A stretch of 64,000 nucleotides of DNA from Niveibacterium umoris (GTDB lineage Bacteria; Pseudomonadota; Gammaproteobacteria; Burkholderiales; Rhodocyclaceae), in NCBI RefSeq assembly GCF_014197015.1, contig NZ_JACIET010000002.1, forward strand, positions 1,054,001-1,118,000. Reading direction: 5' to 3'. Made by a program: the position numbers and the translations under genes. Shown piece by piece: positions 1 through 64,000 of this stretch. The notes under the pieces are model-generated. The model had not been told where the DNA came from. It saw nothing but the letters and a program-made list of their open reading frames with translations, and made no database searches. Within the stretch, counting starts at the first letter, position 1. Every line of letters starts with the position of its first letter.

Positions 1-650
1 ATCATCGGGCGGGCCAGCGGCAAGGCGATCAGGCGAAAGGTCTGCCAGTCCGAGGCGCCGTCGATCCGCGCCGCCTCTTCGATTTCGAGCGGTAACTGCT
101 GGAAGTAACCCTTGAACGCCCACACCATGCCCAGCGTGGCTTGCCCGGTCAGCGCCAGCACCAGGCCCCCATGCGTGTCGAGCCCGATCGCCGGAAAGCT
201 GTCGCCAATGCGGTCGAAGATGCTCCAGTAGGCGATCCCGAGCAGGATGCCGGGGAAGAAGTGGCTCATGTACAGCAGGTTGTCGAGTGTCGCGCGGCCA
301 CTGAAGCGCAGGCGGGCAAACGCGTAGCCGGTGGTGAGCGCGAGCGCGGTTGCGAGCAGGGTCGTCGTGGCGGCGACCTTGAGCGAATTCCACATCCACA
401 ACCAGAACTCGACACGCCCGGCGACCCGGCGGCCGTATTCATCGATCTGGTCGCGCATGCCGATCATCAGCCGAAGGTGCTCGGTGGTGAAGCGTGGCCA
501 GTGGCTTGCGCTGCCGGCCTCCGGATACGCGGTTACCGCCTGCCACAGCATGTTCGCGAACGGATACAGCACCACCACCAGTGAAAGGATGATGCCGATG
601 TGCGCGACATGACGCCGCCAGCGGGTGTGCCGGCCAGTGACCATCGGCAT
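1..650 (-). CDS. Carbohydrate ABC transporter permease (MalG type), 3' end cut by window
   Basis: Inner-membrane permease subunit of a sugar ABC importer. The frame opens with ATG at 650 and runs off the window edge without a stop, so about 216 residues are visible. Residues near 190-215 carry the cytoplasmic EAA loop that contacts the ATPase: [10 protein letters not shown], then about nine residues, then LIALPLARP. This matches the EAA-x3-G-x9-I-x-LP consensus of MalFG-type permeases. Hydrophobic segments lie near residues 15-35, 80-105 and 115-140. The partner permease, ATPase and binding protein would lie beyond the left edge. The sugar cannot be deduced; MalG is the nearest textbook relative. 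Confidence 0.9.
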
Positions 651-741
651 GCGTGTCTCCCTTGTACTTATTGGCGGATTCTAGCGGCGCAGAGATCGGC
701 GGGAGTTGTCGTGAATTGCGACGGCGGTGCGACGACTCAAT

Positions 742-767
742 AAAAAAGGGGGCCGAAGCCCCCTTTC
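742..767 (-). terminator. Rho-independent terminator of the PEP-CTERM gene
   Basis: A nine-base-pair stem (AAAGGGGGC with GCCCCCTTT) closes a four-base loop. Read on the minus strand it is followed by a run of T. It lies just after the stop of the PEP-CTERM gene at 783. Confidence 0.8.
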
Positions 768-782
768 ACGGCATGTCCGCCC

Positions 783-1397
783 TTAGCTGTTGCGACCTCG
801 CGCCAGCGCGCCCACAAAGAGCAGACCTGCGGCAAACATGGCATACGTCTCGGGTTCTGGCACCGCAGCGGTCACTTTGACGGCATCCAGATAGGCGTAG
901 CCATAACCGTCTGCGTTCGTGCCAAAGCTCAGGGTGTCGCTGCCAGTCCCTTTGAGGCCGGAAACAGAGAAGGTCTTCCAGCCAGAGAATCCGGAAGCGT
1001 TATCGAGCAGTTTGGCGCCATTCCAGTAGACATCTACGCCAGTAGCGCCCCAGATGCCAGCTCCGAGCGAGAAGGTCAGACTGTAGTTCGCGCCAGCGAC
1101 AGTCGAGAGCTTCTGATCGATCGTCGTACCGAACTCTTGACCCAGCCCGCACGCGCCGTAGCCGACACAGAACAACGATGCCCAGTGGGTGCCTTCCGGC
1201 GCGGCCAAGAACGTGGTGCCGTCGAAGTCAAATCCGTTGGCTCTGATGCTGAAACCGTCGGCAATCCCTTCCGCGCGCGCCGTCCATCCGGTGCTGCCGG
1301 CTTCGAAGCCGCCATTGGTGACGAGACTTGCCGGCGTGTCGGCCAACGCCGCGGATGCAAGGAACGTCAGTGCCAAAGAGAGTATTGCCTTTTTCAT
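783..1397 (-). CDS. PEP-CTERM sorting domain protein
   Basis: Exported protein of 204 residues. An N-terminal signal peptide (MKKAILSLALTFLASAALA) precedes a body beginning with an NGGFE-xxx-TGW motif, common in jelly-roll carbohydrate-binding-like domains. The C-terminus has the tripartite sorting signal recognised by exosortase: VPEPETYAM, a hydrophobic stretch, and a basic tail ARGRN. Such proteins are exported, processed at the PEP motif and usually linked to exopolysaccharide or the cell surface. No exosortase gene is in this window. It is a single-gene unit with its own terminator. The binding target is unknown. Confidence 0.85.
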   Translation of the reverse strand: MKKAILSLALTFLASAALADTPASLVTNGGFEAGSTGWTARAEGIADGFSIRANGFDFDGTTFLAAPEGTHWASLFCVGYGACGLGQEFGTTIDQKLSTVAGANYSLTFSLGAGIWGATGVDVYWNGAKLLDNASGFSGWKTFSVSGLKGTGSDTLSFGTNADGYGYAYLDAVKVTAAVPEPETYAMFAAGLLFVGALARGRNS

Positions 1398-1638
1398 GGA
1401 TCTCGCCCGGAATATTCCAAAGGGTTATGACAAAGAAATCGGTGCGATTCTAAGCCGCTTGGCAAGGCGAACGCTGTCAGGAATTGCGATATGCGAGGGG
1501 AATGAAAGCGCGGCGTGATGGATGCCACGCCCACGAGGTGTGGTTGCTGTGCGAATTCGAGGGCCCTATCGCAGGCCGCGATGGACAACGCCAAATTGCA
1601 TGTGGGTGCCCGTGTCTTGACAGCGCGGGCTCAGGGGG

Positions 1639-2214
1639 TCACGGCACCAGGCCATAGACCGCGAGATCGCGGCGGGTGCCGTCGGGTTCGACGCAGTAGT
1701 CGCGCATCACGCCTTCGAAGCGGAAGCCAACGCGCTCGGCCAGTGCGCGGGCGCGGTGGTTGCGGGCGTCGGTGAAGAGTTCCAGTCGTCGTGCCGAAAT
1801 CGGTGGTGCGATGGCCAGCGCGGTCAGCGCGCGCAGGGCCTCGCTCAGATAGCCCCGGCCGTGCGTGCCACTGCGACCCCAGAAACCGACTTCGCAGCGC
1901 CGCGTCGGCCAGTCGATCTTGTGCAGGCTGCAGACGCCCACCATTTGCCCGGTGAGACGCTCGAAGATGAGGAAGATCAGACTGGTACGCAGCAGGAACT
2001 GCGCCTGGCCCTTGCGACAGAAGGTTTCGCTCGCCGCGATCGTGGGCTCGGGCACTGCCCACGGCAGATTGGCCGGCCAGGCGCGCAACTCGGCGAGGCT
2101 GTCGCAGACTGCGGCATGTGTCGCCGCGCCGTCGCCCGCTTGCGGCGGACGCAGGATCAGGCGGCCGGTTTCGATCTGCTCCGGCAAGTCAAAGAGCAGC
2201 GGCTCTTCGCTCAC
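1639..2214 (-). CDS. GNAT-family N-acetyltransferase, RimJ/RimL type
   Basis: Predicted acetyl-CoA-dependent acetyltransferase of 191 residues. RimJ/RimL-like features are the opening ETGRLILRPP, a central CEVGFWG strand and YLSEALRAL helix in the acetyl-CoA site, and a C-terminal ARALAERVGFRFEG. I place the start at GTG 2214 because it overlaps the nusB stop as GTGA, the same 4-base coupling seen elsewhere in this operon. An upstream in-frame start would lie deep inside nusB. It is the last gene of the riboflavin-nusB operon. Substrate unknown: RimJ/RimL relatives acetylate ribosomal protein N-termini, but many act on small molecules. Confidence 0.85.
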   Translation of the reverse strand: MSEEPLLFDLPEQIETGRLILRPPQAGDGAATHAAVCDSLAELRAWPANLPWAVPEPTIAASETFCRKGQAQFLLRTSLIFLIFERLTGQMVGVCSLHKIDWPTRRCEVGFWGRSGTHGRGYLSEALRALTALAIAPPISARRLELFTDARNHRARALAERVGFRFEGVMRDYCVEPDGTRRDLAVYGLVP

Positions 2215-2687
2215 TTCTTGGGTGGCGTCTTCTTCGCGTGCTCGACCTCGACCGCGCGCAGCCGCGCGGCGCACTTGTCCAGCACGCCATTGACGAAGCG
2301 GTGCCCTTCGGTGCCGCCGAAGTTCTTTGCCAGTTCGATCGCCTCGTTCAGGATCACGCGGTAGGGCGTCTCCGGGCAGTGCTTGAGTTCATACACGCCC
2401 AGCAGCACGATGGCGCGTTCGATCGGCGAGAGCTCGCCAACCGGGCGGTCGATGTGCGGCACGAACTCGGCTTCGAGTTCGGCTGCATGTTCGGCGGTGC
2501 CTTCGAGCAGCGCGCGCAGCAGGATGCGGTCGGAGCGCAGCCAGTCGCCCGCCGTCTCTTCCGAGACTTCGAGGTGCTCTTCGATGACCGGGATCGAGTT
2601 GCCGGTCAGGTGCCACTGGTACAGGCCCTGCAGCACCAGTTCGCGCGCCAGGCGGCGCGGCGTCTTGTTCGGGGTCGGCGTGTTCAT
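2211..2687 (-). CDS. nusB: Transcription antitermination factor NusB
   Basis: All-helical RNA-binding protein of 158 residues that joins NusE (S10) on boxA RNA to keep RNA polymerase processive on rRNA operons. Recognisable segments are [15 protein letters not shown] at the N-terminus, [15 protein letters not shown] in the middle, and [17 protein letters not shown] followed by [10 protein letters not shown] at the C-terminus. It ends in a lysine-rich tail. The ATG at 2687 overlaps the ribH stop (ATGA), and its own stop overlaps the acetyltransferase start, so translation is probably coupled along the operon. ribH-nusB pairing is common in proteobacteria. Confidence 0.97.
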
Positions 2688-3157
2688 GCGCGGAGTGCCT
2701 TCTGGAGGTTGGCCATCTCGATCGCCGCCTGCGCGGCTTCGAGGCCCTTCTGATGCATGCGGAATTCCGCCTGGTTGTCGTCTTCGGTGGTCAGAACGCC
2801 ATTGGCGATCGGGATCGACGCGTCGAGCGTGACGCGGGTGATGCCGGCACCCTGTTCATTCGAGACCAGCTCGAAGTGGTAGGTCTCGCCGCGGATCACC
2901 GCACCGAGCGCAACGAGGGCGTCGAAGCGGCCGCTGCGCGCCATCGTCTGCAGTGCCAGCGGAATCTCCAGCGCGCCCGGCACGGTTGCGATCTGGATCG
3001 CGTCGGCGGCGACGCCGCGGTTGAGCAACTCGGTGGTCGCGGCCGACAGCAGGCCTTCGCACACATACTGGTTGAAGCGGCTCATGACGATGCCGATGCG
3101 CAGCCCGGTGCCGTCAAGGTTCGGTGCGAATTCGTGGATGTTTTCGAAGCGGGGCAT
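2684..3157 (-). CDS. ribH: 6,7-dimethyl-8-ribityllumazine synthase
   Basis: Penultimate step of riboflavin synthesis: condenses 5-amino-6-ribitylamino-uracil with 3,4-dihydroxy-2-butanone 4-phosphate. The 157-residue length is normal for the shell-forming enzyme. Typical segments are [11 protein letters not shown] near residue 22 (substrate loop), [12 protein letters not shown] near 60, [12 protein letters not shown] near 85 with the catalytic His, and [10 protein letters not shown] near 115. It sits 39 bases downstream of ribBX and overlaps nusB by four bases. Confidence 0.97.
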
Positions 3158-3196
3158 GTCGTTTCCTTGCTGACGCGCGCGGCGCGTCGTGCGGGG

Positions 3197-4294
3197 TCAG
3201 GCGGCCGGCGAGTCGTAGCCGGTGATTTCAAGGCCGAAGCCGGTCATGCTCGGAATCTTGCGCGGGCTGGCGAGCACGCGCATCTTGCCGACGCCAAGGT
3301 TGCGCAGGATCTGCGCGCCGATGCCGAAGATGCGCGGGTCCCATTTCTGAGCATGGCGGCTGCCTGCGTCCGGGGCCAGTTTGGCGAGTACATCCTCGCC
3401 GGTTTCCGGACGGCGCAGCAGGATCATCGCACCGTTGCCGTGGGCGGCGATGCGGGCGAGCGAGTCGTCGATGCCGAAGCTGTGGTGGCTGCCGGCGGGG
3501 TCGATGAAGTCGAGCACCGACACCGGCTCATGCACCCGCACCAGCGCTTCGACGTCGGGGCGGATGTCGCCGCGCGACAGCGTCAGGTGTACTTCGCCCG
3601 ACACGCGGTCGGCAAAGGCACAGAGCTGGAAGGGGCCGTGCGCGGTCTCGACGGTCTTTTCGGTGACGCGTTTCACCAGCACTTCAGCCTGCGCGCGGTA
3701 CTCGATCAGGTCGCGGATCGCGCCGATCTTCAGGCCGTGTTCCTTGGCGAACTCGAGCAGATCCGGCAGGCGCGCCATCGTGCCGTCGTCCTTGAGGATC
3801 TCGCAGATCACCGCGGCCGGCTCGCAGCCGGCAAGTTGCGCCAGGTCGCAGCCAGCTTCGGTGTGCCCGGCGCGCACCAGTACGCCGCCGGGCTGCGCCA
3901 TCAGCGGGAAGATGTGACCCGGCTGCACGATCGACTCCGGCGTCGCGTTGCGGGCGACGGCCGCCTTCACGGTGACCGCGCGATCCTGCGCCGAGATGCC
4001 GGTGGTGACGCCTTCGGCGGCTTCGATCGATGTAGTGAAGGCGGTCGAGAAAGGTGAGCGGTTGTCCTTCACCATCAGGCCCAGCCCGAGCTGCTTGCAG
4101 CGTTGCTGCGTGAGCGTCAGGCAGATCAGGCCGCGACCATGCTTGGCCATGAAGTTGATCGCTTCCGGCGTGACATGTTCGGCGGCGAGCACCAGGTCGC
4201 CCTCGTTCTCGCGATCCTCTTCGTCGACGAGGACCACCATGCGTCCGGCGCGCATGTCTTCGATGATGCCGGTGATCGGTGACAGCACGCTCAT
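3197..4294 (-). CDS. ribB: RibBX: 3,4-dihydroxy-2-butanone-4-phosphate synthase fused to a degenerate GTP cyclohydrolase II domain
   Basis: 365 residues. The N-terminal half is a complete DHBP synthase: VDEEDRENEGDL acidic loop, GLICLTLT, and the catalytic HTEAGCDLAQLA. It makes the four-carbon precursor from ribulose 5-phosphate. The C-terminal half aligns with GTP cyclohydrolase II but lacks the three zinc-binding cysteines expected around residue 260, where it reads VRVHEPVSVLDF. It is therefore unlikely to open GTP. This is the RibBX variant known in Proteobacteria, so a separate ribA is expected elsewhere. The start ATG at 4294 overlaps the ribE stop (ATGA); an upstream in-frame codon would lie inside ribE. 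Confidence 0.9.
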   Translation of the reverse strand: MSVLSPITGIIEDMRAGRMVVLVDEEDRENEGDLVLAAEHVTPEAINFMAKHGRGLICLTLTQQRCKQLGLGLMVKDNRSPFSTAFTTSIEAAEGVTTGISAQDRAVTVKAAVARNATPESIVQPGHIFPLMAQPGGVLVRAGHTEAGCDLAQLAGCEPAAVICEILKDDGTMARLPDLLEFAKEHGLKIGAIRDLIEYRAQAEVLVKRVTEKTVETAHGPFQLCAFADRVSGEVHLTLSRGDIRPDVEALVRVHEPVSVLDFIDPAGSHHSFGIDDSLARIAAHGNGAMILLRRPETGEDVLAKLAPDAGSRHAQKWDPRIFGIGAQILRNLGVGKMRVLASPRKIPSMTGFGLEITGYDSPAA

Positions 4295-4908
4295 GCTTGC
4301 AATTCCCCGGTTTGCGATTCCTTTTCCCATGCCAGCATCCGCTCGACATGGCGCGCGATCAGGTCCACTTCGAGGTTGACCTTCGCGCCCGGCGACAGGC
4401 GCTTGAGCGTGGTAACGGCGACGGTGTGCGGGATCAGGTTGATCGAGAAATCCGTGCCCTCGATGCGATTGACGGTGAGGCTCACGCCATCGACCGCGAT
4501 CGAGCCCTTGCGGGCGATGTACCCGGCCAGCGCGCGCGGCGCGCGGATCACCAGTTCATGGCTCTCGCCGATGGGTGCGAACTTGAGTACCTCGCCGACG
4601 CCGTCCACATGGCCGCTGACCAGGTGGCCGCCAATGCGGTCAGCCAGGCGCAGCGCCTTTTCAAGATTGACTTCGCCCGGCGCGCCGAGGCCCACGGTGC
4701 AGGCCAGCGATTCGGCCGACACGTCGAACTGCATGCGCGCGCCTTCCTTGGCGATGACCGTCAGGCATACGCCGTTGTGGGCGATGGAGTCGCCGAGCGC
4801 GACGTCCGAGACATCCCAGTCGCCCGCGTCGGTGGTCAGGCGTACACCCTGTTCGAGCGGGGCGACTTCGACGATGCGGCCGATTGCGGCCACGATTCCG
4901 GAGAACAT
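4291..4908 (-). CDS. ribE: Riboflavin synthase, alpha subunit
   Basis: Converts two 6,7-dimethyl-8-ribityllumazine molecules into riboflavin and a pyrimidine that is recycled. It has 205 residues with two lumazine-binding repeats: MFSGIVAAIGRI opens the first with VCLTVI inside it, and HLVSGHVDGVGEV opens the second with GVSLTVN inside it. The start ATG at 4908 is supported by a GGAG box seven bases upstream and by the invariant MFSGI opening. It heads the ribE-ribBX-ribH-nusB-acetyltransferase operon. ribD is not adjacent. I saw no FMN riboswitch in the 140 bases upstream. Confidence 0.96.
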   Translation of the reverse strand: MFSGIVAAIGRIVEVAPLEQGVRLTTDAGDWDVSDVALGDSIAHNGVCLTVIAKEGARMQFDVSAESLACTVGLGAPGEVNLEKALRLADRIGGHLVSGHVDGVGEVLKFAPIGESHELVIRAPRALAGYIARKGSIAVDGVSLTVNRIEGTDFSINLIPHTVAVTTLKRLSPGAKVNLEVDLIARHVERMLAWEKESQTGELQA

Positions 4909-5051
4909 GCTTCGCTCCGTCTGCAAAAACCGCAATTCTAGCCGATCGCCTTGCCGCACGCCGATTGCGACGGGTCGCGGCGGCGAGCGGACGGGCATCG
5001 GCAAAGACGGCGTTGCGACCCAAGCCGGCGCGGCGCCGCTATCATCGTGCC

Positions 5052-8000
5052 ATGTTGCGCATCCGCTCCCTCCTGTTCGGCGCCGCGCTGTGTGCGTTGG
5101 CGGCATTCGGCTTGCCCGCGCTGGCCGCCCCCGTGGACGCGATGCCGGCCGAACGTGCCTGGCTGGCCGCGCATCCGGTTGTGCGTGTCGGCGTCGCGAG
5201 GCAGGACTGGACGCCGATCGAGCAGTTCAGCCCCGAGGGCCGCTACACCGGGATGTCCGCCGACATGCTCGACCTGATCGCGCGGCGCATCGGCATGACC
5301 TACGAAATCCAGGTCGAGCGCGATGCGGCGACGCTGTTCGCGAAGCTGCGCGCGGGCGAGATCGACGTCGTGCCGACGATCGGCCGAACCGGCGCGCGCG
5401 AGCGTTACATGGCCTTCTCGCAGCCCTATCTCGATACCCCGGTGGTGATGGTCGCGCGCAGCGACGCCAGCGGACTGACGCCCGATGCTGCACTGGAAGG
5501 CCGCACCGTCGCCGTCGAGGAAGGTTTCGCGGCGGCCGAGCTGGTGCCACAGCGCTATCCGCGTGCGCGCCTGCTGAAACTGCCGGATACCGCCGCTGCG
5601 CTGCGTGCAGTGGCAGAGGGTCGCGCCGACGCCTACTTCGGCGCCCTCGCCCCGGCGCAGTACGTGGTCGAGCGGGATCTGCTCGCCAACCTCGCGGTGC
5701 GTGGGCCGATCCAGATCGATTCCGGTCTGCGTCTGGGCGTCGGGCTGCACGCCAGTGCGCTGGCGCCCCTGCTTGATCGTGCCATCGCTTCTCTCGACGC
5801 GGGCGAACGTGATGCCGTGGTGCGGCGCTGGGCGCCGGTGGCGCTGCAGCTCGCGCCCGTTGCGGTGCCGCTGCAACTGGACGCGGCGCAGCGTGCCTGG
5901 CTGAGTGCCCACCCGCGGCTGCGCGTTGGCTACATCGCCGACTACGCCCCCTTCACCGAGCGCGCCGCCGACGGCAGCATGCGCGGGCTGTTCGCCGACA
6001 AGCTCGACCTGATCGCGCGGCGTCTGGGGGTTGGCATCGATCCCCCGCGCGCCTTCACGCTGGCCCAGTTGCAGCGGGCGCTCGCGGCGCGCGAGATCGA
6101 CATCGCGCTGGGATTGTCGCGCAGCGTCGAGCGCGAGGAATACGCGCGTTTCGTCGGGCCCCTGCTGACCACCGCCACGGTCGCGGTGACGCGGGCCGAA
6201 GGCGATTTCTTCCACGACCCCGGCCAATACCTCGGCAAACCGGTTGCGATGAAGCGCGGGCATTTTCTCGTGCCGCGACTCGGGCGCAACTATCCGGGCA
6301 TCCGCATCCTCGAATTCGCGACACTGGATCAGGCGCTCGATGCGGTCGCGCGTGGCGAGGCCGAGGCGAGTTTCAACGATCTGGCGACGGTGGCCCCGCG
6401 GCTGGCGGAACGTTACGCCGGCGTACTCAAGGTTGCCGGCAGCTGGGTCGACGCCCCGAGCGAAGTGCACTTCGCGGTGCGTAGTGATTGGCCGGAGCTG
6501 GCGACGGTGCTGCGCCTCGCCAATGACTCGCTGACGCCGGCGGAAAACCACGCGCTGGCCGAGCGCTGGCTGGTGCCCAAGTACCGCTTCGAGGTGCCGT
6601 GGCAGAAGGTGATGGTCGTCGCGTTGCCGGTGCTGGCGGCGCTGGTGCTGGTGATCGGCATCGTGATCGTATGGAACCGGCGCCTGCGCAGCGAAGTCGA
6701 GCGGCGCACCGCAAGCGAGCGGGCGCTGGCCGAAGCACGCGACGCTGCACTCGATTCGGCCGACCGCAAGGCTGCCTTCCTCGCCGCACTCTCGCACGAA
6801 ATGCGCACGCCGATGAACGGCGTCACCGGCATGGTCGACGCGCTGGCGCATACGCCGCTCGACGAGAACCAGCACTTCCAGCTCGGCGTGGTGTCGCGCT
6901 CGGCCCATGTCGCGCTGTCGATTCTCAACGACGCGCTCGATCTGGCGCGCATCGAGGCCGGGCGATTCGCGCTCGACCAGAAACCGTCCGACGTGCGCGC
7001 GCTGGCCGAGGACGTCGCCGCGCTGTTCGCACCGATGGCGGCTGAACGCGGTCTGGCCTTGCAGTTGTCGTGTGCGCCGCAACTGCCACCGCTGGTGCTC
7101 GACGGCCTGCGGGTGCGGCAGGTGATCGCGAATCTGGTCTCCAACGCGATCCGCTACACCGAACGCGGCAGCGTCCGCATCAAGCTCGACGGGGCGCCGC
7201 TGACCACCCGCCGCTGGCGCTTGAGACTGGAAGTCGAAGACAGTGGGCGTGGCATTCCGGAGTCTGAACGCTATCGGCTGTTCCAGCCCTTCGAAGCCCT
7301 CGGCGGCCCGGGATCGCCCGGCACCGGGCTCGGCCTCGCGATTTGTCGTGCGCTCGCCGACGCGATGGGGGGCACGCTGGAGTACGCCCGCGGCGAAAAC
7401 GGGGGTAGCCGCTTCGAGTTCGCACTCGAAGCCGATTCGGCCTTGCTCGCTTCCAGCGACGAACGCGCCTTTGTCGGCATTTGCGTGCGCGTGGTCATTG
7501 CCGACCCGTTCTGGCGCGCCGAGTGCGAGGCCTGGCTGCGCAACTGGGGCGCGCACCCGGTGGGGCCGGACGCGCGCGAGTTCAGCCAGCTCACGCTGTC
7601 CGACGGCGCGCCGCCGCTGCCCGGCCAGCCCTGCGTCACGCTGCAGCGCGATCCGGGCGGCAGCGTCCGCGGCGGCAAAGGCGGGCGCGTGGTGCTCGCG
7701 GCCGAACCCTTGCTGCCCTCACGGCTGCACCAGGCCCTGAGCAAGGCACTCGACCCGACGCCGGTCGAGGCACCGATGGCCGTGGCTGAGGCGGGGCAAG
7801 CGGCACCGAGCCGGGTTGTGCTGGTGGTGGACGACGAACCCCTCAATCTGCGCGTCGCGAAGGAACTGCTGGCGCTGATGGGTTTCGATGCCGAACTCGC
7901 CGGCGAGTCGCAGGCGGGTTTCGAGGCCTTCTGCAGCCGGCGCTTTGCCGCGGTGCTGCTGGATTACCGCATGCCGGGCGAAGACGGCATCAGCCTCGCC

Positions 8001-8564
8001 AGCCGCATGCGGATGCGCGAACGCCATCGCGGTCTCGACGCCACGCCGATCGCTGCGGTCACCGCCGATGGCAGCGAAACCACTGCGAGCGCCTGCCGCG
8101 CTGCGGGCATGGATGCAGTGGTGCTGAAACCGCTGACGCTGGAGACCCTGCACGCCGCGCTGACGCAACTGGGCTGCGCGCCGGCGATGCCGCCGCAGGG
8201 CCTGGTGACCGAGACGCTTCCCGACGAGGACAGCAACCCGCTGGCGCATCTGGCGGCGCTGCTCGGCTCGGCAGAGCGTGCGCACGGCATCGCGATCGGC
8301 TTCGTCACCGCATCCGCCGAAGATCTGCGGGCGCTGCGCGAGAAGCTGGAGATCGAGGACCTCGAAGCAGTGCGCTTTCTTGCCCATCGCATCAAGGGCG
8401 GTGCGCGCAACGCTGGCTTCGAGCGCGTCGGCGAAGCGGCCGCGGCGCTCGAGGTAGCCGCCAAGGGGGGCGATGCGGCCGCCAGCCGGCGGCTCACCGT
8501 GCCTCTGGGGCGGGCGCTCGAGCGGCTCAAGGCCCGGCTCGACGCGCTCGACCCGCCGGCCTGA
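5052..8564 (+). CDS. BvgS/EvgS-like hybrid sensor histidine kinase with two periplasmic solute-binding domains
   Basis: 1170 residues. A signal peptide is followed by two tandem family-3 solute-binding domains (about residues 37-260 and 288-510; both contain DLIARR), one membrane helix near 519-545, a HisKA dimerisation domain with the phosphoacceptor in ALSHEMRTPMNG near 580, an ATPase domain with NLVSNAIRYT and GTGLGLAI, a receiver domain (VVDDEP, phospho-Asp in LLDYRMPG, Lys in VLKPL) near 923-1040, and an HPt domain with AHRIKGG near 1110. This is the full His-Asp-His relay of unorthodox kinases. Ligand binding to the Venus-flytrap pair should control the kinase; the ligand is unknown. 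No response regulator gene is adjacent, so the relay target is elsewhere. Confidence 0.93.
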   Translation: MLRIRSLLFGAALCALAAFGLPALAAPVDAMPAERAWLAAHPVVRVGVARQDWTPIEQFSPEGRYTGMSADMLDLIARRIGMTYEIQVERDAATLFAKLRAGEIDVVPTIGRTGARERYMAFSQPYLDTPVVMVARSDASGLTPDAALEGRTVAVEEGFAAAELVPQRYPRARLLKLPDTAAALRAVAEGRADAYFGALAPAQYVVERDLLANLAVRGPIQIDSGLRLGVGLHASALAPLLDRAIASLDAGERDAVVRRWAPVALQLAPVAVPLQLDAAQRAWLSAHPRLRVGYIADYAPFTERAADGSMRGLFADKLDLIARRLGVGIDPPRAFTLAQLQRALAAREIDIALGLSRSVEREEYARFVGPLLTTATVAVTRAEGDFFHDPGQYLGKPVAMKRGHFLVPRLGRNYPGIRILEFATLDQALDAVARGEAEASFNDLATVAPRLAERYAGVLKVAGSWVDAPSEVHFAVRSDWPELATVLRLANDSLTPAENHALAERWLVPKYRFEVPWQKVMVVALPVLAALVLVIGIVIVWNRRLRSEVERRTASERALAEARDAALDSADRKAAFLAALSHEMRTPMNGVTGMVDALAHTPLDENQHFQLGVVSRSAHVALSILNDALDLARIEAGRFALDQKPSDVRALAEDVAALFAPMAAERGLALQLSCAPQLPPLVLDGLRVRQVIANLVSNAIRYTERGSVRIKLDGAPLTTRRWRLRLEVEDSGRGIPESERYRLFQPFEALGGPGSPGTGLGLAICRALADAMGGTLEYARGENGGSRFEFALEADSALLASSDERAFVGICVRVVIADPFWRAECEAWLRNWGAHPVGPDAREFSQLTLSDGAPPLPGQPCVTLQRDPGGSVRGGKGGRVVLAAEPLLPSRLHQALSKALDPTPVEAPMAVAEAGQAAPSRVVLVVDDEPLNLRVAKELLALMGFDAELAGESQAGFEAFCSRRFAAVLLDYRMPGEDGISLASRMRMRERHRGLDATPIAAVTADGSETTASACRAAGMDAVVLKPLTLETLHAALTQLGCAPAMPPQGLVTETLPDEDSNPLAHLAALLGSAERAHGIAIGFVTASAEDLRALREKLEIEDLEAVRFLAHRIKGGARNAGFERVGEAAAALEVAAKGGDAAASRRLTVPLGRALERLKARLDALDPPA

Positions 8565-9170
8565 TCAGGCCACCGGAGGCTTGAGCCGGATCGGGCTCGC
8601 CAGTTCCGGCCGATGCCCGACCACGCCCTCATAGGCGCGCGCGATGCGGGCCATGTCGGCGGCCTCGTCGCCGCTGAGCCGGATGTATTCGCGGATGCCC
8701 AGCGTGCGGGTGGCGAAATCGATGTAGGCCAGCCCCAGCACCATGTCGGCGGCGTGCGCCAGGCGCAGGAAACCGGACTTCCAGTAGTCGAGCCGGCGGC
8801 GCGTGCCTTCCGGCGCCATCGCCAGGATCAGTGCGTCGCGGTTGCGGATGTCCGCCGCGAGTGCGTCGATGAAGCCACCAGCCGCGGAACGATTGACCGG
8901 GATGCCGCCCCAGCTGCGCAGCAGGCGGTCGAAGGGGCCGACGAAGATCGTGTGCTTGCCGAGCCAGCGTACCGGCCAGCCGGACGCCCAGCGTGCCAGC
9001 AGCCCGATCGGGAAGTCCCAGTTCGAGGTATGCGGATACACGATCAGCAGGACTTTCGGATCGGAGGGCGGCGGCAGATCGATGCGCCAGCCGACCATGC
9101 GCAACAGTGCCAGGGCCCAGCGGCGCGGACGTGCGGCGGGGTGCGGCGACGGGAGTGAAAAGGTGCTCAA
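8565..9170 (-). CDS. Lysophospholipid/1-acylglycerol-phosphate acyltransferase family protein (PlsC-like)
   Basis: 201 residues of the PlsC acyltransferase fold, expected at the inner face of the cytoplasmic membrane. The catalytic His-x4-Asp motif appears as HTSNWDF near residue 53, and the substrate loop as APEGTRRR near 120. The start is TTG at 9170, supported by an AAGGAAG box eight bases upstream; the first internal Met falls inside a hydrophobic segment. It is convergent with the hybrid kinase gene and their stop codons abut. The length is short, closer to minimal PlsC-like proteins than to E. coli PlsC. Substrate not resolved. Confidence 0.8.
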   Translation of the reverse strand: MSTFSLPSPHPAARPRRWALALLRMVGWRIDLPPPSDPKVLLIVYPHTSNWDFPIGLLARWASGWPVRWLGKHTIFVGPFDRLLRSWGGIPVNRSAAGGFIDALAADIRNRDALILAMAPEGTRRRLDYWKSGFLRLAHAADMVLGLAYIDFATRTLGIREYIRLSGDEAADMARIARAYEGVVGHRPELASPIRLKPPVA

Positions 9171-9270
9171 GACAGGGACTTCCTTGCTTCGGGTGCGCGA
9201 CTATCCCAGCTTGTGTCGCCAGCGTCCACGCTGCGCTGCAGCGAGCCAGCGTGTCGCGTCGCGCAGCGGT

Positions 9271-11760
9271 TCAGCTGCGTTCGGCCTGAGGCGCCATGCG
9301 CGGCAGGTCCACCGTCAGGCGGGTGCCGGCGCCCGGGCTTGATTCCAGGTGCAGCGTTCCGCCCAGCGTGGATTCGACCAGATTGCGCACGATGTACAGG
9401 CCCAGCCCGGTACCGCCGTGTCCGACGCGGGTGCTGAAGAAGGGCTCGAACGCGCGTTGCATGGTCTCGGCCGTCATGCCGCTGCCGTCGTCCTCGAAAA
9501 CGATGCGCACATGCTCGGCGTCGGGCGCACTCGCCGACAGCGTCATGCGGCCGTGCTCGCGATCGTCGAAGGCATGCAGCAGGGCGTTATTGACGAAGTT
9601 GGTGATGACTTGTTCGAGCGGCCCCGGGTAGCTGTCCAGCTCGATGTTATCCGGCAGCGCCAGTTCGAGCGTGTGCGGCACATGGGCAAGGCGCGGGCGC
9701 ATCGCGGCGATCACCCCTTCGACGGTGTCCTTGAGATTGAAGCGTCGACGCCGTTCGCTGGTCTGGTCGGCGGCAACCTGCTTGAAGTTGCTCATCAGTT
9801 CCGACGCGCGCCCGGCGCTGTGTTCGATCAGCGCGGCGACTTCGGCCGCGTCGCGGGTGAAGGCTTCCAGCGCGGATTTGCGCAGGCTGCCTTCCTGCAA
9901 GGTCCGCTCGAAGCTGGTGACGCGCTGGCGCAGGCTGCTCGCCAGCGTCAGCGTGTTGCCAAGCGGGGTGTTGAGTTCGTGTGCGACGCCCGCGACCAGG
10001 CCACCCAGTGCGGCGAGCTTTTCAGACTGCACCAGTTGCTGCATCGCCAGACCCAGTTCGGCGTGCTTCTCGCGCAGCTCTTCGCTGCGCCGTGCGACGC
10101 GCAATTCGAGTTCGCGATTCATCGTCTCGACTTCGTGCTGCAGCGCGCGCTGGGTGCTGACATCGACGACCGAGGACAGGAACAGCTTGCGACCGTCCAT
10201 CTCCAGCGATACGCCCGACAACTCGCAGATGATCGGCGGCCCGCTGCGCGGCTGGCCATGTACCTCCATCCCGACCACGCGACCTTCACGTTCGATCAGG
10301 TCGAGTACGCGCTTCTGCTCGTCGGGGTCGCTCCATAGCCCAAGCGCCTCGGTCGACCGGCCCTGCGCCTCGTCGGCGTCGACGCCGAACAGCGTGCGCC
10401 AGGCCGAATTCACCTTGACCAGCGTGCGGCGGTCCATGTCCGACAGGCTGAGCGCGATCGGGCTGTGTTCGAACAGCGTTTCGAACAGGGTCCGCGCGGC
10501 GTTGGCCGCGGCGCGGGCCTGTTCGAGGTCACTCACGTCGGTGGCGGTGACCCGCAACAACGGTTCTTGTTCCGGCGTGATTTCCAGATGCCCGCGCAGC
10601 AAAAGGTGGCGCCCCTGCTGGCTTTGCACCGCGCAGCGCGTTTCGACCGCAACGCCGTTCGATTGCAGCGCCCGCCATTGCGCCATGAGCTCATGGCGAC
10701 ACCTGCGATCGATGCGTCCGAGCAGTCTGCGGATCGGCTGATCGACTTCGCCCGGTGGCAGGTCGAGCAAGCTCAGCAACTGGCTTGAACAGTGCGCAAG
10801 GCGCGCGCCGGGCACCCAGCGCATGGAGCCCAGCGATGCGACACGCTGCGCTTCGTCCAGATCGGCGTGTTCGCGCCGTGCCTTTTCTTCCGCGATGCGT
10901 CGCGCGGTAATGTCCTGCACCACCCGGATCGTGCCGCTCACCTGCTGCGCCTCATCGCGCAGGGTCACGGTCAGCACATGCAGCCACAGCGACTGGCCGC
11001 GGATCGTTTCACAGCGGATTTCCTCGCTGCGCGGCACCGCGCTGCCGGCATCGACCGGATCGAGCAGGCGTTCGCGCAGCACTGCCGCAGCCAGCGCGCT
11101 GGCGCTGTCGCGCGCGTCGGTGCGGCCGAGGATGTCTTCACGGCGCACGCCGAAGAGTTGCTGCGCAGCGCTGTTCCAGAGCTGTACCCGGCCATCGGCA
11201 CCGAGCACCACCAGCGCTACCGGCAGGGCGTCGATCACCTCGGCAAGCCGGCGTTCGCTCTCCTGCACCGCAAGTTCGGCAAGCTTGCGTCGGGTTTCGT
11301 CTCGTGCGTAACCGAAGTAACCGGTGAAGGTGCCATCCGCATCGAATTCCGGCGTGCCGCTGCTGACATACCAGCGGAAGTCGCCGTCGGGCTTGCGCAC
11401 GCCGTACTCGAAGTCGTAATACGGCTGGTGCGCTTCTACCTGGGCACGGTGTTCGGCCATCGCCGCGGCGTCGCAGACGAGGCCGGGGACTTCCCAGCGC
11501 CGGTGCCCGATCAGGTGCTCCACCGGCACCTGATGGCGCGAAATCGTGCCGCCGAAGAAGCGGGTGAAGCGCAGGTCTGCGTCCTGCTCCCACTGCCAGT
11601 CGGAGGTAAAGGCGGAAAGGTCGCGCAGGCGTTCGAGCTCGCGCGCGCTCATGGCCTCTTCCCCGCTGAGGCCTTCGAGCTGCCGGCGTGTCCGTTGCAG
11701 CGCATGCAGCGTCAATGCGAGCGCCACGAGCAGGATTGCGACGAGCAGCCAGACTTGCAT
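9271..11760 (-). CDS. Multi-PAS sensor histidine kinase
   Basis: 829 residues. A single N-terminal membrane anchor (LLVAILLVALALTLHAL) is followed by about four PAS/PAC-type modules (roughly residues 45-165, 170-290, 305-410, 425-540; for example FEYGVRKPDGDFRWY and VQDITARR), a coiled coil, and a HisKA-type domain with phosphoacceptor in GVAHELNTPLGN near 590. The C-terminal ATPase domain has NFVNNALLHAF, FEDDGSGM and GTGLGLYIVRN. It has no receiver domain and no periplasmic sensor, so the PAS modules probably read an intracellular cue such as redox state or a cofactor. No cognate regulator is adjacent. Confidence 0.9.
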   Translation of the reverse strand: MQVWLLVAILLVALALTLHALQRTRRQLEGLSGEEAMSARELERLRDLSAFTSDWQWEQDADLRFTRFFGGTISRHQVPVEHLIGHRRWEVPGLVCDAAAMAEHRAQVEAHQPYYDFEYGVRKPDGDFRWYVSSGTPEFDADGTFTGYFGYARDETRRKLAELAVQESERRLAEVIDALPVALVVLGADGRVQLWNSAAQQLFGVRREDILGRTDARDSASALAAAVLRERLLDPVDAGSAVPRSEEIRCETIRGQSLWLHVLTVTLRDEAQQVSGTIRVVQDITARRIAEEKARREHADLDEAQRVASLGSMRWVPGARLAHCSSQLLSLLDLPPGEVDQPIRRLLGRIDRRCRHELMAQWRALQSNGVAVETRCAVQSQQGRHLLLRGHLEITPEQEPLLRVTATDVSDLEQARAAANAARTLFETLFEHSPIALSLSDMDRRTLVKVNSAWRTLFGVDADEAQGRSTEALGLWSDPDEQKRVLDLIEREGRVVGMEVHGQPRSGPPIICELSGVSLEMDGRKLFLSSVVDVSTQRALQHEVETMNRELELRVARRSEELREKHAELGLAMQQLVQSEKLAALGGLVAGVAHELNTPLGNTLTLASSLRQRVTSFERTLQEGSLRKSALEAFTRDAAEVAALIEHSAGRASELMSNFKQVAADQTSERRRRFNLKDTVEGVIAAMRPRLAHVPHTLELALPDNIELDSYPGPLEQVITNFVNNALLHAFDDREHGRMTLSASAPDAEHVRIVFEDDGSGMTAETMQRAFEPFFSTRVGHGGTGLGLYIVRNLVESTLGGTLHLESSPGAGTRLTVDLPRMAPQAERS

Positions 11761-11927
11761 TCAGGCGCCTTCGAGGGAGGGGATGCGGCCATTCTAATCT
11801 GCGATGACTGGCGGCGGGGTGACCGGCCGGCGCGGACGAACGACTTGCCGAGTGCGTGCCGGCAGGCCGAGAATCCGCCGCTTCAGGGGGCGCCTACCCG
11901 GTGCCCTCGCCCACATCGCGAGCCGCC

Positions 11928-13187
11928 ATGAGCCGAAACGCGCACCCCGCACTGCCGCCCGAATGCCCCGACCTCGCCCGCCTGCAGGCCGTCGCCCGCG
12001 AGATTTCCGACGCCGTGTTGCGGACCCTGCAATGGCAGAACGACCAGCTCACCGAGGAGTTCGGCGCGCCGGTCTGGCTCAAGATGGAGAACCTGCAGCG
12101 CACCGGTTCCTTCAAGATCCGCGGCGCGACGCACAAGATGCGACGCCTGCTGGCGGCGCGGTCCGATCTGCGCGGCGTTGTCGCGGTGTCGGCGGGCAAC
12201 CATGCGCAGGGCGTGGCGCGCGCGGCCGCGGCGGCCGGCGTGTCGGCGACCGTGGTGATGCCCGAGAACGCGCCGATCACCAAGATCCAGTCCTGCCGCC
12301 GCATGGGTGCGACGATCCTGCTGCACGGCGAGAACCTCGAACAGGCGCGCGAACTGGCCGACCGCGTTGCGGCCGAACAAGACCTCGCCTTCATGCATCC
12401 GTATGACGACTGGGACGTGATCGCGGGCCAGGCCTCGTGCGGGCTTGAGATGCTCGAAGACTGCCCGGACATGACCGTGGCGGTGGTGCCGCTGGGCGGC
12501 GGCGGATTGCTCTCGGGCATCGCACTGGCCTTGAAACTGCAGCGGCCGGAGATCCGCATCATCGGCGTGCAGACCGAGACCGTCGCGCCCTATCGCCATT
12601 TCCTGCTCGATGGCAGCTTCGAGACCTGCGCCCCCGGCGCACACACGATTGCCGACGGCATCAAGGTCAAGGCGCCGGGCGTCTGCACCTCGGCGGTGAT
12701 TGCGCGTTACGTCGACGAGATTGTTACCGTCGATGACAACACCATCGCCGAAGCAATCGTTGCGACGCTGGAACGCACCCGCACCATCGCCGAAGGCGCG
12801 GGGGCGGTGGGTCTGGCGGCGCTGATGGCGGGCAAGGTCAGACTGGCGCCGCAGGATCGCGCGGTTGTCGTGATTTCCGGCGGCAACGTCGATATGACCC
12901 TGGTCGGCCGTTCCATCGATTACGGCCTCGCTTCCAGCGGCCGGCTGATGAGCGTGGCGGTGACGATTCCGGACAGCCCCGGCCGCCTCTTGAGCCTGCT
13001 CAAGACGGTCGCCGCGCTCGGGATCAATGTTCGCCATGTGGAGCATCGGCGCGGCGAACTGCATGTGCCGGTGGGCAAGACCGAGGTGATCCTGCAGATG
13101 GAAACGCGCGACTTCGCCCACCAGGCCGAGTTGATCGCGACCTTTTCCGGCGAAGGCTTGCATGTACGCAACCTGATGGCCGACTGA
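11928..13187 (+). CDS. ilvA: Threonine ammonia-lyase (threonine dehydratase) with C-terminal ACT domain
   Basis: PLP enzyme deaminating L-threonine to 2-oxobutanoate, the entry to isoleucine synthesis, or used for threonine breakdown. 419 residues. The PLP lysine lies in TGSFKIRGA (Lys63), the phosphate-binding glycine loop is GGGGLLSGIAL near 190, and NHAQGVA is typical of the family. The C-terminal 80 residues form a single ACT-like domain (VTIPDSPGRLLSLLKTVA), the layout of the shorter single-ACT enzymes rather than E. coli IlvA with two. The ATG at 11928 begins the conserved protein. ilvD and leuA are elsewhere in the window. Confidence 0.92.
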   Translation: MSRNAHPALPPECPDLARLQAVAREISDAVLRTLQWQNDQLTEEFGAPVWLKMENLQRTGSFKIRGATHKMRRLLAARSDLRGVVAVSAGNHAQGVARAAAAAGVSATVVMPENAPITKIQSCRRMGATILLHGENLEQARELADRVAAEQDLAFMHPYDDWDVIAGQASCGLEMLEDCPDMTVAVVPLGGGGLLSGIALALKLQRPEIRIIGVQTETVAPYRHFLLDGSFETCAPGAHTIADGIKVKAPGVCTSAVIARYVDEIVTVDDNTIAEAIVATLERTRTIAEGAGAVGLAALMAGKVRLAPQDRAVVVISGGNVDMTLVGRSIDYGLASSGRLMSVAVTIPDSPGRLLSLLKTVAALGINVRHVEHRRGELHVPVGKTEVILQMETRDFAHQAELIATFSGEGLHVRNLMAD

Positions 13188-13217
13188 CCCGTTCTGACCG
13201 CCGTACCGGAGGCTGGC

Positions 13218-13763
13218 ATGACTGAAGTGGCTGCACAGGAAATCCTGAGGCTGGACCTGCGCTCGGTCGACGCGCTGCTGGCGCAAGACGACGCCCCTTT
13301 TGCGCGCCCAGGCTTGCACCCGGATGTTGCGGAACGCCTGATCGGCGAGGCCGATCATCGGCGCATCGGTGGGGCGCCGCGCATCGAGTTTGTCGTCGAT
13401 CGGGTTGCTCCTGACGATCTGGCGCGGGTCAGCGCGGCCGTGCGCAGCCACTTCGAAGACCTGGCGCTGCTCGCCGACCGCGAACGGGCGCGCATTTTTC
13501 GCGCCGGCCGCATCGCGACGGTGACCGGCCTGCTGGTGGTGGTCGTGCTGCTGGGCGGCGCCAATTCGATCGACCCCGAGACCGTGTCACGCTTCTGGCG
13601 CGCGGTGCGCGAGAGCCTCACCATCTTCGCCTGGGTGGCGATGTGGAAACCGGCGGAATTGCTGCTCTATGAGCATTTGCCGGTACGCCGTCGGCGCACG
13701 CTCGCGGAGCGCCTGGCTGCGGCCTCGGTGGCGCTGGTGGCGCGTGAGGCCGCACCGGGCTGA
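13218..13763 (+). CDS. Membrane protein of unknown function
   Basis: 181 residues, family not recognised. The N-terminal half is soluble and acidic, followed by a basic helix and two hydrophobic segments: IATVTGLLVVVVLLGGA near residue 100 and LTIFAWVAMW near 135. It ends in an arginine-rich stretch (VRRRR). A CGGAGG ribosome-binding site lies seven bases before the ATG. It begins 30 bases after the threonine ammonia-lyase stop, so it is probably co-transcribed, and it is convergent with the RlmL-like gene. The two helices with cytoplasmic ends suggest a small inner-membrane protein. Confidence 0.75.
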   Translation: MTEVAAQEILRLDLRSVDALLAQDDAPFARPGLHPDVAERLIGEADHRRIGGAPRIEFVVDRVAPDDLARVSAAVRSHFEDLALLADRERARIFRAGRIATVTGLLVVVVLLGGANSIDPETVSRFWRAVRESLTIFAWVAMWKPAELLLYEHLPVRRRRTLAERLAAASVALVAREAAPG

Positions 13764-13769
13764 AGCGCC

Positions 13770-15026
13770 TCAGTCTTCGGCTTCGTGCTCCGCCGACGCC
13801 CCGCGCGGGCGCCGGTTCGATCCGGCAACGACCTCGTAGGCAAACAGGCGGCATTCGATGTCGCCATTCATCAGTGGCGTGCGTCGGCTCGCCTTGAGGC
13901 CGATCTTCTTCGGCAGCGCCGGGTCCCCGCTGAAGAAGTGGCAGCGCCAGCCCGCGAAGGCCTGCTTGAGGTGGTCGCCCAGCTTCGGGTACCAGGCCGC
14001 GAGTTCGCTTTCGGCGCCGTCCGCTTCGGGCGCAGGCTCATCGCGATAGCCGCCCGGCGGGGCGGAACGGCGCCCGGCTGCCGCGCGTGGCGCCGTCAGG
14101 CGCACGCCGTAGGGCGGGTTGCAAAGCAGCACGCCGTGGTCCTCCGGCGCCTCGAGTTGCAGGATGTCGCTGGTGCGGAACTGCGCCAGATCGTCGAGCC
14201 CCGCTTCGCGCAGGTTGTAGCGCGCGGCATCTACTGCGCGCATATCAATGTCGGCGCCATAGAGGCGTACGTCGCTTGCCGGGCGGCGGCGTTGCAAGGC
14301 AAGCGTGCGTTGGCGCTTCCACGCGACCGGATCGTAGCTGGCGAGTTTTTCGAAACCGAAGCTGCGTTCGGCGCCGGGCGGAATATCGAGCGCCATCAGG
14401 CCGGCTTCGATCAGGAAGGTGCCGCTGCCGCACATCGGATCGAGCAGGGCCTGATCCGGCTGCCAGCCGGTGAGATGCAGGATGCCGGCGGCGAGGTTTT
14501 CCTTCAGCGGCGCCTCGTGCTTGGCGCGCTTGAAACCACGCCGCGTCAGTGCTTCGCCCGACGTGTCGAGGTACAACGTGCAGGTTTCCGCTGTCAGGAA
14601 GGCATACACCCGCACGTCCGGCGCCTCGGTGTCGATCGACGGGCGCTGGCCGCGCAGGTCGCGGAAGCGGTCGCAGATGGCGTCCTTCACCCGCAGCGTG
14701 ACGAAGTTGAGGCTGCGCAGCGGCGAGCGGATCGCAGTGACGTAGATCCGCAGCGTGCGCTCGACGGCGAAGTACTTCTCCCAGGCCTGCTCGCGCGCCA
14801 GCGCATAGACGTCGTCTTCGCTGCGGTAGCCGCGTTCGGCGACGCGCCACATCACGCGGGTGGCGATGCGGCTGTCCAGATTCACCCGCCAGCACAGCGC
14901 CCAGTCGCCGGCGAAGGAAACGCCACCATGCACCGGCTTCACATACTGCGCGCCGAGGGCGGTCAGCTCGTCGGCGAGCAGGGGCTCGAGCCCGCGCGGG
15001 CAGGGGGAGAAGAAGGTCTCGCTCAT
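13770..15026 (-). CDS. rlmL: THUMP-domain RNA methyltransferase (RlmL-like, 23S rRNA m2G2445)
   Basis: 418 residues: an N-terminal ferredoxin-like/THUMP RNA-binding region (about 1-160) and a Rossmann SAM-dependent methyltransferase domain. Motif I is DPMCGSGTFLIEAG near residue 196 and the catalytic motif IV is NPPYG near 300, typical of guanine-N2 methyltransferases. It matches the N-terminal half of E. coli RlmKL; the RlmK half (m7G2069) is absent, as in many bacteria that encode it separately or lack it. A low-complexity insert (Arg/Ala/Pro, about 308-335) follows NPPYG. The assignment to G2445 is by family resemblance. Confidence 0.87.
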   Translation of the reverse strand: MSETFFSPCPRGLEPLLADELTALGAQYVKPVHGGVSFAGDWALCWRVNLDSRIATRVMWRVAERGYRSEDDVYALAREQAWEKYFAVERTLRIYVTAIRSPLRSLNFVTLRVKDAICDRFRDLRGQRPSIDTEAPDVRVYAFLTAETCTLYLDTSGEALTRRGFKRAKHEAPLKENLAAGILHLTGWQPDQALLDPMCGSGTFLIEAGLMALDIPPGAERSFGFEKLASYDPVAWKRQRTLALQRRRPASDVRLYGADIDMRAVDAARYNLREAGLDDLAQFRTSDILQLEAPEDHGVLLCNPPYGVRLTAPRAAAGRRSAPPGGYRDEPAPEADGAESELAAWYPKLGDHLKQAFAGWRCHFFSGDPALPKKIGLKASRRTPLMNGDIECRLFAYEVVAGSNRRPRGASAEHEAED

Positions 15027-15036
15027 CGGCGCGCGC

Positions 15037-15480
15037 TCAGAAGGGTTTGACGATCACGAGGATCACGACGAACAGCAGCGCGACCGCCGGCACTTCGTTG
15101 AAGACGCGGAACCACACATGGCTCTTGGTGTTGCGGCCGGCGGCAAAGTCGCGCAGCAAACGGCCGCAGTAACCGTCGTAGCCGGTCAGCAGCAGCACGA
15201 TGAACAGCTTGGCGTGCAGCCAGCCTTGCGTCATCCAGGCATGGGCCGCTTCGAGGCCGCCGAAGAAGATCATCGAGAGGCCGAAGGCCCAGGTGCCGAT
15301 CATCAGCGGCAGCATGAAGCGCTTGAGCTTTCTTGCCATCAGCAACAGGCGATCGCGCTCCGCGTGACTGTCGGCCGGCACCATCGCGAGATTGACGAAG
15401 ATGCGTGGCAGGTAGAACAGGCCGGCGAACCAGCTGACGACGAAGAAGACGTGAATCGCCTTGAGCCACATGTACATCAT
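15037..15480 (-). CDS. hemJ: Protoporphyrinogen oxidase HemJ
   Basis: Integral membrane protein of 147 residues that oxidises protoporphyrinogen IX to protoporphyrin IX in heme synthesis, in place of HemG or HemY. Recognisable features are MMYMWLKAIHVFFVVSWF with the conserved His, GLFYLPRIFV, and several helices ending in VVILVIVKPF. The ATG at 15480 overlaps the stop of the upstream epimerase-like gene (ATGA), which fixes the start; longer readings enter that gene. It lies ten bases upstream of the end of the RlmL-like gene's start region, on the same strand. Confidence 0.9.
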   Translation of the reverse strand: MMYMWLKAIHVFFVVSWFAGLFYLPRIFVNLAMVPADSHAERDRLLLMARKLKRFMLPLMIGTWAFGLSMIFFGGLEAAHAWMTQGWLHAKLFIVLLLTGYDGYCGRLLRDFAAGRNTKSHVWFRVFNEVPAVALLFVVILVIVKPF

Positions 15481-16448
15481 CGGGAGTTTTCCTTGTGGAG
15501 GTCGAACCAGGCGCGCGCCTGCGCGAGTCCGGCGTCGACGTTGGGATAGCGGAGCCGCACGCGGAGTTCCCGGTGCAGGCGGGTGTTGTCGAGCCGGCGT
15601 GACTCGGACATGAAGGACAGCATCATCGGGCTCAGCACGCGTTCGATCTCGCGGCGGCTGGCACGCGGCGGGCGGGGCAGGCCGAAGGTGTCCGCCATGC
15701 GGTCGTACCACTCGCCCATGCGCAGGTCGGAGTCATCGCTGGCATTCCAGGCGCGGCAGTTGCCGCCGCGGGTCAGCGCAGCGACCGATAGCCGCGCGAG
15801 GTCGTCGGCGTGGATGTGATTGGTGAATACGTCCTCTTCGGCGCGCAGCACCGGGTCGCCGCGCTGAAGCCGCGCGAGTGACAGTCTTTCGGCCGCATAG
15901 ATGCCCGGCGCGCGCAGGATCGCGAGACGACAGCCGCTGCGGCGGGCGAAGGCGCGCAGCGTACGTTCGGCGGCGACGCGGCGCCGGGCGCGGGCGGTGC
16001 CGGCACGCAGCGGGCGGGTTTCCGGCACCGAGTTGCCCTGGCAATCGCCGTACACGCCGGTGGTGCTGATGTACACCAAGCGCGTCGGCAGGCTGCGGCG
16101 CGCCAGCGCAGCGACCAGCCTGCCGCTGCGCGGATCGCCCTCGCCCCGATCGGGCGGCGGTGCAAAGTGCAGGATGCGCGGTGCGATGCCTGCCAGGCGG
16201 CGCAAGCTGCGCCGATCGTCGAGATCGCCCCTGATCGGTGTGGCGCCCAGCGCGCGCAGCGCTGGCGCGGCCTCCGCGCGGCGCACCAGCGCGAACACTT
16301 TTGCGTGCGGCGCCAATAGTGGAATCACGCGTGCGGCCACGTCGCCGCTGCCGATGATCAATACCCGCTGCCGCGCAATGCGGCCCGACGGGCGCCGGGC
16401 GGCGGGCGGACGGGCGGGGCGGCGTTTCGGGTTGCGTTGGGCTACCAT
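15477..16448 (-). CDS. NAD-dependent epimerase/dehydratase-like (extended SDR) protein
   Basis: 323 residues. The dinucleotide-binding turn is VLIIGSGDVAARV near residue 30 (GxGxxxA), and the extended-SDR active-site region reads YISTTGVYGD (Tyr of YGD), with a LRAPGIY strand and a FTNHIHADDLA substrate segment. The N-terminus is very arginine-rich (about residues 5-28). Related proteobacterial proteins are annotated as NAD(P)-dependent oxidoreductases of unknown substrate. I chose ATG 16448 over an in-frame TTG at 16478. It is divergent from the ferredoxin-reductase gene and overlaps hemJ by four bases. Confidence 0.8.
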   Translation of the reverse strand: MVAQRNPKRRPARPPAARRPSGRIARQRVLIIGSGDVAARVIPLLAPHAKVFALVRRAEAAPALRALGATPIRGDLDDRRSLRRLAGIAPRILHFAPPPDRGEGDPRSGRLVAALARRSLPTRLVYISTTGVYGDCQGNSVPETRPLRAGTARARRRVAAERTLRAFARRSGCRLAILRAPGIYAAERLSLARLQRGDPVLRAEEDVFTNHIHADDLARLSVAALTRGGNCRAWNASDDSDLRMGEWYDRMADTFGLPRPPRASRREIERVLSPMMLSFMSESRRLDNTRLHRELRVRLRYPNVDAGLAQARAWFDLHKENSR

Positions 16449-16486
16449 CCCCGGATTATCGCATTGCCTCGCACCCAACGAATTCC

Positions 16487-17509
16487 ATGTCTTATCAGGT
16501 CAAGCTGCAACCTTCCGGTCTCGATTTTTCCGCCAACCCCGACACTTCGGTGCTGCAGTCCGCGCTCGATGCCGGGCTGATGCTGCCTTATGGCTGTCGC
16601 GATGGCGCCTGTGGTTCCTGCAAGGGGCGTGTGCTGGAAGGCACGGTCGACCACGGCAAGTCGCCCGAGTCGACCCTTCCGGTGGCCGAGCGCGAGACCG
16701 GTTTCGCGCTCTTCTGCTGCGCGCGGCCGACGTCCGACCTGCTGCTGGAAGTGCGCGACGTGCGCCGTATCACCGACATCCCGATCAAGAAGCTGCCCTG
16801 CCGGGTGCAAAGCATCGTGCGGGCTGCGGACGATGTGATCGTGCTGACGCTCAAACTGCCCGCCAACGACAGCTTCCGCTTCCTGGCCGGGCAGTACATC
16901 GACTTCCTGCTCGCCGGTGGCAAGCGCCGCAGTTTCTCGATCGCCAACGCACCGGAGCATGAAGGCGAGATGGAGTTGCACATCCGTCTGGTCGAAGGTG
17001 GCAGCTTCACGACGCATGTCTTCAACACCATGAAGGAGCGCGACATCCTGCGCTTCGAAGGCCCGCTTGGCAGTTTCTATCTGCGCGAGAGCCCCAAGCC
17101 GATCGTGATGGTCGCCGGCGGCACCGGATTTGCGCCGATGAAGGGCTTGATCGAGCACATGATCGCCACCGGCAATCACCGCCCGGTCACCTTGTACTGG
17201 GGCTCGCGCGATCGTGCCGGCTTGTATCACTACGAACTGGCCCGGTCCTGGGAAAGCCGCCTGCCCGGATTCAAGTTTGTCCCCGTCATATCCGATAATT
17301 TGCCGGATGGCTGGGACGGCCGCGTCGGTCTGGTGCACCAGACCGCGATGGCGGACTTTCCGGACATGAGCGGCGTGCAGGTCTATGCTTGCGGTGCGCC
17401 GCCGATGATCGACGCCGCGCGGGCTGATTTCACCGGGCGCTGCGGGTTGCCGGCGGACGAGTTCTACGCCGACGCCTTCAGTTTTTCTTCCGACAGCACA
17501 CCAACCTGA
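16487..17509 (+). CDS. NAD(P)H-dependent 2Fe-2S ferredoxin reductase (CDP-6-deoxyglucoseen reductase-like)
   Basis: 340 residues. The N-terminal plant-type ferredoxin domain has Cys37-x4-Cys42-x2-Cys45 (YGCRDGACGSC) and a fourth cysteine near 77. A ferredoxin-reductase FAD domain follows (RSFSIANAP near residue 145), then an NAD domain (VAGGTGFAPMKGLIEH near 207 and ACGAPPMIDAA). The protein moves electrons from NAD(P)H through FAD and the cluster to an unknown acceptor. Close relatives are named CDP-6-deoxy-delta-3,4-glucoseen reductase, but no deoxysugar genes lie nearby, so that role is doubtful. It is followed 12 bases later by an HDOD gene. Confidence 0.88.
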   Translation: MSYQVKLQPSGLDFSANPDTSVLQSALDAGLMLPYGCRDGACGSCKGRVLEGTVDHGKSPESTLPVAERETGFALFCCARPTSDLLLEVRDVRRITDIPIKKLPCRVQSIVRAADDVIVLTLKLPANDSFRFLAGQYIDFLLAGGKRRSFSIANAPEHEGEMELHIRLVEGGSFTTHVFNTMKERDILRFEGPLGSFYLRESPKPIVMVAGGTGFAPMKGLIEHMIATGNHRPVTLYWGSRDRAGLYHYELARSWESRLPGFKFVPVISDNLPDGWDGRVGLVHQTAMADFPDMSGVQVYACGAPPMIDAARADFTGRCGLPADEFYADAFSFSSDSTPT

Positions 17510-17521
17510 CACACCGCCGCC

Positions 17522-18661
17522 ATGAGCCAAGCCGTCCTGATCACCCGCGAACCGGTCGTCAACAAACAGCGGTCGATTACCGCCAACCGCCTGGTCGTGC
17601 ACGCACCCAGCGTGCCGGTCGCGGTGGCGGCGCTCAATGCGCTGGCCGAAAACTGGCCGGCCAACCACACGGTATTCGTCAGTCTCGGCCGGCTGGTGCC
17701 GACCGCCGAACTGATGGGCTGGCAGATGCCCGCCAATACGATGGTCGAAATTCCGGCGCCTGCCCTGGCATACGAGCAGACCAAGGCGCTGATCCCGCAA
17801 CTGCAGGAGGCGGGCATCAACCTGTGCTTGTCCTGGTACCAGCCTGGCATGCAATTGCCGGAAGGCGCGGAGTTCCGCTTTGTGCTGGCAGACGCCAACA
17901 AGCTGCCGACCCCGGCCGGCTTTCCCGGAATCTCGATTGCAACCGGGCTTGCTGATCTGGATGGTTTCGCGACCGCCGTCAAGAACGGCTATGACGGTGC
18001 CTCGGGTTGGTTCTTCTTCAAGGGCGTCAAGGCGGCCAAGGAATTGGCGCCGTCGCACGCGCAGATCGTCCGGCTTCTGAATCTGGTGCGCAACGAAGCC
18101 GAGGTGAAAGAGATCGAGGCCGCACTGAAACTGGACGTCGCCCTGTCGTATAAGCTGCTGCGGTACATCAACTCACCGGCATTCGGACTGATGGTGGAAG
18201 TGCAGTCCTTCCGCCATGCAGTGACGATCCTCGGGATGGACAAGCTGAACAAGTGGCTGTCGCTATTGCTTGTTTCGGCCAGCAAGGATCCGCTTGCGCC
18301 GGCACTGATGCAGGCGGCGATCGCGCGTGGTCGTTTCATGGAACTGATCGGCGCGGCGTTCGTAGAGAAGCGTGAAGTCGACAACCTCTTTATCACCGGC
18401 GCTTTCTCGTTGATTCATGTGCTGCTCGGCACCACGCCGGAAGCGGTCCTGGGCGAGATGACCCTGCCCGAACCGATCATTGATGCGCTGCTGCGGGGCG
18501 AGGGGATCTATCGCCCCTTCCTCGATCTGGCGATTGCCTGCGAACGGCTCGATCCGAGTGCGCTCTCCGAGCAGATCGCCAAACTCAAGCTGCGTGCCGA
18601 AGACGTCAGCAAGGCATTGGTGTCGGCGGTCGCATTTGCCGACAGCCTGCAGTTCGGTTGA
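17522..18661 (+). CDS. HDOD-domain signalling protein
   Basis: 379 residues. The C-terminal two thirds is an HDOD domain (LDVALSYKLLRYINSPAFG near residue 205, then HAVTILGMDKLNKWLSLLL). The N-terminal part (1-175) has the spacing of a YuxH-type EAL domain but lacks the EAL catalytic signature, so it should not hydrolyse cyclic di-GMP. HDOD proteins act as non-catalytic signalling scaffolds linked to stress, motility or cyclic-di-GMP networks. It probably forms one unit with the ferredoxin reductase (12-base gap) and the zinc-ribbon gene (11-base gap). A paralogue is at 23357. Confidence 0.88.
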   Translation: MSQAVLITREPVVNKQRSITANRLVVHAPSVPVAVAALNALAENWPANHTVFVSLGRLVPTAELMGWQMPANTMVEIPAPALAYEQTKALIPQLQEAGINLCLSWYQPGMQLPEGAEFRFVLADANKLPTPAGFPGISIATGLADLDGFATAVKNGYDGASGWFFFKGVKAAKELAPSHAQIVRLLNLVRNEAEVKEIEAALKLDVALSYKLLRYINSPAFGLMVEVQSFRHAVTILGMDKLNKWLSLLLVSASKDPLAPALMQAAIARGRFMELIGAAFVEKREVDNLFITGAFSLIHVLLGTTPEAVLGEMTLPEPIIDALLRGEGIYRPFLDLAIACERLDPSALSEQIAKLKLRAEDVSKALVSAVAFADSLQFG

Positions 18662-18672
18662 GGGGCATCGCG

Positions 18673-18894
18673 ATGGAACGCCTTTGTCCGGTCCATGCCA
18701 CGCCGATGGAATCACGCGGGAAACTGTGGCACTGCGAAACCTGCGCCGCCAACTACCGGGTGCGCGGCGAATGCGCCGATTGCGGTTCGGAACTGGAAAA
18801 GATCGCCGCCTGCGGCGCCAGCAACTGGTGGTGCAATCGCTGCAACGAGCTCAAATCCAAGTCCAAGGTCAAGACGGAACTGGTCGCGGCCTGA
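18673..18894 (+). CDS. Small zinc-ribbon protein (YfgJ-like)
   Basis: 73 residues with four CxxC-type pairs: CPVHATPM, CETC, CADC and CNRC. The central ACGASNWWC closely resembles the ACGAxxxxC block of E. coli YfgJ, a small zinc-ribbon protein of unknown function. I chose ATG 18673 because the protein then starts at the first ribbon; an upstream in-frame start would overlap the HDOD gene end. A terminator follows directly. Confidence 0.75.
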   Translation: MERLCPVHATPMESRGKLWHCETCAANYRVRGECADCGSELEKIAACGASNWWCNRCNELKSKSKVKTELVAA

Positions 18895-18906
18895 CATCGG
18901 AAAACG

Positions 18907-18935
18907 AAAAAGGCCGACTTCGCGTCGGCCTTCTT
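18907..18935. terminator. Bidirectional rho-independent terminator
   Basis: A nine-base-pair stem (AAGGCCGAC with GTCGGCCTT) closes a five-base loop. It has A residues on the left and T residues on the right, so it can serve both the zinc-ribbon gene (plus) and the cytochrome gene (minus) that converge here. Confidence 0.85.
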
Positions 18936-18955
18936 GCGATCAGCGTGAGCCCGGA

Positions 18956-19270
18956 TTACTTCTGGCTCAGCACCCACTGCACCAACTGCTTGAGTTCGGC
19001 GTCGTTCACTTGCGGGTTCGGTGGCATCGGCACGTTGCCCCAAACTCCCGAACCACCCTTCTTGACCTTCTCGATCAGTTTGGCCTCGGCCGTCTTGTCG
19101 CCCTTGTACTTGGCGGCCACGTCCTTGTAGGCAGGGCCCACGACCTTCTTGTCGACCGCATGGCAGGCCAGGCAGTTCTTGGCCTTGGCCAGATCCGCAC
19201 CCGCGTCGGCAAACGCAGCGCCCGCGCCAAGCAGACCGACCGCGGCAACTGCAGTCATGATTCGCTTCAT
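18956..19270 (-). CDS. Periplasmic monoheme cytochrome c (c551/c552 type)
   Basis: 104 residues. The signal peptide (MKRIMTAVAAVGLLGAGAAFA) directs export. The heme site is CLACH, with the distal ligand Met in MPPNPQV. Length and layout (GPAYKDVAAKY after the heme site, LVQWVLSQK at the end) match small class I cytochromes that carry electrons between the bc1 complex and terminal or denitrification reductases. The partner is not deducible here. It is a single-gene unit ending at the shared terminator. Confidence 0.92.
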   Translation of the reverse strand: MKRIMTAVAAVGLLGAGAAFADAGADLAKAKNCLACHAVDKKVVGPAYKDVAAKYKGDKTAEAKLIEKVKKGGSGVWGNVPMPPNPQVNDAELKQLVQWVLSQK

Positions 19271-19473
19271 GTTCCTTGTCCTCTCATCGATGGTTGGAGC
19301 AGCCGGGGCAGTCTAGCGCAAGCGCTGCACGGATGACTACCGGCCGGGGTGCGGCTGCCGATCGTCAATCATCGATCTTCGTACCCCTGCAGACCATAAC
19401 GCCGGCCCGAGGCGCCACGTTGACCGCTTCGGCCCGGTTGACGCACCCGAGCGAGGGCGGTTAAGGTGAAGCC

Positions 19474-19569
19474 ATGTTCCCGCAATCGGCCCTCTCGCTC
19501 CTGCTGAGCCTGACCTCCCTGACCCTGTTCCTGGGTCTGGGCCGACTGCTGCGCCCCGCGCGCATCTAA
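19474..19569 (+). CDS. Leucine-rich leader ORF 1 upstream of leuA
   Basis: An ORF of 31 codons starting at ATG 19474, with an AAGGTG ribosome-binding site about six bases upstream, ending in TAA. Eleven of 31 residues are leucine (nine CTG, two CTC), mostly between codons 7 and 26. No protein family is recognisable. Position and composition suggest a regulatory leader peptide whose translation senses charged tRNA-Leu. It could instead be a small hydrophobic membrane peptide. Confidence 0.6.
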
Positions 19570-19667
19570 ATCCCAACCCCTCCTGTTGAGTTTTGCCCGT
19601 CCGCCTTGCGGGATTCGTGCGTCTTCGCGCGTCCGCCGGCGGCTTCCCCGATCCCGAGGAGACTCCC

Positions 19668-19826
19668 ATGCTGACCCTGATTCACCTGTTCTCTGCGCTA
19701 CGACTGCTGACCGACTGCCGGGCCGTGCACAGCGGCAGCCTGGCAGTCCGGGAGTCCCTGATCGGGGCCCGCGCCGCGACTCGAAACCCACGTATCGAAA
19801 GCGCATCCAGGAGAAAACGATGTTGA
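19668..19826 (+). CDS. Leucine-rich leader ORF 2, overlapping the leuA start
   Basis: An ORF of 52 codons from ATG 19668, preceded by a strong GAGGAG site. Six of the first 14 codons encode leucine ([14 protein letters not shown]), including one rare CTA. The leucine run ends exactly where a hairpin begins (19713). The frame then continues and stops with TGA at 19824-19826, seven bases inside leuA in a different frame, so translation of leader and leuA may be coupled. This is the geometry expected of a leucine-sensing leader; the lower half of the peptide has no visible function. Confidence 0.65.
19713..19748 (+). promoter_or_regulatory. Hairpin following the leucine codons of leader 2
   Basis: GACTGCC (19713-19719) pairs perfectly with GGCAGTC (19742-19748), and an inner GCCG/CGGC pair lies between. 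It starts on the base after codon 15 of leader 2. There is no downstream T-run, so if it acts it probably does so through translation or Rho rather than as a simple terminator. Confidence 0.5.
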
Positions 19827-21502
19827 AGCAGCCCGCCACCAAGTACCGAGCATTTGAACCTGTCCGCCTTGCCGACCGCCGCTGGCCGGACAAGGTGATC
19901 ACCGAGGCGCCGATCTGGCTCTCGACCGACTTGCGCGACGGCAACCAGGCGCTGTTCGAGCCGATGTCCGGCGCCGCCAAGCTCAAACTCTTCAAGACCC
20001 TCGTCGCGGTTGGCTTCAAGGAAATCGAAGTCGCGTTCCCTTCCGCCTCGCAGACCGATTTCGACTTCGTCCGCACGCTCATCGAAGGCGACCACATCCC
20101 GGACGACGTGACGATCGGCGTGCTGACCCAGGCGCGCGAGCACCTCATCCGCCGTACCTTCGAGTCGCTCGCCGGCGCGCGCCGCGCGATCGTGCACTTC
20201 TACAACGCCACCGCGCCGAACTTCCGCCGCATCGTGTTCAACACCGATCGCGAAGGCACCAAGGCGATTGCCGTAGAAAGTGCGCAACTCGTCCAGCAAC
20301 TCGCCGCCGAACGGCCGGAAACGGACTGGACCTTCCAGTACAGCCCGGAAGTGTTCTCCGGCACCGAGCTCGAATTCGCCAAGGAAATCGTCGACGCCGT
20401 GACCGCCGTGTGGGCGCCGACGCCGGCCAAGCGCGTGATCATCAACCTGCCCGCGACGGTGGAGGGCGCCACGCCGAATGTGTACGCCGACCAGATCGAG
20501 TGGATGCATCGCAAGCTCGCACGCCGCGACGGCATCATCCTCAGCGTGCATCCGCACAACGACCGCGGTTGCGCGGTGGCGGCGGCCGAACTCGCGGTGA
20601 TGGCGGGTGCCGACCGCATCGAAGGCTGCCTCTTCGGCAACGGCGAGCGCACCGGCAACGTCGACCTCGTGACGCTTGCGCTCAACCTCTACACCCAGGG
20701 CGTCGACCCGAAGCTCGACTTCTCTGACATCAACGCCGTCGCGCGCGTGGCGGAAGAGGTGACGCAGCTGCCGATCCACCCGCGCCACCCGTATGTGGGC
20801 GACCTTGTGTTCACCGCCTTCTCCGGATCGCACCAGGATGCGATCAAGAAGGGTCTCGCGGTGCAGGACCCCAACGCGATCTGGGAGGTGCCGTATCTTC
20901 CGGTCGATCCGAAGGACCTCGGCCGCAGCTACGAATCGGTGATCCGTGTGAACAGCCAGTCGGGCAAGGGCGGCATCGCCTACCTGCTCGAAGAGCACTA
21001 CGGCGTTGCGATGCCGCGCCGCATGCAGGTGGAGTTCGCCGCCGAGGTACAGCGCCATCTCGACGATGTCGGTCGTGAGGTCAGCGCGCAGGAACTCTGG
21101 CGCATCTTCTGCGAGACGTATCTGGAGCGCGGCGCACCGGCCTACGTCGAACACCACCTCTTCGAGGCCGGCGAGCAGCAGGGCATCCGTATTACCACCC
21201 GCGACGTGGCCGGCGAGCAGGTGCGGGAAGGGCGCGGCAATGGCCCGCTCGACGCCGCGGTGCATGCGTTGGGCCTGCCGGTGCGCGTCGTGTCCTTTGA
21301 AGAGCGCTCGCTGTCGGCCGGTTCGGATGCGCGAGCGGTCGCTTTCGTCGAAATCGTCATGGATGGGGTTGCCGGCAGCGCCTTTGGCGCCGGTCTGCAC
21401 GGCAATGTCACGACGGCGGCGATTCTCGCACTGGTCAGCGCGGTCGCCCGCGCACGGCAAAGACTTTCCACCTTCGACCAACCTGTCCCGGCGCCGGTGT
21501 GA
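19820..21502 (+). CDS. leuA: 2-isopropylmalate synthase (type 2, long form)
   Basis: First committed step of leucine synthesis: condenses acetyl-CoA with 2-oxoisovalerate. 560 residues. The catalytic TIM barrel has the DRE-TIM signature [11 protein letters not shown] near residue 37, the metal-binding HPHNDRG near 240, and [11 protein letters not shown]. The C-terminal LeuA regulatory domain (about 430-550) gives leucine feedback in this family. The long form resembles actinobacterial LeuA and is common in Betaproteobacteria. The start is ATG 19820 with AGGAG seven bases upstream. Two leucine-rich leader ORFs precede it, and a terminator hairpin follows at 21609. Confidence 0.95.
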
Positions 21503-21572
21503 TCCGCCGCGTGCCGGACTTACGGCGGTGCCCGCGCCACAAGCGCGGCGCCGGCCGGCTCGCCAAACCGGC

Positions 21573-21599
21573 AATTGTTGAGTAAAATACTCAACAATT
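21573..21599. promoter_or_regulatory. 27-base perfect palindrome, candidate operator
   Basis: Twelve-base arms (AATTGTTGAGTA and its exact complement) flank AAA. It is strikingly AT-rich for this genome and lies 37 bases before the MFS transporter ATG. Half-site spacing and the central GAGT/ACTC blocks resemble Rrf2-family (IscR-like) operators. It may control the transporter gene. Confidence 0.55.
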
Positions 21600-21608
21600 C
21601 TTGAGTCT

Positions 21609-21631
21609 GCGCCACCACAAGTGGCGCTTTT
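21609..21631 (+). terminator. Terminator hairpin between leuA and the MFS gene
   Basis: GCGCCAC pairs with GTGGCGC around a five-base loop and is followed by TTTT. It could end leuA transcription. Lying six bases before the MFS ATG, it could also act as a 5' leader hairpin for that gene. Confidence 0.65.
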
Positions 21632-21636
21632 CATTC

Positions 21637-22860
21637 ATGCGTCACCCGCGCCTCGTCCTTTTTGCGGTTTGCAGCGTTGCCCTGATGTCCACCGTGGGCG
21701 TCGCGCTGCCGTATCCGATCCTCTCGCCGCTCTTCATCGACGGCCCGGTCAATGGTTTTACCCACTGGCTGGGGCTGGACCCGAAGCTGCTGCTCGGCAT
21801 TGCGATCGCGCTCAACCCGCTCGGCATCCTGCTCGGCAGCGTCGTGCTGGGGCCGATGTCCGACCGCTACGGCCGCCGCCGCATCATGCTCGGTACGCTG
21901 ACGCTTGCGATCGCCGGCTATGCGCTGAGCGCGCTGGCCCTGTTCGGCGAAAACTACCCGCTCTTCGCGCTGGCCCGTTTCGCGACCGGTCTGTGCGAGG
22001 GTAATGCCGCGATCGCGCGGGCGATTGCCGCAGACCTGCACCCGCAAATCGACAAGACGCGTTCCTTCTCGATGGTCAATGCGGCGCTCTACATCGGCTG
22101 GCTGGTCGGCCCCTTGCTGGGCGGATTCCTGATGCCCTTCGGCGGCTGGGTGCCCTTCGTCGTGGCGGCGGCGATGATGCTGCCGGCACTGACACTGCTC
22201 GCCTGGCTGGTGCCGAATACCGGTGCCAAGGTCGACCTGAGCGGTCGCGGCTGGATCACCTTTGCGCGCGAGCAGCATGCGCTGCGCCTGCTAGACGATG
22301 TGGAGGTGCGCCGTGTGTTCTGGCTGCAACTGGCCTTCACATTCGGCCTCAACGGTTTCTATGAGTTCTATCCGCTGTGGCTGGTCGAGTTCGCGCGACT
22401 GGGGCCGAGCGGCATTTCATGGGTCACCGCGGGCCTGTGCCTGTTGATGACGCTGATGAGCGCGCTGGTGTGGCCGCGCATCGGCCCGCGCTTTGCTCCG
22501 CTCGCTGCCGCGAGCACCACGGCGGCACTGGCGGCTGCCGGATTTGCCGTGCTCGCCACCGGCGCACGCCTGCCCGGGCTGGCGGTCATCGTATTGCTGG
22601 GGCTGCCGCTGGCGGTGTACGGCACGTCAATGCCGGTGTACTGGTCGCAGCGCTTTGATCGACATGGCCAGGGCGCGGTGATGGGGCTGCTGTCGACGAC
22701 CTTCTGCCTCGCCAACGTCGCGGTGGCGTTGATCGGCGCCGCGCTGATCCTGCTGGATACCCGGCTGGTGCTGGCGCTCAGCGCGCTGGCCTGCGGCCTT
22801 GCCGCCTGGCGCCTGGCGGCGCTGCGGCGCGACGGTCGCGCGGCGGCCGCGACGGTCTGA
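21637..22860 (+). CDS. MFS transporter
   Basis: 407 residues with about 12 hydrophobic segments. The signature between helices 2 and 3 is GPMSDRYGRRRIML near residue 77, typical of drug/H+ antiporters of the TetA-like group. The substrate cannot be told from sequence. I chose ATG 21637; an in-frame TTG at 21601 would place the start at the edge of the palindrome. No clear ribosome-binding site precedes the ATG because a hairpin occupies that place. The acetyltransferase gene follows after six bases and is probably co-transcribed, a pairing sometimes seen in detoxification units. Confidence 0.85.
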   Translation: MRHPRLVLFAVCSVALMSTVGVALPYPILSPLFIDGPVNGFTHWLGLDPKLLLGIAIALNPLGILLGSVVLGPMSDRYGRRRIMLGTLTLAIAGYALSALALFGENYPLFALARFATGLCEGNAAIARAIAADLHPQIDKTRSFSMVNAALYIGWLVGPLLGGFLMPFGGWVPFVVAAAMMLPALTLLAWLVPNTGAKVDLSGRGWITFAREQHALRLLDDVEVRRVFWLQLAFTFGLNGFYEFYPLWLVEFARLGPSGISWVTAGLCLLMTLMSALVWPRIGPRFAPLAAASTTAALAAAGFAVLATGARLPGLAVIVLLGLPLAVYGTSMPVYWSQRFDRHGQGAVMGLLSTTFCLANVAVALIGAALILLDTRLVLALSALACGLAAWRLAALRRDGRAAAATV

Positions 22861-22866
22861 TCTGCC

Positions 22867-23343
22867 ATGTTCAACATTCGTGCTGCCACCAGCCGGGATG
22901 CAGTGGCGGTTGCCGACGTGCTGCTCAGTTCGCGCCGGCAACTCATGCCCCAGATTCCGCTCGCCCACGATGAAGCGTCGGTGCGCAAGTGGGTGGCATT
23001 GCACCTGATTCCTTGCGGGCACGTGATCGTGGCCGAACGCAAGCAGCGCATCGTCGGCTTCTGTGCGCTCGCCGAGCGCGGCGGCTATGGCTGGATCGAC
23101 CAGCTCTATGTCCGCCCCGATGCAATCGACACCGGCGTCGGCAGCGCTTTGCTCGGCTATGCGATTTGCAATCTGCCTTTCCCGGTTCGCCTCTGGTGCT
23201 TCCGAGACAACCCACGCGCCTGCGGCTTTTATGAACGGCGCGGCTTCGAAGTGAAACTGCGTCGCGAAGGCACGGCTGCGGACAACGAAGAGGGGCTGCC
23301 GGACCTGTTGTACGAGTTGCCGGACCGCCGCCTCGACGACTGA
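22867..23343 (+). CDS. GNAT-family N-acetyltransferase
   Basis: 158 residues. The fold is recognisable by the WIDQLYVRPDAIDTGVGSALL acetyl-CoA segment (residues about 78-97) and the C-terminal GFYERRGFEVK. It starts six bases after the MFS transporter stop, so co-expression is likely. Substrate unknown; the transporter pairing would fit modification of a small toxic compound, but nothing in the sequence proves it. Confidence 0.85.
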   Translation: MFNIRAATSRDAVAVADVLLSSRRQLMPQIPLAHDEASVRKWVALHLIPCGHVIVAERKQRIVGFCALAERGGYGWIDQLYVRPDAIDTGVGSALLGYAICNLPFPVRLWCFRDNPRACGFYERRGFEVKLRREGTAADNEEGLPDLLYELPDRRLDD

Positions 23344-23356
23344 ACGCGTCGGCGCC

Positions 23357-24724
23357 TCAGTCCTCGTCGTCCTTGGGTTCGGACAGCGCCAGCACCCACT
23401 CCAGCGCCGCCATGCGTGCGTGCGCTGCGCGCACAGTGGGGACCGCCATCGCCCGGCAGGCCGCGAACAGCGAGACCGGATCGCCGCGCTCACCTGCCTC
23501 CGCAATAGCCAGCCAGCCGGCGTAGGGGCCGCTGCGCGAGAGCAGGGCTTCGCGCACCGCGGGCGAGATCGCAAGGGGCGCCAGCGCGGTCTCCATCGGC
23601 ACCTGCAGCAGCATGTCGAGCATCGAGAAGAGTCCGGCCACGAACAACTCATCGCGTGCGTCGGGCGCCAGGCGTTCGGCCAGCACTTCGAGCATCCGGC
23701 CGCGCACCAGCGCTGCTTCCATTTGCCCGTTGCCGGGCTCGCGCTCGCTGCTCGCAACCACCAGCAGTGCGAGCCATCGGTACAACTGCTGGCGGCCGAG
23801 CAGCAGCAGCGCCTGTTCGATCGACCCGATCGCGTGCCCGAGGCCGCCTTGTGAAGTGTTCACGAAGCGTAGCAGGCGGTAGGACAGGGCCATGTCCTGC
23901 TTGAGCACCGCGGCGATCTCGTGGTTCTCGCTGTCGGCGCCAATCTGCGCCAGCAGCGTTGCGACACGCAGCGGTTCGGGCGCAATCGGCCGGCCCCGCC
24001 AGTCGCCGCGCTGATGTACGAAGGCCCCCGCCGCGAGCACACATCCAAGCGGCCACACCGCGTCGAGTGCGTCGACCGTGTCCACCTGCAGGGCGACGCG
24101 CGGCACCAACGGGTAGTGCTGGTTCAGGTGCGCCACACAGCGTTGCAATGGGGCTGCGGCCTGCGAGAAATCGAGAATGAAGTGGTCGGCCAGCCAGGCC
24201 AGCGACTCGAACCAGGCTTCCCCCGGGAGCGCGCGCAGCGCAAATCGCAGCCCGCCGCGCTGCAGGGCGCGGATCTGCTGCACCTGTTCGGGCGTCGCGC
24301 TCAGGTCTGTGAGCGGGGAAAGCAGCACCACTGCATTGAGGCCGGCCAGACGTGGGAGGTCGCTGTGCGTGAGGCTGGCCGGGTCCAGCCGCAGCCAGGC
24401 GCTGCGTGTCTCCGGCCAGTGGGCCGACAGCGCCAGCAGGCGTCCGATCAAGACCTCGTCGAGCAGGGCCCGGATGCGGTCTGAGTGCTCCGCCAGCTCG
24501 CTGCCACGGCCTGCTTGCAGCGAGAAGAGGTAGGCCTGCGCGCGTTGGCGCCGGTCGAGCAGGGTTTCCTGCAGCAACGCGCCTTCGGTTTGTGCATCGT
24601 CAGGCGCTGAGGGGCCCGCGTCCGGTGGCGCCGGATCGGTTGAAGGCGCGGGTTGCGCTTCGATCTGCGGTGTGGGGCTCGTGCTGCGCCCGAGGCCAAA
24701 CAAGCGACCGATCCAGCCCAGCAT
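23357..24724 (-). CDS. HDOD-domain signalling protein (second copy)
   Basis: 455 residues. The N-terminus is hydrophobic/basic (MLGWIGRLFGLGRS), followed by a Pro/Ala-rich linker (25-60), a degenerate EAL-like region, and an HDOD domain near 265-400 (QDMALSYRLLRFVN and QALLLLGRQQLYRWLALL). Its layout matches the HDOD protein at 17522, so the two are diverged paralogues. ATG 24724 begins the conserved N-terminus; an upstream TTG-type start at 24760 is less likely. It is convergent with the acetyltransferase gene. Confidence 0.87.
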   Translation of the reverse strand: MLGWIGRLFGLGRSTSPTPQIEAQPAPSTDPAPPDAGPSAPDDAQTEGALLQETLLDRRQRAQAYLFSLQAGRGSELAEHSDRIRALLDEVLIGRLLALSAHWPETRSAWLRLDPASLTHSDLPRLAGLNAVVLLSPLTDLSATPEQVQQIRALQRGGLRFALRALPGEAWFESLAWLADHFILDFSQAAAPLQRCVAHLNQHYPLVPRVALQVDTVDALDAVWPLGCVLAAGAFVHQRGDWRGRPIAPEPLRVATLLAQIGADSENHEIAAVLKQDMALSYRLLRFVNTSQGGLGHAIGSIEQALLLLGRQQLYRWLALLVVASSEREPGNGQMEAALVRGRMLEVLAERLAPDARDELFVAGLFSMLDMLLQVPMETALAPLAISPAVREALLSRSGPYAGWLAIAEAGERGDPVSLFAACRAMAVPTVRAAHARMAALEWVLALSEPKDDED

Positions 24725-24801
24725 GGCGGTGTTCCCCCGTGGCAGAAGTGCCCGCAGCATCCTGCCGCGGGCCGGGGAAAGTCAATTGCGGCGGGGGGTG
24801 T

Positions 24802-25374
24802 TCAGGCGAACAGCAGCGCGCCGGCGCCAGCGAGCGCGAAGCCGGCGATCTGCTGGGTGCGGCGGCCGGCGCTGGTTTCAGGCACACGGCGCGCGACCAG
24901 CCAGCCTGCCAGGTGCAACAGGGCACTGGCAGCGCCAAAGCCGGCGGCATAGGCGAGCAGCCCGGCGTCCCCCTTTTCGGCCACATGCGCCGCGCCGTGG
25001 AAGAGCGCGAAGCTCATTACCAGGGGCAGGCTTGCCGCGAGCGGCAGGCGCGCCATCGCGGCGATCATCAGGCCCAGCACCAGCACCGAGGCTGCGATAC
25101 CGGCCTCGACCACCGGCAGCGCAAATCCAGCCTGCGCCACCCCGGCCGCAGCCAGCATCGTCAACACGAAGCCCACTGGCAGCGCCCAGCGCGCGGCGCC
25201 GTTCTGGCGCGCGGCATACAGGCCCACTGCCAGCATCGCGAGAAGATGGTCCACGCCGCCGAAGGGATGGGCGAAACCAGCGGCGAGGCTCATCGCCTCA
25301 TGGCCGGGGTGCGCGAGTGCAGATCCCGATGCCACGACAAGGCCGGCAGCGAGCAGGGGGCGGATGGATCGCAT
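24802..25374 (-). CDS. ureJ: HupE/UreJ-family nickel permease
   Basis: 190 residues, membrane protein with six to seven helices and a cleavable signal-like N-terminus. It has the family metal motif: HPGHE followed by HPFGGVDHLLAML near residue 35, and FHGAAHVAE near 130. HupE/UreJ proteins bring nickel (or cobalt) into the cell for urease or hydrogenase. Here it follows ureG by 19 bases and is the last gene of the urease operon, which supports the nickel-urease role. Confidence 0.9.
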   Translation of the reverse strand: MRSIRPLLAAGLVVASGSALAHPGHEAMSLAAGFAHPFGGVDHLLAMLAVGLYAARQNGAARWALPVGFVLTMLAAAGVAQAGFALPVVEAGIAASVLVLGLMIAAMARLPLAASLPLVMSFALFHGAAHVAEKGDAGLLAYAAGFGAASALLHLAGWLVARRVPETSAGRRTQQIAGFALAGAGALLFA

Positions 25375-25393
25375 GGGTGTTCTCCTTGGAAAG

Positions 25394-26011
25394 TCAGGCG
25401 GGGGCAAGCATGCCCTGGGTTTCAATGAAAGCGATGATGTCTGAAAGTCCTTGCCCGGATTTGAGATTGCTGAAAACAAATGGCTTTTCTCCGCGCATTT
25501 TTTTCGCGTCGCGGTCCATCACCTCCAGCGAGGCACCCACCAGCGGCGCCAGATCGATCTTGTTGATCACCAGCAGATCGCTCTTCGTGATGCCCGGGCC
25601 GCCCTTGCGTGGGATCTTGTCGCCGGCCGAGACGTCAATCACGTAAAGCGTGAGGTCCGAGAGCTCGGGCGAAAAAGTCGCTGCGAGGTTGTCGCCGCCG
25701 GATTCGACAAAGATGATTTCCAGGCCAGCGAAACGCTGGTTCAGGCGGTCGATCGCTTCAAGGTTGATCGAGGCGTCTTCGCGGATCGCGGTGTGCGGGC
25801 AGCCGCCGGTTTCCACGCCGATGATCCGTTCCGGCGCCAGCGCTTCGTTGCGCACGAGGAACTGCGCGTCCTCGGCGGTGTAGATGTCGTTGGTGACGAC
25901 AGCGATGTTGTACTTCTCGCGCAGTGCCTGGCACAGCGCAAGGGTCAGGGCGGTCTTGCCGGAGCCGACGGGGCCGCCGATGCCGACGCGGAGGGCTTGT
26001 TGGGTAGTCAT
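25394..26011 (-). CDS. ureG: Urease accessory GTPase UreG
   Basis: SIMIBI-class GTPase of 205 residues whose GTP hydrolysis drives nickel insertion into urease with UreD and UreF. The P-loop is [13 protein letters not shown] (residues 9-21), the nickel-binding CPH motif is in [13 protein letters not shown], and base recognition is INKIDLA. ATG 26011 is the conserved start; only a weak AAGAAG box precedes it. A 0.86 kb repeat-filled gap separates it from ureF, which elsewhere usually abuts ureG, so it may need its own promoter. Confidence 0.97.
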
Positions 26012-26184
26012 GGTCTTGGCTTCTTCAATGTGACAGACGTCGCCACGCAGACGGACGTGGCGAGTTGCTTGGGCTGAGCTTCGCACGGCCCAAGGTGTGG
26101 CGCACGGGTTTGGAGTTGCGGCTCGCGATTGCCGGTAATGGTCTGCACGCGTGCATTGGCCGGGGTCCCGCCCCCGGCGGGCGT

Positions 26185-26216
26185 GTTACTTCTTTTGCTT
26201 CGCCAAAAGAAGTAAC
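26185..26216. repeat. Hairpin at left end of repeat copy A
   Basis: A 13-base arm GTTACTTCTTTTG pairs perfectly with its complement at 26204-26216 around a six-base loop. Confidence 0.85.
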
Positions 26217-26440
26217 CAAGAAAAGGCGACCCGGCGTTCGCGGTCAGGCACTGCGTGCCTGACTTCCCTGCGCTGCTCGCGAAATCGGGCGGCTGCGGAA
26301 CTCGCGCCGGGCTACGCCCGCCGCTCAGACAGTCCTCGCCGTCGTCGCTACGCGCCGATCCCCCGAGTTCGCTGCGCGGCTCGGCGCTCTCGACGGGACC
26401 CAAAGTCAAAACCATCGGTTGAGCAACGCGTGTGTGATGT

Positions 26441-26540
26441 TCGTAGCTTGGATGACGGAGAGCGGAATCCGGGGTGGACGTATCCAGATGTTCAAGCGCA
26501 CCTGCCGGATTCCGGCCGGCGGCCTGCATCCGGGCTACGA
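26441..26540. repeat. Nested 100-base inverted-repeat element in the core of copy A
   Basis: TCGTAGC-xx-GGATG at the left is matched by CATCC-x-GGCTACGA at the right, and an inner pair GCGGAATCCGG / CCGGATTCCG lies within. It resembles short palindromic elements that often carry GTAGC..GGATG ends. Copy B retains only a decayed version of the left half. Confidence 0.6.
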
Positions 26541-26745
26541 GCAGCCTGCAACGGGCGATCGTCGACGCTTTTCGATCCCCCTCTGAAACGCCGAGCAGCA
26601 CAGAAGCATCGGGTTCCGCCGCATGGCGGCGGTGGCGAGGACTGTTTGAGGCCCGCAGGGCCGAGTTCCGCAGCCACCCGATGTTTCGAGCAGCACAGGG
26701 CACCCCTTGCGCAGCAAGGGGCGTTGAAGCGGGGCGACTTTCTTT

Positions 26746-26779
26746 GGGTACTTTCTTTGTTCGTACAAAGAAAGTACCC
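26746..26779. repeat. Hairpin at right end of repeat copy A
   Basis: A 15-base arm GGGTACTTTCTTTGT pairs perfectly with its complement around a four-base loop (TCGT). Confidence 0.85.
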
Positions 26780-26870
26780 CGCCCGCCGGGGCGGGGCCCG
26801 GCTTGAACGGCCAAGCTGCAACACGGCGACAAATGCACCGAAGTCGAAAGAAGAGAAACACGCTCGCCGT

Positions 26871-27554
26871 TCATGACCTGAACAACCTCGTGTACTGCCC
26901 TTCATGCATCGCACTCGCCCACGCCAGCCCCGGCGTAAAGTTCTCCCATTCATCCGGCGCGATCGTCATCGCCGCACGTGCGAGCGCGGGGATCGGTTCG
27001 CCGAGGGCGACGAGCAGGCGTTGGCCGGCGCTTTGGCCGAGCGGCACGATCTTGACCGCGGCCATCACCTGGTTTTCAAGCCAGGCCCACAGGTAGGCGA
27101 CGATCGCGTCTTCCGGCGGCAGGGTCCAGGCAGCGGCGGCAGCGGACCAGGCGGCGGGGTAGGAGAGTTCGCCGATGCCGGTCAGCGCCTGGCGGGTGAA
27201 GGCCGGCAAGGTTTCCAGTTCGCGCAGCAGGCGCGCGCAGGAGTAGCCCATCTGCACGGTCTCGGCGCGCAGTTCCATGGATTCTCGTGTAGCGAGGAAC
27301 TCGGCGTCGAGCCGCAACACTTCGCTCACTTCGCCGGTGCGCCAGGCACGCATCATCGCGACCAGCGCGGGCGCTTCGCAGCGCGCGATGCCATAGCGCA
27401 TCAGGTCGCCGATCCAGTCGCGCGCCTGCGCTTCGTTACTGACCCAGCCGCACTCCACCGCCCACTCGAGCCCTTGCGAATAGCTGAAGGCGCCGACCGG
27501 CAGGGCCGGGCTGGCGAGATGCAGCAGGCGCGTCAGCGCGGCGAGCGAGCTCAC
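26871..27554 (-). CDS. ureF: Urease accessory protein UreF
   Basis: All-helical scaffold of 227 residues that bridges UreD and UreG during urease activation. Typical features are LLHLASPALPVGAFSYSQGLE near residue 9 and the C-terminal TRLFRS. The start is GTG 27554, which overlaps the stop of the upstream acetyltransferase gene as GTGA; an upstream start would run into that gene. The downstream neighbour is the composite repeat rather than ureG. Confidence 0.95.
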   Translation of the reverse strand: MSSLAALTRLLHLASPALPVGAFSYSQGLEWAVECGWVSNEAQARDWIGDLMRYGIARCEAPALVAMMRAWRTGEVSEVLRLDAEFLATRESMELRAETVQMGYSCARLLRELETLPAFTRQALTGIGELSYPAAWSAAAAAWTLPPEDAIVAYLWAWLENQVMAAVKIVPLGQSAGQRLLVALGEPIPALARAAMTIAPDEWENFTPGLAWASAMHEGQYTRLFRS

Positions 27555-28024
27555 GCGGCGGCCTCCATTGAGGCAAGTGTCTTGCCAAAGCAGATCGCCT
27601 CGGGCCGCCCGATGTAGCGGCCGTAGTTGGGGATCTCGCGATAGCCGTGGGCGCGGTAGAAGGCGACCGCGGTGAGGTTCACGCGCCGGGTTTCCAGCCA
27701 CAACTCGCGAAAGCCATCGGCGGCGGCGCTGTGTTCAAGTTCAGCAAGCAGGCTGCGTCCGATGCCGCCGCCGCGTGTGCGCGCAAACATGCGCTTGAGC
27801 TCGGCGACGCCCGGCTGCAGTGGGCGGTAGGCGCCGCAGCCCACGGCTTCACCGCTCGCGTCGCGGGCGATCACGAAGCGCGCGCCGGGCCCGCGTACGT
27901 CGGCGGGGTCGAAGCTACTGCGGCCACTATCGCCGGTGATTGCGGCGAGCGTGTCGGACAGCGCATCGAGCAAGGCCCGCGCGTCGTCTGAATCCGGTGC
28001 GGCGGTGCTAATGCTCAGGCTCAT
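27551..28024 (-). CDS. GNAT acetyltransferase inside the urease operon (third in order)
   Basis: 157 residues. Acetyl-CoA site [19 protein letters not shown] near residue 74, then [21 protein letters not shown]. It is clearly related to the acetyltransferase at 28507 (both have VGCGAY, ELKRMF or EIKRMF, and GYR-x2-P-x2-G-x-Y), so the pair arose by duplication. Its start overlaps the ureE stop by four bases and its stop overlaps the ureF start, so it is translationally locked between two urease genes. Substrate unknown. Confidence 0.88.
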
Positions 28025-28503
28025 GCGCCGGCCATCATGTGGATCTTGGCTTCGGTGGCGCCGCGTTCGCTATGGTGGTGGCCGTGGGCGTAGGCACCGG
28101 CCTCCGGCTCGAATGCGGCGGTCACGGGACGCACTTGCGCGCCGAGCCCGATCAGCATGGTTTCCAGCACATGGTCGGCCTGGATGCGCAGCCAGCCGGC
28201 ACCGACCTGCACCGCCACATGGCGGTTGCCAAGATGGTAGGCGGCGCGGGCGAGTTCAAAGGCACTCGCGCACTGCGCTTCGAGCAGTGACTCGGGCGCC
28301 GACACCACTTCAACGATGCGGCCATCCTTGGCCTGCAGCAGATCGCCGCCGCGCAGGATCGTGCCGCGTGGCAGGAACAGCCCGACTTCCTCAGCGCTGG
28401 CCAGTGTGGTGCGCAGCCGGCTCTTGGTGCGGGCGTCGAAGTTCAGAACCAGTTTTTCGGTCGGCGTGGCGTCGCCGGTGTAGAGGGATTCGATCAGCAG
28501 CAT
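28021..28503 (-). CDS. ureE: Urease accessory nickel metallochaperone UreE
   Basis: 160 residues. The N-terminal beta domain ([30 protein letters not shown]) and a ferredoxin-like nickel domain ([26 protein letters not shown]) are followed by a histidine-rich tail with HGHHHSE near residue 140. It delivers nickel to the UreDFG complex. The start is ATG 28503, three bases after the stop of the upstream acetyltransferase gene; its end overlaps the next acetyltransferase gene. Confidence 0.95.
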
Positions 28504-28506
28504 GAT

Positions 28507-28986
28507 TCAAGCGGGCGCCAGATGCAGCGCCTTTTCCATGAAAACGGAGAGCGGATCTTCAGCGTAGTCGCCGAAGGGCGGGCGTGTGCGGTAGCCGGCG
28601 CGCTCATAGAGGCCCAGCGCTTCCGGCTGATGGATGCCGGTTTCGAGCCGGGTGAGCGGCAGGCCGGCATTCACCGCGTCGGCTTCGAGTGTGGCGAGCA
28701 AGCGGCGGGCGATGCCCAGGCCACGGCAGCGTGGTGCGACGAACATGCGCTTGATTTCGGCGTAGTCCGAATACGCGACGTAGGCACCGCAACCGACCAC
28801 ATCGCCGGCCAGCTGTGCCGCGAGAAAGCGCACATGCGGCTGCCGCAGCGTTTCGACGTCGAGCAAGTGATTGCTCTCGGCCGGGTAGAGCGCATGCATC
28901 AGCGCGTCCAGCTCGGCGATCAGGTCGCGGATCGCCGGCGCGCCGGGGTCGGCGGGCGCGATGCGAAGGTTGGCGACAGTGACCAT
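28507..28986 (-). CDS. GNAT acetyltransferase inside the urease operon (second in order)
   Basis: 159 residues. Acetyl-CoA site EIKRMFVAPRCRGLGIARRLLA near residues 80-101, then TRLETGIHQPEALGLYERAGY. Paralogue of the gene at 27551. It lies between ureC (two-base gap) and ureE (three-base gap), so it must share their transcript. No evidence for the substrate; possible targets include amines or protein N-termini. Confidence 0.88.
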   Translation of the reverse strand: MVTVANLRIAPADPGAPAIRDLIAELDALMHALYPAESNHLLDVETLRQPHVRFLAAQLAGDVVGCGAYVAYSDYAEIKRMFVAPRCRGLGIARRLLATLEADAVNAGLPLTRLETGIHQPEALGLYERAGYRTRPPFGDYAEDPLSVFMEKALHLAPA

Positions 28987-28988
28987 GG

Positions 28989-30688
<1,700 letters not shown>

Positions 30689-30689
<1 letters not shown>

Positions 30690-30994
30690 TACAGATCTCC
30701 CATCACGAGGCCGCGGAAACCGAAGACCTTGCGCTCGCCCGCGAGCGCGACCAGCGTGACCGTGCGGGTCTGGCCCGGCTCGAAGCGCACCGCGGTGCCC
30801 GCGGCGATGTCGAGACGGAAGCCGTGTGCGGCGGCGCGGTCGAAATCCAGCGCCGCGTTGGTTTCAGCGAAGTGGTAGTGCGAGCCGACCTGGATCGGGC
30901 GGTCGCCGGTATTCGCGACGACTACGGTAATCGTTGGCCGGCCGGCGTTGAGTTCGATGTCGCCCTCGGGCGTGTCGAGTTCTCCGGGAATCAT
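30689..30994 (-). CDS. ureB: Urease subunit beta
   Basis: Structural subunit of 101 residues, the length of the free UreB of three-subunit ureases. Conserved segments are MIPGE at the start, [19 protein letters not shown] near residue 30, and [15 protein letters not shown]. The start ATG at 30994 overlaps the stop of the upstream acetyltransferase gene by four bases. Confidence 0.97.
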
Positions 30995-31521
30995 GCGGCG
31001 TTCCTCCGGAACAGGGTCTTGTAGTAAATCGCGTTTGCAGCCCACACGCCTTCGGGCGAGCAGGCGTATTCGGGCAGACCGCCGGCGTAGTGCCAGCCGA
31101 GTGCGCGGTAGAAGGCTTCAGCCGGCGAGCCGGCTTCGGTGTCGAGAAAGAGCAGTCCGCGCTGCATGGAGAAGGCCGCGTCTTCAGCCGTAGCCATCAG
31201 CGCGCGGGCAATGCCAAGCCGGCGCGCGGTCTGCATCACCATCAGCTTCTGCACCTCGGCGCGGTTACGGCCGTTCTGGCGCATCGCCAGCTCGAGCTGC
31301 ACGCTGCCGAGGGCATTTCCAGCGTCGAGCGCGAGCCAGATCATGCGCGAGCCGTCTGCGACCGAAGCGGCGAGTCCGTCCACCCATGCCAGTGCGGTTT
31401 CGCGCGAGATCGGCAGCACGAAACCGACCGAGGCGCCGCCCTCGACGGCGTCGATCAGCAGCGTCGCGAGTGCGTCGCGATGGGTGGCGAAGGTGCTCGG
31501 CGTCAGCCGCTCGATCTGCAT
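30991..31521 (-). CDS. GNAT acetyltransferase inside the urease operon (first in order)
   Basis: 176 residues. Acetyl-CoA site [21 protein letters not shown] near residue 89, then [23 protein letters not shown]. It is not closely similar to the two other acetyltransferases of this operon, so it was acquired or recruited separately. It overlaps ureB by four bases and lies three bases after the 99-residue orf. Substrate unknown. Confidence 0.88.
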
Positions 31522-31524
31522 ACG

Positions 31525-31824
31525 CTAGCCGCCGCGGGCGCCGAATCTGTAGTTGCGCGATTCGACCGGTTTGGCTGCGGCGCTCGGTGTCGTGGCCGGC
31601 ATCGGTGCAGTCGCGACGGCGCGCGGCAGCAGCTGTTCGCGCAGCGTCAGCAGCATCACCAGCAAGTCTTCATCGTCGGCGAGATCCTCGATTTCGGCGA
31701 GCCGGGTGCGGGCGTATTCGGCGTCCTGCACCAGGCGGTCGAGGTCGACGCTCTGGTCGAGCTGGCGGCGGACCTGAAGCTTGAAACGGGCGAGCAGGCG
31801 GGCGTGTTCGATCTTGTCGTCCAT
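31525..31824 (-). CDS. Hypothetical protein within the urease operon
   Basis: 99 residues, not recognised. The first 70 residues look helical and amphipathic (KIEHARLLARFKLQVRRQLD, then AEIEDLADDEDLLVMLLTLR), and the tail is Ala/Pro/Thr-rich with a basic end. No signal peptide, no metal-binding motif. It lies 22 bases after ureA and three before the acetyltransferase gene, so it is co-transcribed with urease. A small assembly or regulatory partner is possible, but nothing shows it. Confidence 0.75.
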   Translation of the reverse strand: MDDKIEHARLLARFKLQVRRQLDQSVDLDRLVQDAEYARTRLAEIEDLADDEDLLVMLLTLREQLLPRAVATAPMPATTPSAAAKPVESRNYRFGARGG

Positions 31825-31846
31825 GGCGGGTCGTCGGTCTGCAGAG

Positions 31847-32149
31847 TCAGGGAATCGGGTGGTGCACGGTGACGAGCTTGGTGCCGTCGGGGAAGGTGGC
31901 TTCGACCTGGATCTCGGGGATCAGCTCGGGTACGCCGTCCATCACGTCGTCGCGGGCGAGCAGCGTGGTGCCGTAGCTCATCAGTTCGGCGACGGTGCGC
32001 CCGTCGCGCGCGCCTTCCATGATCGCGGCCGAGATGAAGGCGACCGCCTCCGGATAGTTGAGCTTGAGCCCGCGCGCACGGCGACGCTCGGCCAGCAGTG
32101 CAGCGGTGAAGATCAGCAGCTTGTCTTTTTCGCGGGGCGTCAGTTCCAT
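31847..32149 (-). CDS. ureA: Urease subunit gamma
   Basis: 100 residues, the standard length of the gamma chain. Conserved features are [40 protein letters not shown] and the C-terminal [13 protein letters not shown]. It follows ureD by 16 bases. Confidence 0.98.
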
Positions 32150-32165
32150 GGGGTTCTCGCGGAAA

Positions 32166-33074
32166 TCATGTGTTCCAGATGCGGGGCGGGCAGGCCGGGC
32201 GGTTCAGCAGTGCCGGCCGGACGATGGCCCAGAGGGCGGCGAACCAGTGGCGCGCGGCCTCGGCGTCGTCGCCGCGGTAGCGGGCCACCAGCAGGCCGGG
32301 CAGGCGGGTGACGGCGCCTAACCCGGCCGTGGGGCTTTCATTACGGCACGCTTCGACCAGCGTGGCGTCGATGTCGCGTGCAGCCACCAGCAGGCTGCCG
32401 AAGACGCTGGCGCCGCCGAGCACCGCACGCGAGCCAAGGCGTGGGTCGTCGCCGCGCAGCCGTGCCTGTTCGACAAAGACAGGGCGACCGTCACGTGCGA
32501 TGCGTATCGCGGTGTCCATGCGGCCGTGCGTGAAGCGTTCGCCGCGCGCGCGGCGGCCCAGGCACCACAGATCGAAGCCGATGAAGCACGCGTTACCGCT
32601 CAGTTGCACGTCCAGCGTTGCATTCCCGTCGGCGCCGTCGAAGACCATGCTTTCCTGTGGCAACCATTCGAGGCTGCCCGCGTCGGCGACGCTCAGCTGA
32701 ATCCTTTGCTCGGCCGGACGGCCGTCGGCGCGGTACCACTTGCCGGCGCCCGGAGTGGTCAGCAGCGCGTGGGCGCCTTCGCCCACCGACACGTCGATCG
32801 CCAGCGAGTCGCCGCCAGCAATGCCTGCCGGCGGATGCAGCAGGATCGCGTGGCTGACCGCGTCGCCTTCCGGATAGAGCGCCTTCTGCACCCGCAGTGG
32901 GCCGAGGTGTTCGCGGCGGATCAGGACGCTGCGCGCGTCGCGGCGTTCAAAACCCAGGGCGAGTCGGGCTCGCCACCCATGCGGGGATGCCGCGTGGCCG
33001 GCGCCGCCTGTGGCGACGTCCGGCACGCAGTCGATTTGGTCTGCTCTCTGCAAGGATTGGGTGTTCGCCCGCAT
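32166..33074 (-). CDS. ureD: Urease accessory protein UreD (UreH)
   Basis: 302 residues. Beta-rich scaffold that holds apo-urease and forms a nickel tunnel with UreF and UreG. Conserved segments are [45 protein letters not shown] and [11 protein letters not shown]. It is the first gene of the urease operon. ATG 33074 gives about 30 residues before the conserved core, so a later start is possible. No sigma-54 promoter is obvious upstream. Confidence 0.95.
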
Positions 33075-33233
33075 ACCCGGGCTTGAGCAAAACTCGGGCC
33101 ACCGGAAGGCGACGTCCGGATATCAGGCGCGTGGGCGCCCATCCGCACCGGGCGCGGGCGAGTGGGCACCGGCGCGGTGCTGTGCTAATCGATGTGGATT
33201 ATTGCGGCACCAGACTGGTGCGTGGCTCGTGGG

Positions 33234-34064
33234 CTATTGCCGGATCTCGCCGAGGTTGCCCGGCCCGGGCAGGGCTTCGCTGGCGCGCCAGGGGTTGATA
33301 TCGAGGCCGCCGCGCCGGGTGTAGCGGGCCCACACTTCCAGCCGTTGCGGGTGGCACTGGCGGGTGACATCGACAAAGATGCGCTCCACGCATTGCTCGT
33401 GGAATTCGTTGTGGGTGCGGAAGGAGCAGATGTAGCGCAGCAGGCCGGCGCGGTCGATGGCCGGGCCGCTGTAGCGGATCACCACCATGCCCCAGTCGGG
33501 TTGCCCGGTGACGAGGCAGTTCGACTTGAGCAGGTGCGAGTACAGCGTTTCTTCGACCACCGGGCCGCCGGCCGTCAGCAACAGCGGTGCCGGTTCGTAG
33601 GTGTCGATATCGATGTCGAGCGTGTCGAGCAGCACGCCCTCGGGGTAGCCGAGCGGGCGCGCGGGGCGCTGGTCCAGCGTCTGGAGCGCCACGGTGACCG
33701 ATGCGCCTGCGGCCGCGGAAAGATCGCGGGCGATCGTCGCCTCGACTTCGGCGAGCGTTGCAAAGCGCGTCTGGTTGAAGCTGTTGAAGTACAACTTCAA
33801 TGATTTTGATTCGATCAGGTTCGGCGACGCCGCCGGTACCGTGAGCGTGCCGATCGCGACGACCGGCTTGCCGCGCGGGTTCAGCCACGACAACTCGTAG
33901 GCGTTCCACAAGTCGTGCCCGGTGAAGGGCAGGTCGGCACCGATGCCGATTTCGGCGCGCTTGCCGCTACGCGGAATCGGGAACAGAAGCTCTGGCGCAT
34001 AGCGGTCGCAATAGGCCACGGCCTTGCCGAGCGGCGAGGCTTCCGGGGCGTTGCTGGGGTTCAT
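33234..34064 (-). CDS. queF: NADPH-dependent 7-cyano-7-deazaguanine reductase QueF
   Basis: Reduces the nitrile of preQ0 to the amine preQ1 in queuosine synthesis. 276 residues: the long, two-domain form found in gamma- and betaproteobacteria. The substrate motif [17 protein letters not shown] lies near residue 86, the catalytic cysteine is in [15 protein letters not shown] near 187, and [12 protein letters not shown] follows. ATG 34064 begins the conserved start; a GTG at 34076 is an alternative. It lies between the urease and urt operons, and the 159-base gap to ureD holds nothing recognisable. Confidence 0.94.
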
Positions 34065-34209
34065 TTCGGTACTCACCGGCGCGATTTTACTGGATGACAC
34101 ACTTTTTATAACTGCGAGGCACGTCGTACCCCTGCACAAATCCAATGTGACGCCTATATTGCAGTTAGGCCGATGACTTCGTATCGGTCGGTTCAGCGAA
34201 GGAGGGTCA

Positions 34210-34425
34210 ATGGAGGTAAGTCCCCTTTCGGGGAGCGTCGTCCAGACACCCGATGCGCAGCAGGCTACTCAGGCTAGGGAAGCCGCCTCTGCCCGTCAGG
34301 CGCAGCAAGCGGAGCGTGCGAGGGCAGAAGAGCGCCCGGAACAGGCTCAGCAAGCTCAGCAGGTCGCCCAGACGACGAATCTCAATGGACAGACTATCGG
34401 ACGAGTGATCAACGTCAAGGCGTAG
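34210..34425 (+). CDS. Small glutamine/alanine-rich protein
   Basis: 71 residues, not recognised. A strong GGAGGG site lies eight bases before the ATG. Residues about 15-55 are nearly all Gln, Ala, Arg and Glu (for example [19 protein letters not shown]), with a pattern that should form a coiled coil. The tail [15 protein letters not shown] is unlike the rest and looks conserved. It is the only plus-strand gene between queF and the urt operon and ends before a terminator. Confidence 0.65.
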
Positions 34426-34548
34426 CACTTCAAGATGCGGCCCTTCGAGGGCCAGTGGGGGCACAGCCCCCGGCGACTCCGTGTCGCCCGCGTGCCTGGC
34501 ACGCAAACCCCGGTTCCGGGAGGCGGCTGCCTCAAGAACGGAACCAAA

Positions 34549-34576
34549 AGAAAGCCCGCTGAAAAGCGGGCTTTCT
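34549..34576. terminator. Bidirectional rho-independent terminator
   Basis: A 12-base stem (AGAAAGCCCGCT with its complement) closes a GAAA loop. T-rich sequence follows on both strands. It serves the small plus-strand gene and the 36-residue minus-strand gene that converge on it. Confidence 0.88.
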
Positions 34577-34612
34577 GTTTATTCGTGTCCCCGTCCTTCG
34601 GGGCATTCGCGC

Positions 34613-34723
34613 TTACTGTGCGCGCTGTTCCTTGTCGAGCTTTTCGAGGAACTCGGCGATGTCGTCGTGCTTCGGCCAGGCAGCGAGGATCACCAGCGGA
34701 ACGGTCAGTGCAAGCATCATCAT
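34613..34723 (-). CDS. 36-residue single-helix membrane peptide
   Basis: The ORF of 37 codons starts with ATGATGATG, preceded on the minus strand by an AAGGAG box about eight bases upstream, and ends in TAA. The first half (MMMLALTVPLVILAAW) is a membrane helix; the second half (PKHDDIAEFLEKLDKEQRAQ) is an amphipathic charged helix. A good terminator follows 37 bases later. The layout resembles small membrane subunits such as CydX, but the sequence is not one I recognise. It lies about 170 bases downstream of urtE on the same strand. Confidence 0.6.
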   Translation of the reverse strand: MMMLALTVPLVILAAWPKHDDIAEFLEKLDKEQRAQ

Positions 34724-34823
34724 GTTGCGTTCTCCTTCGTCGTCTCAATGCGCTTTCTCTGAGACGTACTGTACGCAAGTCCTTGTTGCATCACACAAAA
34801 GCTTTTCCATCGAATGATGAATT

Positions 34824-34849
34824 CACTTGATCGCAAATTTGGTCAAGTG
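34824..34849. promoter_or_regulatory. Inverted repeat upstream of the 36-residue gene
   Basis: CACTTGA and TCAAGTG, seven-base perfect arms, are 12 bases apart in an AT-rich patch about 100 bases before the small gene. It may be an operator. The minus strand also reads TTGACC here, a possible -35 box, but the -10 is poor. Confidence 0.35.
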
Positions 34850-34891
34850 GTGTCCGCCGGGGTTTCGCTGCCTGCGTGCTAATCCTTCGGG

Positions 34892-35584
34892 CTACACCGA
34901 CAGCCGCTCGCGCACGCCGTCCGCGTCCATGTTCTTGCCTTCACCGCGCATCACGATTTCGCCGCGTTCCATCACGATGTACTGGTCGGCCAGCGAGCGC
35001 GCGAAATCGTAGTACTGCTCGACCAGCAGGATCGCCATCTCGCCGGATTCGGCCAGGGCGCGGATGGCGCGTTCGATGTCCTTGATGATCGAGGGCTGGA
35101 TGCCTTCGGTCGGTTCGTCAAGGATCAGCAGCTTCGGCCCCGCGGCCAATGCTCGACCGATCGCGAGTTGCTGCTGCTGCCCACCTGAGAGGTCGCCGCC
35201 GCGGCGCTTCATCATCTGCCGCAGCACCGGGAACATCTCGAAGATGCGTTCAGGTACCTGCGCACTGGCGGGCTTCACTGCGAGGCCCATCTCCAGATTC
35301 TCGGCCACCGTCAGGCGCGGGAAGATCTCGCGGCCCTGTGGCACATAGCCGATACCGGCGCGCACCCGGGCGTGCGAGGGGCTGCGCGTCAGGTCGGCAT
35401 CCCAGAAGCGGACTGTGCCGGTCTTCGCGGGAACGAGGCCCATCAGTGTCTTCAACAGCGTGGTCTTGCCGACGCCATTACGGCCCAACAGGGTCGTGAC
35501 CTTGCCGGTCGGCACTTCGAAAGAGAGGTCGCGCAGGATGTGGCTGCCGCCGTAGTACTGGTTCAGGTTGGAGACGGTGAGCAT
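34892..35584 (-). CDS. urtE: Urea ABC transporter ATP-binding protein UrtE
   Basis: 230 residues, LivF-like ATPase of the urea importer. Walker A is LLGRNGVGKTTLLKTLMG near residue 35, the ABC signature is LSGGQQQQLAIGRAL near 135, and Walker B is LLILDEPTEGIQPS. The opening MLTVSNLNQYYGGSHIL is typical of UrtE. It is the last urt gene, separated from urtD by an unknown 150-residue gene. Confidence 0.96.
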   Translation of the reverse strand: MLTVSNLNQYYGGSHILRDLSFEVPTGKVTTLLGRNGVGKTTLLKTLMGLVPAKTGTVRFWDADLTRSPSHARVRAGIGYVPQGREIFPRLTVAENLEMGLAVKPASAQVPERIFEMFPVLRQMMKRRGGDLSGGQQQQLAIGRALAAGPKLLILDEPTEGIQPSIIKDIERAIRALAESGEMAILLVEQYYDFARSLADQYIVMERGEIVMRGEGKNMDADGVRERLSV

Positions 35585-35663
35585 GGTCAGGCTCCGCGAT
35601 ACGGGCGATGGCGCACACCGGCCTGCGCGGGGCGCGGCTGGCGGGCGTTGGGAAAAACCGGGA

Positions 35664-36116
35664 TCAGGCGGCCGGTGGCGTGGTCGGCGCGGCGGGCGGT
35701 GGTGCTTCGCTGCCCGCGATCAGCAACTTGCGGAACACGGCATGGTTGGCGTGCGGCAGCAGCGACGCCAGCTCGTTCGGATCGAGCTTGGCCGCGTCGA
35801 TCGGCTGACCGTCGGTGAAGGTGAGCCGGAAGGCGTCTCCGTGCGCCCGCACCAGACACAGCAGCAGCAGCGCGGCGAGTGGATCGCCGACGCGCGGCAC
35901 CGAGCCGCGCAGCGAGTCTTCGCGCAACTGGAAGAAGGGCGCTGCGGTGGAGCCGTGGCGCACGATCCACACCGCATCGCGCTTGTCGAGCGTCATCACG
36001 AACGGCGTCAGGGTGTTCCAGCGCTCGATCACCGCGGTCGCAGCGGCGACCGCCTCCTGCCATTTCAGCGAGGTACGCCAGAGGAAGTAATCGAACTTGC
36101 CGGTGCCGGTAACCAT
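35664..36116 (-). CDS. Hypothetical protein between urtD and urtE
   Basis: 150 residues, not recognised. It looks like a soluble globular protein: KFDYFLWRTSLKWQEAV at the start, then FVMTLDKRDAVWIVRHG and DPLAALLLLCLVRAHGDAF, with a Pro/Ala tail. No signal peptide, helix bundle or catalytic motif is evident. Gaps are 62 bases from urtD and 79 bases to urtE on the same strand, so it is probably co-transcribed. Standard urt operons run urtD-urtE directly, which makes this an insertion of unknown role. Confidence 0.7.
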   Translation of the reverse strand: MVTGTGKFDYFLWRTSLKWQEAVAAATAVIERWNTLTPFVMTLDKRDAVWIVRHGSTAAPFFQLREDSLRGSVPRVGDPLAALLLLCLVRAHGDAFRLTFTDGQPIDAAKLDPNELASLLPHANHAVFRKLLIAGSEAPPPAAPTTPPAA

Positions 36117-36178
36117 GCGCGTAGCGTAGCAGGCCGCGCGCCGGAGCGGCAGAGGGGGGCAGCCGGTGCGCCGGGCGA

Positions 36179-37017
<839 letters not shown>

Positions 37018-37021
<4 letters not shown>

Positions 37022-38229
37022 GCGGATGCTCCTTCAGCGGCGGCAGCGTCGGGCGGGGTGCTGTGGGTGGAGGTGCTCGCGGGGGCGTGCGCAGCCTTCG
37101 CGACGGCCTTGGGTGCGGCGGGTGTCGTATCGCGTGTGTGGCGAACGCGCCGCCACAGACCAACCAGGCCTTCCGGCAGGTAGAGCGTGACGAGGATGAA
37201 CAGCAGCCCGAGGAAGAACAGCCAGTACTCGGGGAAGCTCACGGTGAACCAGCTCTTCGCGAGGCTCACCGTGAAGGCGCCGAGCACCGGGCCGATCAGC
37301 GTGCCGCGGCCACCGACCGCAGCCCAGATCGCAATCTCGATCGAGTTCGCCGGGCTCATCTCGCCCGGATTGATGATGCCTACCTGCGGCACGTACAGCG
37401 CACCGGCCAGCGCGCACAGCACGGCCGAGAGGGTCCAGATGAAGAGCTTGTAGTGCAGCGGGTTGTAGCCGATGAACATCACGCGCGACTCGGCATCGCG
37501 GATCGCGGCGAGCACGCGGCCGAACTTCGAGGTGACGAGGTAGCGGCCGAGCAGCAGCGTGCACATCAGCAGCAGCGCCGAGAGGCCGAACAGCACCAGC
37601 CGGGTTTCCGGCGCGGTGATCGAATAGCCGAGAATACGTTTGAAGTCGGTGAAGCCGTTGTTGCCACCGAAACCGGTTTCGTTGCGGAAGAACAGCAGCA
37701 TCGCGGCGTAGGTGAGCGCCTGCGTGATGATCGAGAAATACACGCCCTTGATGCGCGAGCGGAAGGCGAAGTAGCCGAACACCCACGCAATCGCGGCCGG
37801 CACCACAACCACCAGCACCAGCGCCCAGAGGAAGCTGTCGCTGCCGGTCCAGTACCAGGGCAGGGCTTTCCAGTCGAGGAACACCATGAAGTCCGGCAAG
37901 TCGGCGTGGTAACTGCCGTCGCGCCCGATCTGCCGCATCAGGTACATGCCGAAGGCGTAGCCGCCGAGCGCGAAGAAGAGCCCGTGGCCGAGCGACAGGA
38001 TGCCGGCGTAGCCCCAGATCAGGTCCATCGCCACTGCCACCACCGCGTAGCACAGCACCTTGCCGGTCAGCGTCACGAAGTAGTCCGACACATGCAGCGG
38101 GTGACCCTCGGGCAGCGCGAGGTGTGCGGCCGGCACCAGCACCCAGGCGACGAGGGCGAACAGCGCCAGTGCGATCCAGCCGCTGCGTGGCATGGCTGTG
38201 AGGAATCGAAGGGTCAGTGGCGTGCGCAT
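37018..38229 (-). CDS. urtC: Urea ABC transporter permease UrtC
   Basis: 403 residues, LivM-like permease with about ten helices. Characteristic segments are MDLIWGYAGILSLGHGLFFALGGYAFGMYLM near residues 65-95 and IWAAVGGRGTLIGPVLGAF near 310. The C-terminal tail is Ala/Thr/Pro-rich. ATG 38229 lies two bases after the urtB stop, which favours it over upstream starts that would run inside urtB. It overlaps urtD. Confidence 0.95.
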
Positions 38230-38231
38230 GA

Positions 38232-39833
38232 TCAGCTCTCGACGAAGCGGCCCTTGAGGGCAAACAGCCCCTGCGGACGCTTCTGGATGAACACAATGAT
38301 GAAGAGCAGCACGAGGATCTTCGCGATCACCGCGCCGGCCCAGCCTTCGAGGAACTTCGTGACGATGCCCAGCCCGAGCGCGGCCCACACCGCACCGGCG
38401 AGCTGGCCGACGCCGCCGAGCACGACGACGAGGAAGGAGTCGACGATGTAGCCCTGGCCCATGTCGGGCCCGACGTTGGCGATCTGCGACAGCGCGACGC
38501 CGCCGAGGCCGGCGATGCCGGAGCCAATCGCGAAAGCCAGTGTGTCGATGCGCCGTGTCGGCACGCCGACGCAGCCGGCCATCGGGCGGTTCTGCGTCAC
38601 GGCGCGCACGAACATGCCGAGCCGCGTCTTCTGCATCATCAGCCACACGATCAGCAGCACGAACAGCGCGAAGCCGATGATCGCGATGCGGTTGAGCGGC
38701 AGCATGGCGCCGGCATAGAGCTCGATGCCGCCACTCATCCAGTTGGGGTTGGCGACTTCCTGGTTCTGTGGCCCGAAGATCACGCGCGCGGCCTGGATCA
38801 GCACCAGCGACAGGCCCCAGGTGGCGAGCAGGGTTTCCAGCGGGCGGCCGTAGAGGTGGCGAATCACAAGCCGTTCCATCGCCACGCCGACCAGTGCGGC
38901 GACGACGAAGGCGAGCGGGATCGCCGCCAGCACGTAGGCATCAAGCCACTGCGGCGCATAGCTGCGGAACAGGCCTTGCACCACCCAGGTGGTGTAGGCG
39001 CCCACCATCAGCAGCTCGCCATGCGCCATGTTGATCACGCCCATCACGCCGTAGGTGATCGCGAGCCCCAGCGCGGCGAGCAGCAGGATCGAGCCGAGCG
39101 AGATGCCGGTGAAGATGCGGCCGAGGTTCTCACCGATCGCGATGCGGCGTTCGATCTGCGTCAGCGAGGCGACGGCGGCGATACGCACCGTTTCATCGGT
39201 TTCCTTGTAGCTGCCGCTGCTCTTGTCGAGCATGGCGGCGAGCAGTTGGCGCACGGCCGGGTCGGCACTGTCGGCGAGCGATTTGACCGCCTTCAGGCGC
39301 GCGCCGGCATCGTCGGCGCCGAGGTTGGCCTTGGCCTGTGCGAGCACCAGCAATTGTTTGATATGTGGGTCGGACTCCTTGGCCAGGGCTTTGTCGAGCA
39401 GCGGCAGGATCTCTGCACTGGCGTTGGCGCTCACGTCCTTTGCAGCGGTGAGGCGCACCTCGCGTTCGCTGGCGAACAGGCGCAGGCCGGCGAGCGCGGC
39501 GTCCAGCGTGCGACGCACGCGGTTGTTGATGCTGACCGCCTCGGCGTTCTCGGGTGCCGCGGTCAGCGCTTTGCCGGTCGCCACATCGATGTAGCTTTCA
39601 CCGTCGAGACGCACCAGCTTGTCACCGGCGACGAACAGGGCGTCTTCCGACAGCGCCTTGAAGATCGGCAGTACCGCTTCGGGGTCGCCGCTGGCGAGGG
39701 CCGCGATCGCGGCAATCTTCTCGTCAGAATCGTCTGCACCGAGGCGTGCGAGTTGGGCGGGGTCGAGCGCTGCGCAGGCCGGTGACCAGGCAAGGCGCGC
39801 GAGCAGCGCAAGCAGGAAAAGGAGTCTGACCAT
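38232..39833 (-). CDS. urtB: Urea ABC transporter permease UrtB
   Basis: 533 residues. A signal-like helix (LLFLLALLARLAW) and a soluble helical-repeat domain of about 210 residues precede a LivH-like permease domain (ITYGVMGVINMAHGELLMVGAY, and GSGIAGLGGVALSQ). The long N-terminal domain is typical of UrtB and distinguishes it from amino-acid LivH. ATG 39833 has GGAG about nine bases upstream. It lies 104 bases after urtA. Confidence 0.95.
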   Translation of the reverse strand: MVRLLFLLALLARLAWSPACAALDPAQLARLGADDSDEKIAAIAALASGDPEAVLPIFKALSEDALFVAGDKLVRLDGESYIDVATGKALTAAPENAEAVSINNRVRRTLDAALAGLRLFASEREVRLTAAKDVSANASAEILPLLDKALAKESDPHIKQLLVLAQAKANLGADDAGARLKAVKSLADSADPAVRQLLAAMLDKSSGSYKETDETVRIAAVASLTQIERRIAIGENLGRIFTGISLGSILLLAALGLAITYGVMGVINMAHGELLMVGAYTTWVVQGLFRSYAPQWLDAYVLAAIPLAFVVAALVGVAMERLVIRHLYGRPLETLLATWGLSLVLIQAARVIFGPQNQEVANPNWMSGGIELYAGAMLPLNRIAIIGFALFVLLIVWLMMQKTRLGMFVRAVTQNRPMAGCVGVPTRRIDTLAFAIGSGIAGLGGVALSQIANVGPDMGQGYIVDSFLVVVLGGVGQLAGAVWAALGLGIVTKFLEGWAGAVIAKILVLLFIIVFIQKRPQGLFALKGRFVES

Positions 39834-39937
39834 GGGGCGGCCGTTCCGTGTTCGTGGTGCCGGCCGGCACGCCGAGAGGCGAACCGGCCGGGAGGGCTGC
39901 ACCGCAGTGCGGTGCAGCGTTCAGGGATGGGCCGGGC

Positions 39938-41209
39938 TTACTGTGCGTCCGGCTCGTCCTTCTTCTTGTCGTTGCCGGGGATGTACGGGCTCCACGGCTG
40001 GGCCTTGATCGGGCCCTTGGTCTTCCACACCACGTTGAACTGGCCGTCGGCCTTCACTTCGCCGATGAACACCGGCTTGTGCAGGTGGTGGTTCTTCGGG
40101 TCCATCTCGACCTCGAAGCCCGACGGCGCCTTGAACTTCTGACCGCCCATCGCGGCGATGACCTTGTCGACGTCGGTGCTCTTGGCCTTTTCGACCGCCT
40201 GCTTCCACATGTAGATGCCGATGTAGGTGGCTTCCATCGGGTCGTTGGTCACGACCGTGTCGGCCTTCGGCAGGTTGTTCTTCTTCGCCCAGCCCTGGTA
40301 GGCCTTGATGAAGGCGGCGTTGGTCGGGTTCTTGATCGACTCGAAGTAGTTCCACGCGGCCAGATGGCCGACCAGCGGCTTGGTGTCGACGCCACGCAGT
40401 TCCTCTTCACCCACCGAGAAGGCCACGACCGGCACATCGGTCGCCTTCAGGCCGGCATTGCCGAGTTCCTTGTAGAAAGGCACGTTGGAGTCGCCGTTGA
40501 TCGTCGACACCACCGCGGTCTTCTTGCCCTCGGAGGCGAACTTCTTGATCTTGGCGATGATGGTCTGGTAGTCGGAGTGCCCGAAGGGGGTGTACTCCTC
40601 CATGATGTCCGCATCGGCGACGCCCTTGCTCTTGAGGAAGGCGCGCAGGATCTTGTTGGTGGTGCGCGGGTACACATAGTCGGTACCCAGCAGCACGAAG
40701 CGCTTGGCCTCGCCGCCGTCCTTGCTCATCAGGTATTCCACCGCCGGGATCGCCTGCTGGTTGGGCGCGGCGCCGGTGTAGAACACGTTCTTCTCAAGTT
40801 CTTCACCCTCGTACTGCACCGGGTAGAACAGCAGGCCGTTGAGTTCCTTGTAGACCGGCAGTACCGACTTGCGCGACACCGAGGTCCAGCAACCGAAGGT
40901 CACCGCGACCTTGTCCTTCGACAGCAGTTGGCGCGCCTTTTCGGCGAACAGCGGCCAGTTCGAGGCCGGGTCGACCACCACCGGCTCGAGCTTCTTGCCC
41001 AGCACGCCGCCCTTGGCGTTGATCTCTTCGATCGCCATCAGCGCGGTTTCCTTCAGCGCCGTTTCCGAGATGGCCATCGTGCCGGACAGCGAGTGCAGGA
41101 TGCCGACCTTGATGGTGTCGGCGGCTTGCGCGGCCAGCGAAGTGAATCCGCACACGGCGAGCGCGGCGGACATTGCAGTCATTTTCACGAAATTGCGACG
41201 GGTGCTCAT
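39938..41209 (-). CDS. urtA: Urea ABC transporter substrate-binding protein UrtA
   Basis: 423 residues. The N-terminus has a twin-arginine-like signal (STRRNFVKMTAMSAALAV), so export in folded form is possible. The mature Venus-flytrap protein opens with IKVGILHSLSGTMAISET, and FGCWTSVSRKSVLPV and GTDYVYPRTTN are typical of urea binders. It is the first gene of the urt operon. The 203 bases upstream, shared with the divergent diguanylate cyclase gene, contain no convincing sigma-54 site. Confidence 0.96.
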   Translation of the reverse strand: MSTRRNFVKMTAMSAALAVCGFTSLAAQAADTIKVGILHSLSGTMAISETALKETALMAIEEINAKGGVLGKKLEPVVVDPASNWPLFAEKARQLLSKDKVAVTFGCWTSVSRKSVLPVYKELNGLLFYPVQYEGEELEKNVFYTGAAPNQQAIPAVEYLMSKDGGEAKRFVLLGTDYVYPRTTNKILRAFLKSKGVADADIMEEYTPFGHSDYQTIIAKIKKFASEGKKTAVVSTINGDSNVPFYKELGNAGLKATDVPVVAFSVGEEELRGVDTKPLVGHLAAWNYFESIKNPTNAAFIKAYQGWAKKNNLPKADTVVTNDPMEATYIGIYMWKQAVEKAKSTDVDKVIAAMGGQKFKAPSGFEVEMDPKNHHLHKPVFIGEVKADGQFNVVWKTKGPIKAQPWSPYIPGNDKKKDEPDAQ

Positions 41210-41412
41210 GGACGCTCTTCCTCGAATCAGTTGGGGTCACGGGGTCAGTGGGATGCTGCGGTGCCACATTAGGGCCGGCGCCCCGATCGAGGAATACGTC
41301 AGATTGCGTAGGTGCCCGAGAGGCCTTTCGCTGCAAAGCATGCGGTCAGCGAGGTGCTCAAGGAAGCGGGCCTTCGCGTCGTTATGTGAGGGATACAAAT
41401 ACGAACGAACCC

Positions 41413-42816
41413 ATGAGCGAGCGCTTTCCGGACGCCTTCCTCGCCGACAAATATGCACAGTTCCGCAGCCTGGCATTCCACGCCGCGCTGTTTACGCCCG
41501 CGCTCACTGCGGCGATGTGGAGCTGGGAATGGGGCGTCGACCCGGCGCATGCGATGGATACCCTGGGGCTGCGGATCGCCATGGTCTTGCTGAGCCTGGT
41601 GGTGCCGCTGAGCGTGAAGCTCTATGAGCGCAGCGATGTCGGGGCTTGGCTTGCCGCGCTCTGCACGGTGCTGATCGAAATCCTGCTCAGCGTGGTGCAC
41701 GACAGGATTGCGAACGGTGCGCTGCTGGGGATGCCGGGCTTCATGTTCTTCTACTTGCTGGCCCCGGTTGTGAGTTTCGTCTTCCCGCTGCGGGTCAACG
41801 TCACCCTCAACGTAGTGCTGCCTGTGGCGCCACTCGCGCTGCATGCTGTCAGCGGCGTGCCGGTGGGGTTTCATGTTGTGGCCTATTCGAGTGCGGCCTT
41901 CCCGGCGGCGGCCTTCGTGATCACCGGCCATTTCCTTGCAGAGCGTGCGCTCCGCCAGTTCTTTGAAGCACGTCGCCTGGCTGCGTGGCGCAGCGCAGCG
42001 ATCGACAAGGTCGCAGTTCCGGTGTTCGTGGCGAACTCGGAAGGTCTTGTCGAGTACGCCAACGCCGCCATGATGGGTCTGCTCGAACCATCACGGAACG
42101 TGGTGATCGGCACCCCGCTCGATCAGCTGCTCGACATGTCCGGGGCGCAAGCCGGGTTGAAGAACGTCGAGGCACGGGTGCGCAACAGCACGCGCAATAC
42201 CTGGCTCCTGTTGTCCGGCACAGCGGTGGGGCGTGCCGGGCGTGCGCCATCGATCGTGTACGTGGCGCAGGACGTTTCTGCCGCGCGCGCGGAATCGGAT
42301 GCCTTGCGCGATGCGGCCTTGACCGACACCGTCACCGGCCTTGCAAACCGGCGTGCCTACGATCAACAGCTTGCGCGGCGTCATGCGCAAGGCGGCACGC
42401 TGGCGGTGCTGTTCGTCGATCTGGATGGCTTCAAGGCGGTCAATGACAGTTTCGGGCATGACACCGGAGACGCCTTGCTGAAGGTGATCGCGCAGCGCCT
42501 GAACCGGGCATTGCGTCAGGGGGATCTGGTGGCGCGACTGGGCGGGGACGAGTTTGCGCTGATTGCCAGCATCGCGGACGGTACCGATGAAGCCCGTGCG
42601 CTGGCCGAGCGGCTACTTCGCACCATCTCGGAGCCGGTGCATCTGACCACTGAAACGGTCAAGGTAGGCGCCAGTGTGGGGGTGGCCCTGTCGTCGACGA
42701 TTCAAACCGACGCGCACGGGCTGGTGCGCGCTGCCGACGCCGCCATGTACCGTGCAAAAGCTTCGGGAAAAGGGCGCGTGGTGATCGCCGAAGCGGCCGA
42801 TTACGAGGCGCGGTAG
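41413..42816 (+). CDS. Membrane diguanylate cyclase with PAS domain
   Basis: 467 residues. Five to six N-terminal membrane helices (residues about 30-180), a PAS-like module (IDKVAVPVFVANSEGLVEYA), and a GGDEF domain (TDTVTGLANRRAYDQQL, then RLGGDEFALI near 378). The intact GGDEF motif and metal-binding aspartates (FVDLDGFKAVND) predict synthesis of cyclic di-GMP. No RxxD inhibitory site stands out. It is divergent from urtA; the sensed signal is unknown. Confidence 0.92.
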   Translation: MSERFPDAFLADKYAQFRSLAFHAALFTPALTAAMWSWEWGVDPAHAMDTLGLRIAMVLLSLVVPLSVKLYERSDVGAWLAALCTVLIEILLSVVHDRIANGALLGMPGFMFFYLLAPVVSFVFPLRVNVTLNVVLPVAPLALHAVSGVPVGFHVVAYSSAAFPAAAFVITGHFLAERALRQFFEARRLAAWRSAAIDKVAVPVFVANSEGLVEYANAAMMGLLEPSRNVVIGTPLDQLLDMSGAQAGLKNVEARVRNSTRNTWLLLSGTAVGRAGRAPSIVYVAQDVSAARAESDALRDAALTDTVTGLANRRAYDQQLARRHAQGGTLAVLFVDLDGFKAVNDSFGHDTGDALLKVIAQRLNRALRQGDLVARLGGDEFALIASIADGTDEARALAERLLRTISEPVHLTTETVKVGASVGVALSSTIQTDAHGLVRAADAAMYRAKASGKGRVVIAEAADYEAR

Positions 42817-42910
42817 CCTTTGCACGGCGGGTGCTCTCATGCTCGCCGCCAATTCTCGCGCCCCGATGTGACCGCATGCGCACCGGAGACGAAGGCTCGG
42901 CGCAGCGGGG

Positions 42911-43246
42911 TACTGCCACTCGAGTGCGTTTGAAGTGAACGCAAACTGCAACGTGCTGGGCGGCGTCTGGAATGGCATCACCTCGGACAGCATTTCGAAC
43001 TCGCGCCTGGTGTTCTGGCACTAGGGCGTGGGCGAATTCGTCGGTGGCGAAGGCGAGTACGGCACGCCGTTCCTGATCTCTGCCTTGAACGACCAGGGCC
43101 AGATCCTGACCACGCGCTATCCCCCCGCTGGCCAATCGCTGGTGCTGCTGACCGCAGCGGTGCCGGAACCCTCGGGTTGGACGCTGATGCTGTGCGGCAT
43201 CGGCATGATCGGGGCGATCGCACGCCGCCGGTCGGCACTGCGCTGA
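42911..43246 (+). pseudogene. Remnant of a PEP-CTERM protein gene
   Basis: The frame reads SSAFEVNANCNVLGG and SNSRLVFWH, then a TAG at 43022, then continues as GVGEFVGGEGEYGTPFLI and ends in VPEPSGWTLMLCGIG plus a basic tail ARRR, a complete PEP-CTERM sorting signal. No start codon, ribosome-binding site or signal peptide precedes it; a TGA lies at 42869. It is the decayed 3' part of an exported protein gene unlike the one at 783. The rest of 42817-43336 is empty. Confidence 0.75.
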
Positions 43247-43336
43247 GGCGGTATCGGGAAGCGACGCCAAGGTCGTTCCCGGTACGAGAAACGGGGCTCA
43301 CGCTATGCTGTGGGCCCCGTTTCCGTTCACGAAGCC

Positions 43337-44230
43337 ATGTTGCTGCCTGCCGACTTTGAACCCTTATGGTCGTGCGACCGCGCGCCGCTGCCGGAGGATC
43401 TCTGGTTTGTCTTTCAGGATTCGGCGCTGCTCGTTCAAGAGGCGTCACCGGCCTGCGTGCTGCCGGATGGCGCCGTCCTCCGTGCGTCGGGAGTTGTCAC
43501 GACCGAGTGCCGCTGCGTCGGCAAGCTAGGCGCCGCCTATTGCTGGGTCGCCTCGATCGCTGATCGTGAATTGCCGGTGGGCCTTGTGGCGGAGCCAGTT
43601 CGGCGCCTCTTCAACCGGCTGCCCGACGATCTGCTCGCAATTGCCGGTCGTGCCCAACAGATCCTCGAGTTCGACCGCACGCACCGCTACTGCGGCGCCT
43701 GCGCGGCCGAGATGCGGGCGCACGACGGTGGTCGTGCGCGTGCCTGCCCGGCTTGCGGGCACAGTGCCTATCCGCGCATCGCGCCGGCGATGATGGTGCT
43801 GGTCAAACGCGATGGACCCGGCGGGCGCGAGCTGCTGCTTGCGCATGGCGCGAAGTTCCCCGGCACGATGTATAGCGCGCTCGCGGGCTTCGTCGAGCCT
43901 TCCGAGTCGCTGGAAGCATGCATCCGTCGTGAGACGCGCGAGGAGGTGGGCGTCGAGGTCTGCAATCTGCGCTACTTCGGCAGCCAGGGCTGGCCGTTTC
44001 CGCATTCGCTGATGGTGGCGTTCGTCGCTGACTGGGCTGGCGGCGAGATCGCATGCCAGCCCGATGAGATCGTCGATGCGCAGTGGTTCGCGCTCGATGC
44101 GCTGCCGCAATTGCCGCACCGCCTGTCGATCGCGCGGCGCCTGATCAACGCGGTGGTTGGCGAGTGTGACCCGCAGCATCCGGTGCTCACCGACAACATG
44201 GCGTTTCCGCAGCCTCCCGCGTCGGCCTGA
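43337..44230 (+). CDS. nudC: NAD(+) diphosphatase / NADH pyrophosphatase
   Basis: 297 residues. NudC hydrolyses NAD(H) to NMN(H) and AMP, and removes NAD caps from RNA. A zinc ribbon (YCGACAAEM and ACPACGHSAYPRIAP) lies near residues 120-150. The Nudix box follows: GFVEPSESLEACIRRETREE and VGVEV. The NudC-specific SQGWPFPHSLM is present. ATG 43337 matches the usual short N-terminus. Confidence 0.94.
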   Translation: MLLPADFEPLWSCDRAPLPEDLWFVFQDSALLVQEASPACVLPDGAVLRASGVVTTECRCVGKLGAAYCWVASIADRELPVGLVAEPVRRLFNRLPDDLLAIAGRAQQILEFDRTHRYCGACAAEMRAHDGGRARACPACGHSAYPRIAPAMMVLVKRDGPGGRELLLAHGAKFPGTMYSALAGFVEPSESLEACIRRETREEVGVEVCNLRYFGSQGWPFPHSLMVAFVADWAGGEIACQPDEIVDAQWFALDALPQLPHRLSIARRLINAVVGECDPQHPVLTDNMAFPQPPASA

Positions 44231-44258
44231 ATGCGACGTTCGGATCGATCCCGGCGCG

Positions 44259-44296
44259 CTTAATTCCGGCTTAAGTCGCGCTAAGTCAGGCTTAAG
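44259..44296 (+). promoter_or_regulatory. PmrA-like CTTAA direct repeats, copy 1
   Basis: CTTAAT, five bases, CTTAAG, five bases, CTAAGT, four bases, CTTAAG: four half-sites at 10-11 base spacing. The first two match the PmrA/QseB-type box (CTTAA-x6-CTTAA). The array ends 70 bases before the ATG of the peptide gene at 44366. Confidence 0.7.
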
Positions 44297-44365
44297 GGGT
44301 GGGCTCGCAGAATGCAGCCATGCCTTCAGACGGAAGGCAGCCTACAAACCCTGAGGAGCCTGACC

Positions 44366-44617
44366 ATGAAAAAGCTGATTCTGACCCTGAGCGCCCTGAC
44401 CTTCGCCGCTGGTGTGTTCGCTGCCGATGCACCGGCAGCCACCCAGTCCACGCCGGTGAGCAAACCGGCCGCGACAAGCAAGAAGACCACCCACAAGCAG
44501 CACGCCGCCAAGCCGACCGAAGCAACCAAGCCGGCCGCGACGACCGAAGCCAAGCCTGCCGCGAAGCCGGCTGAAGCCAAGCCCGCAGCGACGCCGGAAG
44601 CCAAACCGGCCAAGTAA
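44366..44617 (+). CDS. Secreted Ala/Lys/Pro-rich peptide, acid-shock (Asr)-like, copy 1
   Basis: 83 residues. A signal peptide (MKKLILTLSALTFAAGVFA) is followed by a low-complexity tail of Ala, Lys, Pro and Thr with SKKTTHKQHAAKPTEATK. Composition resembles the enterobacterial acid-shock protein Asr, an unstructured periplasmic protein under OmpR-family control; the relationship may be convergent. The gene has GAGGAG upstream, PmrA-type repeats in its promoter and a terminator at 44642. It is nearly identical to 45433-45672. Confidence 0.75.
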   Translation: MKKLILTLSALTFAAGVFAADAPAATQSTPVSKPAATSKKTTHKQHAAKPTEATKPAATTEAKPAAKPAEAKPAATPEAKPAK

Positions 44618-44641
44618 GTCTGGCGCAATCGCGCTTCAGCG

Positions 44642-44667
44642 AAAGCCCCGGTTCTGCCGGGGCTTTT
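44642..44667 (+). terminator. Rho-independent terminator
   Basis: AAAGCCCCGG pairs with its complement around a five-base loop, followed by T residues. It ends the first peptide gene. It may also stop transcription of the lipoprotein gene from the other side. Confidence 0.85.
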
Positions 44668-44697
44668 GCGTTTACCGGAGCAAATCGGGAGTCGGAG

Positions 44698-45231
44698 TCA
44701 GGGTTCGACGCCGGGCAGCCAATGGCCGTCGTAGCCGATGACCGGGCAATTGACGATGATGTCGGTGACGCTCAGCTGGATCTCGCCGGCGTCGTCGGCC
44801 GCCAGCACATCCGCTTCTGATCGGAGCACCCGTGGCGTCGCGCCGGGCTTCCAGCGCACCAGCCACACGCGCCAGATCGGCGAGTAGGCGGTGCTGCGGC
44901 TCGTCGCCCCCAAGGGTTCCGGTGCCGAGGGCAGCACGCTGGCCTGCACCGGCGGGTCGAACTTGTAGACCCGGTCGATCGCGCTGCGCCCGGGCGTGTC
45001 TGCCGGCGGAATCGCGTTGGCCATGCGGGGTGCGAGGTTGACCTTCGCCATCGCGGCCATCGCCGGGTCGGAAATGTCCGTCGTCAGGTAATACACCGGC
45101 CGGCCATCGAACCAGCCGGTGGTGACTGGAATGCTTGCGCGCAGCGTGCTCGGCGGCGCACTGCCGCAGGCGGTGAGCAGCAAGGCCAGCAGCGGCGATG
45201 CGCAAGCGCGAAAGCCTGGGCGGCAAGACAT
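44698..45231 (-). CDS. Hypothetical lipoprotein
   Basis: 177 residues, function not recognised. The signal peptide ends in a lipobox (LLALLLTACGS), so it should be acylated and membrane-anchored. The mature part has a TGWFDGRPVYYLTTDISDP segment and ends with VNCPVIGYDGHWLPG, containing one further cysteine. It lies between the two duplicated peptide genes on the opposite strand. Confidence 0.78.
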   Translation of the reverse strand: MSCRPGFRACASPLLALLLTACGSAPPSTLRASIPVTTGWFDGRPVYYLTTDISDPAMAAMAKVNLAPRMANAIPPADTPGRSAIDRVYKFDPPVQASVLPSAPEPLGATSRSTAYSPIWRVWLVRWKPGATPRVLRSEADVLAADDAGEIQLSVTDIIVNCPVIGYDGHWLPGVEP

Positions 45232-45325
45232 GGCGCGACCTCCGGTGAGAGACGAAGGCTCAGCGTAGCGCAGTCGTGCAGAACGTGCTCGGGGTGCTTC
45301 GCCACTGGCGATCGCTGATGTACCG

Positions 45326-45363
45326 CTTAAGTCCGGCTTAATCCGCGCTAAGTCAGGCTTAAG
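45326..45363 (+). promoter_or_regulatory. PmrA-like CTTAA direct repeats, copy 2
   Basis: CTTAAG, five bases, CTTAAT, five bases, CTAAGT, four bases, CTTAAG. Same spacing as copy 1 and the same 70-base distance to the ATG at 45433. The spacers differ slightly while the half-sites are kept. Confidence 0.7.
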
Positions 45364-45432
45364 GGGTGGGATCGCAGAATGCAGCCATGCCTTCAGACGG
45401 AAGGCAGCCTACAAACCCCGAGGAGCCTGACC

Positions 45433-45672
45433 ATGAAAAAGCTGATTCTGACCCTGAGCGCCCTGACCTTTGCCGCTGGCGTGTTTGCTGCCGATGCACC
45501 GGCGGCCACCCAGTCCACGCCGGTGAGCAAACCGGCCGCGACAAGCAAGAAGACCACGCACAAGCAGCACGCCGCCAAGCCGACCGAAGCAACCAAGCCG
45601 GCCGCGAAGACCGAAGCCAAACCGGCCGAAGCCAAGCCCGCTGCAGCGCCGGAAGCCAAGCCGGCCAAGTAA
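45433..45672 (+). CDS. Secreted Ala/Lys/Pro-rich peptide, acid-shock (Asr)-like, copy 2
   Basis: 79 residues, identical to copy 1 over the first 60 or so residues, then shortened by loss of one KPAA-type repeat. It has the same signal peptide and upstream sequence (from about 45326), so the duplicated unit covers promoter and gene, about 350 bases. Its own terminator is at 45696. Retention of both reading frames suggests a dosage benefit, or a recent event. Confidence 0.75.
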   Translation: MKKLILTLSALTFAAGVFAADAPAATQSTPVSKPAATSKKTTHKQHAAKPTEATKPAAKTEAKPAEAKPAAAPEAKPAK

Positions 45673-45695
45673 TCCCCGCGCCGTCGCGCGAACGC

Positions 45696-45723
45696 AAAAG
45701 CCCCGCATCACCGGGGCTTTTTG
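45696..45723. terminator. Terminator between peptide copy 2 and the response regulator
   Basis: AAAAGCCCCG pairs with CGGGGCTTTT around a six-base loop. A residues on one side and T residues on the other allow it to work for both converging genes. Confidence 0.85.
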
Positions 45724-45727
45724 CTTT

Positions 45728-46660
45728 TCAGGCGCCGGCCGTATCGGGGCGCGCCCGCATGCGGCCCATCGCCATGTTGGCGGCCGCAGTGCGGGTTTCG
45801 ACACCGAGCTTTTCGAAGATGTGTTCGAGATGCTTGTTCACGGTGCGCGGGCTGCTGCCAAGGATGGTGCCGATGTCGGGGCTGGTCTTCCCCTGCGTGA
45901 CCCAGTAGAGCACTTCGGCTTCGCGGGTGGTCAGGCGGAAGGCCGCCATCAGGGATTCGATCGCGGAGCCGTCGTTCTCTTCGCGAAGCACGACCAGCCA
46001 TTCGTCGTCGCCCGTCTGGTCGTGAAACGTGGACATCAGGCGCCGGCTGCCCTGCGCGACCAGCAGCGTCGGGTGTTCTCGCCCTTCCCGGCGCGCCGCG
46101 TCGGCGGCGGCAATCCATTCGAGCAGGCGTGGCGGGGTTGCATCTCGCTCGGTGCCGAAATAGGCGTTGAGCAACTGACGCGCCAGTGGCGTCTGCCAGA
46201 CCAGCTTGCCGTCGCTCGCGCGCACCGCCACGGTGGCCTGGCCGAAGGCATCGAGTGCGCTGCGTGCCTGCCGCATCTGGCGGGCGTTCTGCAGGTGGGC
46301 GGCGATGCGCGCCAGCACTTCCTGCGGGCGGATCGGCTTGGTCACATAGTCGGCGCCGCCGGCGGCAAAGGCCGCGACGACATGTTCGGTCTCGGTAAGC
46401 CCGGTCATGAAGACGATCGGAATCGCCTGCGTCGCGAAGTCGGCTTTGAGCCGGCGCGCGGTTTCGAAGCCGTCGATGCCGGGCATCATCGCGTCGAGCA
46501 GGATCACGTCCGGCGCGCTCTGGCGCGCGCGCAGCAGCGCATCCTGCCCGTTGGTGGCGACCAGCACGGTGTAGCCGGACTCGTCGAGCGCGTCATGCAG
46601 CAGCGACAGGTTTTCCGGGATGTCGTCGACGATCAGCACGACGCCGGCGCGTTCAGGCAT
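45728..46660 (-). CDS. LuxR-type response regulator
   Basis: 310 residues. The receiver domain has VLIVDDIPENLSLLHDAL, phospho-Asp in VILLDAMMPGIDGFE near residue 53, and Lys in DYVTKPI. A PAS-like middle region (about 135-235) is followed by a LuxR helix-turn-helix: RLTTREAEVLYWVTQGKT and SSPRTVNKHLEHIFEKLGV. It should bind DNA when phosphorylated. ATG 46660 is eight bases inside the upstream kinase gene; a GTG at 46666 is an alternative. The overlap makes the NCS1-type kinase its probable partner. Confidence 0.92.
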   Translation of the reverse strand: MPERAGVVLIVDDIPENLSLLHDALDESGYTVLVATNGQDALLRARQSAPDVILLDAMMPGIDGFETARRLKADFATQAIPIVFMTGLTETEHVVAAFAAGGADYVTKPIRPQEVLARIAAHLQNARQMRQARSALDAFGQATVAVRASDGKLVWQTPLARQLLNAYFGTERDATPPRLLEWIAAADAARREGREHPTLLVAQGSRRLMSTFHDQTGDDEWLVVLREENDGSAIESLMAAFRLTTREAEVLYWVTQGKTSPDIGTILGSSPRTVNKHLEHIFEKLGVETRTAAANMAMGRMRARPDTAGA

Positions 46661-49600
46661 CGGCACGGACAGTCTCCCTGTTTGCGGTTTGCAGGCCCTT
46701 GCGGATGATGGCCTGCATCGGTTCGAACTGGAACTGGCGCGCGAGGCCCCGCATCACGCGCACGAACTCGGCGTAAGCCGGGTCGGCGTGCTCGATGCCG
46801 GCCAGCGTATCAAGCACACCGCGCGGGTAACCCAGCGAGACGGCGCTCTCCAGGGCTCGCAGCGCCGCTTCCGGCGGATAGCTGAGCGGGGCGCCAGCGT
46901 TGGGGACGGATTCAGGGGCTGATTCCTTGCGCGGCGCGCTGACCCATTCGAGTTGCAGGCGGTGGCCGATCCAGTCGAGCAGATCTTCCACCCGCAGCGG
47001 CTTGACGAGGAAGTCCTCGGGCGGCAGCGCGATGTCGTTGTCGAGCCCGCGGTCGAAGGCGTTGGCGGAAAGTACAGCGAGTTGCGCGTCGCAGCCCTGC
47101 GCGCGCAGGCGGCGCAGGGTTTCCCAGCCGTCGATGCCAGGCATCGCAAGGTCCATGAACACCAGATGCGGCTTGAATAGCGGTGCACGTTCCAGGCACT
47201 CATAGCCGTTCGCGGCATCTGCGACCTCGAAACCGAGCGGCGCAAGCAGACTGACCAGCAACTCGCGATCCACCCGTTCGTTATCCACCACCAGGATCCG
47301 CCGCCGCACGCCAACGTAGCCGATGCGTACCGTGTCGGCCCGCAGTCGCGCGGCCTGCATGCCATGGACCTGCGGCAGGAAGAGCCGCACAAGGAAGCTG
47401 CTGCCGGCGCCGGGCGTGCTGGTCACCGACATTTCGCCGCCCATCAGGTCGGTCAGCATGCGGGTGATCGTCAGGCCGAGCCCGGTGCCGCCGGCGCCAC
47501 CCTGGCTCGCCGCGCTGCCGCGTGCGAAGGGCTCGAAGATGTGCTCGATCTCATCGGGGGCGATACCGGGGCCGCTGTCGATGATCTCGCACAGCGCCAT
47601 CTCGCGCTGGTAGCGCAGGCGGAAACGCACCTCGCCGCGCTGCGTGAACTTCACCGCGTTGCCGAGCAGGTTGATCAGGATCTGGCGCAGCCGCTTCTCA
47701 TCCGCCCGCACCACCGGCGGCAACTCGCCGAGTTGTTCGAAGTGGAAGGCGAGGCCCTTGTTGCGCGCCTGCAGTTCGAACATACCGACGATCTGCGCGA
47801 TGAAATCCGGGAAGTCGAGCGGGCGGATGTCGAGCGTGAGCTTGCCGCCTTCGATGCGCGCGAGATCCAGCGTGCCTTCGATCAGCGAGAGCAGGTGGTC
47901 GCCGCTGCGCCGGATCACTGATACCGCCTGGCGCCGGTGCGCCGGAATCGATTCGTCGCCGTCAAGGATCTGCGCGTAGCCGAGAATGCTGTTGAGCGGT
48001 GTGCGCAACTCGTGGCTGATCGCGGTGATATGGCGGCTCTTCGCCTGGTTCGCCTGTTCGGCGACCTGCCGCGCCTTCTGCAGTTGTTCGTCGGTGCGGC
48101 GGTGCGAGGCAATCTCCTGCATCAGCGCGGCGGTCTGGCGGTTGGATTCTTCCTGCGCGACCTGCCGGCTCTTGTGCGTCAGCACCATCCACCAGGCCAC
48201 CACGCCGCTCACCAGCAGCAGCGCCGAGAAGGCCTTGATGAAGCTCTGCTGCAGATGCGGCAGCAGCGCGGCATGCTGACTGCCGACGACCACCCACTCG
48301 TGGTAGTACAGCAGGCCCATCAGCAGCGCGAGGAAGGGCACGATGCCGGCCATCAGCAGCAGGTAATGGCCCAGCCCGGTCTCGACATAGGGCAGCACCG
48401 CGCGCGGCAACACGCGCTGCAACAGCCCGTTCCACTGCGACGAAAGTCGCGCCTGCGGCTTGCACAGGTCGTTGCAGCGCGCATCGAGCGAGCAGCATAG
48501 CGAGCAGATCGGCCCCTGGTAGGCGGGGCAGTGGGCGGTGTCGTCCGACTCGTATTCGCGGTCGCAGATGCAGCAGCGATGCGCGCCGGTGCTGCGCACT
48601 TCGGCCTTGCGTGCGAGGTAGTACTTGCCGCCGGTTGCCCACGCGATCAGCGGCGAACAGACCAGTGCGGCGCCGATCGCCAGGAAGGAGGCGAATGGCT
48701 GCAGGGCGGCGCCGAGCAGGCCGACCCAGGCTGATATCGAGAGCGCAGAGGCGATCGCCATCGTGCCGACACCGACCGGGTTGATGTCGTACAGATGGCT
48801 GCGCTTGAATTCGATGCTCTTGGGCGACAAGCCGAGCGGCTTGTTGATCACCAGATCCGCGACGACGGCCATCATCCAGCTGATAGCGATGTTGGAATAC
48901 AGCCCCAGCACCTGCCCGAGCGCTTGAAATACGTTCAGCTCCATCAGCATCAGTGCGATCAGCGTGTTGAACACCATCCACACCACGCGGCCGGGGTGGC
49001 TGTGCGTCAGCCGCGCGAAGAAGTTGGACCACGCCAGCGAGCCGGCGTAGGCGTTGGTGACGTTGATCTTGAGCTGCGAGATCACCACGAAGATCACCGT
49101 TGCCCATAGTGCCCAGCCCGGTGCGGCGAACACATGCGAGAAGCCGATCAGGTACATCTGGTTCGGGTCGACCGCCTTGTCCGCCGGCACCGCATTGCGC
49201 AGCGCGAGCCACGCGAGCAGCGCGCCGCCCAGCATCTTCGCCACGCCCAGCACCACCCAGCCGGGGCCGCCGACGATCACGCCGGCGAACCAGCGCCTGC
49301 GGTTGGCTGCGGTGCGCTCCGGCATGAAGCGCAGGTAGTCCGCCTGCTCGCCCATCTGCGTAATCAACGCGATGCCCACGGTGAGCGCGGCGCCGAACAG
49401 CGGCACGCTGAAGCTGCCGCCTGCGCCATTCGCACCCGCATAGCTCGCGAGGCCGGCGAGTACCGTCGGCTCCTGCCACAGCACGAAGACAAAGGGCAGC
49501 GCCAGCATCAGCAGCCATAGCGGCTGGGTCAGGGTTTGCAGGCGGCTGATGGTGGTGACGCCATGCGTGACGAGCGGAATCACGACCAGCGCACAGAGCA

Positions 49601-50084
49601 CATAGCCCCACGCTGGCGGGATGCCGAAGGCCATCTCCAGCGCGTAGGCCATGATCGCCGCTTCGAGCGCGAAGAAGATGAAGGTGAATGAGGCGTAGAT
49701 CAGCGAGGTGATGGTCGAGCCGATGTAGCCGAAGCCTGCACCACGCGTGAGCAGATCCATGTCCAGCCCATAGCGGGCCGCGTAGAAACTGATCGGCAAG
49801 CCGGCGAGGAAGATGATCAGCCCGGTCGCGATGATCGCGAACAGTGCATTGATGAAGCCCGCCTGCACCAACATGGTGGCGCCGACTGCTTCAAGCACCA
49901 GAAAGGACGCCACGCCGAAGGCGGTGTTCGCGACCCGCAGCTCGCTCCAGCGGCGGAAGCTGCGCGGCGTGAAACGCAACGCGTAGTCCTCCATCGTCTC
50001 GCGCGCGACCCAGCTGTTGTAGTCGCGACGGATCTTGATGACGCGCTGGACGGGCGCTGCGGAGGTATCGAGTGTGGGCGGCAT
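46653..50084 (-). CDS. Hybrid histidine kinase with NCS1 permease-like sensor region
   Basis: 1143 residues. Residues about 20-480 form a 12-helix region resembling NCS1 purine/cytosine permeases (DYNSWVARETMEDYALR, then VANTAFGVASFLVLEAVGA). A Cys-rich segment follows (nine Cys between 504 and 541: CCICD, CSLCC, CNDLC), then two more helices, a coiled coil, HisKA with HELRTPLNSILGY near 691, an ATPase domain (NLLGNAVKF, GTGLGLTI), a receiver (ILVVDNERVD, FMDLAMPGIDG, LVKPLRV) and a helical tail of about 100 residues. By analogy with CbrA-type transporter kinases, substrate binding or passage may set kinase activity. The substrate is unknown; purines, hydantoin or allantoin are typical NCS1 cargo. 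It overlaps the LuxR regulator gene. Confidence 0.85.
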   Translation of the reverse strand: MPPTLDTSAAPVQRVIKIRRDYNSWVARETMEDYALRFTPRSFRRWSELRVANTAFGVASFLVLEAVGATMLVQAGFINALFAIIATGLIIFLAGLPISFYAARYGLDMDLLTRGAGFGYIGSTITSLIYASFTFIFFALEAAIMAYALEMAFGIPPAWGYVLCALVVIPLVTHGVTTISRLQTLTQPLWLLMLALPFVFVLWQEPTVLAGLASYAGANGAGGSFSVPLFGAALTVGIALITQMGEQADYLRFMPERTAANRRRWFAGVIVGGPGWVVLGVAKMLGGALLAWLALRNAVPADKAVDPNQMYLIGFSHVFAAPGWALWATVIFVVISQLKINVTNAYAGSLAWSNFFARLTHSHPGRVVWMVFNTLIALMLMELNVFQALGQVLGLYSNIAISWMMAVVADLVINKPLGLSPKSIEFKRSHLYDINPVGVGTMAIASALSISAWVGLLGAALQPFASFLAIGAALVCSPLIAWATGGKYYLARKAEVRSTGAHRCCICDREYESDDTAHCPAYQGPICSLCCSLDARCNDLCKPQARLSSQWNGLLQRVLPRAVLPYVETGLGHYLLLMAGIVPFLALLMGLLYYHEWVVVGSQHAALLPHLQQSFIKAFSALLLVSGVVAWWMVLTHKSRQVAQEESNRQTAALMQEIASHRRTDEQLQKARQVAEQANQAKSRHITAISHELRTPLNSILGYAQILDGDESIPAHRRQAVSVIRRSGDHLLSLIEGTLDLARIEGGKLTLDIRPLDFPDFIAQIVGMFELQARNKGLAFHFEQLGELPPVVRADEKRLRQILINLLGNAVKFTQRGEVRFRLRYQREMALCEIIDSGPGIAPDEIEHIFEPFARGSAASQGGAGGTGLGLTITRMLTDLMGGEMSVTSTPGAGSSFLVRLFLPQVHGMQAARLRADTVRIGYVGVRRRILVVDNERVDRELLVSLLAPLGFEVADAANGYECLERAPLFKPHLVFMDLAMPGIDGWETLRRLRAQGCDAQLAVLSANAFDRGLDNDIALPPEDFLVKPLRVEDLLDWIGHRLQLEWVSAPRKESAPESVPNAGAPLSYPPEAALRALESAVSLGYPRGVLDTLAGIEHADPAYAEFVRVMRGLARQFQFEPMQAIIRKGLQTANRETVRADA

Positions 50085-50267
50085 GGCCTGTCTGGCCTAG
50101 CAAGCCGCGCGCCGGGTCCGAAACCGGGCCAGTCGGGGGCGCTAACGGCCCGTGTGACACCGCAACGTTACCGTCACAAAAACGCAATCAGACGCACATG
50201 AAAATGTGACGAGCTGGCGACTTGACTGCGCTGAAGTAGTGGTCACGGCAAGGCGTGAGGAGGCGGC

Positions 50268-51923
50268 ATGAATGCATTGGGGCGCAAGCCGGGGCTTGCA
50301 GGGGATATCCAGATCAGGCGGGCCTTGTTGCTACTCACCGTGGTGTCGGTGGTGGGCATGCTTGCCAGCGTGGTGATCCTCTATGTCGCGCTGAACCGGG
50401 TTGGCGGCTCGGTGGACTCGGTGGTGCGCACGCGCAACTTCGAAGCCAGCGTGGTGCCACCGGCGCTCTATCCGCTCGAGGCAATCAACGCCACCTTCGC
50501 GCTGGTCGAATCGTCCGGCGACGTCGCGCCGCTGGTCGCGCGCTACAAGGCGAGTCGTGGTCGCTTTGATCAGGCGGTGCAGCAATGGTCGCGCGATCCG
50601 ATACTGGCTGACCCGAAAATCGCCGAGTTGTTCAAGCAGCAGCAAGCGCTGTCGGAAGCAGTCTTCACCAAGGTCGAGAAGGAAATCATCCCGGCTGTCG
50701 AGAAGGGGCAGAACGAGGCCGCGCAGTTCATGCTGCCGGTGCTGCAACTTACGCTCGGCCGCCTCTCTGCCAACGCCGACGCCCTCAACAAGGCGGCGGG
50801 TGAAGCGGCGACGCGAGAACAGCAGGTATTCGCGAAGACCATCCGGGTCTACGAAATTGCCGGCGCACTGTTCCTCATCGTTCTCGCCGGCGGCATCGGC
50901 GTCTTCGCATGGCGCACTTCGCGACAACTGTTCGCTGCGGTCGGCGGCGAGCCGGCGGCGTTGGCCAAGGTCGCCCAGGACATCGCCGATGGCGACCTGC
51001 GCATGAGTTTCAGTGTCGACGCGCGCTATTCCACGAGTCTCGGGGCTTCGTTCGCACGCATGTTCGAAGGGCTCAAGGAACGTGTCGGCCGCTGGCAGAC
51101 GCTCGATCAGCGCCTTGATGGCGTGTTCGACTCGGTGCGCGAGCTGTCACGATCTTCGCAAGCGCGCGCGATGGTGCAGCAGGGGCGTGTGCAGCACGCA
51201 CAGTGCGAACTCGACGCGATCCGCGCCCGTGTGGCGGACGTGGTGTCGCGCACCCGCGAATCGGCCGCCGTGGTCGAGAATGCCTTGAACTCGGTCGACG
51301 GTGCGACCGCGTCAGCGCTGTCCACCCTCGGCCACCTCGAATCGCTGTCCGGCGCGATGCGTGAGGTCACCGATGTGCTCGGATTCCTCGACGCCAACAT
51401 CGGCCAGGTGGTCAGGACCACCGACCTGATCGACCAGGTCGCGCAGCAGACGCGCCTGCTCTCGCTCAATGCCGCCATTGAAGCAGCGCGGGCCGGCGAA
51501 CACGGGCGCGGCTTCGCGGTGGTCGCAGACGAGGTGCGCAAGCTCTCGGAGCAGAGCCAGCGCGCAGCATCGGAAATCGAGAAGGTCAGCCATGACCTGC
51601 TGGGCAGCCTCAACGCGCTTTCAAGCCGCGCCAACGAGAGCCTCGGTGCCGCCGAACAGGCGATCACCGGCGCCACGCAGATCCGCACCGCCAGCGACGA
51701 ACTGGCGCAGAGCTCACGGCACGGGCGCGAGCTGCTGCAGCAACTGGTCACCGACTCCGAAGCGCAGACCCAATCGCTCGACGAGGTCGCGAACGGCGTG
51801 CTGGCCCTGCAGCAGGAATACGCCAAATCAGGCGAAGAAGTCACGCAGTTGACCGAGCGCCTGTTCGAAGTCGACGCCTACCTCAAGGAACTGTCGGCCA
51901 GCCTCGAGGCCTACAAGCTCTGA
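50268..51923 (+). CDS. Methyl-accepting chemotaxis-type protein
   Basis: 551 residues. N-terminal helix ([21 protein letters not shown]), a periplasmic helical domain of about 160 residues, a second helix ([18 protein letters not shown]) and a cytoplasmic signalling coil. The conserved hairpin is [20 protein letters not shown] followed by [14 protein letters not shown]. No CheR/CheB-binding pentapeptide is seen at the end. It has a strong GAGGAGG site. Adjacent chemotaxis genes are absent; the signal is unknown. Confidence 0.92.
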
Positions 51924-51965
51924 GGTCTCGTCGGCGTGTGCGCTCGGGGGCCGCGCGGGTCGTGC

Positions 51966-53567
51966 TCAGGAATGCACCAGGCGCACCTGACGCACCGTGC
52001 GGGCCGACGGAAACACGCTGTCGGTGACATAAATGTAGATGGTGTTGGCAGCACCCGGCTTGCAGTAGGGCGTCACGTCGAGCGTGAGGGCACTCTGGCT
52101 GTTCTGGAGCAACCACTTTGCACCATTGATCGAAATGATCAGGCTCGCCGGGGCGTCGAGGCTGATCTCGAGCGTGTAGTGGCTTGCCTCGGCGAGTGAG
52201 CTGTCGTGATAGCGCAGAAAGTCGAAGTCGTCGCCGTTACGATAGCCCAGGGCGACATTCGCATTGCCGGCCTTCAAGGCGGCGCTGACGTCGGTGCCGA
52301 CGCCGGCGGGATTCCACGGCCGCATCACCGGGTCAGATTCGAACCACCCGATTGCACTCTTCACAATCGCCGCCGCAGGCTTGGCTGTTCCGTCATCGCG
52401 GATCAGGCCGAAATAGCGGTCTTCGTTGCCGACGGGTTTGACCACATTGTCTGCAATCGCCCAGATGTTGAAGGAGCGTAGCCGGTTGCGGAAGGCGCCG
52501 CCGGGCAGATTGGCTGACTTCAGTTGCTCGAACAGGCTCTGGAAGTACGCCGCTTGCTCCGCTTCGGTCCCGGTGTTCTTCCAGTCGCGCTGAGCGCGGG
52601 TGATGGTGGGGTCGACTTCGGTGATGGTGGTGAACCCGTTCTCGGTGACCACGACATCCTTGGTGCCAGCATAGTTGTCGAGCCAGAACTTGATGATGTC
52701 CAGCGTGCGCTTTGGGTCGCTCGCCGGCACCCCGGGGTCGCTGTGATAGGTGTCCAGGGCCAGCGCATCCGAGGCGGCAACCACATTGATGAGCCACGGG
52801 TTGTGCGCCGGGCCGAGCCCGATCGGATTGCCGGTATCAAACGGGTTGCCGTTCACGATCGGTTGCAGGCGCAACCAGTCTGCCTTACCGGCATCGGCGG
52901 CAGCCTGTCTCGCCACGGCGGCGGCCTCCACATACCAGGCACCCCATTCGGCGGCACGCGCTTCGCTGCCGGGGGCGCTGAGCCGGTAATTGCTGACGAT
53001 CTCATAGTCGATCGTGAGCGTGAATCGGCCAACCAGCGCGAGCATGTGCTGCACATAGGCGCGCAGGAACTGCTTGGCTGCGGCGCGCGTCGTCGGGTCG
53101 CTGATGCGGCCCGGGTAGAAGCCGGGGATCGTGCGTTTCCCAGGCGTGATCTCGTCGCTGAAGCTGATGTTGATCGCGGCAAAGATTGTCTCGCCGTACT
53201 GGTGGATCTGCTGGTAGATGCGCCCGCTGCCAGCGTCGAACGCCGCAAAATCATAGGTTCCAGGTGCCGTCTCGATCTTCGCCCAGGCGTCGAATCCGGC
53301 GCGGCTGGTGGGCCGCTTGCCGAGCAGTTCCAGCGTCACCGCCTGGCGGTCGTAGTCTTCCCAGAAGCCGAAAGCGAGCCCGCTCGGATTCGGCGTCGCG
53401 ACGATGCGCTCGATCGTCACCGTGTCGGTCGCCGGGGGCGGAGGCAGCGCAGAGTCCGATCCGCCGCCTCCGCAGGACGTCAGCAATAGCGCAAGGCACC
53501 AGGTGAGCAGGCAGCGGAATTTAATGTGGGTTCTCCGTCCGACCAACCATGCCAGTCTAGACAGCAC
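51966..53567 (-). CDS. Lipoprotein with glycoside-hydrolase-like TIM barrel
   Basis: 533 residues. The signal peptide ends in lipobox LLLTSCGGGG. The body looks like a clan GH-A barrel: DYEIVSNY near residue 185 sits where the acid/base lies, and VVVTENGFTTI near 318 has the nucleophile-type glutamate at a strand end. A C-terminal beta domain of about 100 residues follows (YTLEISLDAPASLIISINGA). No assignment to a numbered GH family is possible by eye, and activity on a glycan is inferred. The start is GTG 53567; TTG 53549 is an alternative, and neither has a good ribosome-binding site. Confidence 0.65.
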   Translation of the reverse strand: MLSRLAWLVGRRTHIKFRCLLTWCLALLLTSCGGGGSDSALPPPPATDTVTIERIVATPNPSGLAFGFWEDYDRQAVTLELLGKRPTSRAGFDAWAKIETAPGTYDFAAFDAGSGRIYQQIHQYGETIFAAINISFSDEITPGKRTIPGFYPGRISDPTTRAAAKQFLRAYVQHMLALVGRFTLTIDYEIVSNYRLSAPGSEARAAEWGAWYVEAAAVARQAAADAGKADWLRLQPIVNGNPFDTGNPIGLGPAHNPWLINVVAASDALALDTYHSDPGVPASDPKRTLDIIKFWLDNYAGTKDVVVTENGFTTITEVDPTITRAQRDWKNTGTEAEQAAYFQSLFEQLKSANLPGGAFRNRLRSFNIWAIADNVVKPVGNEDRYFGLIRDDGTAKPAAAIVKSAIGWFESDPVMRPWNPAGVGTDVSAALKAGNANVALGYRNGDDFDFLRYHDSSLAEASHYTLEISLDAPASLIISINGAKWLLQNSQSALTLDVTPYCKPGAANTIYIYVTDSVFPSARTVRQVRLVHS

Positions 53568-53671
53568 GCGGGCGGGTGTGTAGTGGTCCGTTCGAGAACA
53601 TTGTCATGAAACGTGTCTTCCATCGGCGCCCGGGTCCGCCATTCAGCGGCCGCGCCCCGGGTCGGCGGTGA

Positions 53672-54913
53672 CTAGGGGGCCGGCGGTTTGGCGGCCGGAT
53701 ACAGCTGCTCGATTACCGCCTTCGCAATCGTCGTGGCCGGATCCTTCCCGGTCATCGACGGGGCGAGGTTGGTCCATACGATCAGCGTGACCTTGTTCTG
53801 CGGGTCGTGCCCCATGAAGCTGTTGTAGCCCGGCAGCTCGCCGGTGTGGCCGTAGAGTGGGCCGAACCTGGCGATGGCCTGCCCGTACTGTGCACCCCCC
53901 TGGATCGGGCGCACGCTGTCGAGGCGTGCCTTCTGCATCGCCGGCGGCAGGAGCTTGCCTTCGACCAGCGCGCGCACCCAGACCAGCAAATCGTCGGCGG
54001 TGGAAATGCCGGCGCCGGCTGCCCATCCCCAGGAGGGATTCACCGTTGTCTGCTCAGTGGGCAGCAGGGCGCCGCGCCGCGCGTTGTCCTGCGCGTCCTG
54101 AGGCAGCGCCTGATGCGGCGGCATCGTGGACACGTTGTCGCCGTACATGTAGCCACGCGCATACGGCGTTGGCAGCGTGTTGTCACGGGTGTCGGGGAAC
54201 AGCGTGTCTTTCAGGCCGAGTGGCTTGAAGAGCCGGTCCTGCAGGATTTGCGAGAGCGGTTTGCCGTGTTCCAGCTTCTCGGCGAGCAGGCCGAGCAGCA
54301 CGGTGTTCGTGTTCGAGTAGTGGAAGTCGGTGTCGGGCTCGAAATAGGTGTTTGGCTTGTGTCTGAACGCGATCGCGAGCAACTCGTCGGGCTTCCATGA
54401 CTTGCCCGGTTCGCGATCCAGTGTTTCGTTGAGTTCGAGCGTCTCGGAATAGTTGAACAAGCCGCTGCGCATGTTCAGCAGATGCTCGATCTTGATCCGC
54501 TCGCCGTTCGGCACGTCGGGAAGATACTTGGCTATCGGATCGTCGAGCCGCAACAGCCCTTCGCTCGCCTGCTGCAGGATCACCGTGCCCACCCAGGTCT
54601 TGGTGTTCGAACCGACGCGGATGTGCTGGCTGGTCGTCACCCGCTCCATGCCACCGAGTGCGCTGGTGCCATAGCGGTAGTCGAAGTTGCCTCTTGGCGT
54701 ACGCAGCAATACGACGACGCCCGGCACGAGCATCTCTTTGGCCAGCGCCTGCACGGTGCGCTGGAAAGCCACCGTATCGATCCTCTTCAGGGCTGTCTGC
54801 GCAGACGCGCCGGCGGGCAGCGCCAGCCCGCAGCCGAACGCGGCAACCAGCGCGCAAGCACGCGCCAAGCTTCGGGTAAAGGTGTGCGAACAGGCGATCA
54901 GCGCATGCGGCAT
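53672..54913 (-). CDS. Serine hydrolase, class C beta-lactamase / DD-peptidase fold
   Basis: 413 residues with a signal peptide ending in PAGASA, so periplasmic. The three catalytic motifs of the fold are present: SxxK as GSNTKTWVG near residue 106, YxN as HYSNTNTV near 210, and HxG as GHTGELPGY near 365. Relatives are D-Ala-D-Ala carboxypeptidases, esterases and beta-lactamases, and motifs alone cannot decide between them. ATG 54913 has AAGGAA seven bases upstream. It is divergent from the ECF sigma gene. Confidence 0.9.
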   Translation of the reverse strand: MPHALIACSHTFTRSLARACALVAAFGCGLALPAGASAQTALKRIDTVAFQRTVQALAKEMLVPGVVVLLRTPRGNFDYRYGTSALGGMERVTTSQHIRVGSNTKTWVGTVILQQASEGLLRLDDPIAKYLPDVPNGERIKIEHLLNMRSGLFNYSETLELNETLDREPGKSWKPDELLAIAFRHKPNTYFEPDTDFHYSNTNTVLLGLLAEKLEHGKPLSQILQDRLFKPLGLKDTLFPDTRDNTLPTPYARGYMYGDNVSTMPPHQALPQDAQDNARRGALLPTEQTTVNPSWGWAAGAGISTADDLLVWVRALVEGKLLPPAMQKARLDSVRPIQGGAQYGQAIARFGPLYGHTGELPGYNSFMGHDPQNKVTLIVWTNLAPSMTGKDPATTIAKAVIEQLYPAAKPPAP

Positions 54914-55278
54914 CTCGGTTCCTTTGCGGAAAGATAGTGCGGCCTTCGGCGTGACGGGGCGATACGTATCCCATTCTGCCAGCGGAGTGCCGTGCCGGGC
55001 GACATCTGACTGCGGGGGAGTGAGCAACAGGGGCCGTCGAGCACGCTCGCCGCGATGGCGGTCGTGTCGTCGACCGGATGCTTGGGTTGCAGGCGCGTCC
55101 AGAGCCTGCCTGCAAGGCCGATTGCGCACCCGACATCTCAAGTCGCAATGCGCGGCAGGTGGATCAAACGCATTACCCGCACCGATATGTGCCGCGACGA
55201 TTAGACTCTTGCACCAATGGCGGCGCCGGTTGCGGCACGCTCTTTTGACCAGGCCGATCGGCACCAAGGGAGATCGCG
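54914..55278. other. 365-base intergenic region, no gene seen
   Basis: Separates the serine hydrolase gene from the divergent ECF sigma gene, so it should hold both promoters. No convincing -35/-10 pair or palindrome was found by eye. AAGGGAG at 55267 is the ribosome-binding site of the sigma gene. Confidence 0.5.
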
Positions 55279-55866
55279 ATGATGGACGGCAATGGTATGT
55301 CGTTCGACCTGCTGGAGGCACTGCGCCCGGACCTGGTGCGATTCGCGCGCCTGCATGTGCGCGACCGGGCGCTCGCCGAAGACGCGGTTCAGGATGCCCT
55401 CCTTGCCGCGATGCAGGCGTGGAAATCGTTCGAGAACCGATCGAGCGTCAAGACCTGGGTATTCACGATCTTGCGCAACAAGATCATCGACCTGGTTCGA
55501 AAGCGCGAACGCGAACCCTCGCTCAGCGAGATCTCAAGCGGGGATGAGCAAGACGCGCAACTGATGGACGCCCTGTTCGATCAGCACGGGCATTGGGAGT
55601 CGGCCGCCACGCCGGGCCGCTGGCGCGATCCGGAAGACGCCTTCGAACAAGCGCAGTTCTGGACCGTGTTCGAAGCCTGCCTCGATCGCCTGCCGGAGCG
55701 CACCGCGCGCGTCTTCTCGATGCGGGAACTGCTGGATTTCGAGACCGATGAAATCTGTAAGGAAACCGGCATCAGTTCGACTAACTGCTTTGTGGTCTTG
55801 CACCGTGCACGGCTCGCCCTGCGCGCCTGTCTTGAGACCCAGTGGTATCACGGCACACCCAACTGA
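55279..55866 (+). CDS. ECF-family RNA polymerase sigma factor
   Basis: 195 residues. Region 2 reads DLVRFARLHVRDRALAEDAVQDALLAA, with AWKSFENRSSVKTWVFTILRNKIID; region 4 has LPERTARVFSMRELLDFETDEI and SSTNCFVVLHRARLAL. A 50-residue acidic linker joins them. The downstream gene encodes a zinc-finger protein of the anti-sigma type nine bases later, the usual pairing. ATG 55279 follows AAGGGAG; a second in-frame ATG is adjacent. The regulon is unknown; the divergent serine hydrolase is a candidate. Confidence 0.93.
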   Translation: MMDGNGMSFDLLEALRPDLVRFARLHVRDRALAEDAVQDALLAAMQAWKSFENRSSVKTWVFTILRNKIIDLVRKREREPSLSEISSGDEQDAQLMDALFDQHGHWESAATPGRWRDPEDAFEQAQFWTVFEACLDRLPERTARVFSMRELLDFETDEICKETGISSTNCFVVLHRARLALRACLETQWYHGTPN

Positions 55867-55875
55867 GTGAGCAAC

Positions 55876-56061
55876 ATGATCAGCTGCAAGAAGGCCACCG
55901 AGTTGCTGTCACGGCAAATGGACGCCGACCTCAAACTGCGCGAGCGCATCGGGCTGAAGTTCCACCTCGCGATGTGTGACGGATGCAGCCAGTTCGGGCG
56001 GCAGATCGTGGTGCTGCGACGGGCATGCAGGCGGGTGAAGGGCAAAGATTCCTCGTCGTAG
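55876..56061 (+). CDS. Zinc-finger (zf-HC2) anti-sigma factor
   Basis: 61 residues. The zinc-binding His-x3-Cys-x2-Cys is in KFHLAMCDGCSQF, and ISCKKATELLSRQMD opens the domain. Proteins of this size lacking a membrane helix are soluble anti-sigma factors that hold the sigma factor through the zinc domain and can respond to oxidants. A GTG at 55867, directly after the sigma stop, is an alternative start. Confidence 0.85.
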   Translation: MISCKKATELLSRQMDADLKLRERIGLKFHLAMCDGCSQFGRQIVVLRRACRRVKGKDSSS

Positions 56062-56193
56062 CGCCGAATCCTGAACCTGACTCGCGGACGAGATCTGGGG
56101 ATTCGAGCAGTACGGGCTCGGGTGGAAACGACACCACGCTGCGGTGCATGTCTCGCCGACACTCAACGCACTCCATCAAGCGAGGGCCGACCC

Positions 56194-56610
56194 ATGGCCG
56201 CGAAGATACGCGAATTGATCCTGCCGCTGACCAGTCTTTTCGTCGCATTTTCGGCGCTTTGGTACAACACCTGGCGCAATGAAATGAGCGAGCGCAACCG
56301 CAATGTCAGGGCAGCCGGCTTCGAGATCATCAAGGATCTGGCGGCGCTTCAACTGGTCGCCAACTATGCGCACTACGCGCCGGACGGCAACAGGGGAAAC
56401 ACCATCGCCGGCTGGAGCGAGATCCTGTTGATCGAAGATCTCGCGATGGTCATGCCCGATGGCGTCCAGAGGCAAGCGCACAAGCTGCACGACCAGTGGG
56501 AGGTGCATGTCGGGCAGCTTCAGGAGAGCGAAGCCGACAACGATGCCGTGATTGCCGAAATCTCGAACACACGGGAGATTGTGTTGAGCAGTTTGAAGGA
56601 TCTTCGCTAG
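56194..56610 (+). CDS. Small membrane-anchored protein of unknown function
   Basis: 138 residues. One N-terminal membrane helix (LILPLTSLFVAFSALWY), then a soluble helical domain with IIKDLAALQLVANYAHYAPD and a conserved-looking GWSEILLIEDLAMVMP; the end is a helix rich in Glu and Asn. No known motif. It lies 132 bases downstream of the anti-sigma gene on the same strand, but no operon link is proven. Confidence 0.72.
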   Translation: MAAKIRELILPLTSLFVAFSALWYNTWRNEMSERNRNVRAAGFEIIKDLAALQLVANYAHYAPDGNRGNTIAGWSEILLIEDLAMVMPDGVQRQAHKLHDQWEVHVGQLQESEADNDAVIAEISNTREIVLSSLKDLR

Positions 56611-56766
56611 GGCTTCTTGCTTGCGAGCCCGGCGGATTTTGGGCGTTGCGGTGGTCGGGCGGGAGTCGCTTTGGTGCGAAGAGCAACTGTCAGTGCTTGG
56701 TTTTCCATGGGTCGAGTCGCGCTGTGGTGGTTTGTCCGGTCAAGCCGGGTCCCGCCCCGGCGGGCG

Positions 56767-56798
56767 GGTTACTTTCTTGTGCCGACAAGAAAGTAACC
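56767..56798. repeat. Hairpin at left end of repeat copy B
   Basis: GGTTACTTTCTTGT pairs with its exact complement around a four-base loop. Confidence 0.85.
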
Positions 56799-57296
56799 AA
56801 AGAAACGGCCCCCGCTTCAACGCCCCTTGCTGCGCAAGGGGTGCCCTGCGCTGCTCGGAACGCCGGGGGCCTGCGGAACTCGCCCTCGCTACGCTCGGTG
56901 CTCGGACAGTCCTCGGCCCCGCCGTGCTGCGCACGTCGGAACCCGGCGCCCCTGTGCTGCTCGGCGTTTCAGAGGGGGTTTGAAAGGCGTCGACGTTTTG
57001 GGGTTGGTGCAATCAGGAAAGCGCGGTTGAACATGTGGTGGCCCTCTCCCGGGATTCCACTGCGCCGCATCCAGGCTGCAGTTAACACACAAGCGTTGCG
57101 CAAACGACGGCTTTAACTTCGGGTCCCGTCGAGAGCGCCGAGTGGCGCAGCGAGGTCGGGGGATCGGCGCGTAGCGCCGACGGCAAGGACTGTCTTAGGC
57201 CCGCAGGGCCGAGTTCCGCAGCCGCGCTACTTTGCGAGCACGCGAGGGAAGTCAGGCGCGCAGAGACTGACCGCGAACGCCGGGCGGCACTCTTTG

Positions 57297-57328
57297 CTTA
57301 CTTTCTGGTGCTGTTGCCAGAAAGTAAG
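57297..57328. repeat. Hairpin at right end of repeat copy B
   Basis: CTTACTTTCTGG pairs with its exact complement (12 base pairs) around an eight-base loop. Confidence 0.85.
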
Positions 57329-57438
57329 ACGCCCGCCGGGGCGGGACCCGGCTTGAAGGGACAAATCGGGGCAATGCGACACTGCCAATCGCGAGAAGAA
57401 ACGTTGGGCTTCGCTGTGCTCAGCCCAGCCTACGGGAC

Positions 57439-58041
57439 TCAGTAGTCCGGGGCGATGTCGAACGCCGGCCAGTCATTGAACTCGTCATGCTGCGCAGCCC
57501 ATTCGCATGGCAGTCTTCCGGCCCAGACGGTGTTTCTTGAACGCACGAGACGCTTCTTGCTGACGCAGAGGCGCATGTCGGCGAGCATAAGCAAGTCCAT
57601 TGCTGTCCAGGTCGGCTTCGTCGGGCTGCACGCAACGCCGGCCGAAATCGTAAGCCGCAAATCCATGGGCGTGAAGCTGAAGTCCTGCACCGCTTGACGC
57701 ACTGCTTCGGCGGCCGCGTACGCTGGCGCAAGGGATAGACCCGGCAGAAGGATCAAAAACTCTTCGCCGCCAAAGCGAGCGGCGTAACTGGCGGTCGGCA
57801 GGCGCGCGGTGATCAGCGACGCAACCGCGTTAAGTGCGACATCTATCGTTTCGTGGCCGAAGCGCTGGTTTGCGTAATGGAGGTGATCGAGGTCGAACAA
57901 GATCAGGGAGCACGGCACGTTCGCGCTGGCATCCGTCGTGAAGCGATCGAGCAAGTGCGTGGCTGCCCGGCGATTCAGCAGCCCCGTCAGTGGGTCGAGC
58001 TCCGCATTGACGGGGCCGTGGGGTTCAAGGCGCATTGACAT
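57439..58041 (-). CDS. GGDEF-domain diguanylate cyclase without sensor domain
   Basis: 200 residues, essentially a lone GGDEF domain: LDPLTGLLNRRAATHLLDR, FDLDHLHYANQRFGH and the active-site FGGEEFLILLPG near residue 100. The motif and metal ligands are intact, so cyclic di-GMP synthesis is predicted. There is no N-terminal sensor; a longer reading frame would only translate two hairpins. The ATG at 58041 abuts a perfect 26-base palindrome, with its only SD-like GGAAAAGG beyond it, so initiation may be hairpin-controlled. ATG 58035 is an alternative. Confidence 0.82.
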   Translation of the reverse strand: MSMRLEPHGPVNAELDPLTGLLNRRAATHLLDRFTTDASANVPCSLILFDLDHLHYANQRFGHETIDVALNAVASLITARLPTASYAARFGGEEFLILLPGLSLAPAYAAAEAVRQAVQDFSFTPMDLRLTISAGVACSPTKPTWTAMDLLMLADMRLCVSKKRLVRSRNTVWAGRLPCEWAAQHDEFNDWPAFDIAPDY

Positions 58042-58067
58042 GCTTTCTGGCTGCGCAGCCAGAAAGC
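58042..58067. promoter_or_regulatory. Perfect 26-base palindrome abutting the GGDEF start codon
   Basis: Thirteen-base arms (GCTTTCTGGCTGC and its complement) with no spacer lie directly 5' of the GGDEF ATG. It could fold in mRNA and hide or space the ribosome-binding site, or be a relic of a dispersed repeat. Confidence 0.55.
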
Positions 58068-58110
58068 CTTTTCCGGAGTTGGAAGGTGTGCGCTGCCATG
58101 CATTGCGGAT

Positions 58111-58133
58111 GTGGGGCTGCCAAGCAGCCCCAC
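58111..58133. terminator. Hairpin downstream of mgsA
   Basis: GTGGGGCTGC pairs with GCAGCCCCAC around a three-base loop, 12 bases after the mgsA stop. No T-run follows on the minus strand, so it is a weak terminator or a transcript-stabilising hairpin. Confidence 0.45.
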
Positions 58134-58144
58134 TCGTACCTCGT

Positions 58145-58525
58145 TCAGGCCACCTCATCCAACAATATCGCCACCGTCAAAAGATGCGCGCTGTTGAGCC
58201 CCGTCGCCAGCGGCACATCATGCACATCGCACACCCGCATCAAGGCCGCTATGTCCGGTTCGTGCGGCTGCGCGGTGAGCGGGTCGCGCAGGAAGATGAC
58301 GAGGTCGATGCGGCCTTCGGCGACCATCGCGCCGATCTGCTGGTCGCCGCCGAGGGGGCCGGAGAGCAGGCCGTGCACCGCGAGGCCGGTGGCTTCGCGG
58401 ATGCGTTTGCTGGTGGTGCCGGTGCCGAGCAGCTTGCAGCGTTCGAGCCGGTCTCGGTGGGTGTGGGCGAAGGCGACGATCTGGTCTTTCTTGCCGTCGT
58501 GGGCGATGAGGGCGACAGTTTTCAT
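58145..58525 (-). CDS. mgsA: Methylglyoxal synthase
   Basis: 126 residues. Converts dihydroxyacetone phosphate to methylglyoxal and phosphate, a glycolytic bypass used when phosphate is scarce. The phosphate-binding GTGTTSKRI lies near residue 34, the loop [14 protein letters not shown] near 55, and the catalytic aspartates in [18 protein letters not shown]. It follows the YbaK gene by 27 bases and is probably co-transcribed. Confidence 0.95.
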
Positions 58526-58552
58526 TACGCGTTGTCTCGTTTTCTTGTGTGA

Positions 58553-59038
58553 TCAGCCGGCGCGGATATCGCTCCACGGCACACCGGTGAGGGTGGCGAG
58601 TTGCGTGGGGGCGAGGGGGAATACGGTGAAGGGCGTGCCGGCAGCCGCCCAGACCGTGGTGAAGCGTTGCAGATCGGCGTCGAGCAGCAGGCGTACCGGC
58701 TGCGCGTGGCCGAGCGGGGCGACGCCGCCGATGGCGTAGCCGGTGGCGCTGCGCACGAAATCGGCGTCGGCGCGTTTGAGCTTTTCGCCGACCAGCGTGG
58801 CGACTTTTTCTTCCGACACCCGGTTGTCGCCGCTTGCGACCACGACAATCGCCTGCCCGCTTTCGGCGCCACGAAACACGATCGATTTGGCGATCTCGGC
58901 GACGCTGCAGCCGATGGCGGCGGCCGCTTCGGCCGAGGTGCGGGTGGGCTGTTCGAATTCGACGACGGTGACGTCGATGCCGGCTTCGTGGAGCAGTTGC
59001 TGGGTGCGCAGCGCGGTGGCGTGGGTGGCGGGTTTCAT
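58553..59038 (-). CDS. YbaK/EbsC-type aminoacyl-tRNA deacylase
   Basis: 161 residues. The editing-domain fold is visible in EIAKSIVFRG near residue 48, the catalytic-lysine segment (KSI), ASGDNRVSEEKVA near 70, and GYAIGGVAPLGH near 100. Such proteins hydrolyse mischarged tRNAs, for example Cys-tRNA-Pro (YbaK) or Ala-tRNA-Pro; the shorter ProX group fits as well. It is co-directional with mgsA. Confidence 0.9.
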   Translation of the reverse strand: MKPATHATALRTQQLLHEAGIDVTVVEFEQPTRTSAEAAAAIGCSVAEIAKSIVFRGAESGQAIVVVASGDNRVSEEKVATLVGEKLKRADADFVRSATGYAIGGVAPLGHAQPVRLLLDADLQRFTTVWAAAGTPFTVFPLAPTQLATLTGVPWSDIRAG

Positions 59039-59080
59039 GCTTCGGTGACAACAAACATCGGGGCGGGGCCGGATACAAGA

Positions 59081-59105
59081 AGGGCCACGCTTTCGGCGTG
59101 GCCCT
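59081..59105 (-). terminator. Rho-independent terminator of ilvD
   Basis: AGGGCCACGC pairs with GCGTGGCCCT around a five-base loop. On the minus strand a T-rich stretch (CTTCTTGT) follows. It lies seven bases after the ilvD stop. Confidence 0.75.
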
Positions 59106-59111
59106 GTGCGC

Positions 59112-60974
59112 TTAGCGTTTGAGTTGTGTGAGATCGCGCACCGCGCCCGTATCGGCGCTGGTGGTCATCGCGGCATATGCCTGCAGCGCTTGCGACACGT
59201 GGCGAACGCGGTTGGCGGGCTGCCAGGCCTTGTCGCCGAGCGCCTCCATCGCTGCCTGCCGGCGCACCAGTTCTTCATCGCTGACCGCCAAGTGGATGCG
59301 GCGGTTCGGGATGTCGATCTCGATCGTGTCGCCGTCCTGCACCAGGCCGATCGCGCCGCCCATCGCCGCTTCCGGTGACGCATGGCCGATCGACAGGCCC
59401 GAGGTGCCGCCGGAGAAGCGGCCGTCGGTGAGCAGGGCGCATTGCTTGCCCAGCCCACGGCTCTTCAGGTAGCTGGTGGGGTAGAGCATCTCCTGCATGC
59501 CGGGGCCGCCCTTGGGGCCTTCGTAACGGATCACGACGACATGGCCGGCCTGTACCTTTTCCGACAGGATGCCCTCCACCGCGTCTTCCTGGCTTTCGAA
59601 CACCATGGCGGTGCCGGTGAAGGTCCAGATCGACTCGTCGACGCCGGCGGTCTTCACGATGCAGCCCTTTTCGGCGATGTTGCCGGTCAGCACGGCGAGG
59701 CCGCCGTCCTTGGAGTAGGCGTTCTTCACGTCGCGGATGCAGCCGGCGGTGCGATCCAGGTCGAGTTCGGTGAAGCGCTTGTCCTGGCTGAAGGCAACCT
59801 GGGTCGGCACGCCGCCGGGCGCGGCGAGGTAGAAGTTGAACACATCGGTGCCGTGCGCGTGCATCACGTCCCAGGTGTCGAGCGCGCCGCCCAGCGTCTT
59901 GCTGTGCACGGTGTGGCACTCGCGGTGCAGCAGTCCGCCGCGCGCGAGCTCGCCGAGGATGCCCATCACGCCGCCGGCGCGGTGCACATCCTCGATGTGG
60001 TACTTGTCGGTCATCGGCGCGACCTTGCACAGGCAGGGCACCTTGCGCGAGATGCGGTCGATGTCCTTCATCGTGAAGTTAACCTGCGCCTCGTGCGCTG
60101 CTGCGAGCAGGTGCAGCACGGTGTTGGTCGAGCCCCCCATCGCGACATCCAGTGCCACCGCGTTCTCGAAGGCTTCGAAGGTCGCGATCGAACGCGGCAG
60201 CACAGAGGCGTCGTCGTGCTCGTAGTACTTGCGTGCAATCTCGACCGCAAGGCGCCCGGCGCGCAGGAACAGCTGCTTGCGGTCGGCGTGCGTCGCGACG
60301 ATGGTGCCGTTGCCCGGCAGCGACAGACCCAGCGCTTCGGTGAGGCAGTTCATCGAGTTGGCGGTGAACATGCCCGAGCAAGAGCCGCAGGTCGGGCAGG
60401 CCGAACGCTCGACTTCTTCGACCTCGGCGTCGGAGATGTTCTTGTCGGCCGCCTTGACCATCGCATCGACCAGATCGAGTTTGATGACCTTCTGGCCGGC
60501 CGGGTCGGCTACCGTGACCTTGCCCGCTTCCATCGGGCCGCCGGAGACGAACACCGTCGGGATGTTCAGCCGCAGCGCGGCCATCAGCATCCCCGGGGTG
60601 ATCTTGTCGCAGTTGCTGATGCACACCAGCGCGTCGGCGCAGTGGGCATTGACCATGTACTCGACCGAGTCGGCGATCAGGTCGCGGCTGGGCAGCGAAT
60701 ACAGCATGCCGCCGTGGCCCATCGCGATGCCGTCGTCGACGGCGATGGTGTTGAATTCCTTGGCGACGCCGCCGGCGGCTTCGATTTCGCGCGCGACCAT
60801 CTGGCCGAGGTCCCTGAGGTGGACGTGGCCGGGCACGAATTGCGTGAAGCTGTTGGCGATGGCGATGATCGGCTTGCCGAAGTCGCCGTCCTTCATGCCG
60901 GTGGCGCGCCACAGGGCGCGCGCGCCGGCCATGTTGCGGCCGTGGGTCGTGGTGCGGGAACGATAGGCAGGCAT
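59112..60974 (-). CDS. ilvD: Dihydroxy-acid dehydratase
   Basis: 620 residues, the E. coli-like long form. Dehydrates dihydroxyacids to the 2-oxo acids that precede valine and isoleucine, and feeds leucine synthesis. The iron-sulfur cysteines are in [12 protein letters not shown] near residue 122 and [19 protein letters not shown] near 195. The C-terminal [19 protein letters not shown] contains the active-site serine. ATG 60974 begins the invariant [20 protein letters not shown] leader for branched-chain control was not seen upstream. Confidence 0.97.
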
Positions 60975-61197
60975 GGGTTCACTCCGAAAGATGGCGCATG
61001 TCGCGCCCGGTGGCGGTGCGTGTCGCACTTCCCCCGATACAATTCAGCCTTTCCGGAACGCGGGCTCGGCTGCCTTCGTGCCGAGCGCCGGGGATGTCCG
61101 GCGGTCAGCGCGATGCGGCGGCCGGAAACCTGAGGTGGGTCGCACCGCCTCGCATCCGACGTAAACACTTAATTCTAGCGAAACTGGACGTCTTTCA

Positions 61198-62052
61198 ATG
61201 CTTGTTCATCCGCAGTTCGATCCGATCGCCGTTTCTCTGGGCCCGCTGGCGGTGCGCTGGTACGGGCTGATGTATCTGGCGGCCTTCATCATGTTCGTCA
61301 CGCTGGGCAAGTGGCGGGCGAAGAACGGTCCGATCACCGGCTGGACCGAGAAGGACCTCGACGATCTGCTGTTCTGGGGCGTGCTGGGCGTGGTGCTGGG
61401 GGGGCGGCTCGGCTATGTGCTGTTCTACAAGCCGGCCTACTACTTCAGCCATCCTGGCGAGATCCTCGCGGTCTGGCAGGGCGGGATGAGCTTTCACGGC
61501 GGTTTCCTCGGCGTTCTGGTTGCGCTGTGGTTCTTCGGCCGCAAGACCGGGCGCAGCTTCCTGCAAGTGGGTGACTTCGTGGCACCCCTGGTGCCGCTGG
61601 GTCTCGCCGCCGGGCGCCTGGGCAACTTCATCAACGGCGAGTTGTGGGGCCGCATCACTTCGCCGGATGCCTGGTGGGCGATGGCGTTTCCGCAGGCGGC
61701 CAACGAAGACCGCGCCGCTGCGCTGCTCGACCCGGCGCTCATGACCCAGCTTGCGCAACTCGGTGCCTTGCCGCGCCACGCCTCGCAGCTCTACCAGTTC
61801 TCGCTTGAGGGGGTGTCGCTGTTCGTGATCCTGTGGCTGCTGTCGAAGAAGCCGCGCCCGGTCGGGTTCATGGGCGCAAGTTTCCTGATCGGCTATGGCG
61901 CGTTCCGCTTCATCGCCGAATTCGCGCGCCAGCCGGATGACTTCCTCGGCTTGCTCGCCGGACACATGTCGATGGGGCAGTGGCTGAGCCTGCCGATGAT
62001 CCTGATCGGCGGCGTCGTGATGGCGTTGAGTCTGAAGGGCAAGCTGCGCTGA
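61198..62052 (+). CDS. lgt: Prolipoprotein diacylglyceryl transferase
   Basis: 284 residues with about seven membrane helices. Transfers diacylglyceryl from phosphatidylglycerol to the lipobox cysteine of pre-lipoproteins, so it acts on the lipoproteins seen in this window. The signature [14 protein letters not shown] lies near residue 139, HGGFLGV near 100, and the catalytic region [11 protein letters not shown] near 20. The 223 bases upstream, shared with ilvD, hold both promoters. Confidence 0.97.
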
Positions 62053-62059
62053 GATCGAA

Positions 62060-62081
62060 AACGGGGGCCGCGGCCCCCGTT
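62060..62081. terminator. Palindromic terminator-like hairpin after lgt
   Basis: A perfect 22-base palindrome (11-base arms, AACGGGGGCCG and its complement) lies between the converging lgt and SYLF genes. Flanking A/T tracts are short, but the position supports a terminator role for both. Confidence 0.65.
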
Positions 62082-62098
62082 GCAGTCTTGCGCCGGGC

Positions 62099-62671
62099 TC
62101 AATTCAATTCGTCGTAACGGTAGTACTTGGTGGCCTTGGCGGTGAGTTCGAGCGCCAGGCCGTCGCCCTGCAGCTGGTAGATCCACACGCCGTCGGCGAC
62201 GGCAAAGGCCCCGGCATAGGCGCCGCCGCTTCGCTTGTATTTTGCCGTCGCGTTGGCCTGGCCCGAGGTTTCGAAACTGCCGGACATGAACTTTCTGAGC
62301 TTGTCTTCATCCCGGAACACCCAGACCTGGGAGAACTTCTTGACGCCCATGCCGAGGCCGGCCTGAACCTCGACCATCTTCAGGAACACTTCCTTGCCCG
62401 ACTTGTCGTAGGCGATGCCCTTGCCGGATCCGCCGCCAGCGACCAGGATCTTCATGCCGAAGTTGTTGAGGACCGCGTAACCGGCCGCACCGGCGATCGT
62501 CGATTTCGATGATGGCTGGCTCCTGTAGAGCCTGTTCAAGGTGCTTTTGACGTCCTTGCGGATCGTGGCGCGTTCCTTCTCCTTTTCTTTCGGGCTCATC
62601 TCCGCGTGGGCGAAGGCGGGCGCTAGGCCCAGCAGCAACAGCAGGGCGAGGCCGATCGAGCGTGATCGCAT
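62099..62671 (-). CDS. SYLF/YSC84-like lipid-binding domain protein
   Basis: 190 residues, exported by a signal peptide (LALLLLLGLAPAFAHA). The mature part has the SYLF-type arrangement: STIAGAAGYAVLNNFGMKI, GGGSGKGIAYD, GLGMGVKKFSQVWVF and AYAGAFAVADGVWIYQL. SYLF domains bind phosphoinositides or other anionic lipids in eukaryotes; bacterial members are periplasmic with unknown role. A charged stretch (SPKEKEKERATIRKD) follows the signal. It is a single-gene unit. Confidence 0.82.
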   Translation of the reverse strand: MRSRSIGLALLLLLGLAPAFAHAEMSPKEKEKERATIRKDVKSTLNRLYRSQPSSKSTIAGAAGYAVLNNFGMKILVAGGGSGKGIAYDKSGKEVFLKMVEVQAGLGMGVKKFSQVWVFRDEDKLRKFMSGSFETSGQANATAKYKRSGGAYAGAFAVADGVWIYQLQGDGLALELTAKATKYYRYDELN

Positions 62672-62799
62672 GGGCGTACTCCTAGTTGACGCGAAGCGGA
62701 AACCCGATGGTGCGCCGGCGCGCGCCAGAACGCCATCGTCCGGCCACGTGCCTGGCGGCGCGGCGCGGACGGCCGCTGCAAAGCCAATGTATCGTTATG

Positions 62800-62811
62800 T
62801 GGCAATTGCCA
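62800..62811. promoter_or_regulatory. 12-base palindrome upstream of the efflux adaptor gene
   Basis: TGGCAATTGCCA is fully symmetric and lies 94 bases before the ATG at 62905, among AT-rich sequence that could hold the promoter. TetR-type repressors of RND pumps use palindromes in this place; the link is inferred. Confidence 0.4.
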
Positions 62812-62816
62812 TAAAG

Positions 62817-62845
62817 CCCGCGAGGGGTAACGGTATCCTCGCGGG
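62817..62845. promoter_or_regulatory. Hairpin in the efflux adaptor leader
   Basis: CCCGCGAGG pairs with CCTCGCGGG around an 11-base loop, five bases after the 12-base palindrome. No T-run follows, so it is a leader hairpin or operator rather than a terminator. Confidence 0.4.
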
Positions 62846-62904
62846 GTTGATCATCCTGCCCGTAGTCTGAATCCGAAATGAAGTCACGCCCCGGAGTGTT
62901 TCCA

Positions 62905-64000
62905 ATGTCGCGTTTCGTTGCCCTCCTTGCTGCAGCCCTGTTGGGTGCAACGCTGGCCGCCTGCAGCCCGAACAAGAACGACGCCGCAGCGGCTGCAAAG
63001 CAGTCGGCGGCGCAGCGTCTGCTAATCGCGGCCGAAGACGTGCGCCGTGTGGAAAGCGCCTTGCACGCGGGCGGCCCGGTGCTGACCGGCTCGCTGCAGC
63101 CCGAGCGCCGCGCCGACTTGCGTGCCGAGGTCTCCACCACCGTGCTGCAGGTGTTGCGCGACAACGGTGATGTGGTGCGCCGTGGCGAATTGCTGGTGCG
63201 GCTGGACGACACCTCGATCCGCGACAGCCTGTCGTCGGCCGAGGAGGCGGCGCGTGCCGCCGAGCGCTCGGTGGATCAGTCAGAGCGGCAGTTCAAGCGG
63301 CTGATCACGCTGCAGGGGCAGGGCATGAGTTCGACCCAGTCGGTGGAAGACGCCGAGGCACGCCGCAACCAGGCGCAGAGCGATCTGGCCGCAGCGCGTG
63401 CGCGGGTCGTCGCTGCGCGCCAGCAGCTGCAGCGCACCGAAGTGCGCGCCCCCTTCGATGGCGTCGTGAGTGACCGCAAGGTTTCTGCAGGCGACACCGC
63501 ACAGGTGGGCAAGGAGCTGCTCAAGGTCATCGACCCGGCCAGCATGCGCTTTGAAGGTCTGGTGTCGGTCGAGCGGGTGGCCGATCTGAAGGCCGGCCAG
63601 GTGGTTCACTTCCGTGTCGCAGGTGCCGAACGGGCGACCTTCTCGGGTCGTCTGCAGCACATTGCGCCGAGCGCCGATGAGGTCACGCGCCAGGTGTCAG
63701 TGCGAGTGGCTGTGGAAGGCGATGTGCCGCGCGTGGCCGGCCTGTACGCCGAGGGCCAGGTGGTGACGTCGGGCGAAGCCGTGCCGATGCTGCCGGAGGC
63801 ATCGCTGGTGCGCGAGGCTGACCACGTGTACGCCTGGCGCATCAATGGCGACAAGCTGGCGAAGGTGGCCCTCACGCTGGGCGAACGCGATGCCCGCAGT
63901 GGCTTGTGGGTGGTGCGCAGCGGGCTTGCGGCAGGCGATGAAGTGCTGCGCGCACCGAGTTCCGGGCTGGTCGATGGTCAGGCCTTTGAGCGCGTGGCGG
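62905..64000 (+). CDS. RND efflux pump periplasmic adaptor (membrane fusion protein), 3' end cut by window
   Basis: About 365 residues visible, no stop before the window edge. The signal peptide ends in lipobox TLAACSP, so it is a lipoprotein. The lipoyl halves are ADLRAEVSTTVLQVLRDNGD near residue 70 and QLQRTEVRAPFDGVVSDRKV near 180, with a coiled-coil hairpin between them (for example ERQFKRLITLQGQGMSSTQS). A beta-barrel domain follows. It links an RND inner-membrane pump, expected downstream, to an outer-membrane channel. ATG 62905 has CGGAG upstream; ATG 62878 is in frame. Confidence 0.92.
   Translation, partial: MSRFVALLAAALLGATLAACSPNKNDAAAAAKQSAAQRLLIAAEDVRRVESALHAGGPVLTGSLQPERRADLRAEVSTTVLQVLRDNGDVVRRGELLVRLDDTSIRDSLSSAEEAARAAERSVDQSERQFKRLITLQGQGMSSTQSVEDAEARRNQAQSDLAAARARVVAARQQLQRTEVRAPFDGVVSDRKVSAGDTAQVGKELLKVIDPASMRFEGLVSVERVADLKAGQVVHFRVAGAERATFSGRLQHIAPSADEVTRQVSVRVAVEGDVPRVAGLYAEGQVVTSGEAVPMLPEASLVREADHVYAWRINGDKLAKVALTLGERDARSGLWVVRSGLAAGDEVLRAPSSGLVDGQAFERVA

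Follow-up and report, generated by a model that had tools for sequence, protein, structure and literature searches.

In the SLC5-STAC proteins CbrA, CrbS and RpuS, a kinase is joined to a transporter domain of the LeuT fold. CrbS has been described as a hybrid kinase (PMC5715377, PMC9100948), and CbrA as a protein that binds and transports histidine, has a lysine in its Na2 site and is a rare example of a transporter-type kinase (PMC13022988). A nitrogen-nutrient transporter fold also acts as histidine kinase sensor in Ks-Amt5, where it is of the Amt ammonium type (PMC12918730). In addition, clusters that combine urtABCDE with formamidase, named UTS in Klebsiella CG307, have been described in Klebsiella (PMC13060141) and on a Pseudomonas chromosome (PMC13209695); in a term search, 'histidine kinase', 'two-component' and 'response regulator' were absent from the main texts of both papers. 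The locus analyzed here lies in a 64,000-nt stretch of the Niveibacterium umoris genome (the window) and encodes a kinase fused to a LeuT-fold transporter domain, as in the SLC5-STAC proteins. Unlike those proteins, this kinase has a sensor of the NCS1 type (no SSF match in Pfam, and SLC5 structures rank below NCS1 structures in Foldseek), a module with eight cysteines and a hairpin of two helices between transporter and kinase, and urea and amide genes as its partners. No Pfam match named after STAC, the four-helix domain that joins transporter and kinase in the CbrA type, was obtained for this kinase from a library that may hold no STAC model; the cysteine module and the hairpin occupy that place. 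Ks-Amt5, as far as it is described in the source, belongs to an unrelated transporter family and has a ligand unrelated to the one proposed here. Other candidate counterparts were set aside on the basis of their published outlines, namely GrtK, which has a PilS-like six-helix domain, and EmbRS, AccS and the S-component kinases.

The kinase gene (positions 46653..50084, minus strand) is an exact ORF with an ATG start, encoding 1143 amino acids (P0001). The original prediction of a histidine kinase with an NCS1 sensor in this ORF was borne out, and to it we add the minus strand and a receiver domain that had been missed. The NCS1/LeuT-fold membrane domain comprises residues about 25-486 (48627..50012) and is followed by the eight-cysteine segment (residues 504-541; 48462..48575) and two further hydrophobic helices, recognized by hydropathy and by the helices of the model (residues about 567-639; 48168..48386), which a long helix of the AF2 model connects to the kinase domains. 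Pfam then identifies a HisKA domain (residues 681-747; 47844..48044), whose phospho-acceptor His691 is invariant in 135/135 aligned sequences, an HATPase_c domain (residues 795-903; 47376..47702) and a receiver (REC) domain with Asp978 (residues 930-1037; 46974..47297). With all three domains in one protein, and the His and Asp in place, this is therefore a hybrid kinase. The partner response regulator (45728..46666, minus strand), with REC and LuxR/GerE helix-turn-helix domains in Pfam, overlaps the 3' end of the kinase gene as predicted, by 14 bp from a GTG start or by 8 bp from an ATG two codons later. A regulator homolog lies on the same strand directly 3' of the kinase in 124 of 134 related loci. 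On the other side, a spacer (50085..50267) separates the kinase from a divergent chemoreceptor gene (50268-51923); the palindrome-like site at 50178 within it is weak, scoring 7.5 bits, which is not above chance.

Structure prediction gave an NCS1 transporter fold for the N-terminal region, in an AF2 model with a pLDDT of 74.1 and a pTM of 0.69. The top five Foldseek matches of this model were all Mhp1 (hydantoin) and CodB (cytosine) structures (E-values of 2.5e-8 for Mhp1 and 5.7e-8 for CodB), with 15-18% identity in the top alignments; the domain differs from these permeases in being fused to a kinase and PF02133-negative. A sequence-profile relationship to NCS1 permeases was also found: alignment of the sensor domain by hhalign with five permeases, each of which matches PF02133 itself, gave a probability of 98.3 and an E-value of 1.2e-14 over 377 columns. 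A direct search with PF02133 was negative, both for the pre-kinase region of the window's kinase searched alone and for 31 family members including it (0/31, nothing better than E 0.076); the domain also escaped detection when PDB sequences were searched with a profile. We read the silence of PF02133 as the sensitivity limit of a single model and not as a defining trait. Support of a weaker kind comes from the NCBIfam cytosine permease model, which did not match the window's own kinase and matched 16 of 31 relatives at E <=0.1 (best 5.7e-8), while a standalone relative (L121) matches both PF02133 (3.6e-9) and TIGR00800 (2.5e-16). The alternative that the N-terminus belongs to a non-transporter family was rejected, as the Foldseek, hhalign and NCBIfam results favor NCS1 and Pfam was silent. 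Polar residues of the sensor domain invariant in 135/135 sequences include E65, E141, E246, Q247, Q337, K339, N341 and N344.

The cysteine segment had been described as containing nine cysteines. All nine are present in the window's kinase (504, 505, 507, 519, 527, 530, 531, 537 and 541), but conservation of the full set was rejected, since C505 is a cysteine in just 36/135 sequences and the other eight, spaced C-x2-C-x11-C-x7-C-x2-CC-x5-C-x3-C, are invariant in 135/135. This invariance supports the suggested metal-site-like character of the segment, which is probably a two-zinc finger, zinc being the presumed metal. Urease requires nickel, and it is somewhat unlikely, though compatible with the transceptor model developed below, that the module is instead a second sensor (a redox sensor, an Fe-S cluster or a sensor of metal supply such as nickel) and not a structural relay. 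The eight invariant cysteines, including the CC pair, and the nickel requirement of urease would suit such a role; arguing against it, formamidase-linked copies of the kinase retain all eight cysteines, and the weak fold matches of the module, as far as listed (50 of 252), are mostly zinc fingers of the RING, PHD and FYVE types, none of them significant (best E 0.15). In a Pfam scan of family members, no family common to most of them was found at the module (best shared by 10/65). A presumably B-box-like cysteine spacing was considered for the segment and is not claimed here. That the segment recurs as a domain in other proteins was also rejected: across 299 genomes, all matches with E <1e-10 fall in frames of at least 894 aa at the positions of family kinases. 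Five weaker matches in these genomes look like chance.

The five urt genes of the window, all on the minus strand, exceed the NCBIfam cut-offs as UrtA-E: urtA, encoding the substrate-binding protein of the urea ABC transporter (39938..41209; TIGR03407, 594.5 bits against a cut-off of 492.75), urtB (38232..39902, longest ORF; TIGR03409), urtC (37018..38646, longest ORF; TIGR03408), urtD (36179..37021; TIGR03411) and urtE (34892..35584; TIGR03410). The true urtC start is probably later, because the listed one overlaps urtB. A urease block (25394..33074, minus strand) runs co-directionally with urt; UreD (32166-33074), UreA (31847-32149), UreC (28989-30689) and a UreG-like protein (25394-26086), all on the minus strand, were tested, and the rest is assigned by position. 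The start of urtA at 41209 lies 5.4 kb from the 3' end of the kinase gene, in agreement with the predicted distance of about 5 kb to the urea importer.

This arrangement recurs in relatives. Genes for urt, urease or formamidase (fmdA) are found near the kinase in 98 of 134 related loci (53/54 among loci drawn phylum-wide and 45/80 among those of the best-similarity set), counts that are not independent because many relatives come from related lineages. Among loci with adequate flanks, 77/94 have such genes nearby, and the remaining 17, mostly from Rhodocyclales such as Zoogloea, do not. The kinase directly faces urtA or ureA in 81/134 loci and is linked to formamidase in 37/134. Two different amide pathways are thus represented among the partners of close relatives. 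The host genome itself has a second kinase copy beside urt2 and formamidase, and on one Klebsiella plasmid, kinase and regulator are directly divergent from a urtABCDE-formamidase cluster. Ten representatives of neighbor clusters, a minority of the clusters, were scanned with Pfam; five had a match, in every case of the urt, ure or fmdA kind, with no gene for purines, hydantoin or allantoin among them.

These neighbors bear on the ligand. In the original prediction, products of purine or ureide breakdown were proposed, and the fold is indeed that of hydantoin and cytosine permeases; hydantoin, allantoin and uracil carry ureido or amide groups. On that account, the NCS1 domain would sense a purine-breakdown product or hydantoin, allantoin or uracil, and the system would switch on urea use as the final stage of that pathway. 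We consider this improbable, as the recurrent neighbors that can be named are those of urea import, urease and formamidase, and linkage to formamidase fits a purine signal poorly. The neighbors thus favor urea and short amides over purines, hydantoin and allantoin.

Further examination of the region upstream of urtA revealed a predicted operator, GAATACGTCAGATTGCGTAGGT (41292..41313), about 83 bp upstream of the gene. It is an instance of the palindrome ATACGYMA-NN-TKRCGTAT, for which a matrix was trained on kinase-urtA spacers from other loci, and scores 25.8 bits, compared with 7.5 for the next best site in 64 kb and 10.8 for the best of five shuffles. LuxR-type regulators often bind inverted repeats. 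The core TACG-N8-CGTA is present in 28 of 39 kinase-urtA spacers and absent in exact form from the other 11; 32 sites were observed, against a shuffled mean of 0.07 and a maximum of 2. The exact core occurs in 0/42 kinase-ureA spacers, 25 of which score below 7 bits; the operator words obtained from urease-type spacers were of no use, being largely contaminated by ureA and kinase coding sequence. In the similarity set, the matrix finds urtA in 14 of the 15 loci that have it, the exception being L057, which holds urtA without a site. In a further urea-type locus (L164), no site exceeds 6.9 bits within a stretch of 19 kb that does not include its urtA.

Among 70 urtA promoters, the site is present in 8/8 genomes with a urea-type kinase, in 0/21 with only a formamidase-type kinase and in 0/41 without a kinase, a split that rests on neighborhood labels applied after the scores had been seen; by any family kinase, canonical urtA carries the site in only 8/29 genomes. 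None of 200 permuted matrices ever matched the eight promoters, and their mean number of matches in the other 62 was 0.27. In some of these genomes, urtA with its site lies far from the urea-type kinase, at about 40 (G389), 59 (G225), 100 (G019) and 244 kb (G379). The second kinase copy of the host, beside urt2 and formamidase, has a site of 17.8 bits. Seven of the eight genomes with a urea-type kinase belong to the order of the window, which could be taken to mean that urtA has another regulator, to which the palindrome belongs, and that shared lineage accounts for the co-occurrence with the kinase. This appears quite unlikely, given that the five tested kinase-less genomes of the same order (G231, G338, G322, G324 and G328) and three same-order genomes with only a formamidase-type kinase (G170, G249 and G255) lack the site, and that kinase-urtA spacers from distant classes, from S. 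meliloti and from a Klebsiella plasmid contain this palindrome as well. The predicted link to nitrogen genes is much strengthened by conserved gene linkage together with a common palindrome at urtA, the combination expected of a regulator of urea import.

Since relatives lie beside urea and formamide genes and a palindrome precedes the urea importer, the kinase is probably a sensor of urea and small amides. We assign a probability of about 0.7 to the reading that it forms a transceptor system for urea and short amides, which acts on urt-ure through two-component signaling. From the computed domain order, NCS1 fold, invariant cysteines, linkage, palindrome and co-occurrence with the urea-type kinase, we infer which ligand and metal are bound, how the signal travels, that the regulator binds DNA and in which direction it regulates, as follows. 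The kinase would detect urea, and its relatives would also respond to formamide or further short amides; in the NCS1 domain, the ligand would occupy the site that accommodates ureido- and amide-bearing substrates in NCS1 permeases. Opening and closing of this domain would reach the kinase by way of the cytoplasmic eight-cysteine module and the membrane hairpin of two helices. Phosphate would then move from His691, perhaps via the receiver Asp978, to the LuxR-type regulator, which may bind the palindrome upstream of urtA and activate the urt-urease block, so that urea uptake and breakdown would be switched on. As the assignment of urea as ligand is itself inferred, and transporter-type sensors elsewhere answer to other nutrients, the permease-like domain might be a membrane scaffold, or might sense ammonium, nitrogen status or membrane potential and so tune urea use. 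This is unlikely in our judgment, because polar positions in the core helices show no variation across 135/135 sequences, as expected of a ligand site that has been kept, and because the kinase is associated with one amide pathway in some close relatives and with a different one in others.

In one open-access library, no description of this kinase type was found among the matches listed. The chances are about even that the transceptor system represents an undescribed, widespread class in which an NCS1 permease has been turned into a urea/short-amide receptor, coupled by a two-zinc finger instead of STAC. If so, external urea would be sensed directly by a class of systems that has a conserved operator, has apparently been swapped several times between the pathways of urea and formamide, and also travels on Klebsiella plasmids. 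By hand count, an even phylum-wide draw of 398 genomes, own genome included, contains 52 with kinases of this type, and many bacteria thereby gain a candidate dedicated sensor for urea use and a candidate operator. The host genome offers a natural pair of paralogs, one urea-linked and one formamidase-linked, which makes the change from transporter fold to receptor directly testable. When urea-type and formamidase-type sensors were compared for distinguishing residues, there was no position at which all urea-type groups avoid the formamidase residue; the sensors of the beta clade differ from those of the formamidase type by seven fixed residues.

The kinase gene (50084 to 46653, minus strand) encodes 1143 residues with Pfam matches to HisKA (681-747), HATPase (795-903) and receiver (930-1037) domains. 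In an alignment of 135 sequences (the window, 80 from a best-similarity set and 54 from an even draw), His691 is invariant (135/135) and Asp978 is kept in 133, the remaining two being gaps. The next gene (45728-46666), which overlaps the end of the kinase gene, encodes a regulator with REC and LuxR-type helix-turn-helix domains according to Pfam; among 134 related loci, 124 have a same-strand regulator homolog 3' of the kinase. Among the matches listed in the similarity search and in the tree, the nearest kinases come from Niveibacterium and Uliginosibacterium records. The same genome (4.8 Mb) carries a second copy, 53% identical over residues 8-1098, that adjoins urt2 and formamidase. The system is a real and specific feature and a new form of the known transporter-type histidine kinases. 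In one open-access full-text library, the matches listed include none that describes an NCS1-type kinase or the present urt-linked system; most subscription papers fall outside this library, so absence is not proof. A shorter form of 885-894 aa without the receiver domain was observed at two loci (L127:7499-10156 and L128:7663-10347, both minus strand), with formamidase downstream and no response regulator match; these kinases form the first branch of the midpoint-rooted tree.

Searches with PF02133 and against PDB sequences did not recognise the sensor domain. When residues 13-700 were modelled with AlphaFold2 (pLDDT 74.1, pTM 0.69), the first fold matches were Mhp1 (E 2.5e-8) and CodB (E 5.7e-8), with other LeuT folds ranking lower and TM-scores on the target of 0.67-0.73 for the top five. 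Profile-profile comparison of 31 diverse sensor sequences with five standalone permeases, each matching PF02133, yielded a probability of 98.3 and an E-value of 1.2e-14 over 377 columns, and a standalone relative with 30% identity over 489 columns also matches PF02133. The NCBIfam cytosine permease model matches 16 of the 31 sequences at E ≤0.1 (best 5.7e-8), the window's own sequence being unmatched. The fold matches, profile comparison and NCBIfam matches bear out the original prediction of an NCS1-type sensor, to which we assign a probability of roughly 95%.

Profile alignment pairs WYGIQ, the helix-3 motif of NCS1 permeases, with the invariant FFALE of the kinase family and so places E141 at the substrate-side glutamine of permeases such as Mhp1. 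E65, E141, E246, Q247 and the residues supplied by helix 8 (Q337, K339, N341 and N344) are invariant in all 135 sequences. In CbrA, a lysine occupies the Na2 site (PMC13022988), a place that K339 might take in the present sensor. PF02133 permeases were present in 4 of 41 genomes searched and not found in the window's own genome, where the NCS1 fold thus seems to be retained in two sensors alone. A Streptomyces chartreusis plasmid (NZ_CP108841.1) carries a standalone permease of the sensor's subfamily without the kinase (L183:9863-11584, plus strand); it is 43% identical to kinase residues 28-554, has a shortened version of the cysteine motif at its end (five of eight positions) and is a possible ancestor of the sensor.

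The cysteine segment lies after the last permease helix and before two hydrophobic helices (residues ~567-639), which a long helix connects to the kinase domain. Since the kinase is cytoplasmic and an even number of helices follows, we infer that the segment faces the cytoplasm. Its spacing, C-x2-C-x11-C-x7-C-x2-CC-x5-C-x3-C, is invariant in 135/135 sequences, with a ninth cysteine (C505) in 36, and a segment-only search of 299 genomes gave strong matches only in kinases of this type. A separate model of the segment (pLDDT 78.2) has weak fold matches, mostly to RING-, PHD- and FYVE-type zinc fingers (best E 0.15, none significant). The module probably binds zinc, the likeliest metal.

Neighbouring genes were searched with urtA-E, ureA-G and fmdA proteins around the best 80 of at least 583 relatives from species genomes and around 54 loci from 398 genomes drawn evenly across the phylum. 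By hand count, the draw held 58 kinase loci in 52 genomes, including the window and three loci outside the 54 (G043, G224 and G387, the last of which, read later, carries urt and formamidase). The kinase lies near one or more of these gene sets in 98 of 134 loci (45/80 and 53/54, respectively), and its start is directly opposite urtA (39) or ureA (42) in 81; formamidase occurs in 37/134. When flanks of 7 kb or more upstream and 6 kb or more downstream are required, 77 of 94 loci are linked, and the other 17, chiefly from Zoogloea and other Rhodocyclales, speak against a universal linkage rule. Four individual records agree with the linkage: the kinase lies beside urtABCDE on S. meliloti pSymB, beside urease on a Mitsuaria plasmid, and beside urtABCDE plus formamidase on a Chelatococcus and a Klebsiella plasmid. 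A quickly built tree that has several long branches requires 5 changes of the formamidase label, compared with 32.6 in shuffles. Of 533 plasmid records with a match to the sensor domain, 342 are from Klebsiella (52% identity among the matches listed); in K. pneumoniae plasmid NZ_CP104767.1 (L182), the kinase is opposite urtABCDE and formamidase, with the regulator downstream.

The kinase and urtA are divergent at 39 loci, and the spacers that separate them share a palindrome. Its core, TACG-N8-CGTA, occurs in 28 of these spacers (32 sites in 15,442 bases; mean 0.07 and maximum 2 in 200 shuffles) and in none of the 42 ureA spacers, of which 17 reach at least 7 bits by matrix and 25 fall below. 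The 32 core sites, most of which are formamidase-type and none of which is from the window, gave a 22-bp matrix. In the window, where urtA is not adjacent to the kinase, a predicted operator at 41292-41313, ~83 bp upstream of urtA, scores 25.8 bits (24.4 under the flatter background of later scans). The next-best site (7.5 bits) lies in the spacer between the kinase and a divergent chemoreceptor gene (spacer and gene, 50085-51923) and is not above chance; five shuffles peaked at 10.8 bits. The bare core is found at 11 places in the genome, versus 128 for a reversed control pattern. urtA is present in 15 loci of the similarity set; 14 of these have a site of at least 11 bits at a distance of 99-219 bp upstream from the urtA match, and L057 is the exception. 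By hand count, 1.6 Mb contain 34 sites at this threshold, of which 15 (counting the window's) are at urtA, 10 lie in spacers between ureA and kinase, and nine are elsewhere.

Seventy canonical urtA promoters served as a control set. Among genomes with at least one kinase of this type, 8 of 29 had the site; among those lacking one, 0 of 41 did (maximum 3.7 bits). When kinases were split by neighbourhood labels, a split made after the scores were seen, all eight urea-type genomes carried the site (13.8-29.3 bits) and the 21 with only formamidase-type kinases reached at most 4.3 bits; among these, G111, whose contig ends upstream of its kinase, was placed by tree neighbours, and G387, read after the test, fits its label. 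None of 200 permuted palindromic matrices matched the eight (mean 0.27 matches in the other 62), and within the window's own order the site occurs in 7/7 urea-type genomes versus 0/8 others. Adjacency does not explain this co-occurrence, since in four genomes the site-bearing urtA and the urea-type kinase are ~40, 59, 100 and 244 kb apart. Urea-type genomes with urtA near the kinase, scored apart from the 70 promoters, gave 19.7 (G158), 26.1 (G043), 21.3 (L132), 26.1 (L133), 27.0 (L134), 27.3 (L136, a training member), 10.5 (L138), 18.6 (L139) and 12.5 bits (L140), the site being closer to the kinase than to urtA in L139 and L140. The stretches of L020, L129, L131 and L164, none of which includes urtA, reach at most 7.7 bits; the genomes to which L129 (G158) and L131 (G142) belong have the site at urtA. 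Further sites were found in S. meliloti (25.0 bits), the kinase-urt spacer of the Klebsiella plasmid (23.4 bits) and the window genome's own paralog locus (17.8 bits).

The regulator very likely acts at urtA. The predicted control of nitrogen genes is strengthened by the linkage and by the palindrome at urtA, and the purine or ureide ligand first suggested gives way to urea and short amides, given the named neighbours (urt, ure and formamidase); such a ligand appears moderately likely. In the proposed mechanism, urea would be bound by the NCS1 core, the conformational change would be relayed to the kinase via the finger and hairpin, and the phosphorylated regulator would bind upstream of urtA. 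As the genes for urt and urease share a strand downstream of the operator (41209 down to ~25394), a single site could drive both urea import and breakdown. A gene for QueF of the queuosine pathway (33234-34145) sits between urtE and ureD in this otherwise urea-specific block. On the other side of the palindrome's spacer is a divergent gene for a MASE8-GGDEF diguanylate cyclase (spacer and gene, 41210-42816), which might thus also answer to urea. Elsewhere in the window, a beta-lactamase-fold protein (PF00144; 53672-55321) with an N-terminal extension scores far under the NCBIfam class C cut-offs among the matches listed and is thus probably a peptidase- or esterase-like relative.
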